Origin: Chloroflexota bacterium
GTDB taxonomy: Bacteria > Chloroflexota > Ktedonobacteria > Ktedonobacterales > Ktedonobacteraceae
Length of the DNA stretch: 36,208 nucleotides
Direction: 5' to 3'
Assembly: GCA_902810755.1 (NCBI GenBank)
Contig: CADDYT010000062.1
Coordinates: 1-36,208, forward strand
Shown: positions 1-36,208 of the stretch, in pieces
Layout of the letters: each line of letters begins with the position of its first letter
Numbering within the stretch: the first letter of the stretch is position 1
Position numbers and translations under genes: made by a program
Notes under the pieces: model-generated
Told to the model about the DNA's origin: nothing
The model's input: only the letters and a program-made list of their open reading frames with translations
The model's database searches: none

Positions 1-37
1 GTTTCAATCCCGCAAACGGGAACCTCGGCCTTTAGCC
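1..37 (-). CRISPR. Leader-proximal CRISPR repeat (array continues past base 1)
   Basis: On the minus strand the repeat ends in a short hairpin (CCCG, loop TTTG, CGGG) followed directly by ATTGAAAC. That is the usual 8-nt 5' handle left by Cas6 in type I and III systems. Only one copy lies in the window, so the right-hand boundary (about 36-41) is uncertain; an imperfect second hairpin (CTCGGC...GCCTGAG) spans it. Orientation follows from the handle and from the promoter just upstream at 49-77, so spacers lie to the left, outside the window. The adjacent cas2, cas1 and cas4 support the call. Confidence 0.85.
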
Positions 38-48
38 TGAGTGGTTGT

Positions 49-77
49 AGTATAGCATGAGAAGCGGGATGAATCAA
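49..77 (-). promoter_or_regulatory. CRISPR array promoter in the leader
   Basis: On the minus strand TTGATT (77-72) and TATACT (54-49) are separated by exactly 17 nt, a good sigma70-type promoter. The predicted start of transcription, near 42, lies a few bases before the first repeat, as expected for pre-crRNA transcription towards the left. The match to consensus and the position are seen; activity is inferred. Confidence 0.75.
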
Positions 78-78
78 G

Positions 79-218
79 GGTTTGCGAGAGTCTCTTTTTT
101 TGGGGGGAATTTGCGGGGAAACATCCAGGGATTTTTGGGCCTGTTTCCCTCTCATCCCCCTTCTGAGGGGTTGCGAGAGTCTCTGCGTGGAGTTGGGGTC
201 ACTGAGACTCTCGCAACC
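79..218. repeat. CRISPR leader with a motif present three times
   Basis: The leader between the cas2 stop (228) and the first repeat carries GGTTGCGAGAGTCTC at 169-183, its perfect inverted copy GAGACTCTCGCAACC at 204-218, and a third near-copy at 79-94 with one extra T, in the same orientation as 169-183. The first two could fold as a 15-bp stem with a 20-nt loop. The remainder is rich in runs of T, G and C. A role in integrase docking or in transcription is possible but unproven. Confidence 0.7.
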
Positions 219-227
219 GTGTTCCGC

Positions 228-533
228 TTAGACGAGGAAGAGGACTTCCTCGGCTGGTGGTGGCCCTCCCACCGTTTCGACTTTGCTCACACAGTTTGCG
301 CATAAGGGATAGAAACGCACACTATCCTGTTTGGGTTCGAGATGCTCTGCCAGTTTGACTTGCAACAGGATCAGTTCTTTCCTGCTCAGGAAACACTCGA
401 ATAAGGAATACTGTGTCCATTTGCCATATCCGAGCAGGATTTTATGCACTTTTGTGCGCCTCCTGTCATCAGGAATATCATAGGCCACGACATAGCAGGT
501 AGATTGCTGGGGGGTTCTGGTCTGCCGTTTCAT
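228..533 (-). CDS. cas2: CRISPR-associated endonuclease Cas2
   Basis: This 101-residue protein is of normal Cas2 length. The ferredoxin-like core opens with VVAYDIPDDRRR, where Asp19 is the conserved metal-binding aspartate, and continues with a typical helix (KVHKILLGYGKWTQYSLFEC). Cas2 forms the dimeric centre of the Cas1-Cas2 integrase that inserts new spacers at the leader end of the array. The gene starts 24 nt after the cas1 stop behind AGAGGG, and is the last gene before the leader, the usual order in adaptation operons. The C-terminal tail (VGGPPPAEEVLFLV) is rather long and proline-bearing. Confidence 0.95.
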   Translation of the reverse strand: MKRQTRTPQQSTCYVVAYDIPDDRRRTKVHKILLGYGKWTQYSLFECFLSRKELILLQVKLAEHLEPKQDSVRFYPLCANCVSKVETVGGPPPAEEVLFLV

Positions 534-557
534 CTTCCCTCTTTGATCTCCTGCTTG

Positions 558-1655
558 CTATTTCACACGCAATGGGGGGTAGTGGTCAATCTCTGCGGTG
601 AGAACTTTGCCAAGGAGCCTGCCTTGCAATTCCAGACAGCGGCGGTAGCTCACCTTATAGCCAAAGATGGGGTGTGTGATTTCTTCGTTGAGCCGCTCTT
701 CAAATTGCGTGAAGAAGACCTTGCGCCGCTCGTCTTTGAGACGATAGGCTCCCAGTTCGACGAGGAAATCATTGGGCGCCAGCATGCGCTTATTGAGCAT
801 GGTCAAAACGATGGAATCCACAATGATCGGGCGAAATTCTTCCATCAGGTCCAGGGCCAGGGAGGGGCGTCCGTAGAAGGAACTGTGCAGGTAGCCGACG
901 TAGTGGTCGAAACCGACGAGTTGCAGCGCGCTGGCCACTTTGTTGGTGAGCAGTGAGTAGCCAAAGCTGAGAAGCGCGTTGACCGCATCGGTGGGTGGAC
1001 GCTTGACTCGGCCTGGGAACGGCCACTGCCTGGGGTCGGAGAGCAGCTTGCCGAAGCACTGAAAGTAGGCGGCGCTGCCCGCTCCCTCCATGCCCAGAAT
1101 CGTTTCCAGGGGGGTACCCTCGACCCGGTTGTCTCCGCCTACCAGCCGGTGCGGAGCATGTGCCTGTTCCACCGGCAATGTTGCCAGCTGGTGCAGCAAT
1201 GCCGTTATCTGCTCAATCGCCTGCCTCATTTCAGCATCGGATTGGCGGCGCTGGTAGCGTTGCAGCATGGTGCGCTGATTGGCAAGTTTGCCGATGACGA
1301 AGCGGCGGGCCAGGTCGCAGCGTTGGGCCATGTCCTGGTGGGCGCGGTACTGGGCCATGCGCAGGATAGCGTTTTTGGAGAAGGGCGGCGAGAGGCGGCC
1401 CTTGAACTGGCCGTAGGGTCCCAGGTAGGTGATCTCGATGTTGCGTTCCAGTAAGAGGTGCAGTGCCGAGGCTGTCAGCGTGACCTCTCCGAAAACGACC
1501 ACCTCATCGATTTTGATCAGCGGGATGTGTTCTTTACGCATCGGCGTCGGCGCAGCTCCATTTTTGCCCTTCCTCGCGGGAATTTCCACCAGCAGGCTAT
1601 CTTCGCCATCACGCCTGACAAAGGCGTATTCTTCGGTCAGATACAGCGTTGGCAC
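558..1655 (-). CDS. cas1: CRISPR integrase Cas1
   Basis: Cas1, 365 residues, catalyses spacer integration with Cas2. The N-terminal beta domain (about 1-85) is followed by the all-helical catalytic domain. The conserved metal ligands are visible as Glu190 (LGMEGAGSAAYF), His257 (GYLHSSFYGRPSLALDL) and Asp269/Glu272 (DLMEEFRP). The start is a GTG whose G is shared with the TAG stop of cas4 (TAGTG), preceded by AAAGAAAGGTGG, which indicates translational coupling. The open frame extends much further upstream, but that part is cas4 read in another frame. The protein is slightly longer than most Cas1 proteins because of a linker around residues 135-180. Confidence 0.95.
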   Translation of the reverse strand: MPTLYLTEEYAFVRRDGEDSLLVEIPARKGKNGAAPTPMRKEHIPLIKIDEVVVFGEVTLTASALHLLLERNIEITYLGPYGQFKGRLSPPFSKNAILRMAQYRAHQDMAQRCDLARRFVIGKLANQRTMLQRYQRRQSDAEMRQAIEQITALLHQLATLPVEQAHAPHRLVGGDNRVEGTPLETILGMEGAGSAAYFQCFGKLLSDPRQWPFPGRVKRPPTDAVNALLSFGYSLLTNKVASALQLVGFDHYVGYLHSSFYGRPSLALDLMEEFRPIIVDSIVLTMLNKRMLAPNDFLVELGAYRLKDERRKVFFTQFEERLNEEITHPIFGYKVSYRRCLELQGRLLGKVLTAEIDHYPPLRVK

Positions 1656-2275
1656 TAATATCCACCTTTCTTTGCTAGCAGCTGTCGTACTTCTTCCGGC
1701 ATACACATAGGCAGCAGGCTGCAATTGGGGCAGCGCGCCGCCAGTTCGCCGGAGAGCGGCGGCGGCGGCGTTGCCAGCGCAGAAACTTGCAATGCCTGCA
1801 CGATGGCTGCCTTCGTCATGGCACGCAGCTGCGGCGTGAAGTCGACGCGCACTCTGCGCCGCGAGCCGACATAATAGATGTAGCCGTGCGCAATGGGCGC
1901 CTTGCCGGGCTGCCGCTCTTCCAGGCACAACGCCTGCGCGCACAGCTGGATGTGGTCGTTGAGCCACTGGCCCTGCTGCCCGTGTTTGTATTCCACGGGA
2001 ACCAGCAGGCCCGCCCGCTCCTCGATCACATCGGCAAAGCCGGAGAGGCGCAGCGTCTCGCTGTAGAGGTACAATCTCGTCGTCTCGATCTCCCCTTCCT
2101 CCGATGTGTGCGTCCCGGCCTGGTGGACGCGCTGATGCTCCAGCGTCCCCTCCAGTACAAACTCGTTGACCAGCGTTTCTCCCTGCACATACTGGTAATA
2201 AAACTTGCGCGGGCAATACTCCAGCGCATTGAGCGAGGAGATAGGGATGATCTCTACCTGTGATGTGTTGCTCAT
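1655..2275 (-). CDS. cas4: CRISPR-associated exonuclease Cas4
   Basis: This 206-residue RecB-family nuclease helps trim and orient prespacers for Cas1-Cas2. The four iron-sulfur cysteines are present: Cys21 (YCPRKFYYQY) and Cys182, Cys185 and Cys191 (CPNCSLLPMC) near the C-terminus. The PD-(D/E)XK core is seen as GFADVIEE followed by VEYKHG. ATG at 2275 was chosen because AAAAGGAAAG lies at normal spacing; an in-frame upstream ATG would place repeat DNA (about 2335-2360) inside the protein. The stop overlaps the cas1 GTG. Cas4 beside a reverse transcriptase-linked cas1-cas2 is unusual. Confidence 0.93.
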   Translation of the reverse strand: MSNTSQVEIIPISSLNALEYCPRKFYYQYVQGETLVNEFVLEGTLEHQRVHQAGTHTSEEGEIETTRLYLYSETLRLSGFADVIEERAGLLVPVEYKHGQQGQWLNDHIQLCAQALCLEERQPGKAPIAHGYIYYVGSRRRVRVDFTPQLRAMTKAAIVQALQVSALATPPPPLSGELAARCPNCSLLPMCMPEEVRQLLAKKGGY

Positions 2276-2334
2276 GGTTGTGCTTTCCTTTTCCTGTTCG
2301 CTTGTATTGGGACATAGGCGCCGGGAGGGCGTCA

Positions 2335-2422
2335 GGACGGAGGCAAGCTCCGTCCCTACCAACCACGAAGCGGTAGCTATGAATCCGTAGGTGAGTAGGG
2401 GCGGAGCTTGCCTCCGCCCTGG
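2335..2422. repeat. Inverted pair of short hairpins between cas4 and the RT gene
   Basis: Two related hairpins face each other: GGACGGAG-GCAAG-CTCCGTCC (2335-2355) and GGGCGGAG-CTTGC-CTCCGCCC (from about 2399). Each has an 8-bp stem, and the two units are inverted copies of one another, flanked by CCTACC and GTAGG. The pair lies in the RT-cas4 gap and could act as an intergenic RNA processing or attenuation structure. The GTAGGGGCG part resembles the element at 34553-34627. Confidence 0.75.
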
Positions 2423-2456
2423 CTACTACACATCTCCGTCCTGCCCCATCACAATG

Positions 2457-3971
2457 CTATCGTTTCAATATGCTCATCTGACGATAGGTGCGCAGTTGGA
2501 CGCCGTTGGTAGTGGCGAAGACCCGTTTGTGATCGTCGATGCGCTGCCAGTAGCGGCCCAGGAGCCAGTCGCGAGTTTTGCCGGGGTGGCGTTTGCCTGC
2601 CCAGGTGAGCAGGCGCTGCTCCAGCAGGTCGTCGTAGCGGCTCATGATGGCCGCCGGGACGACTCCGTTGTAGTAGTTTGCCCAGCCCAGAATCAAGGGG
2701 TTGAGTTCCTCGATGACGCGCGCCTGAGGGGCCGTTTGCAACTGCTGCAACTTTTGATCGATGGCTGCCAGGTGCCTCCTGTTCGCCTCCTGCGTCGGGC
2801 TGACAATAGTTTTCACCGTTGGTGCGCTTACCGTCGTTGGGAGTGGCGGAGATGGCCTGCGCTCTGGTTGGATAGATGTTCGCTCTCGTCTCATGCCCGT
2901 TCTCACATCGATTTGCTCCCTCTTGCCCGTTGCCTGTCTCTCTATCGCCTCCTGCTGGATGTTGAAACCCAGGAAGTTGAAGCCGACCTGTCCCTGATAG
3001 GGGGTCAGCGTATGCGTGACGCGGGTCTTTTCCGCGTGCAGTTGCAGGCCCATCATCGCTAACCAGTGCCGCACGCGCCGGATCGCCTGTTGCAGCTCTT
3101 TCAGATCAGCATGCAGAATCACGAAATCGTCGGCGTAGCGCACCAGCAGTGGCTGTCCCCTGGCAGAGCCTTGCGCCACCACTGCTTCCATCCCATGCAG
3201 CGCGACGTTCATCAACAGGGGAGAGAGTACGCCTCCCTGTGGAATGCCCGTCTGGCCCGGGTAGAAGGTGCCGTCATCGATGACCCCCGCCTTGAGCCAG
3301 CCGTTGATGGCCTCGCGTAGCGCCGGAAAGGTTTGCAACTTCTCCAGCACGACTGCGTGGTCGATATGATCGAATGCTCCCTCGATATCGGCATCGAAGA
3401 CAAAGACGGGGCGGTGTTCAATCGCCACCAGAATGGCGGCGATGGCGTCATGCGCCCCACGACCGGGACGAAAGCCGTAACTGTGGGCCTCAAAACGCAC
3501 CTCCCATTCCGGTTCGAGCGCCAGTTTCACCAGCGCCTGCTTGCAGCGATCAATCATGGGCAGGATGGCGAGCGGACGCCGCTCGCTGGTGCCGGGCTTG
3601 GCAATCCAGACGCGCCTGGCGGGCAGTGGGGGCTGATGATTCCAGTTCCTCGGAGCAATCGCCGCTGCCATCGCCAGTTGCTGTTCCGAGGTCAGGGATT
3701 TGACGCCATCGACTCCGGCAGTGTCCCGCCCCTGATTCTCCTCGGCTACCCGGCGCACCGCCAGCAGCCGCGCCGCCTCCGATTCCATCAACCGCTGCTG
3801 CAAGCTCTGCATAGCCTGCCTCTCCCCGCGCTGGCTGGCCTGCGCAATCTGCTTCTGCATGCGCACCACCTGCTGCTCCAACGCGCTCCACGAGAGTCTG
3901 TTGTGGGCCTGATTTGCGGATGGTGACACCTGTCGGGGATGCTGAGGCTCTCGGACGTTTCTCTCTTTCAT
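2457..3971 (-). CDS. Group II intron-type reverse transcriptase, CRISPR-associated, free-standing
   Basis: This 504-residue reverse transcriptase has an RT N-terminal domain (about 25-90, ending TAGVDGV), palm motifs with FDADIEGAFD (Asp193, Asp195), IPQGGVLSPLL (about 243-253) and the catalytic YADD (279-282), then GFNFLGF, and a maturase/thumb domain with ILGWANYYNG. No HNH endonuclease domain follows. A proline- and arginine-rich insert of about 50 residues (about 341-395) separates palm and thumb. No intron domain V or VI structure is seen on either side, so this is not a mobile intron. RTs of this kind next to cas1 can support spacer acquisition from RNA in type III systems; here that role is inferred from the co-directional cas4-cas1-cas2. 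The ATG at 3971 has no clear Shine-Dalgarno sequence, so the start is tentative. Confidence 0.88.
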   Translation of the reverse strand: MKERNVREPQHPRQVSPSANQAHNRLSWSALEQQVVRMQKQIAQASQRGERQAMQSLQQRLMESEAARLLAVRRVAEENQGRDTAGVDGVKSLTSEQQLAMAAAIAPRNWNHQPPLPARRVWIAKPGTSERRPLAILPMIDRCKQALVKLALEPEWEVRFEAHSYGFRPGRGAHDAIAAILVAIEHRPVFVFDADIEGAFDHIDHAVVLEKLQTFPALREAINGWLKAGVIDDGTFYPGQTGIPQGGVLSPLLMNVALHGMEAVVAQGSARGQPLLVRYADDFVILHADLKELQQAIRRVRHWLAMMGLQLHAEKTRVTHTLTPYQGQVGFNFLGFNIQQEAIERQATGKREQIDVRTGMRRERTSIQPERRPSPPLPTTVSAPTVKTIVSPTQEANRRHLAAIDQKLQQLQTAPQARVIEELNPLILGWANYYNGVVPAAIMSRYDDLLEQRLLTWAGKRHPGKTRDWLLGRYWQRIDDHKRVFATTNGVQLRTYRQMSILKR

Positions 3972-4173
3972 ATGTTGTGTCTGGCTCGCTTTCTCTGTAC
4001 CCCGGCGATTGATCGGTCACCGATGACTACTGACCAATACATTAGCGATGCTCACAATCAATCACAGTCCTGCGGGTCTGCCTGTTGGCCCCCGTAACCC
4101 TGAAGGCGCTCAATTGATCGGCCAATAGGAGCCACACGATACGATCAATCGCACGGAGATGATCGGCCTGCAA

Positions 4174-5586
4174 TCAGATGTGACAGAGGAAGCAGCGTTT
4201 GTTTCTTCGTTCAACGCTCTCGGTATCCTCGTAAATGCTCATGGAGCCGTTGTTTTCATAGACCAGCACGGGGACATGCCTGTGCGCCTCGGTATACTGG
4301 TTGACCAGCACCTCGACGGCCATCGTCGCCAGGGCGGCGTTGAGCGTCTTGACGGCAGGCTCTTTGACATCCTGCCCCGTCACGTAGCCGCGTTTCACCA
4401 GCGCCTCGCGAATGCCCTGATCGGGGTGCCGCTCGCTGGCGACCTTGATCGGGTTGATGCGGTTGAGGCATTGCAGGCACAGGCAGTCGCCCACCCTGGC
4501 CGTAATCACCTCGCCGCTCATGTCTTCCAGCTTGCCATCCTTCACGCTGATGTTGACGCCGAGGGAGAGCAGCGGCACAAAATATTGCACCGACAGTTCC
4601 TGCGCGCGCAACCGGCTCGAATGATTATCCGTCGCCACGATCATCCAGTCCGAAAGCGCCAGCACACCTTCCATCTCGCGGTCGTGGACATCCTTCTGGT
4701 ACGCTCGCACCGTCGCCTTCGGGTTGATCCGGCTCAGATGCCGCCTGACCACCTCCACTTTCGGGCGCCGCTGCTGCGCATCCTCGTAGTACGCTCCTAC
4801 CACCCGGTTGAGATTCGACATCTCCAGCACATCCGGGTCAATCACATTGATCTCGTGAAAGCCCATATGGATCAGATGTTCCGCCACGATTGACCCCAGG
4901 CCGCCCACGCCGACGATGGAGATGACCTGCTCGTGCATCATGCTGCGCAGCGTCTCCAGTCCCAGGGCCAGCACGCTGCGGTTGAACATCTCCTCGCCGT
5001 CTGCCTGCGCTTTTTTTTCCTGCCGCCCCTGTCGCTCCTGCCTTTCATCCGTGTCCTCGCGGAAATCGGAACTGGCGATGCTCTCCACACTCGTCTGTGT
5101 CTTGAGCAGCGCGTGTCTGGCGACAATGGAACCACCGTTGCTCAGCGTCCAGACGCGAGCCGAATATTGTCGCTGCGAGAAGACAATGCTGGCGTAGTGA
5201 ATTCCTTCGAATGTCTCGTTCAAAAACCGGAAGAAGCCCTCTTCATCTCCATTGTCCGTTGCCGAAAAGGAGACCATGCCCTGCGTAAAGGGATGCGTGT
5301 GGACATCGATGATGGTATCGACATCGTACCTGCCGGTCAGTTCCGCCAGCGCGCGGTGGATGAAGTCCTTCCTGATGTGCAGAAACGCCACACTCTGCTG
5401 GTTATAATCCCCCTGCTCGGGAAAGAGCAGATCGATCACGGTGATAATCGTAGAGCCATCGATCTGGCGCGTCTTGCCCAGCAAAATGGCGAAATGTTCC
5501 TTTGACCGGTCTGCAAGCAATTGTGTCCGTAGATACCGCAAATCGCCATGTTTAAACTTGATCAGGTAACGCGAATAGGTACTCAC
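4174..5586 (-). CDS. JAB/JAMM peptidase fused to a ThiF/E1-like adenylyltransferase
   Basis: A 470-residue fusion. Residues 1-165 form a Prok-JAB metalloprotease: Glu30 (SKEHFAILLG), His96 and His98 (DVHTHPF), Ser108 and Asp111 (SATD) make a complete zinc site. A charged linker (about 175-200) leads to an E1/ThiF Rossmann domain (about 205-470) with GVGGLGS (226-232), IDPD (Asp250, Asp252), NLNR (258-261) and ATDN (Asp320). Zinc ligands appear as CLCLQC (368-373) and CFLC (465-468). By family, E1 adenylates a ubiquitin-like protein and JAB cleaves ubiquitin-like precursors or conjugates. GTG at 5586 is chosen because AAAGGAG precedes it; upstream codons are repeat DNA. No cysteine lies in the usual E1 catalytic loop (about 385-415). 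The partner E2-like gene is upstream and the RT gene downstream. Confidence 0.88.
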   Translation of the reverse strand: MSTYSRYLIKFKHGDLRYLRTQLLADRSKEHFAILLGKTRQIDGSTIITVIDLLFPEQGDYNQQSVAFLHIRKDFIHRALAELTGRYDVDTIIDVHTHPFTQGMVSFSATDNGDEEGFFRFLNETFEGIHYASIVFSQRQYSARVWTLSNGGSIVARHALLKTQTSVESIASSDFREDTDERQERQGRQEKKAQADGEEMFNRSVLALGLETLRSMMHEQVISIVGVGGLGSIVAEHLIHMGFHEINVIDPDVLEMSNLNRVVGAYYEDAQQRRPKVEVVRRHLSRINPKATVRAYQKDVHDREMEGVLALSDWMIVATDNHSSRLRAQELSVQYFVPLLSLGVNISVKDGKLEDMSGEVITARVGDCLCLQCLNRINPIKVASERHPDQGIREALVKRGYVTGQDVKEPAVKTLNAALATMAVEVLVNQYTEAHRHVPVLVYENNGSMSIYEDTESVERRNKRCFLCHI

Positions 5587-5639
5587 AGCCTGCTCCTTTC
5601 TGCGTTGCAACATAAACCGTATCGCCCCAGGCCGCCCGC

Positions 5640-5800
5640 CGCCCCACAGGCCGACCGCAAGGGTCGGCCCTACTATATACGCCTCCACCGCGCGCTGTCA
5701 GCGCGCTGACGGGATCGTGTATAGTAGGGGTACCCCCATAGGCGTTCACTTAAGCCCGTGCCAGCGCCAGGCAGGCCACCCCTTGCGGCTATCCTGGGGC
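5640..5800. repeat. Mosaic palindromic repeat between the E1-JAB and E2 genes
   Basis: A variant palindrome has arms around CAGGCCGACCGCAAGGGTCGG and GTGTATAGTAGGGG, with a GC-rich loop containing CAGCGCGCTG. It is followed by the connector motif (ATAGGCGTTCACTTAAG) and another half arm (CAGGCCACCCCTTGCGGC). It fills most of the 231-bp gap, so the E1-JAB gene may be partly uncoupled from the E2 gene. Confidence 0.8.
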
Positions 5801-5817
5801 GGGGCCAGTTGAGCCTG

Positions 5818-6501
5818 CTAATCCTCCGTCCCCGACAGCACTTCACTGATCAGCGTGAAGTAGGTCCACAGGTTGTCGCCCTTGCGCCAGTCACCGGGGC
5901 GCTGGATGGGCGCGGGCTGCCAGCTACCGGGGTTGATGTAGACGCAGTACCACTTCCAGCCCTGTGTCAGTGGGTCGCTGCAGGCTTCATGGTAGGCCGC
6001 CTGGTAGAGGTGGCCGTTGACGGAGAGCGGGATGTCTTCCTTCAGGTAGAAGCCCACCGGGGGCAGTTCGGGATACTCCGTCGGGAAGACCACCAGCAGA
6101 TCGGTGGTGCGAGCGATGCTGTGCCAGATGGGCGGCAGCACGTAGTCGTTGGCAATCATCCAGTCGGCATGTTCCTCGTCAAAGGAGACGCCGCGCTTGA
6201 ACAGCTTCTCGGCGATGTCATAGACCTGCTCGGTAATGATCTGCTTCGAGAGCGCGCTGCGATCACCCCCGTAGGTCACGCCTTTCGTGCGATCAGGAAT
6301 GGTCGTGATCTTGACCGGATTACCGAAGCGATCATACAACTCCGCCGGCTTATAGGTATAGTTCGGCTGCAGCGGCCTGAATACCGCCCCCTGCTGGATG
6401 ACTGGCCGCCGACCCATACCAGGATTCAACTGCTGGATCAGTTGCTGGCCGGTAATGCCCTGCGGCGGCACCTGAATGCGCCTGCCATTCACAATAGCCA
6501 T
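5818..6501 (-). CDS. Ubiquitin-like N-terminus fused to a prokaryotic E2-like domain
   Basis: A 227-residue protein. Residues 1-75 (NGRRIQVPPQGITGQQLIQQ, then a beta-rich stretch) look like the bacterial multi-ubiquitin/beta-grasp family. Residues about 85-227 look like the Prok-E2 family E fold: VVFPTEYPELPPVGFYL (138-153) carries the E2-type YPxxPP motif, followed by GWKWYCVYINPGSW with Cys186 as the candidate catalytic cysteine, and a C-terminal helix (WTYFTLISEVL). The first ATG (6507) is only 2 nt from AGGAGG, whereas the second (6501) is 8 nt away, so 6501 is chosen. By analogy, E2 would accept the activated modifier from the E1-JAB protein. Assignment of the N-terminal domain is less certain than that of the E2 domain. 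Confidence 0.72.
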   Translation of the reverse strand: MAIVNGRRIQVPPQGITGQQLIQQLNPGMGRRPVIQQGAVFRPLQPNYTYKPAELYDRFGNPVKITTIPDRTKGVTYGGDRSALSKQIITEQVYDIAEKLFKRGVSFDEEHADWMIANDYVLPPIWHSIARTTDLLVVFPTEYPELPPVGFYLKEDIPLSVNGHLYQAAYHEACSDPLTQGWKWYCVYINPGSWQPAPIQRPGDWRKGDNLWTYFTLISEVLSGTED

Positions 6502-6559
6502 GTGCATATCCTCCTTTTCCTTTGTTTGCCTTACCTGTCGTTCCTCGTCGCGAACGTGG

Positions 6560-7222
6560 CTACAGGTTCAGATCATCGATAGGGTCTGCCACCAGGTCTG
6601 GCGCGAGGGCAACGATCTCGCTATCTTCCGATCGGGCGGCCACCTTCACCGCGTCCTCATCATCGCCTGCCTGCGACTCGATGAGGTCTTTGTACTGCTC
6701 CTCCACGCGCTCCTCTTCCGCGCTCTCCTGCGCCGCGAGGTAGCCTTCGTAGTACACCTCCAGATTGATGAAGCCCGAACACTTCATCAGCAGATCGGCT
6801 CCCGCCGTTTCGGGAAATGCGGCCACCTCAACGCGGATGCCGGACTTCCTGACCTCCTGAATGAGCGGAATAAAGTCCGCGTCGCCGCTGGCCAGCACGA
6901 TGATGTCGGGCTTCACCTGGTAGGCTGCCTTCAACACATCCATCGTGATCTCGACATCAAAGTTACACTTGTACGTCCCGCCCGCGATATTACCCAGTTT
7001 GGTCGTGACGATATAGCCGGAGCGCCAGAGATCCTCAATCTCCGCGTCCAGCCGATGCTCATTGCGCGGGTTGATCGGCACATAGCAATACGCTTCCACC
7101 AGGAAACGATGCTCGCCGACGTAGCGGAGCAAATCCTGGTAATCCACGCGCAGCCGCTTCTCCCTGCTCGCCCGGTTGATATTGGCGTAATCCAGGAAGA
7201 AGACCACTTTTTCCTTTTCCAT
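6560..7222 (-). CDS. NYN-domain (LabA/DUF88-like) putative RNase
   Basis: A 220-residue protein whose first 160 residues are a NYN (PIN-like) domain: VVFFLDYANINR (Asp11, Asn14), a central GGTYKCNFDVEITMDVL (Asp89, Asp95) and IIVLASGDADFIPLI (Asp114, Asp116). These acidic residues form the usual metal-dependent RNase site. The C-terminal 60 residues are acidic and probably disordered. ATG at 7222 is preceded by AGAGGAGGGTG. It is the first gene of the co-directional minus-strand series, 58 bp before the ubiquitin-like/E2 gene, and is divergent from the XRE-TPR gene. A role as effector or RNA-processing enzyme is inference; NYN proteins are common and not confined to defence. Confidence 0.85.
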   Translation of the reverse strand: MEKEKVVFFLDYANINRASREKRLRVDYQDLLRYVGEHRFLVEAYCYVPINPRNEHRLDAEIEDLWRSGYIVTTKLGNIAGGTYKCNFDVEITMDVLKAAYQVKPDIIVLASGDADFIPLIQEVRKSGIRVEVAAFPETAGADLLMKCSGFINLEVYYEGYLAAQESAEEERVEEQYKDLIESQAGDDEDAVKVAARSEDSEIVALAPDLVADPIDDLNL

Positions 7223-7273
7223 GACACCCTCCTCTGCGGGAAGCAATTTCCCACCAATCGCTGACTCAACATC

Positions 7274-7318
7274 GTGGAGGAACGCTCGATCGCGTTCCTC
7301 CACTCGCGGCGGAGTATA
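7274..7318 (-). promoter_or_regulatory. Perfect palindrome beside a -10 box in the NYN/XRE divergent region
   Basis: GTGGAGGAACGC (7274-7285) and GCGTTCCTCCAC (7292-7303) are perfect 12-bp arms around TCGATC. On the minus strand a TATACT box (7318-7313) lies 9 bp upstream, so the palindrome begins at the likely start of transcription of the NYN gene. That is a typical operator position, and the XRE-family protein encoded divergently is the obvious candidate binder. No convincing -35 was found. Confidence 0.6.
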
Positions 7319-7423
7319 GCGCACAGGAAGTCGGCAATTTTGCAACTTTGCAACGCCTGAATGCCTTTACATAAAGCGAGAGCAGCAGCGTCATACAGAT
7401 CAAACCGGGAGCAAGACGAGGGT

Positions 7424-8944
7424 ATGGCAAGAGGCTGGCGCAAGAGAGACTATAACCGGCAGGGCTTCGGTCAGCAGGTCAGAGGATATCGTCTGGCCCT
7501 GCGCTGGTCTCTTGGACAACTCGCGCAACAGAGTGGACTGAACAAGGGAACGTTGCAACACCTTGAAAAGGGTGAAACGCATATACCGCCAGCGAAGCGG
7601 CAGATCATCATCGATGTCCTCACGCAGGCGCTCCAGCAGGCCGGGCAGCCCGTCAACCGGGAAGCGTTCTTGCAAAGGGCAGGTCTTGAGGTCGATGCCA
7701 TCCTCCGCCCATCATCTCCCTCTCAAGAACAATCGGCAACAGACGCACTAGCAGGCGATCAGGAACCGGAACTGCGCCATATGCCGCATGAAGCGGTGGC
7801 AGAGTTACTCAACCGGCAGCACCGCTGGCAACTGGCAGGCACCTTCTGGCTGCTCGCCGCGCGCGAGGCCAGGCAAAGCGGAGACCGGGCAAAATGGAGC
7901 CGATGCACAATACGAGCGGGATTGATGGCGCTCACCGGCAGCCAGTTTGAGATCGCCGAACAGAGATTCAAAGAGGTGATCGAGCAAGCTCAGGCCGGGG
8001 TACCCGCGCCCGCAGCGGTAGAGGCCCATATTCGGCTGGGCTGGCTCTACTACGAACAGGACCGATTTAGCGAGGCGACCCACATGCTGCGCACAGCTGG
8101 CAGATTGTTGCAAAATCTCGCCCGCAAAGAGAACACCGATTCAGAATCGCTGTGTTTCTCCGCACACGGCTCCATCCTTCCCTACGAAGGCCACGAGCTG
8201 ATCGTCGCGCTGGAAGCGACAAGGGCGCACTGGCTGGGAAGAACCTACGTGGACTGGGGCATGCAACAAGACAATCAGGAGATGATTCAGGCAGGTCTGG
8301 CAAAGCTCCAGAAAAACAGGCAGTACGACGGCCAGCTTGGACACTATCCAAACGTAGGATTCGCCCTGCTCCGTCAAATCCCCGCACTGCTTTATCAGGG
8401 GGAAGTAAAGACGAGCGAACGCTACCTGGCGCAAAGTGAAGAACTGCTCGACCGGCAGGGACCAGCTCAAGGGCATCTTGCCCTGCATAAAGGCATGTTC
8501 GCGCTCGAAGAGCAGCCCGAAAAGGCAATGGATATTCTGGAAAACGCCCGCGAAGGCTTCACAGAGCCGATCTTCTATGCACACGGATTATCCGAAACAT
8601 TCAAAGAGATCAGCAGCCTGTATTTGATGGACGACAGGAAAAGCGAGGATGTGCGCGCCCTGGAATATGCCCTGGCGGCAGCCGTCCTCCACCCGTATAG
8701 TCGCAATATAGAACTGCTGCAACTGGCCGCCCGCAGAATGTACTGGCGCATAGGCGAAAACCGCTCCGCGTTTAACAATTTCTGGCAAACGCTGGAAGAG
8801 CGGCTCTGGCGCATGGACGCAGAACCGTTCTCCGACCTGAGATATTTGATGAAGGCTTTCCCTGAGAACGACATATCTTATGTAGAGACTGCCCTGGAGA
8901 AAGCCCGAAATGCGGTACAGGATGAGCTTTCCGGGAAGGGATGA
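7424..8944 (+). CDS. XRE-family HTH protein with TPR-like helical repeats
   Basis: A 506-residue protein. The N-terminal Cro/C1-type HTH (about 13-70: VRGYRLALRWSLGQLAQQSG, then GTLQHLEKGE) is followed by a long all-helical region with TPR-like spacing (RHRWQLAGTFWLLAAREARQ; EQRFKEVIEQAQAG; HIRLGWLYYEQDRFSEATHM). This resembles large XRE-TPR regulators frequent in Ktedonobacteria and Actinobacteria, which may sense a ligand or peptide through the TPR part. ATG at 7424 is used because the HTH begins soon after; the upstream ATG at 7361 has no Shine-Dalgarno sequence. It is divergent from the NYN-E2-E1 series and precedes cas6, so it probably regulates one or both sides. Confidence 0.85.
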   Translation: MARGWRKRDYNRQGFGQQVRGYRLALRWSLGQLAQQSGLNKGTLQHLEKGETHIPPAKRQIIIDVLTQALQQAGQPVNREAFLQRAGLEVDAILRPSSPSQEQSATDALAGDQEPELRHMPHEAVAELLNRQHRWQLAGTFWLLAAREARQSGDRAKWSRCTIRAGLMALTGSQFEIAEQRFKEVIEQAQAGVPAPAAVEAHIRLGWLYYEQDRFSEATHMLRTAGRLLQNLARKENTDSESLCFSAHGSILPYEGHELIVALEATRAHWLGRTYVDWGMQQDNQEMIQAGLAKLQKNRQYDGQLGHYPNVGFALLRQIPALLYQGEVKTSERYLAQSEELLDRQGPAQGHLALHKGMFALEEQPEKAMDILENAREGFTEPIFYAHGLSETFKEISSLYLMDDRKSEDVRALEYALAAAVLHPYSRNIELLQLAARRMYWRIGENRSAFNNFWQTLEERLWRMDAEPFSDLRYLMKAFPENDISYVETALEKARNAVQDELSGKG

Positions 8945-9474
8945 TAAGGCGTGTGTCAGGGCGCAGGCCGACTTCAGAGTTGCGAACATAAGTGTCGCCG
9001 CAGGCCATCCGCAGTGGCCCTAATATACGACGATTGTTTGTGAGACCTGGGAAACCGTCGCGTAGAGTAGGGCCACCCCCATAGGCGTTAACTTAAGGCC
9101 GCCCCAGGCCACCCGCCAGGGGTGGCCCTCCTCTAGACGGACGTATCGTAGGGTTTGTGGAGCCGCCGCCTATAGTAGGGCCACCCCTGGCGGGTGGCCT
9201 GCTTCGCGCTCGCGCGGGCTTAAGTGAACGCCTAAGAGGGCCACCCCTTGCCGGTGGCCTGCCCGGCGCTCGCCCCGGCTTCCGTTAACGCTTCTGGGGC
9301 TGGCCCTACTCTAGACGCCCCCTCCCCCAGCGGCACGAACGCATCGTCTCTCGTAGGGCCACCCCTTGCGGCTGGCCTGCGGCGCGGCTATTGTTGATAA
9401 ATTGTCACGCTCGTTGTACTCTACTCTGATGTGATACCTGGCGGGTGGCCTGCGGCGCGGCTATCGCTGATAAA
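8945..9474. repeat. Dense mosaic of palindromic repeats before cas6
   Basis: This roughly 530-bp non-coding stretch holds several arms of the palindromic family (GGCCACCCGCCAGGGGTGGCC and variants) in both orientations, separated by connector copies containing GGCGTTAACTTAAG or CTTAAGTGAACGCC. Two near-identical direct repeats of about 33 bp (about 9371-9403 and 9441-9474, core TGGCCTGCGGCGCGGCTAT) end it. I see no gene, tRNA or transposase here. The structure resembles bacterial interspersed mosaic elements. Confidence 0.85.
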
Positions 9475-9476
9475 GC

Positions 9477-9505
9477 TTCTCAATACATGGGTTTTGATGT
9501 ATAAT
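9477..9505 (+). promoter_or_regulatory. Likely cas6 promoter
   Basis: TTCTCA (9477-9482) and a perfect TATAAT (9500-9505) are 17 bp apart, 27 bp upstream of the cas6 ATG. The -35 overlaps the end of the palindromic repeat block. cas6 thus appears to have its own promoter, independent of the XRE-TPR gene. Confidence 0.7.
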
Positions 9506-9532
9506 CGTGTGTGTAGAAAGGAAGGTCGAGGT

Positions 9533-10495
9533 ATGGAAAAGCTCTCTATCGGTACGGCGCCCGCGAAATTGTATGCGTTTTTGTTGAAAGTACGCCCGCT
9601 GGAACAGGGGTCGGTGATGCCCTTCTCCGGCGAACTGGTTCACGCGGCCTGGCTGCGCTGGCTGGAAGCAACCGCGCCGGAAGTGGCGCAGTGGCTGCAC
9701 GAGGGCAACAAGCGACGATTGTTCACCTGCTCCAGCCTGCAATTTCCCCTGCCCGCCGCTCGCGTGCGCGAGGCCGAACGCGAGCATCTGTTCCTGCCCG
9801 TCGACCCCGAAAAAACGTATACCGTGCGCATCACGCTGCTGCTCGGCGAACTCTTCCCGCTCTTTCACGAGGCGCTGACAAACTTCCAGCTCCAGAAACA
9901 GGGGGAACAGCCTCCTTTCATGCGCATCGGCAAGCACCTGTTCCTGCTCGAAGAGGTCATCATCGGAGACAACGATACATCGGGCTGGAGCGGCTTCGCC
10001 TCCTTCACGCAACTGGTCGAGCAGGCGCAAAATCGGCGCCTGGGTCGCGTCGAGCCGCTGATACTGGAATTTGACTCGCTGACGACCTTCAGCCGGGGCA
10101 GCCAGCACCAGAAAAGCTACCCCGGTCATCATGCCCGCCTGCCGCTACCGGCATACATCTTTCCAGGGCTGGCGAGACGCTGGCAGGAACTGGCCCCATC
10201 CGAACTGGCCCCTTTCGTGCAGGTACGGCGCATCGAGGAATACTGCGACGATGAGGGCATCATCATCTCCGATTACCACCTCAGAACGCACCAGCTAAAA
10301 TTTACCAATCATCCGCAGACCGGCTTCCTGGGAATGTGCAAGTACCTGCTGCGCGCCCCCGACGAACCGACAACGCCAGAAGCCCCGCTGACCGTCCGCC
10401 AGCAAATCCTCCTGCTCTCCCAACTGGCTTTCTACACCGGCGTCGGCTACAAAACAGCGATGGGCATGGGCCGAACGCGGGTGGTCGAGAAGTAA
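9533..10495 (+). CDS. cas6: CRISPR pre-crRNA endoribonuclease Cas6
   Basis: A 320-residue Cas6. The N-terminal RAMP domain includes FSGELVHAAWLRWLEA, whose histidine is a candidate catalytic residue. The C-terminal glycine-rich loop GVGYKTAMGMGRTR is the Cas6 family hallmark. It cuts repeat RNA below the hairpin, leaving an 8-nt handle; the repeat at 1-37 has precisely that architecture. AAGGAAGG precedes the ATG at 9533; the longer upstream frame is repeat DNA. It is on the opposite strand from cas1-cas2 and 9 kb away, and no effector genes adjoin it, so the interference complex must be elsewhere or absent. Confidence 0.9.
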   Translation: MEKLSIGTAPAKLYAFLLKVRPLEQGSVMPFSGELVHAAWLRWLEATAPEVAQWLHEGNKRRLFTCSSLQFPLPAARVREAEREHLFLPVDPEKTYTVRITLLLGELFPLFHEALTNFQLQKQGEQPPFMRIGKHLFLLEEVIIGDNDTSGWSGFASFTQLVEQAQNRRLGRVEPLILEFDSLTTFSRGSQHQKSYPGHHARLPLPAYIFPGLARRWQELAPSELAPFVQVRRIEEYCDDEGIIISDYHLRTHQLKFTNHPQTGFLGMCKYLLRAPDEPTTPEAPLTVRQQILLLSQLAFYTGVGYKTAMGMGRTRVVEK

Positions 10496-10514
10496 ACTAC
10501 AGCGCAAGCCTTGC

Positions 10515-10687
10515 CGCAGGCCACCCGCCAGAGGTGGCCCTACTATACTACGTTCTTTATCATGCGCATGACCAGCGACCCGAACAGCGCAGGCCACCCG
10601 CCAGAGGTGGCCCTACTATACTACGGGCGTTCGTAGAGCATGGAGAGCCGTCTGGTATAGTAGGGCCACCTCTGGCGGGTGGCCTGC
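10515..10687. repeat. Three palindromic repeat arms after cas6
   Basis: Two direct copies of an arm beginning GCAGGCCACCCGCCAGAGG and ending TACTATACTACG (10515-10551 and 10588-10624) are followed by an inverted copy ending GGCGGGTGGCCTGC (about 10655-10687). The second and third can form a long hairpin that may serve as a cas6 terminator. All share the AG variant in the arm, which suggests local duplication. Confidence 0.85.
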
Positions 10688-10758
10688 GAACGGCACCTGC
10701 CCCGTGATCAACACGCAGAACCTGCACTCAGGTCGGCCTGCGTTATGGCCTATATAGC

Positions 10759-12807
10759 CTACACCCTTGCTCCCTGGCCCTGTACTCTCACTTTCCCCTG
10801 CGCCCGCCCATCTTCCTCGCGCGCTTCCGTCTCGGCCCCCGTCTGCACCTTCATGGCGCTGGAGAGGGTGAGGCCGAGGGCGCTGAGGCAGGCCATGCCG
10901 GTGACGCACATGAGCAGCGCGGCCCAGGGGTGAGAGAAGACGAACATGGCCGTCACTTTGTCGGCGGGCAGGTGGAGCAGGCCAGCGAAGACGAGCAGGC
11001 CGATGGCCTCGTTGCTGCCAACCTGGCCCGGCGGCGTGGGCAGAATGTAGAACATGTTGTAGATGGTGTAGCCGAAAATGGCCGTGCCGAAGGGGACGGG
11101 GTAGCCAATCGTCCAGAAGGCAAGCATCGCAAAGAGGCCATCGAAAATCACGGCGACGCAGGTGAGCAGCATGGCCGGAATGAAGATGCGCGGCTGGCTG
11201 GCCCCCATCAACAGCGAGTCGACGAAGCCGGTGGCGAAACCTTCGACCTTGCTACCGATAGCCCCCGGCAGCAGGCCCGTCATTTTTTGCAGCAAGCCAA
11301 TGGCCGTGTCGCGTTTCCAGGCCGCCAGTAGCACAAAGAAGATCAGCCCGACCAGCAGCCCGCCAACGACAGCCAGCACAATCCATAGCTTGATGTCCAT
11401 CTGGATGTCCAGCAGCGGCACAAGGGCCATGATGAAGAGCGCGGGCATCAGATCCAGCGCCTTGTCCATCGCCACCGTTGGCAACGACCGGCTGATGGGA
11501 ATACCGGCAATGCGTTTGAGCATCAGGCTCTTTGCCACCTCACCCCCGCGTATGGGCAACAGGAAGTTGAGGAAGATGCCGACCAGAAACAACTGGATAG
11601 CCTTGAACGTGCTGACCCTGCCAACCGGGTTCAGAAAGAGCTTCCAGCGCACGCCACGAATGGAAAAGGCCGTCAGAAAAGCCACGCCCGACAGCAGGGC
11701 AAGGATGATGCCGCGCGGCGTCGTCAGGTTCTGCTTCAAGATGCCGACCGTCTCCGGGATATCAACAAACTTCGAGACCAGGTACAGCAAGCCAATGCCA
11801 ACCAGCAGCCCGATTGTGACCCTGACCACCGGCTTGCCGAGAAACGCTTTCCAGGCAGGCACCGGCTGCGCAGGCACGGGCGCGGCCATCGTCGGCGGCA
11901 GCATCTGCCCGAACGGCCTCTCCCCGTACAGGTTGACCACCGGCAGCGGCCCCGTCTGCTGGATACCCCGCGGCCACCAGCCCTCCTCCCCATCCGGCGG
12001 TAAGGGAATATCGCCGCCATCCACGCTGCCCACATCATCGTCTCGCACGCCACCGTCCCCCGCAGCGGCCACGTCCCGTAAGCCATCGGCACCCGCAGCG
12101 GCCACCCCACGCAGGCTGGCCACGTCCCGTAAGCCATCGGCACCCGCAGCGGCCACCCCACGCAGGCCGACCACGTCCCGTAAGCCATCGGCACGCAGGC
12201 CACCCGCCAGGGGTGGCCCTACTATATACGCCCCCCGTTTCCCATCCCCCGCGCCATCGCTCGCCCGTGTATAGTAGGGCCACCCCTGGCGGGTGGCCTG
12301 GGGGGTGGGGCTGACCTGCGCGGTGGGGCTGGCCTGCGCGGTGGGGCTGGCCTGCACCGGGCTGCTATCCTGCTGGGGGCTGCTGGCCTGGGAAGACGGA
12401 TCGCCCTGAGCGGGTATGCTGTTCCGGGGGGCGGTAGGCTGCTCGTCTGGCGACCCGACTGGCATTGCAGAGACGCGCACGACAGGCAGCATACCGCTGA
12501 GACGCATAAGGTGGGCGGTACTTTGCTGCGTGATATCGAGAACGGCAGACATCGTATCGGTCGGTGTCTGTGGAACAGGCAACATGGTGGTGCCGGGTAA
12601 GGAGCGCGGAGGATGTGGCGTGTGCATAATGTTCATCACGGCTGTGGTTTGCATGGCAACATCGACGCCGGGGAGCCAGGCGAGACGGTCGCTGCTGTCT
12701 TCCTTCCACTCCTCGACGGCGGGCTTCGGCGTACAGGGTTCCTGCGCTCGAACGAGCCGTACCGGATGCAGGCGCGGCGGTGAAGCTGGCGGGATAGGAT
12801 GTTGCAT
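10759..12807 (-). CDS. Flippase-like membrane protein (lysylphosphatidylglycerol synthase TM-region family)
   Basis: A 682-residue protein. Residues 1 to about 300 are cytoplasmic, rich in Pro, Ser, Ala and Gln and probably disordered; the rest has 8 or more membrane helices with family motifs (FSIRGVRWKLFL; NFLLPIRGGEVAKSLML; YILPTPPGQVGSNEA). Such UPF0104-like domains occur in MprF and in putative lipid-linked sugar flippases. ATG at 12807 follows GTGAGG; the open frame upstream of it is only a shadow of the next gene. The disordered part encodes short SPTAQ-type repeats, a complete palindromic repeat (12196-12300) and 17-residue tandem repeats (12069-12193). The location after an epimerase and glycosyltransferases suggests transport of an envelope glycolipid. 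Confidence 0.85.
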   Translation of the reverse strand: MQHPIPPASPPRLHPVRLVRAQEPCTPKPAVEEWKEDSSDRLAWLPGVDVAMQTTAVMNIMHTPHPPRSLPGTTMLPVPQTPTDTMSAVLDITQQSTAHLMRLSGMLPVVRVSAMPVGSPDEQPTAPRNSIPAQGDPSSQASSPQQDSSPVQASPTAQASPTAQVSPTPQATRQGWPYYTRASDGAGDGKRGAYIVGPPLAGGLRADGLRDVVGLRGVAAAGADGLRDVASLRGVAAAGADGLRDVAAAGDGGVRDDDVGSVDGGDIPLPPDGEEGWWPRGIQQTGPLPVVNLYGERPFGQMLPPTMAAPVPAQPVPAWKAFLGKPVVRVTIGLLVGIGLLYLVSKFVDIPETVGILKQNLTTPRGIILALLSGVAFLTAFSIRGVRWKLFLNPVGRVSTFKAIQLFLVGIFLNFLLPIRGGEVAKSLMLKRIAGIPISRSLPTVAMDKALDLMPALFIMALVPLLDIQMDIKLWIVLAVVGGLLVGLIFFVLLAAWKRDTAIGLLQKMTGLLPGAIGSKVEGFATGFVDSLLMGASQPRIFIPAMLLTCVAVIFDGLFAMLAFWTIGYPVPFGTAIFGYTIYNMFYILPTPPGQVGSNEAIGLLVFAGLLHLPADKVTAMFVFSHPWAALLMCVTGMACLSALGLTLSSAMKVQTGAETEAREEDGRAQGKVRVQGQGARV
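12069..12193 (-). repeat. 51-bp tandem repeat inside the flippase gene
   Basis: Two full 51-bp units (12069-12119, 12120-12170) and a partial third encode a 17-residue repeat, DGLRDVxxLRGVAAAGA. The period is a multiple of three, so copy number can change without breaking the frame. The unit lies in the disordered cytoplasmic segment. Confidence 0.88.
12196..12300. repeat. Palindromic repeat inside the flippase coding sequence
   Basis: Perfect 31-bp arms (12196-12226 and 12270-12300), beginning CAGGCCACCCGCCAGGGG, enclose a 43-bp loop. The whole element is read in frame as about 35 residues (including AYIVGPPLAGGL) without a stop. Confidence 0.9.
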
Positions 12808-12908
12808 GCAAAACCTCACAGCAAAAAATGTCACTCTTGTATATGAACGTATCAGAATGAAAACTGAGCGTAATTCTGTAGGCGCCGATTGAGCGCGCTG
12901 CAATGCAT

Positions 12909-13892
12909 CTAAAGATATCCATGTTTGCGATACCATGCGGCAGTGCGTTTCATCCCCTCCTCTAAATCGACTGCGGGCGCGAAGCCCAGTTCGCTTCTGG
13001 CGCGGCTGATATCGTAGACGCGGCTGTGCGTGAGAAAGGCCACGCGGCTGCGCGTCAGGGGGGCGCGCTCTCCCTGCATGCCAGGCATGATGGCGAAGAT
13101 GTCCGAGGCCAGGTTGGCGAGCCAGAGCGGGATGCTGCCGCCGGGCAGCGTTTTCCCCTGCGCGCGGGCAATGGCCTCCGCCAGTTCGCGAATGGTCACG
13201 GGCCGCTCCCCGGCGATATTGTAGCTGCGACCGAGCGCCTCCGGCTTTTCGGCACACAACAGGAAAGCCGTTGTCATGTCATCGATGTAGATGGGATGCA
13301 ATAGCGCCTTGCCGCCATCGATGACGCGGAACAGGCCCTTTTTGATCGAGGCGAAGAAGCCGAGCAGGTGCAGATCGCCCGGCCCGTAAACCAGCCCTGG
13401 CCGCGCCACGCTCACCGGCAGCCCATCCTCTTTATATGCCTGCAGCGCGAGCAGTTCGGCTTCCAGCTTGGTGGCCTCGTAGGGATTGGTGGGGGCGAAG
13501 GGCGCGTCTTCCGCCGCAGGCGTCGTACCGGTCGCGCCATGCACGCCCGTCGTGCTGCAATGCACGATGCGCTTGAGCTGGCTCTGCCCTTTGCACGCGG
13601 CCAGCAGGATGCGCGTCCCCTCCACATGTGTCTGTCGATAGAGTTCCGTCGGGACGCTGGGGTGATAGAGCCGCCCGACAAGATGATAGATGACGCTGGC
13701 CCCCTCAACGGCGCGTTCCACCTCCTTCACATCGGCGATCTCGCCCGTGATGATGGTCACGGCCTCGCCAAACTGCTGCCGCGCCTTCTGCTCGTCGCGG
13801 GCCAGCACGCGCACCTCCTCGCCGCGCTTCACCAGTTCCGTGACCAGCGCCGTGCCTAAAAAGCCGGTTGCCCCGGTGACAAGAATAGTCAT
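12909..13892 (-). CDS. NAD(P)-dependent sugar epimerase/dehydratase (SDR family)
   Basis: A 327-residue extended SDR. The N-terminal Rossmann motif is TGATGFLG, the active-site tyrosine and lysine are in NPYEATK, and CSTTGVHG carries the conserved serine/threonine position. The protein ends in the usual substrate-binding domain. It resembles nucleotide-sugar or hopanoid-associated epimerases; the substrate cannot be assigned. The ATG overlaps the TGA of the DUF362 gene (ATGA), so the two are translationally coupled. Confidence 0.88.
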   Translation of the reverse strand: MTILVTGATGFLGTALVTELVKRGEEVRVLARDEQKARQQFGEAVTIITGEIADVKEVERAVEGASVIYHLVGRLYHPSVPTELYRQTHVEGTRILLAACKGQSQLKRIVHCSTTGVHGATGTTPAAEDAPFAPTNPYEATKLEAELLALQAYKEDGLPVSVARPGLVYGPGDLHLLGFFASIKKGLFRVIDGGKALLHPIYIDDMTTAFLLCAEKPEALGRSYNIAGERPVTIRELAEAIARAQGKTLPGGSIPLWLANLASDIFAIMPGMQGERAPLTRSRVAFLTHSRVYDISRARSELGFAPAVDLEEGMKRTAAWYRKHGYL

Positions 13893-15052
13893 GAGCGCGC
13901 TCCTGAATAGCCCTTGACGCTGATGGCCTTCTCCGGGCAGGCCTCGTAGCACAGCAGGCAACGCTGGCAGGCGGCATAGTTGACTTTCAGCGTCTTGAGA
14001 TCAATCACATCGGGCAGAGGGCAGGCTTCGACACAGACGCCGCAGCGCGTGCATTTCTCTTGCTGGATCTGCGGGCGCGTGCCGACGAGTCCTGTGCCGT
14101 AGAGCGTGGTGCAGAAATGCTTGCCGCGCTCCGCCACCCAGGTGTAGGGATAGTCCAACGGATACATTAGCCAGAAAATGAAGCGGTAGAGGGCCTTCTG
14201 CTGCGGCAGGCGAAACTGCTTGATCAGGCCGGGGTCTTCGCCCGCCAGCGTCCAGGACGGCTTGCCCATCTGCTCAAGGGCCAGCCGCAGGTGCGGAATA
14301 TCGCGCGGCTTGACGCCCACCAGCTGGCAGCATAGCAGGTCAACGGCCAGGCTATCGCGTCCGGCGACCAGCACCTGCAAATCGGCCTTATCGCCATACA
14401 GCGGCCCCTCGCCATCCTGCCCCACGCTGCCGTCGATGATCGTCAGATCGGGCTTGAGGCCAAAGTTCATATCCACAATGCTCTGATCGATGCCGAAGGT
14501 ATGCATGGCGCGGCGATCCGGGCGCGGCAAAATACCCATCACATTCTTCATGCCCAGCGTCATCATCGAGACCACGTGCGTCTTCAGCACCGGCAGGTTG
14601 ATGAGCCGCGCCTCTTTCAGAATGCGCGGCACGCGGAAGCGGCGCAGCTTTTTCGCGCTCGCCGGGTGTAGCTCCATCCAGTCCTCCTCGCCGCCCTCCG
14701 GGTCGACGCGCAGGATGCGAATGCCGTTCTCCTCACAGAACTTCTCCACGCCCAGAATGGTGTAGGTGGCCTCGCGGTCGAACTCCGTGCCGGGCGTCTC
14801 GCACAGGATCGGCTCGGCCCCACAGGCGCGCACCTCCTCGGCCACCGCCTTGAGCAGCGCGAAGCTGGTGGTTGAGCCAGTGGACGCATTGCGCCCCGCC
14901 ACAAAATTCGGCTTCAAAATTGCCATCTTCGCCCCCCGCAGGATGGACTCCATGCCCCCCACCTGCGCGATCACGCGGTGCGCCGCCTCCTCCACACCGT
15001 CAAATGTCCGCGTCACCGCGATAGTATCAATGTCTGGCTGTATCGCTACCAT
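13889..15052 (-). CDS. DUF362 protein with two C-terminal 4Fe-4S clusters
   Basis: A 387-residue protein: a DUF362 domain (about 1-280; AILKPNFVAG, NLPVLKTH, MKNVMGILPRPDRR, DGSVGQDGEGP) followed by a bacterial ferredoxin-type segment with CTRCGVCVEACP and CQRCLLCYEACP. The domain is probably an iron-sulfur oxidoreductase of unknown substrate. The ATG follows GGAAGG at rather long spacing. It overlaps the epimerase by 4 nt. A palindromic repeat separates it from the GT39 gene. Confidence 0.88.
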   Translation of the reverse strand: MVAIQPDIDTIAVTRTFDGVEEAAHRVIAQVGGMESILRGAKMAILKPNFVAGRNASTGSTTSFALLKAVAEEVRACGAEPILCETPGTEFDREATYTILGVEKFCEENGIRILRVDPEGGEEDWMELHPASAKKLRRFRVPRILKEARLINLPVLKTHVVSMMTLGMKNVMGILPRPDRRAMHTFGIDQSIVDMNFGLKPDLTIIDGSVGQDGEGPLYGDKADLQVLVAGRDSLAVDLLCCQLVGVKPRDIPHLRLALEQMGKPSWTLAGEDPGLIKQFRLPQQKALYRFIFWLMYPLDYPYTWVAERGKHFCTTLYGTGLVGTRPQIQQEKCTRCGVCVEACPLPDVIDLKTLKVNYAACQRCLLCYEACPEKAISVKGYSGARS

Positions 15053-15142
15053 AGTCTGTCAGTCCTTCCATAGCTGTCGTGTTTTATCTATATATATAAA
15101 TGTATTCGGTTGCTGTTTGTTGGTTCTGTAGCTGCTACGCCA

Positions 15143-15264
15143 CCCCACGCCAGGCCCCCCGCAAGGGGTGGCCCTACTATATACGCTCCCATTCCCCATC
15201 CCCCACATCCGATGGACGTGTCGTGTATAGTAGGGCCACCCCTTGCGGGGGGCCTGGCGTGGGG
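15143..15264. repeat. Palindromic repeat overlapping the 3' end of the GT39 gene
   Basis: Perfect 39-bp arms (15143-15181 and 15226-15264), beginning CCCCACGCCAGGCC, enclose a 44-bp loop. The right arm, the loop and the start of the left arm are the last codons and stop of the GT39 gene; the left arm may also act as its terminator. Confidence 0.92.
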
Positions 15265-17546
15265 CGACCTGGGAACGCAGTCATCGCCAGCGGGTTGCCG
15301 CTGCCCGTGTTGGGCGCAAGGACCTGCGCGGGCGGTATCTTGTGGATAACCTGGAACACGTCGATGACGAGTTGATCGCTGTGGTCGTCGGCGCGGAACT
15401 CGGCCCGCAAGATCGAGTGGTTGAGCGCGTCGGTGATAATCTGCATCTCGCTGCCGCTGCCTTTGATGTCCTGGAGCATTTCGGAGTCTGCAACGATGTA
15501 GTCGATGCGGTCCCAGTTGTTTTGCAGGACGGTCTGGTAGATGGTCGGGTCGGTAGCTACGTTCTGGTAGACATCGGCGTGAGGGTAGATTTCGCCGCCG
15601 CCGACACCGCCGGGCGAGTGCAGGTCGGTGTAGAGATAGCTGTTGATGACGATGACATCGGTCGTCGGCACGTTCTCGCGAATCCACGCCAGCGCCTGCG
15701 TCTGCGCCGAGGTGGGGTGCTGCGAGAAGACGATGCCGGTGTTCATCGCATAGTACGGGATGATGGCGGCGATCACGCCGAAGATCAACACGGCGCGCAC
15801 GAGATCGAGGCGCGTCAGCCTGCCGAACCAGCCCATGATGGTGTTGACGGCCATCGCCGCGTTGAGCGCGACCAGGGGAATCATAGGGATGATGTAGAAC
15901 GGGAAGACGACGCCGCCGCGCAGCAGCAAAACCCAGAAGCTGAGCGCCATCAACGAGAGCAGCAGCAGCTTGCGATTCCACCAGCCGAGGATAAGGTTGA
16001 AAACCGTCGCCGCCGCGCTGAGGACGACGAAGAGCATATCGGCCTGCATCCACGCCGCCAGGCTGCCGACGATGTTGCCGCCCTGGCTCTGGCCGCGCCC
16101 GAGCTGGCCGAGGTACGTGCCGATCATGCTCAAATGCGGGTGCGTGTCGCCGGGGAGCCAGCCGGTGGGAAATAGCTCGCCCTTAAGGATCGCCATCAGC
16201 ACGAACATGGAGCAGATGGCGATGGAGACATAGGTGAAGGCCACCAGCATGAACTTGCGCTGGAATTTCGTCGAGTGCAGCCACGTGGCGTAGATCATCA
16301 CCGGCAGGAACAGCACAAAAATCTCTTTCGAGAGGAAGGCAATGCCAAAGCAAACGCCCGCCAGCATGATGTAGAGCAGGCGGCTATTGCTTATGACCAG
16401 GAAGTAGAACGCGAGCAGCAGCCAGAAGGTGCCGACATTGTCCAGCAGCACCTGGCGCTGGTAGGTCAGGCTGATCGGCGAGAACGAGAAGATGACCATG
16501 GCCAGCAGGGCGGCGCTGCGACTGCCATCCAGGCGGCGCGTAATCAGGTAGACGAGCAGGGCGCAGCCGAGGGCGTAGAGCAGCATCAGCACCCGCCCGC
16601 TATTGATAGCGTCGCCGAAGGAGAAGAGGCTACCGGTCGCTTCCAGCCAGGCGGCAATCTGTATCCAGGCCAGCGGCGGATGGCCGTAGCCATAGGCATA
16701 GGGCGAAAGCTGACCGTGCAGGATGGCCCAGGCATTCGAGATATAGGTGCCTTCGTCCAACTCGTAGCGCGGAAAGTTGAACATGTTCAGCGCATGCGCG
16801 ACCGCCGAAACGAGCAGGCCAACAACGATGACGGTCGCCTCCAGCCAGGATGGCACAGGAAACTTCTTGATCGTGACAGGATTGATGGGCGCGACCGCCG
16901 GCATCACCTTTGTCTCGCTGACGGCAATGCGCTGCTCCTGCTGCGGCATGACCTTCGGTATCCTTGCCGTATGCCCCGATGGGCGACGCAAGGGCTTCGG
17001 TCTCTGGCCGGGACGATAGATGGTGCGCACGACGAAATTGGGGCTGCGGTGCAAAATCACGCTGTTCCCCACAATCTCCGGCTGCTGCGGCACATGGCCG
17101 CCGACTGGAGAATTCGGCTGCACGGGCATTACCGGGGTAGAGGGCGGTCTGGGTGGCGGCGTTGGCGGCACCTGAGCCGGTGTCCTCACCTGCACCCGGT
17201 CTGGAGTCGGTGGCATCGCGGATACCGGAGCAACCGGCGGCACCTGAGCGCGGGCCGGGAAGGATGCAGACTCCGGCAGGCGCGGCGTTGGCGGCACCTG
17301 ATTGAGCGGCTGATTGGCGCCATTGCCCCCTGCAGGCACCGTGTTCTGCCCCGCGCCCAATGGCGGCGTATTGCCGGGCGCAGGCAGCGTAACGGTCGGC
17401 AGGTAATCGACCGGGCGCTGCCCGTTGGCGCCATTGACGCCATTCACCGCCTGCACCTGCTCGGCCACGTTGCCCGTCGCCATTTTCCGTCGTATCGAGA
17501 GCGAATGTCCCTGTTGTTCTTGTGGTGGTTGTTGCTGCACAGTCAT
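15177..17546 (-). CDS. GT39-family (PMT/ArnT-like) membrane glycosyltransferase
   Basis: A 789-residue protein. The first 230 residues are a Pro/Val/Asn-rich cytoplasmic tail, followed by about 12 membrane helices. The first extracytoplasmic loop has ELDEGTYISNAWAILHG with the acidic pair of GT39 enzymes, which transfer sugars from polyprenyl-phosphate donors. A soluble domain follows (IRENVPTTDVIVINSYLYTD). The last 28-29 residues (from about 761, RPTPGPPQGVALLY onward) are translated from a palindromic repeat, which supplies the TAG stop. The gene lies 20 bp after the GT2 gene in one operon. Confidence 0.88.
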   Translation of the reverse strand: MTVQQQPPQEQQGHSLSIRRKMATGNVAEQVQAVNGVNGANGQRPVDYLPTVTLPAPGNTPPLGAGQNTVPAGGNGANQPLNQVPPTPRLPESASFPARAQVPPVAPVSAMPPTPDRVQVRTPAQVPPTPPPRPPSTPVMPVQPNSPVGGHVPQQPEIVGNSVILHRSPNFVVRTIYRPGQRPKPLRRPSGHTARIPKVMPQQEQRIAVSETKVMPAVAPINPVTIKKFPVPSWLEATVIVVGLLVSAVAHALNMFNFPRYELDEGTYISNAWAILHGQLSPYAYGYGHPPLAWIQIAAWLEATGSLFSFGDAINSGRVLMLLYALGCALLVYLITRRLDGSRSAALLAMVIFSFSPISLTYQRQVLLDNVGTFWLLLAFYFLVISNSRLLYIMLAGVCFGIAFLSKEIFVLFLPVMIYATWLHSTKFQRKFMLVAFTYVSIAICSMFVLMAILKGELFPTGWLPGDTHPHLSMIGTYLGQLGRGQSQGGNIVGSLAAWMQADMLFVVLSAAATVFNLILGWWNRKLLLLSLMALSFWVLLLRGGVVFPFYIIPMIPLVALNAAMAVNTIMGWFGRLTRLDLVRAVLIFGVIAAIIPYYAMNTGIVFSQHPTSAQTQALAWIRENVPTTDVIVINSYLYTDLHSPGGVGGGEIYPHADVYQNVATDPTIYQTVLQNNWDRIDYIVADSEMLQDIKGSGSEMQIITDALNHSILRAEFRADDHSDQLVIDVFQVIHKIPPAQVLAPNTGSGNPLAMTAFPGRPTPGPPQGVALLYTTRPSDVGDGEWERI

Positions 17547-17566
17547 CTCTCTTTGCTTCCAGGCCC

Positions 17567-18835
17567 CTATCGCCTATGCTGGCCGATATGAGCCGTCTTT
17601 TCCCAGTTCGTAGCCCCCTGTACGTAGCGAAAGACCGCCCGCAGCGCGCCGAAACTCAGAATTAATTGATAAAAGAAAAACGTTAGCATGATATACACCG
17701 CTTCCAGCCACTTCCACGGGCGATTATGCGCCTTCAAAAACTCGTGCAGACCCGCGACATCAACGAAGATGTCGAGGACGAAACAGTAGAGCGGCAGGAA
17801 TGTCATCATGGCGAGCCAGAGCGGCAGCTTGACGAAAAAGAACATGATGAGCGAAACGGGTATCAGCAGCGCGAAGAATGCCTGCATTTCGGGCAGGATC
17901 AGGACATAGAGAGCCAGCAATCGCTGCGACAGCTTCTCCAGCTTGAGCCATTCACCTTTGAACAGGATTTGAATGAAGCCCTGATTCCAGCGCGTGCGCT
18001 GCTTGATAAACTGCTCAATCGTGTGCGGCGTCTCCTCGCGCGTCACGAACTCGTCGTCATAGATGATGCGCATGCGAGCGTGCGAGAGGCTCAGGCGGAT
18101 GCCGAGGTCGGCATCTTCCGTCAGGCAGGTCTCATCCCAGCCGCCGAGTTGTTCCATCAGTTCGCGGCGCACAAAGACGGTATTGCCGCCCAGCGGCGTC
18201 ATGCCGATGCGGGCGAAAAAGTGCATGGACGACTTGAACCAGAAGAAATATTCCAGCACATTGAGGAAACAGAACCATTTCGTATTATGGTTCATCAACT
18301 GCACGCCGCTCTGCACCACGTCCACGTCCTCGTCGAGCATGGTCGTATTGATGATGTTGAGGATGTCCGGGTGCGGCTCATCCTCAGCATCGAAGATGGT
18401 CACGACATCGCCGTGCGCGACCTGCAAGGCCAGGTTGAGGCCGTGCGGCTTGTTGATCGGCGTATCGTTGAAGACCACCAGTTGCACGTTGGGATCGCCA
18501 AGCTCTTCAATTTTGGCCTGCGCCTCCGCAATGGTGCCGGGGTCATCCTCGCGGCAGATCGCCAGTATCTGCATCAGCTCTTTGGGATAGTTCAGATCAT
18601 AGACTTTCTGGATCGTTTCACGATAGACCGCCTCTTCATGGCGCGCCGGGAGCATGATGGTAAACGAAAGGCACGGGTCGCGGTAAACGGTTGGCGCGTG
18701 ATTGAGCCAGGCGTTTTCCGGCTTCTCCCAGATAAAAAGGCGCAGACGGATATTAAAGATGGCCTGCACGGCCATCAGTAAGATGATCAACAGGTATAAA
18801 ACTTCAAGAGTGATGCCGAGAATAGTGAAAAACAC
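17567..18835 (-). CDS. GT2 processive-type glycosyltransferase, membrane bound
   Basis: A 422-residue protein with one N-terminal helix, a GT-A domain and three or more C-terminal helices. Catalytic motifs are present: FDAEDEP (Asp149, Asp152), TEDADLG (Glu240, Asp241) and KQRTRWNQG (Gln279, Arg282, Trp283), the QxxRW signature of cellulose/hyaluronan synthase-like enzymes. It likely polymerises an exported polysaccharide. The start is GTG, preceded by AGGAAAGGAG at good spacing. It lies 21 bp after the glycoside hydrolase gene. Confidence 0.92.
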   Translation of the reverse strand: MFFTILGITLEVLYLLIILLMAVQAIFNIRLRLFIWEKPENAWLNHAPTVYRDPCLSFTIMLPARHEEAVYRETIQKVYDLNYPKELMQILAICREDDPGTIAEAQAKIEELGDPNVQLVVFNDTPINKPHGLNLALQVAHGDVVTIFDAEDEPHPDILNIINTTMLDEDVDVVQSGVQLMNHNTKWFCFLNVLEYFFWFKSSMHFFARIGMTPLGGNTVFVRRELMEQLGGWDETCLTEDADLGIRLSLSHARMRIIYDDEFVTREETPHTIEQFIKQRTRWNQGFIQILFKGEWLKLEKLSQRLLALYVLILPEMQAFFALLIPVSLIMFFFVKLPLWLAMMTFLPLYCFVLDIFVDVAGLHEFLKAHNRPWKWLEAVYIMLTFFFYQLILSFGALRAVFRYVQGATNWEKTAHIGQHRR

Positions 18836-18856
18836 CGTTTCTCCTTTCCTCTATAA

Positions 18857-20572
18857 TCAGCAGGGAATAGTGTTCGCCAGCGGGTCCGTTTTGTTGCCGC
18901 AGGCGGTAAAAGTCAACGGTGGGGTCGTCGCCTCACCAACAGTCGGCGCGTCGAAGCTGTAAGCCGAGGCGCCGCCGTTGCGATGCAGCGTCACCAGCAC
19001 CATGCTGTAGGGCGCGATGCTGACATCCATGCTGTGCCAGGGACTGATGCCGAAAATCTGATTCTGCGAACCCACATGCGCCAGTTGCGGCACGCTCCCC
19101 TTATTAATGAAGAGAAGCCCGACCGTGTCGTGCGTATTGTTCTGTGTCGCATAGAGGCTGATCGGTTCGCGCTGCACGTTCACCGGCACCAGGTTGGCCT
19201 GCAGGTGCGAGAACAACTGCATCACACGAAACATCGGCGTCTGCGCGTAGGGCTGCGTGCTGCTGAACAGCGGGTATGGCGTATCAACACCCTCAGCCGA
19301 GAAGAATGAGACGTACTCAACCTGCTGATCCATCAGCGTTCCCAGTGTATCGGCCCACCAGAGAGCTGCCTGCCCTCTCGAGGGAAGATTCTGGCCTGTA
19401 TTGCTATTGATCTCGGTAATGGCGATGGGTACATCGCGCCCAAGATACTGATGAATCTCCTGGCGCAGTTGCGGCAGCAGGTAATTCCACTCGTCGGTAC
19501 TGCTCATCAACATGCCCGGCGCCTCGCCTGTGTCGCCAAACTGGTAGCTGTGGAAAGAGACGCCATCCAGCAAGTGAAACTTCAACTGGGGATTATTCTT
19601 CTCATACTGCCCCACCCCTTGCAGGAAACTTTCCATCCATGCCTGGTGGTTCGCATCGTATGGTCCGGCGCCAGGGCCAGAATACTCGCTGATCTCCGGG
19701 CCAAAGACTTTGATCTGCGGGTCGTTCTGGTGCATGGCGATGGAATACTGAATAAACGCCTGCACATAGTCCGCGACGGTATACGGCTTACCGGTATCGG
19801 GATTGATCAAGCGATCAGGCTCATTGCCAACCGACCAGAGGTTAACCGGGTGGAATGGGCCTTTAGCACAGGGGCCGGTGCGCGGGTGGTGCGTGCTGTG
19901 CGGGTTATTCATGTAATCAACCAGAGCGCCAGCCTGCTGGGCACGCCCGTTCAGATTGAGTTTCTCCAACGCATTGTAGGTAGCGTAAGTACCCGTGCTA
20001 TCGACCGGATTGGAGAGGCGCGCCTGGATCATACCTTCCGCCCCTGTCTCCGAAAGCAGGCCGCTGAAATCGTTCAATTGCTGGCAGGAGAGGACATGCT
20101 GTTCGCCCCACTGGCCGCCGGGGAAGCGCAGCAGATTGATGTGCGCGTTCGCCAGGCCCTGAGCCACCGGCGGATCATAGCTCATGAAGCCGCTGAAGTG
20201 CTGGTCAAGCGAATCGCTCTGATTCTCAGGGAAGACGTTGACGCCGAAGAGGTCCGGGCTGATGGGAAAACTCTCACTCAGGTCAACAAGGGCAGGCTGC
20301 TGCTGCCCAATCTGCACCATCAGTTGTTCGTCTGTGCCGCTGGCAACAGAGCCGACGCGCACAGCGGAGAAAATGAGCGCGACCAGCAGAAGCAGCAAGA
20401 CGACGCCCAGAATGCGCCGCCGCCTCTTCTGCGCGGGCGATGTGCGCTTCGTCGCCAGTTCCTTCCAGCCCAGTGGCGACGCGCCATTAGCATTCCCTGT
20501 TCCCGTCCCCACTCCCGGCGGCATTTGCGTTCCTGTATTTCCTCTACCCTGTTGATTATTGTTATTGAACAT
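18857..20572 (-). CDS. Membrane-anchored glycoside hydrolase, clan GH-A-like
   Basis: A 571-residue protein: a Gly/Asn-rich cytoplasmic N-terminus, a basic stretch (KRRRR), one membrane helix (about 55-72) and an extracytoplasmic TIM-barrel-like domain. SVGNEPD (Glu251) and AITEIN (Glu387) fit the acid/base and nucleophile of clan GH-A retaining enzymes; LRFPGGQWG and GVSFHSYQF are further barrel-strand motifs. The family (GH39, GH44 or GH79-like) cannot be fixed by eye. It is the first gene of an operon with GT2 and GT39, so it may trim or release the polysaccharide made by them. Confidence 0.8.
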   Translation of the reverse strand: MFNNNNQQGRGNTGTQMPPGVGTGTGNANGASPLGWKELATKRTSPAQKRRRRILGVVLLLLLVALIFSAVRVGSVASGTDEQLMVQIGQQQPALVDLSESFPISPDLFGVNVFPENQSDSLDQHFSGFMSYDPPVAQGLANAHINLLRFPGGQWGEQHVLSCQQLNDFSGLLSETGAEGMIQARLSNPVDSTGTYATYNALEKLNLNGRAQQAGALVDYMNNPHSTHHPRTGPCAKGPFHPVNLWSVGNEPDRLINPDTGKPYTVADYVQAFIQYSIAMHQNDPQIKVFGPEISEYSGPGAGPYDANHQAWMESFLQGVGQYEKNNPQLKFHLLDGVSFHSYQFGDTGEAPGMLMSSTDEWNYLLPQLRQEIHQYLGRDVPIAITEINSNTGQNLPSRGQAALWWADTLGTLMDQQVEYVSFFSAEGVDTPYPLFSSTQPYAQTPMFRVMQLFSHLQANLVPVNVQREPISLYATQNNTHDTVGLLFINKGSVPQLAHVGSQNQIFGISPWHSMDVSIAPYSMVLVTLHRNGGASAYSFDAPTVGEATTPPLTFTACGNKTDPLANTIPC

Positions 20573-20909
20573 CGTGCTTCCGATCCTCTAGTCTGCTTCT
20601 GTCGGCCTCTCCCGACCGCTTTTGTTCAGCCTGATGGCATGAGATAGCGTAGAATCTGATCTATCTGAATAGACGTATCGGCATGCATATAGCCTCGTAA
20701 ATGGTACAATCGTCACCCTTTTTACCTCTATGCGCCATGTTGACGGGCAGGCATGCTCCATATCCCCCTGTGTCTTGTACCATCTGCTGAGTATTATCGG
20801 CAAGATTTGCTGGTTTCATAGCTAACTTTTCCCACTTGCCACACGCGGCTGATTCGGATAGACTGAAGGAAACAAAAACAAAGCGACCATATTTTGTAAG
20901 GAGTCGATT
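20573..20909. other. Divergent intergenic region without a gene
   Basis: This 337-bp gap separates the minus-strand polysaccharide operon from the plus-strand dehydrogenase. It is more AT-rich than its neighbours and must carry both promoters, but no promoter pair with good spacing stands out. There is no palindromic repeat of the main family here, unlike most other gaps in the window. Confidence 0.6.
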
Positions 20910-21890
20910 GTGGCAGAAGACCGTATAGTACTCAGTACCTTTCAATTTTCTCCCGCGTCGCAGCAAGAACTGCGCGAGGCCGCGCAGATGGATGTGCTAT
21001 GTGTGATACGCGACGAAGATTTCATAAACAATTTGCAAAGGGCGGAAATCGTCTGCGCCTACAGCATGCCGGAGAACTGGCGCGAGCTGGCCCTCCACCT
21101 GCGCTGGCTGCAATATCCCGGCGCGGGTGTGGACTCGCTGGCGCCGACCGGGCTGCTCGATGCCGATAGCGGCATCATTGTGACAACGGCTTCGGGCATC
21201 CACTCGACGACGATCAGCGAGTATGTGTTTGGCAGTATGTTGATGTTCAACTGGAACTGGCCGGAGATGGTACGCTTGCAGGCGAGCCATGTCTGGGCGC
21301 ACAGCGCAAGCTGGTATCATCTGGGGGGGCGTGAACTGGAAGGGCAAACGCTGGGGGTGATCGGCCTGGGCAGCATCGGGCGGCGCGTTGCCGTGCTGGG
21401 CCGCGCCTTCGGCATGCGCGTTCTCGGCATGCGCCACTCGGCTCGCCCCGGCGAGCAGGACCACGATGTCGACCAACTCTTCGCGCCGGAGCAGTTACAC
21501 GAAATGCTGCCCCTCTGCGATTATGTCGTGCTGGCCGTGCCGCTGACTGCCGAGACAGAGGGCATGATCGGCGAGCCGGAATTGCGCCTGATGAAACCGA
21601 ACGCCTACCTGGTGAATATCGCTCGCGGGCGCGTCATCGATGAGGCGGCGCTGATTCGCGCCCTGCAAGAACACTGGATCGCCGGGGCGGGCCTCGATGT
21701 GACGGAGCCGGAGCCGCTACCGCCGGACAGCCCGCTCTATACCATGCCAAACGTCATTCTGACCCCCCATATCTCAGGGGTCAGCCTCCACTATGAGCAG
21801 CGGTTGACCGCCCTGTTCGCCGATAACCTGCGCCGCTACCGCGCAGGCCAACCGCTATTGAACCGATATAACCCGGAAAGAGGGTATTAA
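20910..21890 (+). CDS. D-isomer-specific 2-hydroxyacid dehydrogenase
   Basis: A 326-residue NAD-dependent dehydrogenase. The nucleotide-binding motif is GVIGLGSIGRRVA; the substrate-binding arginine is in NIARGRVIDE, the glutamate follows in GLDVTEPEPLP, and the catalytic histidine is in LTPHISG. The substrate is unknown. The start is GTG at 20910 behind GTAAGGAG. DUF3090 follows after 46 bp in the same direction. Confidence 0.92.
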   Translation: MAEDRIVLSTFQFSPASQQELREAAQMDVLCVIRDEDFINNLQRAEIVCAYSMPENWRELALHLRWLQYPGAGVDSLAPTGLLDADSGIIVTTASGIHSTTISEYVFGSMLMFNWNWPEMVRLQASHVWAHSASWYHLGGRELEGQTLGVIGLGSIGRRVAVLGRAFGMRVLGMRHSARPGEQDHDVDQLFAPEQLHEMLPLCDYVVLAVPLTAETEGMIGEPELRLMKPNAYLVNIARGRVIDEAALIRALQEHWIAGAGLDVTEPEPLPPDSPLYTMPNVILTPHISGVSLHYEQRLTALFADNLRRYRAGQPLLNRYNPERGY

Positions 21891-21936
21891 GTATAGAACA
21901 CTGAATGTCAGGCTAGACGATAAACGAGGTAAAGCT

Positions 21937-22527
21937 ATGAGTACAGACCTGGGGCCGGTAGACGTGCTGGGAGCCGAGGCAATAGGCCAGCCCGGCCAGC
22001 GCCGCTTTCGACTCTTTGCGCGCAGTCCGCGCGGCTCCGCCGTGATGTGGATGGAGAAGGAACAACTGAACAGCCTTTCTCTGGCGCTCGACCGCTTCCT
22101 CGCGCAGTTGAGCGGCGGTCAGTGGCTGCGCACCGAGGCACAGGCCGGGCAGCGCCGCCCACCGGCCAGCATGCCGACCAGCTTCCCGCGCACGCCCGAT
22201 TACGATTTTCGCGTAGCCCAGATCAAAATCGGCTACGACGAATACCACGACCGTTTCCTGCTGAGCGTCGTCCCGCTGGAAATCCTCATGGAGCCGGGGC
22301 AGGAGCCGCAGGCGATCATCGATGAAGAGGCCGCCGTCGCCTTCTTTTTCGATTTGCAACAGGCGCAGCAATTGAGCGAAGACATCACCGCCATCGTCAG
22401 CGCCGGACGGCCCGTCTGCCCCTTCTGTGGCACCCCGCTGGACGGCAGCCCGCACGCCTGCGTCAAACAGAATGGCCACCACCAGATCGTCGTCATTGAT
22501 GAGGATGAGGACGAGGAGGAAGAGTAG
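21937..22527 (+). CDS. DUF3090 family protein
   Basis: A 196-residue protein matching the DUF3090 pattern: an N-terminal GQPGQRRFRLFAR, a central region, and a C-terminal zinc knuckle-like CPFCGTPLDGSPHAC with QNGH, ending in an acidic tail. The family is found mainly in Actinobacteria and Chloroflexota; its function is unknown. It likely shares a transcript with the dehydrogenase upstream. Confidence 0.88.
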   Translation: MSTDLGPVDVLGAEAIGQPGQRRFRLFARSPRGSAVMWMEKEQLNSLSLALDRFLAQLSGGQWLRTEAQAGQRRPPASMPTSFPRTPDYDFRVAQIKIGYDEYHDRFLLSVVPLEILMEPGQEPQAIIDEEAAVAFFFDLQQAQQLSEDITAIVSAGRPVCPFCGTPLDGSPHACVKQNGHHQIVVIDEDEDEEEE

Positions 22528-22540
22528 CCACCGCGCCGCA

Positions 22541-22785
22541 GGCCCGCAAACAGCCCACTACAGGCCACCCGCAAGGGGCAAACCCTTCAGTTCCTGGTAC
22601 CGTCCTACGGCGGCCCGCAAACAGCCCACTGCAGGCCACCCGCAAGGGGTGGCCCTACTCTACCCGAACAGTCCCACAGGCGCGCGTAGTATAGTAGGGC
22701 CACCTCTTGCGGGTGGCCTGCCTGGCGCTCGCACCGACTTAAGTTAACGCCTATGGGGCCACCTCTTGCGGCTGGCCTGAGGGCG
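22541..22785. repeat. Mosaic palindromic repeats after DUF3090
   Basis: A direct repeat of 38 bp (22541-22578 and 22612-22649, one difference) begins with GGCCCGCAAACAGCCCACT and runs into an arm. The second copy pairs with an inverted arm (to about 22720, GCGGGTGGCCTG). Then come the connector GGCGCTCGCACCGACTTAAG and TTAACGCCTA and a further half arm (GCCACCTCTTGCGGCTGGCC). No gene is seen in 22528-22991. Confidence 0.88.
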
Positions 22786-22807
22786 GGGCAGCGGGACAGC
22801 ATGAAAC

Positions 22808-22846
22808 AGGGGCGCACAGCAAGCTCCCCTTTGCTTATGCGCCCCT
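22808..22846. terminator. Bidirectional terminator-like hairpin
   Basis: AGGGGCGCA (22808-22816) and TGCGCCCCT (22838-22846) form a perfect 9-bp GC-rich stem with a T-rich stretch (CGTTTCTTC) after it on the plus strand and CTGTTTCAT on the minus strand. It lies between the convergent DUF3090 gene and the small membrane-protein gene. Confidence 0.55.
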
Positions 22847-22991
22847 CGTTTCTTCAAATTCCTCGCGCTATACCTGGGTGGACAGATAAGAGCCGCAGAA
22901 AGGCTTAATCTTCTGAACTTCTCTGCCGATCCGCTGCGCCTGTGGCCTGCAACCCGCACTCACCCGCTCTGCTTCGACAGCGTTCACCCGC

Positions 22992-23402
22992 TCAGTCGAG
23001 ACAGAGGTACTTGTTTGCCTTTTGCAGATAGGTTTCCTCGTTGCCTTCGATCATCAATTTGTGCAGAACAACGAGGTCCGCGTCGGGTAAGCACTCGATA
23101 GGCTGGAGACAGAGACGCATGACCGCCCGGCCATTCTCGATCACCTGGACATAGCCTTTTGTTCGTGGCACGCGATACACGCGCTGCGGCTCAGTCGGGC
23201 TGGGTACTTCAAGATAGCCTCTCCATACCAGCTGACGGCACTGCTCAGGAGTGAGCGTATCGCGCAGAAGACTGGCAGCTCGCCGCTCAGCACGCGACCA
23301 GCCTTTCATATATGGCTGGAGCAGCAGCCATATCATCGGTGAGATGGCGAGAGCAACGACGATCCAACCCAGGGCGGTGAGCACCTGAGCGACCGGGCTC
23401 AT
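22992..23402 (-). CDS. Small membrane protein of unknown function
   Basis: A 136-residue protein with one N-terminal membrane helix (VLTALGWIVVALAISPMIWL) and a soluble part containing a winged-helix-like stretch (LTPEQCRQLVWRGYLEVPSP, then QRVYRVP). I do not recognise a family. The ATG overlaps the TGA of the upstream small gene (ATGA), so the two are coupled. Partners of unknown role. Confidence 0.7.
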   Translation of the reverse strand: MSPVAQVLTALGWIVVALAISPMIWLLLQPYMKGWSRAERRAASLLRDTLTPEQCRQLVWRGYLEVPSPTEPQRVYRVPRTKGYVQVIENGRAVMRLCLQPIECLPDADLVVLHKLMIEGNEETYLQKANKYLCLD

Positions 23403-23644
23403 CCGCCAACGACTCGCGGGACCATGATGATCTGCTCGGCAGTGCGGTCAAACTGCTCGATGCGCTCGGCTGGTTTCCCAGGGTCTACCCGGAAAGCAGT
23501 GGCGCCTTTCGCACGCTCCTGGGCGAAGATTCGTTCTGCCTCCTTAATCGCGGCTACGGCCTCCGGGTCGCCGGCTAGAACTTTCTGCTCGTCCCAGGTG
23601 ACACGGTCATCACCGCGCCGTGACATCACCCGTAACATTCCCAC
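23399..23644 (-). CDS. Small hypothetical protein
   Basis: An 81-residue protein, charged and without a membrane helix. It contains VTWDEQKVLAGDPEAVAAIK and ends with IIMVPRVVGG. GTG at 23644 is chosen because AAGGAGG lies 7 nt upstream, although ATG at 23638 is possible. It overlaps the next gene by 4 nt. The 292 bp upstream (23645-23936) hold no gene or repeat that I can see. Confidence 0.65.
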   Translation of the reverse strand: MGMLRVMSRRGDDRVTWDEQKVLAGDPEAVAAIKEAERIFAQERAKGATAFRVDPGKPAERIEQFDRTAEQIIMVPRVVGG

Positions 23645-23936
23645 AGTCGTTCCTCCTTCATAGTTACGCCGTCCTCTGGCGGCTTCCAACTAACACCTGG
23701 TCGTTATACGAAACGAACTACAAGGTACAGTGAAGATTCACTAAGGATACGTTTCCTTCAGAAGGATAGTTTCTCAACCCAGGTACGAGAATGGTCAAAG
23801 ACGAACAGACGCTATAGCCTACGTCTATCTGCCTTACTACTATTGTACGTGACAGCCTTCCCTTTCGTCAATGGTTCACGATAGTGAATTTCGCAAATCA
23901 CAGAAGAGATATGAAATTTGGCCCGCTGGCAGGCCC

Positions 23937-24764
23937 TCAAGAGCCGGTGGCCATTTGCAATTTCGCGCCGCATTCCTGACAGAAGCGGGCGCCGACCTCA
24001 ACCTTTGAGGAACACTGGGGACAGTGCGCCTCTGGCTGGGGTAATTTCGTGCCGCAATCCTGACAAAACTTGCCCGCAGGCCCCATGCGCCGACAGGTAG
24101 GACACATAATGAGCGCGCCAGAAGGCGTCTGCGTGAAGGCCGCTCTGGCATTGTACGCTGGCTGCCCCGGCGCCTGCCCCTGCCCCGGCATCGGTTGTCC
24201 TGGCGGGGGCGTATAACCCATCGGCGGGGGCGTCGGCTGCGCTGGTCGGGCAGAAGGAGCCAGCATATCCGGCTCAACGGCTGACGGCACGCCCTCGGTA
24301 TTGAACTGCGGAGCGCGGTAATTCTCCTGAATCTGCCTGCGCTGCGCCTCAACGTTCATCTCATGCTGATACGAAGCTGCATCCGCTTTCAGATCGGGCG
24401 CGCAGGAGGTGCAGATGTTGAGTTTGAGATTGAAGCAGCGATTGCAGACGGTGCGGTGACACTTGGGACACAGGTGGAATTCGTGCTGAATCTGCGCCCA
24501 CGATTTTTGCAGCGCATCGGCCTGCTCCGCATGCCAGCGCGAGCCATAAATTTGCTCCCCCGCCTCCGCTGCCCTGCCCCAGAAACCGCCAAGCAGCCCC
24601 ACGCCGATATCCATAATATTGCTCACCGTGCTGACCGAGGAGCGAATGGGCCGCGTATCGATGGCCCAGTAGCATTCCTGACAGACAAAGCGAAACGCGA
24701 AATAGCCCTGTGATTGATTGCTGATGTCCTGGTAAATGTTCGGAACCACGTATTGCTGAGACAT
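23937..24764 (-). CDS. Zinc-ribbon protein with a proline-rich linker
   Basis: A 275-residue protein. The N-terminal part has CxxC pairs (CQECYW; CPKCHRTVCNRCFNLKLNIC; CTSC) that resemble a RING/B-box-like or treble-clef zinc arrangement. A Pro/Gly/Gln-rich linker (about 160-215) follows, then three double-zinc-ribbon CxxC motifs (CPTC, CQDCGTKL, CPQCSSKV, CQECGAKL). The function is unknown; such ribbons often mediate protein or nucleic acid binding. ATG at 24764 follows AAAGGAAA. Confidence 0.82.
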   Translation of the reverse strand: MSQQYVVPNIYQDISNQSQGYFAFRFVCQECYWAIDTRPIRSSVSTVSNIMDIGVGLLGGFWGRAAEAGEQIYGSRWHAEQADALQKSWAQIQHEFHLCPKCHRTVCNRCFNLKLNICTSCAPDLKADAASYQHEMNVEAQRRQIQENYRAPQFNTEGVPSAVEPDMLAPSARPAQPTPPPMGYTPPPGQPMPGQGQAPGQPAYNARAAFTQTPSGALIMCPTCRRMGPAGKFCQDCGTKLPQPEAHCPQCSSKVEVGARFCQECGAKLQMATGS

Positions 24765-24859
24765 ACAAATTTCCTTTCTGCCTCCCGTCGGGCCGATCAA
24801 TCGGCGCTGCACACGATCAATCGTGCGTCTCCAGGGAACGATAGCCGATCATCGTGTGC

Positions 24860-25708
24860 CTACGGTCTGGCGGTGATGACGGAAATAGCGACGGTGCCGG
24901 GGCCGGTATGCGTTCCCAGCACGCCGCCGAGCTTGTAGGTGGGAATCTCGCCGGGATAGACCGGCTTCAACGCCTCGGCCAGTTGTCGGCCCACCTCCTC
25001 GTTTGATTCGGCGATCACCACGCTTTCCAGGGGTCTCATCTCGTGCAAGAGTTGCGCGATGCGTTCGTAGGCTTTACCGCGCGTGCGTGGCCGCTCCAGC
25101 GGGATAACCTCGCCATTTTTGAGCGAGATAATGGGCTTGAAGCTGAGCATATTTCCCAGCAAGGCCCCCGCCGCGCCTATGCGCCCGCCGCGCCGCACAT
25201 ATTCCAGCGTGTCCAGCACCGCCAGGATGCGCGAGCGTGCCAGCCGGTCCAGCAGATGCGCCTTGATCTCCTCCAGGCTCTTGCCCTCGCGCGCCTCCTC
25301 CGCTGCTTTCATAATCGGCACATTCATGCCGATGCTGATGCTCTCCGAATCGACAATCTCAACAGGAATGGTATACACACCTTCCGGCAACATTTCGCGC
25401 GCCGTCACCGCCGACTGGTAGGTGCCGCTCAGCTTCGAGGAAAGATGCACAGAGAGAATGCCCGTCGCCCCCTCCTTGATGAGCCGCTCATAGGCTTCGG
25501 CAAACGCGGCAGGCGAGGGCTGCGAGGTGCGCGGCAGTTCCTTGCTGGTCGCCAGCTTGCGATAGAAGCTGGCGTTATCCAGTTCCACGCCATCCAGATA
25601 CGCTTCGTCGCCAAAGAACACCGTGAGCGGCACGACCGTAATGCCCAGTTGCTGCGCCACCTGCGGCGGGATATCCGCCGTACTGTCGGTCACAATCCGA
25701 ACTGCCAT
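24860..25708 (-). CDS. DegV family fatty-acid-binding protein (FakB-like)
   Basis: A 282-residue DegV protein: VRIVTDSTADIPP at the start, TSQPSPAAF, VHLSSKLSGTYQSA and RRGGRIGAAGALLGN are family motifs. DegV/FakB proteins hold a fatty acid for phosphorylation by FakA. The start at 25708 follows CGGAGGTG. The likely kinase is encoded 100 bp upstream on the same strand, so they form a functional pair. Confidence 0.92.
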   Translation of the reverse strand: MAVRIVTDSTADIPPQVAQQLGITVVPLTVFFGDEAYLDGVELDNASFYRKLATSKELPRTSQPSPAAFAEAYERLIKEGATGILSVHLSSKLSGTYQSAVTAREMLPEGVYTIPVEIVDSESISIGMNVPIMKAAEEAREGKSLEEIKAHLLDRLARSRILAVLDTLEYVRRGGRIGAAGALLGNMLSFKPIISLKNGEVIPLERPRTRGKAYERIAQLLHEMRPLESVVIAESNEEVGRQLAEALKPVYPGEIPTYKLGGVLGTHTGPGTVAISVITARP

Positions 25709-25808
25709 AACAAACACACCTCCGTGCGGCACGCCTCCGTGCCAACCTTTCGCTCATTATACTATGGCTCTGCTCACAAGTCGAGTTTTTCGGTACTTCT
25801 ACCGAACC

Positions 25809-27551
25809 TCACTCCGCCGAGATGATATAGGCATAGTGGGGCTGGCCGCCGTTGACGACCTCAATTTCAAGGTGGGAGTATCGTTCTTTGATGCGCCGGG
25901 CCGTCTCCTGCGCCTGTTGCGCCGTCACGTCCTCGCCGTAGTAGAGGGTGACGATCTCGTAGCGGTCGATCTGCATGCGTTGCAAGGTGTCGGCGATGAC
26001 CTGGGGCAGGTGCTGGCCCGCGACGGCGAGATTGCCGTTGACGAGGCCGATATAGTCGCCCTCGCGCACGCGCACGCTGCCGATCTGCACGCTGCGCACG
26101 GCGGTAGTGATTTCTGCCGTCTGGATGCTCTGCGCCGCCTGCGTCATAGCTTCGCAGTTGTCGGCGAAATCGGCCTCGAAATTGAAACTCACCAGCGCGG
26201 CGATGCCCTGCGGCATGGTTTCGCTGGGAACAATGTAGACCTCTTTCTCCGTCAGCGCGTTGACCTGGCGGGCGCTGAGAATGACGTTGCTGTTATTGGG
26301 CAACACAATCACCTGCCGCGTGGGAACGGCGTTGACGGCCTCAAGCAACTCTTCGATGCTGGGGTTCATGGTCTGGCCGCCGGAGATGATGGCGCTGACA
26401 CCCAGGCCCCGGAAAACCTGCTCGAAGCCCGCGCCCGCCACGACGGCCACCGTCGCGATCTGCTGCGTCGCCGCCTCGCTGACGGCTGGCACAGAGGCTG
26501 AGTGCGCCGCCGCGTGTTCGGCCTCGCTTTCGGCGGCATAGTTCAGACTCTGCTCCTGCAAATTTTCGATGTTGATGTCCAGCAGGCTGCCCAGACTGAC
26601 GCCGTAATCAAGGATTTTGCCCGGCCATTCCGTGTGCGTATGCACTTTGAGCATTCTGTCATCCCCGGCCACGACAGTGGAGACGCCTCCCATGTCGATG
26701 ATGGTCTGCCGGATGGTCTCCACGTCCAGCTTCTCCCCCTTGAGCAGGAAGACGACCTCGTAGCCGTACTCCTCCTCGATCTTCACCCGCCCCTTCATGA
26801 CCGCCGGTTCCTGCGTTGCAGCGGCTTTCGCCGGGACAACCGCCGACGGGGTGATGATGCCGACCGGCCCGGCTGGCGGGGCTACCTGGCTGGCCTCGCC
26901 GCGAATATAGCGCCATATGCCTTCCAGAATGGTGCAGTAGCCCTGGCCGCCCGAATCGACGACGCCCGCCTGCTTGAGAATGGGCAGCAACTCCGGTGTC
27001 TCGGCCACCGCCTGCCGTGCGGCTGTAACAACCTCCTGCATCAGCCCGACCAGATCATCGTCGCGTTCGGCGCTGCGCTTCGCCGCTTCCGCGCTCTTGC
27101 GAATGACGGTGAGGATGGTTCCCTCGACCGGTTTGATGACGGCGCGGTAGGCCATGCGCTCAGACTCCTGCATGGCGCTGGCGAGGTCGGTAGCGGTGAA
27201 GGTGGCTTTCTTTTCCAGCCCCTGCGCCAGGCCGCGTAGCGTCTGCGAGAGGATGACGCCGGAGTTGCCGCGCGCGCCCAGCAGCGCGCCGTGCGCCAGC
27301 TTCGCCGCGATCACCCCCGCCGACGTCTCGCTACTATCAGCGATGTCGCGTATGGCGGCCTGCATCGTCTTCGACATATTGGAGCCGGTATCGCCATCCG
27401 GGACGGGGAAGACGTTGAGGGCATTGATAGCTTCGCGGCGTTCTTCCAGCCACGCGGCCCCGGCCAGCATGGCCTTCTTGAGGTCCTGCCCGTCAAATAC
27501 ACTGATGCGCCGCGTCCTGAGCCGCACCGGACGGGATGTCTCTTCCTGCAT
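25809..27551 (-). CDS. fakA: DAK2/DhaL-domain fatty acid kinase (FakA-like)
   Basis: A 580-residue protein. The N-terminal DhaL domain has NVFPVPDGDTGSNMSKTM, the metal/ATP-binding motif, and GARGNSGVILSQ; the middle has DSGGQGYCTILEG. A DegV-like C-terminal domain ends in RYSHLEIEVVNGGQPHY. It phosphorylates fatty acids bound by DegV/FakB proteins, feeding phospholipid synthesis. It starts 36 bp after the Asp23 gene; the order rpmB, asp23, fakA, degV is common in Gram-positive-type bacteria. Confidence 0.92.
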   Translation of the reverse strand: MQEETSRPVRLRTRRISVFDGQDLKKAMLAGAAWLEERREAINALNVFPVPDGDTGSNMSKTMQAAIRDIADSSETSAGVIAAKLAHGALLGARGNSGVILSQTLRGLAQGLEKKATFTATDLASAMQESERMAYRAVIKPVEGTILTVIRKSAEAAKRSAERDDDLVGLMQEVVTAARQAVAETPELLPILKQAGVVDSGGQGYCTILEGIWRYIRGEASQVAPPAGPVGIITPSAVVPAKAAATQEPAVMKGRVKIEEEYGYEVVFLLKGEKLDVETIRQTIIDMGGVSTVVAGDDRMLKVHTHTEWPGKILDYGVSLGSLLDINIENLQEQSLNYAAESEAEHAAAHSASVPAVSEAATQQIATVAVVAGAGFEQVFRGLGVSAIISGGQTMNPSIEELLEAVNAVPTRQVIVLPNNSNVILSARQVNALTEKEVYIVPSETMPQGIAALVSFNFEADFADNCEAMTQAAQSIQTAEITTAVRSVQIGSVRVREGDYIGLVNGNLAVAGQHLPQVIADTLQRMQIDRYEIVTLYYGEDVTAQQAQETARRIKERYSHLEIEVVNGGQPHYAYIISAE

Positions 27552-27587
27552 GTTCGTTCGCTACCTTCTGTAGAAGTCTCTTCACCA

Positions 27588-27992
27588 TTATTTCTTGCTG
27601 AACTGCATTGCCGGATCGTGAATCAGCCCCTGAATATTGACATTGACCCGAGCGACGGGAACGCCCAGCATCTTCTCGATGGCAAATTTCACACTACTCA
27701 TAATGTTATGCGCAATTTCCGACATGCGCAAACCATATTCGAGGACAACGTAGACCTCAACGATAATCTGATCGTTGACCACCCGTATCTGGACGCCGTG
27801 ATTGGTCTGCTCCGGCGCCAGCAGCACGGCCCGGCCATTGCGCAGGTGGCGCGCCGCCAGACCCACAACGCCGTAACACTCACTGACGGCCCGCGTCGCG
27901 ATCGTATGAATGGCATTGGGCAGTACCTCTATCTTGCCCTGTGACTGCGACCTGTGTTCTGGTTGGAGAGCAGACGATTTTGACATATACAT
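27588..27992 (-). CDS. Asp23/Gls24 family envelope stress protein
   Basis: A 134-residue protein with the Asp23/Gls24 (DUF322) pattern: IHTIATRAVSECYGVVGLA, VEVYVVLEYGLRMSEIAHNI and VARVNVNIQGL. ATG at 27992 is preceded by AGAGAGA. It is first in the asp23-fakA-degV series. The exact role is unknown; in Firmicutes relatives it is linked to the cell envelope. Confidence 0.9.
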   Translation of the reverse strand: MYMSKSSALQPEHRSQSQGKIEVLPNAIHTIATRAVSECYGVVGLAARHLRNGRAVLLAPEQTNHGVQIRVVNDQIIVEVYVVLEYGLRMSEIAHNIMSSVKFAIEKMLGVPVARVNVNIQGLIHDPAMQFSKK

Positions 27993-28092
27993 GGCATCTC
28001 TCTTTGTTCTCATTAGTAGAGGGTGGTGCAACATGTGGAAATATGCCGCTACCCCCGCATTATGTCATGCCGTAAAGAACGCCCCTTTGACT

Positions 28093-28186
28093 GACGTGTC
28101 ATGCTGAGCAAAAGTGAAGCATCTGAGCAAAGCGTAGCGATCACTCAGCCCACCAGATGCTTCGCTCTCGCTCAGCATGGCACGTC
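28093..28186. repeat. Imperfect inverted repeat upstream of rpmB
   Basis: Two 33-bp arms (28093-28125 and 28154-28186) match at 29 of 33 positions, beginning GACGTG and including CATGCTGAGC and GAAGCATCTG. It differs from the main palindromic family. The CATGCTGAGCGAAGC type occurs as a dispersed repeat in many Chloroflexota and related genomes. It fills the gap between divergent asp23 and rpmB (27993-28421), which holds no other gene. Confidence 0.8.
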
Positions 28187-28212
28187 CGCGAGCAGGCGCA
28201 GGCAAATTGCAC

Positions 28213-28241
28213 TTGCCAGACGTGGCGGAGTATGGTATACT
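28213..28241 (+). promoter_or_regulatory. rpmB promoter
   Basis: TTGCCA (28213-28218) and TATACT (28236-28241) are 17 bp apart. The implied leader of about 170 nt contains an 8-bp hairpin (GCCATTCT...AGAATGGC, 28271-28295), which might be a regulatory leader; no known ribosomal-protein leader is recognised. Confidence 0.75.
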
Positions 28242-28421
28242 CGCATGGCGTGTCCAGTTTCGCTTATGTTGCCATTCTCTAAAAGAAAGAATGGCCGCTT
28301 TCCTGATCTGAGATGAAAATACCACATGACCGGCTGATTCGCAATATGTCGCAGGTGGATTTTCAGATACTGGCCCGAAGGTTACTTTACGAACGAAGAG
28401 AAAAGAAGAGAGGAATGATGT

Positions 28422-28619
28422 ATGTCAGGTCGTTGTGATATCTGCGGGCGCAAGCCGATGCACGGCAACAATGTGAGCCATTCACAGCGCCGCACGCGCC
28501 GCCGCTTTGTCCTCAATGTGCAGCATCGCCGCATCGAGATCGATGGCGTGAAGCGTCCGGTAAACATCTGCACCAGTTGCATACGCACTATGACCAAGCT
28601 GCCAAAGGTGCGCGTGTAA
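28422..28619 (+). CDS. rpmB: 50S ribosomal protein L28
   Basis: A 65-residue L28 with SGRCDICGRKP at the start and CTSCIRT near the end, the zinc-binding four-cysteine form. LNVQHRRIEIDG is typical of the family. GAGAGGAA precedes the ATG. It is followed at once by a very long hairpin at 28622. Confidence 0.97.
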   Translation: MSGRCDICGRKPMHGNNVSHSQRRTRRRFVLNVQHRRIEIDGVKRPVNICTSCIRTMTKLPKVRV

Positions 28620-28621
28620 GC

Positions 28622-28702
28622 GTCAGTAAAAGAGAAGAGCATGCAATGCGACATGGGCGCCTGATGCCCATGTCGCATTGCATGCTCTTCTCTTTTACTG
28701 AC
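28622..28702. terminator. Very long perfect palindrome between rpmB and rlmN
   Basis: Perfect 37-bp arms (28622-28658 and 28666-28702), starting GTCAGTAAAAGAGAAGAGCA, with a 7-nt loop. It begins 2 bp after the rpmB stop and contains the rlmN stop codon. As A-rich and T-rich ends flank it on either strand, it is probably a bidirectional terminator for these convergent genes. Its length is far above the usual. Confidence 0.85.
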
Positions 28703-29846
28703 CCCTATTTCGTTGTCGTTCAAATTGCGTGCGCAGCTGGCCGCAGGCGGCGGCGATATCGTCGCCGCGTTCGGCGCGCACGCTGTTGCTGACACCGTGT
28801 TCAAAGAGGATGTCGCGGAAGGCGCGAATGGCCTCCGGCTGCGGCGCTTTGTAGCTGGCCGAGGTGGCGTTAACGGGAATGCAGTTGACGTGGGCGAACT
28901 GCTTCAAAGGCGCCAGCAACTCGCCCAGTTTGTGCGCATATTCCGGCGTATCATTGACGCCCGCAAGCAGCACATATTCAAATGTCACCTGCCGCCCACT
29001 CTCTTTGATATAGTCCTGCACGGCGGCCAGCAGTTCCGCCAGCGGGTATTTGCGGTTGACGGGCATGGTCTGGCTGCGCAATTCGTCGGTTGGCGCGTGC
29101 AGCGAGATAGCAAGGTTGATTTGCAGTGGCTCCTGGCTCAGCCTGCGAATGGCAGGGACAAGGCCCACCGTCGAGACGGTCATATGCCGCGCGCCCAGAT
29201 TGAAGCCGTCCGCGCTATTGAGGATGCGCAGGGCCTGCAAGACGTTCTCATAATTGTGCAGCGGCTCCCCCATGCCCATCAGGACAATGTTGGTGATATG
29301 GTCAATGGGGACGCTGCCCGGTAGACCGACAGCGGCCCAGGGCGCGGCGCGCAGTTCGCGCGCGAAGTACAACACCTGGGCAACAATCTCACCCGCGCTC
29401 AGGTGGCGCGCAAAGCCCATCTGGCCCGTCGCGCAGAAAGTGCAGCCAAAAGCGCAGCCGGCCTGCGACGAGACGCAGACAGTGGCGCGGGCGCTGCTCT
29501 CCCCCAGCGGCGGATATAGCATCAATACCGATTCGATCAGCTTGCCGTCGGCCAGTTCCAGCAAAATCTTGCGCGTGCGGTCATCCTTCGAGTGCAGTTC
29601 GCTGCGCACGATAATCGGCCCGATGCTGGCCTCCGCCGCCAGCCGCTCGCGCAGAGCCAGCGAGAGATTGCTCATCTGCGCAAAATCCGTCACCAGGCCC
29701 CGGTAGAGCCAGTGATAGATTTGTTTCGCCCGGAACGGCGCCTCCCCGCGCTCCACCAGCCATGCCCGCAACTGCGGCAGCGTGAGCGAGAGAAGATCAG
29801 TCTTTTTGCCGATATTCGTCTGTTCTGCTTTTGTTATACTGGTCAT
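28695..29846 (-). CDS. rlmN: Dual-specificity 23S rRNA A2503/tRNA A37 methyltransferase RlmN
   Basis: A 383-residue radical SAM enzyme. The cluster motif CxxxCxxC is CAFGCTFC; GMGEPLHNYENV, STVGLVPAI and NLAISLHAP are family motifs; the methyl-transferring cysteine is in RGDDIAAACGQL. It methylates C2 of adenosine 2503 of 23S rRNA and A37 of some tRNAs. The stop lies inside the long palindrome. Confidence 0.96.
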   Translation of the reverse strand: MTSITKAEQTNIGKKTDLLSLTLPQLRAWLVERGEAPFRAKQIYHWLYRGLVTDFAQMSNLSLALRERLAAEASIGPIIVRSELHSKDDRTRKILLELADGKLIESVLMLYPPLGESSARATVCVSSQAGCAFGCTFCATGQMGFARHLSAGEIVAQVLYFARELRAAPWAAVGLPGSVPIDHITNIVLMGMGEPLHNYENVLQALRILNSADGFNLGARHMTVSTVGLVPAIRRLSQEPLQINLAISLHAPTDELRSQTMPVNRKYPLAELLAAVQDYIKESGRQVTFEYVLLAGVNDTPEYAHKLGELLAPLKQFAHVNCIPVNATSASYKAPQPEAIRAFRDILFEHGVSNSVRAERGDDIAAACGQLRTQFERQRNRGQ

Positions 29847-29946
29847 AGTCCTTCTATTGTTCTCTCAAACGTGTTGTTATTGTATCCTCTTCTTTGAGGA
29901 AAACACCAGAGGAAGGTAGGAAATTCCTACCGGTTGAGTTTATCGC

Positions 29947-29975
29947 TTGTGTCTGTGCAACGAACATGTTATATT
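29947..29975 (+). promoter_or_regulatory. Promoter of the MFS exporter gene
   Basis: TTGTGT (29947-29952) and TATATT (29970-29975), spaced 17 bp, lie 32 bp before the ATG of the MFS gene. Confidence 0.65.
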
Positions 29976-30007
29976 GTGCGTAATCCAGATAAATTACCAA
30001 AAAGGCT

Positions 30008-31489
30008 ATGATGGATAGAAAGAAAAAAGTTTACGAAAGCGAACGCAGACTGGAGGGACTCAATGAAGTCTCCGGTGACGCCGTGCCAGTTGTCGAGAAG
30101 GAGACGGAACCGATTGCCGTCAGGCCGACCACCTCGGCTCTCTCCAGCACCGGCTCGTACCGCGATCTGCTGAAAAATCGCCCGTTCTTGCTACTCTGGC
30201 TGGCGCAATTAATTTCGCAAACCGGCTTCAACGCGGCCAACTACGGCGTGATCGCCGTCGTCACCGAGATTACCGGTTCGACCACACAGGTGGGTATCGC
30301 CATTATTTCCTTCACGCTGCCCGCCATTCCCTTCAGCGTCCTGGCCGGCGTCTACGTCGATATGCTCAATAAGCGGCTCGTCCTCTGGGTCAGCAACTTG
30401 CTGCGCGCTTTTGCCATGTTCTTAATCGTTCTCGGCCTGCTCTGGAACCCGCATACGGCCACCACACTCTATATACTCTCGTTTATCACGTCGCTGATTG
30501 CGCAGTTTTTCACGCCTGCCGAGGCCGCTTCCATCCCCTTACTCGTTGGCGAAGAACGCCTGGTGGCGGCTATTTCGCTTTTCAATATCACGCTCACGCT
30601 CTCCCAGGTCGTTGGCTTCCTTCTGCTGGGCCAGCTCATCGCCTTCCTGATCCCTGCGTTCTCGTTCGCCCTGGGCCAGCATATTCTGCATGTCCAGCCG
30701 CTCTACATGCTGTTCTTCGTCGTCGGTCTCTGCTATCTTATCTGTACATTCCTCGTCCTGGGCATTCCCGCTTCCCTGCTGGAGAACGGCGAAAACAGGA
30801 CACAGCGGCCCCCTCTCAAACTCAAAGAGCTGTGGGAGACGCTGGTACACGACGTGAGAGAAAGCGCCGTTTTCGTCTACAGGGATCGCAACCTGTTCCT
30901 GGCCCTCTTCCAGGTGACATTCGTCGGCGTGATCCTGCTGGTAATTGGCGAACTGGCGGGGCCATTTGTGCAAAACGTGCTGCACCTGCCCGTGCAAGAC
31001 CTACCCGTCGTCTTCGCCCCTGCCGGCGTTGGCCTCATCCTGGCCGCCCTGCTCATGCCCCGGCTCACGCGCAGGTTTGGCAAGCGACGCGTCATGTCTG
31101 TCGGCAGCATCGCCACCGGTATCGGCTTCTTCCTCCTGCCCAGCGGCCAGATTGTCTTCTCGCTCATCCCCATCCTCAAACCCTGGGAGCTTGTCTACAT
31201 CGCAGGCATGACCTTCATCATGGGAGCCGCGCTCGACATGCTCAACATCCCGGCGCAAACCATCTTACAGGAACACACCTCCGAGGACGTGCGCGGGCGC
31301 GTCTTCTCCTTCCAATCCATGCTCTACAACGCCGGTTCCATCCCCGTCATCCTCTTCATCGGGGCCATCGCTGACACCTTCGGCATCGACCGCGTCATGT
31401 ACCTCATCGGCCTCTCCATCCTCCTCTTTGAATGGTGGGCCACCCGCTACCGCAAAGGCGGACGAGATAAGATGAAGAAGCCGGGATGA
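30008..31489 (+). CDS. MFS transporter (MFS_3/EntS-like efflux type)
   Basis: A 493-residue protein with a cytoplasmic N-terminus of about 55 residues and about 12 membrane helices. The loop between helices 2 and 3 carries LAGVYVDMLNKRLVLWVSN, the MFS_3-type motif A (GxxxDxxxRR-like); PRLTRRFGKRRVMSVG is the second-half copy. Relatives export siderophores or macrolides; the substrate is unknown. Two adjacent ATGs (30008, 30011) follow AAAAAGG. Confidence 0.88.
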   Translation: MMDRKKKVYESERRLEGLNEVSGDAVPVVEKETEPIAVRPTTSALSSTGSYRDLLKNRPFLLLWLAQLISQTGFNAANYGVIAVVTEITGSTTQVGIAIISFTLPAIPFSVLAGVYVDMLNKRLVLWVSNLLRAFAMFLIVLGLLWNPHTATTLYILSFITSLIAQFFTPAEAASIPLLVGEERLVAAISLFNITLTLSQVVGFLLLGQLIAFLIPAFSFALGQHILHVQPLYMLFFVVGLCYLICTFLVLGIPASLLENGENRTQRPPLKLKELWETLVHDVRESAVFVYRDRNLFLALFQVTFVGVILLVIGELAGPFVQNVLHLPVQDLPVVFAPAGVGLILAALLMPRLTRRFGKRRVMSVGSIATGIGFFLLPSGQIVFSLIPILKPWELVYIAGMTFIMGAALDMLNIPAQTILQEHTSEDVRGRVFSFQSMLYNAGSIPVILFIGAIADTFGIDRVMYLIGLSILLFEWWATRYRKGGRDKMKKPG

Positions 31490-31492
31490 GCC

Positions 31493-31603
31493 TTAAGCAG
31501 CCACGTTGACAATGATTGCCTGCGGGTGTTCGCGTTCTGTTGGTACAGGTTCGCCCTCAGCCAGCAGCGTTTCCACGTGCAGGCGAATAGCGTCCTTAGC
31601 CAT
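31493..31603 (-). pseudogene. HicB-like antitoxin remnant
   Basis: A 36-codon frame starting MAKDAIRLHVETLLAEGEP and ending IIVNVAA matches the C-terminal half of HicB/UPF0150 antitoxins (compare the usual AIRLYLESLIEDGEPIP pattern). The N-terminal half that normally precedes it is missing, with an in-frame stop 7 codons upstream, and no HicA gene lies nearby. It is best read as a decayed toxin-antitoxin gene. The next 214 bp (31604-31817) hold no recognisable gene. Confidence 0.6.
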
Positions 31604-31817
31604 CGCGACAGAGTTTATCCCCTATAAAAAGTCAACTATTCGGCTCTCTGTTTGAATAAAAATTGTCCGGGAACTGGATTTCAATCCCAAACAGAGATAT
31701 CACCTTCCCGCTAATAACCGGCAATATCGTACTCTTCAAGGGTAGTATCACTCTGCTCATCTGCGTTTAGTATCCCACAGAGTGGCTGATTACATGCAGA
31801 TGTAATTGGCAACCTGT

Positions 31818-32651
31818 CTACTTTTTGACCACAAACACCAGCTCACCCGGAAACTCAATTCTCTGAATCTCCCAATCTTCCCCTGCAACCAGCTCGCGGA
31901 AATGCGTCTCGTAGTTGGTGAGCATGCCCTTGCTGCGACCGCCGAGACTGTGAATGGGGAAGGAGACAACAAGATAGTCGGCGTTCAGGGCGCGCAGCAG
32001 GCGATGGCCCGCCGCTTTGTCCACCTGTTCGAGGCAGGGGATGGTTTTGAGGACAAAGGCCACGTCAGCGTGTTCTGTGGGGCAGGAAGTGAGGATATTG
32101 CATAGCTGCGCGCTGCCTGTGACGGCTGCTTCATCATGTTTCTGGAGCAAGGCAAAAAAGCCGTTCAGAAAATCGATCATGTCAGTATAGATGTCACAGG
32201 CGGCGTAGGTCGCGCCTGGCGCGAGCGGCATCCAGGGGAGAGCGAGCGGGTTGAGGCCGCAGGCTACGTCGATGACGCTGGAAACAGGGGGCAGGCTGGC
32301 AAGAATCGTGCTGTAGAATCGATCGAGGATGGGCAACCGCTCGCGCGTAGAGGCGTGATGGCTCATCAGGCGCTGAGAGGTCGCAAGCAGCACTTCACGG
32401 TTGCCGGATTGCAGGGCGGCATTCAGTTCAGCCAGCCATTTCACATATGCCTCTCTACCGCTCTGGTAGGCCCCGCCGATCTGGTGCAGCTTATTTTTGA
32501 TGGCCTTGATGGTCTCTTTCGCATTCCCGCGCTTTGCCAGTTCCTGCCCCGCGATAGTGCGCACAAGGTCGGCGCTCACCTGCCGGTATTTCGGGTTTGC
32601 CAGCACGGCCTCGACAAGGGAATCGAGTTGTTGTTCGCGTTCGCTGCTCAT
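31818..32651 (-). CDS. 16S rRNA (guanine1405-N7)-methyltransferase-like protein (FmrO/Rmt family)
   Basis: A 277-residue protein resembling RmtB, ArmA, Sgm and Kgm. Shared features are an N-terminal helical region (NPKYRQVSADLVRTIAGQEL; KLHQIGGAYQSG), HASTRERLPILDRFY, the SAM motif DVACGLNPLALPW, and VSFPIHSLGGRSKGM near the end. Family enzymes methylate N7 of G1405 in the A site and give high resistance to 4,6-linked aminoglycosides such as gentamicin. Whether this one does so is inference. The ATG overlaps the stop of tgt (ATGA), so it is coupled to a tRNA modification gene rather than to a resistance island; no mobile element is nearby. Confidence 0.85.
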   Translation of the reverse strand: MSSEREQQLDSLVEAVLANPKYRQVSADLVRTIAGQELAKRGNAKETIKAIKNKLHQIGGAYQSGREAYVKWLAELNAALQSGNREVLLATSQRLMSHHASTRERLPILDRFYSTILASLPPVSSVIDVACGLNPLALPWMPLAPGATYAACDIYTDMIDFLNGFFALLQKHDEAAVTGSAQLCNILTSCPTEHADVAFVLKTIPCLEQVDKAAGHRLLRALNADYLVVSFPIHSLGGRSKGMLTNYETHFRELVAGEDWEIQRIEFPGELVFVVKK

Positions 32652-33817
32652 ACGTTGCTTCTCGCTGCATCTCTCAGACGCTGCGTCAACCGGGTCATGA
32701 AGCGCAGATTGTGGACCGTGGCGAGGCGATAGAAGAGGCTGTCGCCGATTTTGAACAGGTGGTGCAGATAGCCCAGGGAATAGTTGGCGCAGACAAGGCA
32801 GTTGCAGATGGACGAGACAGGCTGATCGGACTTGATGTATTTGTCATCGGTGACATAGATATACGAGAGCCACTTCCCCTCTAACCCGGCGTTGGGCGCG
32901 CCCGGCTCCGTATTGAATATGTAAAGCCGCCCGTGACGGGCATCGCGGGTGGGCATGGCGCTGTCGAAGAGGCCGTAGCCGAGGGCGGCGCATTCCACGA
33001 CGTTTTGCGGGTGGCCGATACCGAGGGCGTGCATGGGAAACTGCGGCGGCACCAGTTCGCGCGTGTAGGCGATAATTTCGGTCAGCAGGTGGCCCTGCGC
33101 ATCCAGCGGCCAGCCGCCGTAACCGTAGCCATCGAAGCCAATCTCCAGCAGGGACTCGGCGCACTGTCTGCGCAACTCGCGGTATCCTCCTCCCTGGATG
33201 ACGGCGAAGAGCAGCGGCTGGCGTTCCGGCGGCAGCTTCTTCTGCTGCATCAGCCGTTGGAACTCCCTTTTGCAGCGTTTCGCCCAGTCGATGGTGCGGC
33301 GCACGGACAACTCCTGCGCCTCAAAGGGAGCGTCGACGTGCGTGCAGACATCCAGGCAGACGACGATATCGGCGCCGTAGCTCACCTGCAACTGGATGGT
33401 CTTCTCCGGCGTCAGGTGGAATTTGCGCTCCGACCCTTCCGGCTTGAAGGCGATGCCTTCCTCGCTCATCGAGCCAAATTTCGGGTTTTGCTGGATCAGC
33501 GAATAGGCCTGAAAGCCGCCCGAATCGGTGACGATGGGACGCGGCCATGCCGCCATTTCGTGCAGCCCGCCCAGCGCCTGGATGGTCGAGGTGCCGGGCC
33601 GCTGCATCAGGTGAAACGTGTTCATCACCACCGCCTGGATACCGCAGGCCATCAGGTCGGTTGAGTCCGTTGCCCGCACAACGCCCAGGGTGGCATCCGG
33701 CATAAATACCGGTTGTTCCAGTATTCCCAACCGCAGACGCAGTTCTCCGTATTGATTATAGATTCCATAGCGGCCACCGTCGCTTTGATCTGGCCGCGCC
33801 ATATGCGTTTGTTCCAT
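32648..33817 (-). CDS. tgt: tRNA-guanine transglycosylase family protein, divergent
   Basis: A 389-residue TGT-fold protein. The canonical parts include TDSGGFQ (general acid aspartate), AVIQGG, FDSAMPTRDARHG (nucleophile region) and a C-terminal zinc site CNCLVC with NYSLGYLHHL. Non-canonical parts are the motif usually GGLxVGE, which here reads GGWPLDA, and DECTPYP, which reads DVCTHVD. It may use a different base or tRNA. ATG at 33817 is preceded by AAAGGA. It is coupled to the rRNA methyltransferase gene. Confidence 0.88.
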   Translation of the reverse strand: MEQTHMARPDQSDGGRYGIYNQYGELRLRLGILEQPVFMPDATLGVVRATDSTDLMACGIQAVVMNTFHLMQRPGTSTIQALGGLHEMAAWPRPIVTDSGGFQAYSLIQQNPKFGSMSEEGIAFKPEGSERKFHLTPEKTIQLQVSYGADIVVCLDVCTHVDAPFEAQELSVRRTIDWAKRCKREFQRLMQQKKLPPERQPLLFAVIQGGGYRELRRQCAESLLEIGFDGYGYGGWPLDAQGHLLTEIIAYTRELVPPQFPMHALGIGHPQNVVECAALGYGLFDSAMPTRDARHGRLYIFNTEPGAPNAGLEGKWLSYIYVTDDKYIKSDQPVSSICNCLVCANYSLGYLHHLFKIGDSLFYRLATVHNLRFMTRLTQRLRDAARSNV

Positions 33818-33904
33818 TGGGACAGATTCCTTTGCTTGTCTTCGAGAAGATGCTGGCATTGTAACAGGCAATAGAGAGAAATGGCAAGCTATGAAACTGC
33901 CTGT

Positions 33905-33932
33905 TTCACAACGTCTCTGGATGTACTATAAT
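33905..33932 (+). promoter_or_regulatory. cvpA promoter
   Basis: TTCACA (33905-33910, one base from TTGACA) and a perfect TATAAT (33927-33932) are 16 bp apart, 50 bp upstream of the CvpA ATG. Confidence 0.75.
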
Positions 33933-33982
33933 AGGCTCATCTACTACCGTCTGAGATACTGACTGTTGGAGGAAATCTTCCT

Positions 33983-34510
33983 ATGCCAACGACATTTAAC
34001 TGGATAGATATTCTGTTTCTGGTGACCGTTGTTTTACTGGTCATTAACGGTTTCCGCAACGGGGCGGTGTTTAGCCTGTTCAACCTGTTGAGCATTCCCA
34101 TCGGCGTAGCCGTGGTCGTGCTGTGGGGGCCGCAGTTTGTGAAGCTGCTGGCCGCCAACGGCTTCACCGTCACGCCGATTATCGCCTATATCATTCTCTT
34201 CTTCGTAGCGGTCATCATCCTGCACATCATCGGCTCCACGCTGCATGGGGTGATTAAGAAGATTCCGCTGATCGGCTTCGGCGATGAAGTGCTGGGCGCG
34301 GTGATCGGCTTTGCCGAAGCGTGGCTGCTCTGGGTTATCCTGCTGGCTATCATCGGCAACTTTTTGCAGACGGCGCACAATCTCCCCGGCGGCATCACCC
34401 TCAGCCAGTTCAGCCAGTGGCAGGACGCCTACAACTACACAGTCACGCACAGCCTCTTTGCCCAGGTCAACAGCTTCATCGTCAAAACCGTGCCGATTGT
34501 GAAACACTGA
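33983..34510 (+). CDS. cvpA: CvpA family membrane protein
   Basis: A 175-residue protein with four membrane helices and the CvpA pattern (NWIDILFLVTVVLLVINGFR at the start; VIKKIPLIGFGDEVLGAVIG in the loop between helices 3 and 4). The family is linked to the envelope and colicin V production; its biochemical function is unclear. TTGGAGGAAA precedes the ATG. Confidence 0.88.
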   Translation: MPTTFNWIDILFLVTVVLLVINGFRNGAVFSLFNLLSIPIGVAVVVLWGPQFVKLLAANGFTVTPIIAYIILFFVAVIILHIIGSTLHGVIKKIPLIGFGDEVLGAVIGFAEAWLLWVILLAIIGNFLQTAHNLPGGITLSQFSQWQDAYNYTVTHSLFAQVNSFIVKTVPIVKH

Positions 34511-34552
34511 GTACACCACGCCGTCACAGGCCACCCGTACAGGCCAGCCGTC

Positions 34553-34627
34553 GCAGGCCAGCTACGCCCCTACAAACGACGGAGGGGCGCGACTGGTTCG
34601 TGGTTGGTAGGGGCGTAGCTGGCCTGC
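34553..34627. repeat. 21-bp perfect inverted repeat between cvpA and hflX
   Basis: GCAGGCCAGCTACGCCCCTA plus C (34553-34573) and its inverted copy (34607-34627) enclose a 33-nt loop containing GGTTCGTGGTTG. It is related to the palindromic family and to the 2335-2422 hairpins but has its own arm sequence. Nearby half units (ACAGGCCACCCG, ACAGGCCAGCCG) precede it. No gene is seen in 34511-34771. Confidence 0.85.
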
Positions 34628-34771
34628 GCCCTGGCACCAGAGGACCGCCGAACGTGTTTGTCATAGCATGCCGGTGAATAAATCGCGGGGATCTGAACGT
34701 ATATACAGTATAAACATTGATGGAGCAAAGCAGATAGTGGAGGTAATGACATTACGGGGAAGCGAGAGCAT

Positions 34772-36082
34772 TTGATCGAAACGGGCGCGCGCGGTAAGCC
34801 GGAACGCGCCTACCTTGTGGCCGTCGAACACGAAGACGAAGAGAACATGTGGAGTGTGGAAGATTCGCTGGACGAACTGGCGTCGCTGGCGCGCACGGCG
34901 GGCGCGGAGGTGGCCGGGAAGATGATTCAGCGTCTGCGCCATCCTGATGTCGCCACCTACCTGGGCAAAGGCAAAGTGCAGGAATTGAGCGACCTGGAAA
35001 AATACCTCGGCTTTAATCTTGTCATCTTCGATGATGAACTCTCACCCTCACAGCAGCGCAACCTGGAAAAAGTTCTGAATGCGCGCGTAATCGACCGTAC
35101 CGCCCTCATCCTCGACATCTTTGCGCAACACGCCCGCACTCGTGAAGGCCGCCTGCAGGTGGAACTGGCGCAGCTCGAATACCGCCTGCCGCGTCTGGCC
35201 GGTAGCGGCACGGAGATGTCGCGGCTCGGTGGCGGCTCGCGCGGAGTGGCTTCGGGCGTCGGTGGCGCCATTGGCGTGCGCGGCCCCGGCGAAACAAAAC
35301 TGGAAATCGACCGGCGGCGCATTCGCGGGCGCATCGCCGAACTGCGCGAGGAGATCGAAGCCGTGCGTGAGGCGCGGCAGATTCACCGCCGCCAGCGCGC
35401 GGAGCAGGCCATCCCCGTTGTGGCCGTCGTCGGCTACACCAACGCGGGCAAATCCACCCTCTTCAACGCTCTGACCGAAGCCAGCGTCGTGGCGGAAAAC
35501 AAACTGTTCGCCACGCTCGACCCGACCACGCGCCACATCCTGCTGCCCGGCAACCAGGAAGCCCTGCTCACCGACACCGTCGGCTTCATCCAGAAACTGC
35601 CTACCCACCTTGTCGCCGCCTTTCGCGCCACACTCGAAGAGGTGACAGACGCCGATATCCTGCTCGAAGTCGTCGATGTGAGCCACGAAAACGCCATTGA
35701 GCAGAGCGAAACGGTGCGTGAAATCCTGGACGAACTCCACGCCGGCGACAAGCCGCGCCTGACCGCGCTCAACAAAATTGATCTGCTCGACGACGTGCGC
35801 GAACTGGATAGCACACTCTACCCCAACGCCGTTCCCGTTTCCGCGCTCAAGGGTATCGGCCTGGAGAATCTGCGCGAAAAAATCGCCCAGGTTCTCGCCG
35901 AAAGCATGCAGAGCGTACAGGTTCTCATTCCCTACAGCAAAACCGAACTTGTGGAACTCTTCCATCGCCGGGGCCACGTCGCCCGCGAGGAACACACCCC
36001 CGAAGGCACCCTGCTTACCGGGCGTCTCCCTCGCGTGTTGAGCGGCTATTATAGCCCGTATTACATAAAGGCTATGGGATAG
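34772..36082 (+). CDS. hflX: GTPase HflX
   Basis: A 436-residue GTPase. The N-terminal HflX domain has TYLGKGKVQEL and VIFDDELSPSQQRNLEK; a glycine-rich linker (RLGGGSRGVASGVGGAIGVR) leads to the G domain with GYTNAGKSTLF (G1), DTVGFIQKLP (G3) and NKIDLL (G4). HflX binds ribosomes and splits stalled 70S particles under stress. The start is taken as TTG (34772), since no ATG is in frame before residue 27 and the early residues fit the family. Confidence 0.95.
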   Translation: MIETGARGKPERAYLVAVEHEDEENMWSVEDSLDELASLARTAGAEVAGKMIQRLRHPDVATYLGKGKVQELSDLEKYLGFNLVIFDDELSPSQQRNLEKVLNARVIDRTALILDIFAQHARTREGRLQVELAQLEYRLPRLAGSGTEMSRLGGGSRGVASGVGGAIGVRGPGETKLEIDRRRIRGRIAELREEIEAVREARQIHRRQRAEQAIPVVAVVGYTNAGKSTLFNALTEASVVAENKLFATLDPTTRHILLPGNQEALLTDTVGFIQKLPTHLVAAFRATLEEVTDADILLEVVDVSHENAIEQSETVREILDELHAGDKPRLTALNKIDLLDDVRELDSTLYPNAVPVSALKGIGLENLREKIAQVLAESMQSVQVLIPYSKTELVELFHRRGHVAREEHTPEGTLLTGRLPRVLSGYYSPYYIKAMG

Positions 36083-36098
36083 CTCCCCTGACTCTCCG

Positions 36099-36203
36099 CA
36101 GGCCACCCGCAAGGGGTGGCCCTACTATATACGACCACTGCCAACGCTCACAAAGCCGTGCGAGCGATCGTATATAGTAGGGCCACCCCTTGCGGGTGGC
36201 CTG
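36099..36203. repeat. Palindromic repeat after hflX
   Basis: Perfect 36-bp arms (36099-36134 and 36168-36203), starting CAGGCCACCCGCAAGGGGTG and ending ATATACGA, enclose a 33-bp loop. It is a textbook member of the family and may terminate hflX transcription. Confidence 0.92.
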
Positions 36204-36208
36204 GGGCG

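What the first reader, a model, noticed from the sequence alone, without database searches (positions are those of the whole stretch)
228..7222. Ubiquitin-like conjugation genes run co-directionally into an RT-Cas4-Cas1-Cas2 adaptation module
Six or seven minus-strand genes follow one another: NYN RNase, ubiquitin-like/E2 protein, JAB-E1, RT, cas4, cas1, cas2, then leader and array. Bacterial E1-E2-JAB sets are known as stand-alone defence systems (CBASS Cap2/Cap3-like and Bil-like systems), and RT-Cas1-Cas2 is known for spacer capture from RNA. I know of no described system that combines the two. A tempting reading is that the modifier regulates or tags Cas or RT proteins, or that both modules answer to the same regulator. 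Chance neighbourhood in a defence island is the null hypothesis.
Basis: partly seen in the sequence, partly recalled or inferred. Interest (0 to 1): 0.9.

Follow-up and report, generated by a model that had tools for sequence, protein, structure and literature searches.

The report
Ubiquitin-like cassette linked to CRISPR
A small set of bacterial genes resembling the eukaryotic ubiquitin-tagging machinery sits next to CRISPR immunity genes here and in unrelated bacteria, which suggests that some CRISPR systems may be controlled by reversible protein tagging.

Summary
In detail: NYN, Ubl-E2, JAB-E1, RT, cas4, cas1 and cas2 follow one another on the minus strand, with one CRISPR repeat at the window's edge. 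The linkage recurs. A second Ktedonobacteria-class genome (G043) has the same order plus a type III-D effector; Dictyobacter has the cassette, an array and a decayed RT remnant. Of 24 loci of this E1 family, 13 have CRISPR features within 20 kb; so do 3 of 3 cyanobacterial and 3 of 4 actinobacterial relatives, but 0 of 15 other plasmid relatives inspected. The RTs come from separate lineages.

The cassette is of the '6e' kind; its nearest solved relative is Citrobacter BubCD. Conserved residues predict JAB release of a Ubl ending at residue 74 and an E2 using invariant Cys186.

Against: Firmicutes/Synergistota copies show no CRISPR (0 of 6), G045 has the RT-cas genes without the cassette, Dictyobacter has no cas gene found, and co-transcription is unproven. 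Prior art: a figure legend in Altae-Tran 2023 lists ThiF, NYN, ThiS and Prok-E2 as CRISPR-linked; 'ubiquitin' is absent from its main text. Target and function are inferred.

The parts
1..37 (-). one CRISPR repeat (leader-proximal end of an array that runs off the window)
   Evidence: sequence; 37-nt repeat of the same kind in G043 and L068 arrays
228..533 (-). cas2
   Evidence: PF09827 5.5e-24
558..1649 (-). cas1 (type I-D-like Cas1d)
   Evidence: PF01867 2.8e-92; TIGR04093 over cut-off
1655..2275 (-). cas4 (start at 2275 inferred)
   Evidence: PF01930 4.6e-16; start
2457..3971 (-). reverse transcriptase, group II intron-like (RVT_N, RVT_1, GIIM; YADD)
   Evidence: 70% identical RT beside cas1 in G043 and G045
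4174..5586 (-). JAB-E1 fusion (470 aa): N-terminal JAB, C-terminal ThiF/E1
   Evidence: PF00899 3.3e-33, Prok-JAB 1.5e-4; BubCD match; conserved residues
5818..6501 (-). Ubl-E2 fusion (227 aa): beta-grasp-like Ubl 1-74, Prok-E2_E with invariant Cys186
   Evidence: PF14462 1.1e-5; alignment A3; model and fold search
6560..7222 (-). NYN-domain RNase (220 aa)
   Evidence: PF01936 3.9e-23; motifs
7361..8944 (+). HTH (HTH_31) + TPR protein, divergent neighbour, possible regulator
   Evidence: PF13560 8.5e-7
9431..10495 (+). cas6
   Evidence: PF10040 2.2e-14; Cas6d PADLOC

Best explanation
The window carries a ubiquitin-like conjugation cassette of the 6e/Bub kind that serves as an auxiliary module of type III CRISPR-Cas loci, often ones with a reverse transcriptase. 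Proposed mechanism: (1) the JAB domain cuts the Ubl-E2 precursor after the PDRxKG motif and frees a Ubl ending in Gly74 (inferred). (2) The E1 adenylates that glycine (inferred from motifs); it has no conserved cysteine beyond four that look like zinc ligands, so it passes the Ubl straight to Cys186 of the E2 (inferred). (3) The E2 attaches the Ubl to a protein of the same locus; my first guess is the NYN RNase or the RT-Cas1-Cas2 complex beside it, so that RNA processing or RNA-derived spacer capture is switched; JAB reverses it (speculative). Shown here: the genes, their recurrent order, the repeated association with CRISPR loci, the conserved residues. Not shown: any chemistry, any target, co-transcription. 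My split if a functional link exists: adaptation or NYN about 0.45, Cas10 or its signalling effectors about 0.25, phage or host proteins tagged on type III activation about 0.3.
For: 13 of 24 loci of the family CRISPR-linked within 20 kb. Same order with array and III-D effector in G043; in that genome a second cas4-cas1-cas2/cas6 locus without RT lacks the cassette. Unfused UblE2-JAB-E1-RT-cas1-cas2-cas6 in Protofrankia; NYN-Ubl-E2-JAB-E1 inside type III loci on three cyanobacterial plasmids. 0 of 15 inspected plasmid relatives of other kinds are linked. Label clustered on the E1 tree: 7 changes against a shuffled mean of 14.6, 0 of 500 as low. RTs of separate lineages. Cys186 28 of 28, residue 74 Gly 24 / Ala 4 of 28; free cyanobacterial Ubl ends in VKG in 2 of 3; JAB and E1 residues invariant in 23 of 23; BubCD relative.
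Against: 11 of 24 family loci show no CRISPR feature within 20 kb, including 0 of 6 Firmicutes/Synergistota (two of the 11 lie on contigs of 3-5 kb). G045 has RT-cas4-cas1 and cas6 but no cassette. Dictyobacter has the cassette and an array but no Cas1, Cas6 or RAMP found and a decayed RT; Thiovulum has no Cas1 found. Microcystis and the Aphanizomenonaceae plasmid show no RT by the cassette. NYN not seen in the Actinomycete loci. Long gaps in the window. Linkage statistics ignore shared ancestry and island clustering.
Confidence: 0.6

Rival explanations
1. The cassette is an independent Ubl-controlled RNase defence system (NYN as effector) that is often parked in the same defence islands as type III CRISPR, without functional contact.
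For: CRISPR-free copies in Firmicutes/Synergistota with the same NYN-UblE2-JAB-E1 order; Dictyobacter keeps it with no cas genes found; G045 shows the RT-cas genes work without it.
Against: Interleaving with cas genes on one strand in several lineages (window, G043, L016, Protofrankia, C. okenii, Microcystis, Nostoc N6), different RT lineages, and 0 of 15 inspected plasmid relatives of other kinds near CRISPR although several sit beside other defence genes.
Confidence: 0.28
2. The cassette tunes the type III signal generator: Ubl is conjugated to Cas10 or a CARF effector, much as Cap2/Cap3 act on cGAS in CBASS.
For: GGDD-bearing ORFs of Cas10 size in G043, G007, G010, G023, Microcystis and Aphanizomenonaceae loci; CARF nuclease in G043; a CARF-adenosine deaminase gene next to JAB-E1 in Thiocapsa; C-terminal Gly/Ala rule in CBASS (PMC10097602 passages).
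Against: No Cas10 or CARF gene among the scanned window genes; in the window and G043 the cassette is on the strand of the adaptation genes, not of the effector.
Confidence: 0.2
3. The RT is an ordinary group II intron maturase that happens to lie between JAB-E1 and cas4, so there is no RT-CRISPR module here.
For: The RT nests among RTs of 585-640 aa from the same class that I take for group II intron RTs and keeps RVT_N and GIIM domains.
Against: RT beside cas4-cas1 also in G043 and G045 at 70% identity; 504 aa, shorter than those RTs; no group II intron RNA family among the 9 Rfam matches at E up to 1 in 1-12000.
Confidence: 0.07

Closest known systems
Bub pathway (Citrobacter BubCD / BubB, PDB 9ea4, 9eae)
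   Same: JAB fused N-terminally to E1; profile match over both domains (9ea4, E 1.4e-38); E2 domain weakly matches BubB (0.059; fold rank 15).
   Different: Ubl fused to E2 here; NYN partner; CRISPR context. The Bub paper was not held, so its details are not compared.
Operon type 6e of Iyer, Burroughs and Aravind 2006 (PMC1779556, sections 14 and 16 read)
   Same: E1 with N-terminal JAB, Ubl domain fused to a C-terminal E2/RWD-like domain, sporadic distribution.
   Different: That paper describes the E2-like domain as lacking the conserved cysteine; here Cys186 is invariant (28 of 28). NYN and CRISPR are not part of its description.
RT-associated type III CRISPR-Cas (Toro 2017 PMC5541045, Silas 2017 PMC5513706; passages seen)
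   Same: RT beside cas1-cas2; Toro's clade 9 (Chloroflexi) RTs are separate from Cas1, as here; III-D effector in G043.
   Different: Neither main text mentions ubiquitin, ThiF, JAB or NYN.
CRISPR-linked ThiF, NYN, ThiS, Prok-E2 entries of Altae-Tran 2023 (PMC10910872, Fig. 6 legend and passages)
   Same: Same gene families named as CRISPR-linked; probably overlaps with the cyanobacterial form found here (my inference; the figure and data files were not seen).
   Different: Listed without a ubiquitin-like reading in the main text; Prok-E2 is given as family A, here the match is family E.
CBASS Cap2/Cap3 (PMC10097602, passages)
   Same: E1, E2 and JAB chemistry in defence; conjugated C-terminus is Gly or Ala.
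   Different: Cap2 is E1+E2 and targets cGAS; here JAB+E1 and Ubl+E2, and no CD-NTase was seen beside the window cassette.

Membership tests
6e / Bub-type Ubl conjugation | E1 fused at its N-terminus to JAB | tested here: met
6e / Bub-type Ubl conjugation | Ubl domain(s), alone or fused to an E2/RWD-like domain | tested here: met
   alignment and model; free Ubl in cyanobacteria
6e / Bub-type Ubl conjugation | E2-like domain without the catalytic cysteine (as stated by Iyer 2006) | tested here: not met
   Cys186 in 28 of 28; so this is a variant rather than a typical 6e member
6e / Bub-type Ubl conjugation | conjugation activity | not testable with these tools
   needs biochemistry
RT-CRISPR adaptation module | RT gene beside cas1-cas2 with intact YADD | tested here: met
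RT-CRISPR adaptation module | CRISPR array next to the module | tested here: inconclusive
   one repeat in the window; full array in G043
RT-CRISPR adaptation module | spacer acquisition from RNA | not testable with these tools
   needs an acquisition assay
type III CRISPR-Cas | Cas10 and RAMP effector genes at the locus | tested here: not met
   not among the window genes scanned; present in G043 as III-D
CBASS with Cap2/Cap3 | CD-NTase with E1-E2 fusion and separate JAB | tested here: not met
   no CD-NTase hit among scanned genes; E1 is fused to JAB

The most novel reading that the evidence does not exclude
A CRISPR-embedded, eukaryote-like protein-tagging switch: a self-processed Ubl is conjugated to the RT-Cas1-Cas2/NYN machinery of type III loci and gates when RNA is turned into heritable spacers. 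The association is ancient or was assembled repeatedly, since fused, unfused and free-Ubl forms pair with different RT lineages and with both III-D and III-B effectors across five phyla (one of them, Campylobacterota, by arrays alone).
Probability: 0.3. Interest if true: 0.92.

Novelty: new variant of a known kind. Interest (0 to 1): 0.72.

Why it matters
If true it is an auxiliary CRISPR module that acts by reversible protein modification rather than by a second messenger or a nuclease alone, and it places a ubiquitin-like pathway inside bacterial adaptive immunity. It makes two questions testable: what controls RT-driven spacer capture, and what 6e/Bub-type pathways modify in nature. The conserved residue 74 (Gly/Ala) and Cys186 give direct point-mutation tests.

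Tried and rejected
The first genome-contig scan with the single JAB-E1 sequence found no relative; an alignment query was needed. A Ktedonobacterial core function was rejected: 2 of 47 genomes. One RT clade travelling with the cassette was rejected. A single operon is not supported by the gap sizes and is left open. A Gly-Gly end of the Ubl (VTYGG in the window) was rejected because that motif is not conserved whereas PDRxK(G/A) is. Treating all plasmid relatives as one kind was rejected: 11 of the 15 control loci carry a gene annotated multiubiquitin (10 of them also DUF6527), the cyanobacterial CRISPR ones do not. The phage collection gave no match at E 1e-10. A neighbour gene in Chromatiaceae ('Big', 725-984 aa) was modelled (mean pLDDT 67.8) but fold matches were generic helical-repeat proteins with none below E 0.001, so no function is assigned. 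The Rfam microRNA matches sit on palindromes and were ignored. Literature searches cover open-licence PMC only; one search was badly worded; relevant prior art came. Shmakov 2018 is not held and supplementary files could not be opened, so I cannot say how much of this Altae-Tran 2023 or Shmakov 2018 contain. Other papers asked for and not held.
Full report
WHAT IS THERE. Reading down the minus strand from 7222, the window holds an NYN RNase, Ubl-E2, JAB-E1, RT, cas4, cas1, cas2, a presumed leader and one CRISPR repeat; an HTH-TPR gene and cas6 lie on the plus strand at 7361-10495. The sequence begins inside the array, so no spacer is visible. The ten further ORFs scanned between 13.9 and 31.5 kb, and the LPG-synthase-like ORF at 10.8-13.3 kb, are ordinary; no effector complex is among them, though not every ORF was scanned. 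No whole genome is held for the window. Its nearest relatives in sequence are Ktedonobacteraceae (names; Dictyobacter).

IS THE LINKAGE CONSERVED? A pattern scan of the genome-contig collection with an alignment of 20 JAB-E1 homologues gave 24 loci; it relies on two peptide patterns, so it is not exhaustive. One further genome, G043, came from a class search in which 2 of 47 genomes were positive. Setting aside two distant actinobacterial loci (L023, L024) and adding the window and G043 leaves 24 loci of the family (43% identity or more). I call a locus CRISPR-linked if an array or a Cas1, Cas2, Cas6 or RAMP gene lies within 20 kb on the same contig. By that rule 13 of 24 are linked: window, G043, Dictyobacter, Thiovulum, two Chromatium loci, Lamprobacter, Thiorhodospira, C. 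okenii, Chromatiaceae L015, Methylococcaceae L016, Halochromatium and Thiocapsa. Eleven are not, or it cannot be seen: L001, L002, L008 (Selenomonadaceae/Quinella), L005, L009, L022, Methylovulum L003 (4.5-kb contig), L013 (3.4-kb contig), Allochromatium L014, Deltaproteobacterium L018, Methylococcaceae L019. Lamprobacter (about 17 kb) and Halochromatium (about 10.4 kb) count only under the 20-kb limit; Dictyobacter and Thiovulum count by arrays alone; in Chromatium L010 the gene after JAB-E1 is a Cas6 homologue by similarity only.

THE BEST COMPARISON IS G043. On contig C44: array (39 repeats), cas2, cas1, cas4, RT, JAB-E1, Ubl-E2, NYN on one strand; then NB-ARC-HTH, TPR, cas6, a CARF-PDDEXK nuclease, a Cas10 palm domain, Cas5_IIId and Cas7_IIId on the other. 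This is the window's order with an effector attached. The same genome has a second cas4-cas1-cas2 plus cas6 locus without RT and without the cassette (L068). Against the reading, G045 has RT-cas4-cas1 and cas6 but no trace of the cassette by tblastn, and a gene that I read by eye as HTH-NB-ARC stands in the gap. In Dictyobacter vulcani the cassette lies between an array and an RT remnant of which only the N-terminal part is recognisable, and no Cas1, Cas6 or RAMP was found in the genome. Thiovulum has two arrays around the cassette, no Cas1 or Cas6 found, and RAMPs more than 100 kb away.

DEEPER RELATIVES. In Actinomycetes JAB and E1 are separate genes. Protofrankia has Ubl-E2, JAB, E1, RT, cas1, cas2 and cas6 in a row next to an array; Actinomadura has the set near a contig end, with Cas6 and III-D-like RAMP genes 5-10 kb away. 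A CRISPR-blind search of 394 Actinomycete genomes found 4 positive: these two, G1252 (array beside the set, cas1 fragments) and G1307 (no cas gene found with my queries on a 12-kb contig). So 3 of 4 are linked. On cyanobacterial plasmids the three records at 59% identity or more to the Microcystis protein (itself included) are all CRISPR-embedded: Microcystis NIES-2481 (array, cas1, NYN, coiled coil, free Ubl, E2, JAB-E1, TIGR03985, cas10, cmr3, cmr4), Nostoc N6 (RT, cas1, cas2, array, NYN set, CRISPR-associated genes), Aphanizomenonaceae TIOX110 (cas2, NYN set, Cas10, Cmr3). The Ubl match there is weak (PF14453 0.005) and the E2 match is 3.5e-5 and 0.0012.

CONTROLS. I opened 15 other plasmid loci among the matches (137, 2 and 30 matching records), chosen to cover different genera, not at random: 0 of 15 show an annotated CRISPR gene within 7-10 kb. 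Eleven of them carry a gene annotated multiubiquitin. PLSDB gene tables are incomplete and the Abditibacteriota genes are unnamed, so absence is approximate. On a 44-row E1 tree the CRISPR label needs 7 changes (shuffled mean 14.6; 0 of 500 as low); by group it is 13 of 23, 3 of 3 (cyanobacteria), 3 of 4 (Actinomycetes), 0 of 14. The partial L022 and the split Rhizobium gene (L087) were left out; long branches make the deepest splits unsure. Against a simple chance model, 7 of 25 loci (the 24 plus G043) lie within 10 kb of Cas1, Cas6 or RAMP hits (0.37 expected, P 3e-8) and 10 of 25 within 20 kb (0.68 expected, P 1.3e-10) (limits given under the observation check).

THE RTs DIFFER. The window and G043 RTs, with G045 as sister, nest inside longer RTs (585-640 aa) of the same class that I take for group II intron RTs; the Chromatiales/Methylococcaceae RTs and the Actinomycete/Nostoc RTs form other, distant branches (23 rows, several short). 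The pairing was made more than once or the RT was swapped. RT is common: close by in the window, G043, Thiorhodospira, L016, Protofrankia and Nostoc N6; 12-19 kb off in Thiocapsa and Lamprobacter; on another contig in Actinomadura. It is not universal: none was found beside the cassette in Microcystis or Aphanizomenonaceae. Two of the RTs, Thiocapsa and G045, did not match my simple YADD pattern. III-D or III-D-like: G043, G007, G023. III-B by annotation: two cyanobacterial plasmids.

THE PROTEINS. JAB-E1: nearest solved structure is Citrobacter BubCD; the JAMM residues (motif recalled) and the E1 nucleotide-site residues are invariant in 23 of 23 rows; the only cysteines conserved in the family are four (370, 373, 465, 468) that look like a zinc site (zinc is inference). 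Ubl-E2: AlphaFold model of mean pLDDT 88.7 with a low-confidence stretch at 71-73; Foldseek's 50 listed hits are E2 enzymes or complexes holding one, best E 5.6e-3 and none below 0.001, BubB among them. Cys186 in W-K-W-Y-C is invariant in 28 of 28 and His164 present in 27 of 28. The motif PDRxK(G/A) ends the Ubl: residue 74 is Gly in 24 and Ala in 4 of 28, three of the four Ala being CRISPR-free Firmicutes copies. In cyanobacteria the Ubl is a free protein that ends in VKG in 2 of 3 and in VKG plus eight residues in the third. In CBASS the conjugated C-terminal residue is likewise Gly or Ala (PMC10097602, passages). I therefore predict cleavage after residue 74. NYN keeps its acidic motifs (their catalytic role is recalled).

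HOW IT MAY WORK. The chemistry (JAB maturation, E1 adenylation, E2 thioester, conjugation, JAB reversal) follows from motifs and from the Bub and CBASS precedents; none was tested. The target is unknown. Position favours adaptation proteins or NYN; GGDD-bearing ORFs of Cas10 size (that GGDD marks the cyclase is recalled) and CARF genes in several loci keep a CBASS-like tuning of Cas10 alive; the CRISPR-free Firmicutes copies keep a stand-alone role alive.

NOVELTY. Ten literature searches in open-licence PMC papers. By term look-up, Silas 2017, Toro 2017 and Toro 2019 have no ubiquitin, ThiF, JAB or NYN in their main texts, and the 2025 CRISPR classification (PMC12669027) no ubiquitin, ThiF or NYN. 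Altae-Tran 2023 lists ThiF, RVT, NYN, ThiS and Prok-E2 in its Fig. 6 legend as CRISPR-linked. The association itself is thus partly catalogued. What these searches did not show is its reading as a complete Ubl-conjugation pathway, its fused and unfused forms across phyla, the RT/III-D context and the predicted processing site. I rate it a new variant of a known kind.

Noticed in passing
window 5629-5805, 9014-9461, 10499-10695, 12178-12300, 15133-15265, 22541-22788, 36081-36203: Dispersed palindromic repeats around TATAGTAGGGCCACCCCTTGCGGGTGGCCTG, REP-like; one pair sits in the gap between Ubl-E2 and JAB-E1. They cause the spurious microRNA matches in Rfam.
   Followed up: no
L017 3237-5678 and 5701-8340; L020 14328-16772 and 16815-19328; L012 7340-10291; L006 12050-14557; L007 18423-21200; L018 19170-21344: A 725-984 aa family with no Pfam hit (one weak TPR hit in L018) next to or near the cassette in Chromatiaceae and in L018; it carries an I-D-E motif (LIDETG) that I recall from RNase H-like DUF3800 proteins, followed by helical repeats.
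   Followed up: partly
window 7361-8944; L042 10920-13870; L066 14137-15951: HTH proteins with TPR or NB-ARC regions stand divergently beside the cassette or RT in three Ktedonobacteria-class loci, candidates for a shared regulator.
   Followed up: partly
L020 11470-13677; L052 3078-5192: A CARF (Cas_NE0113)-adenosine deaminase gene, which I recall as Cad1-like, lies directly after JAB-E1 in Thiocapsa, and a homologue lies by cas6 in Halochromatium.
   Followed up: partly
L072 8388-12040: Thiovulum has a second NYN gene right after JAB-E1 and CRISPR arrays on both sides of the cassette, yet no Cas1 was found in that genome.
   Followed up: no
L094 9374-21269; L098 8550-14713: Multiubiquitin/E2/ThiF/DUF6527 cassettes lie a few kb from annotated CBASS genes in Bradyrhizobium and from a nucleotidyltransferase-SAVED pair in Nostoc C052.
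   Followed up: no
L068 13875-16181 and 4601-5584: G043 holds a second cas4-cas1-cas2 and cas6 locus with a near-identical repeat but no RT and no cassette.
   Followed up: partly
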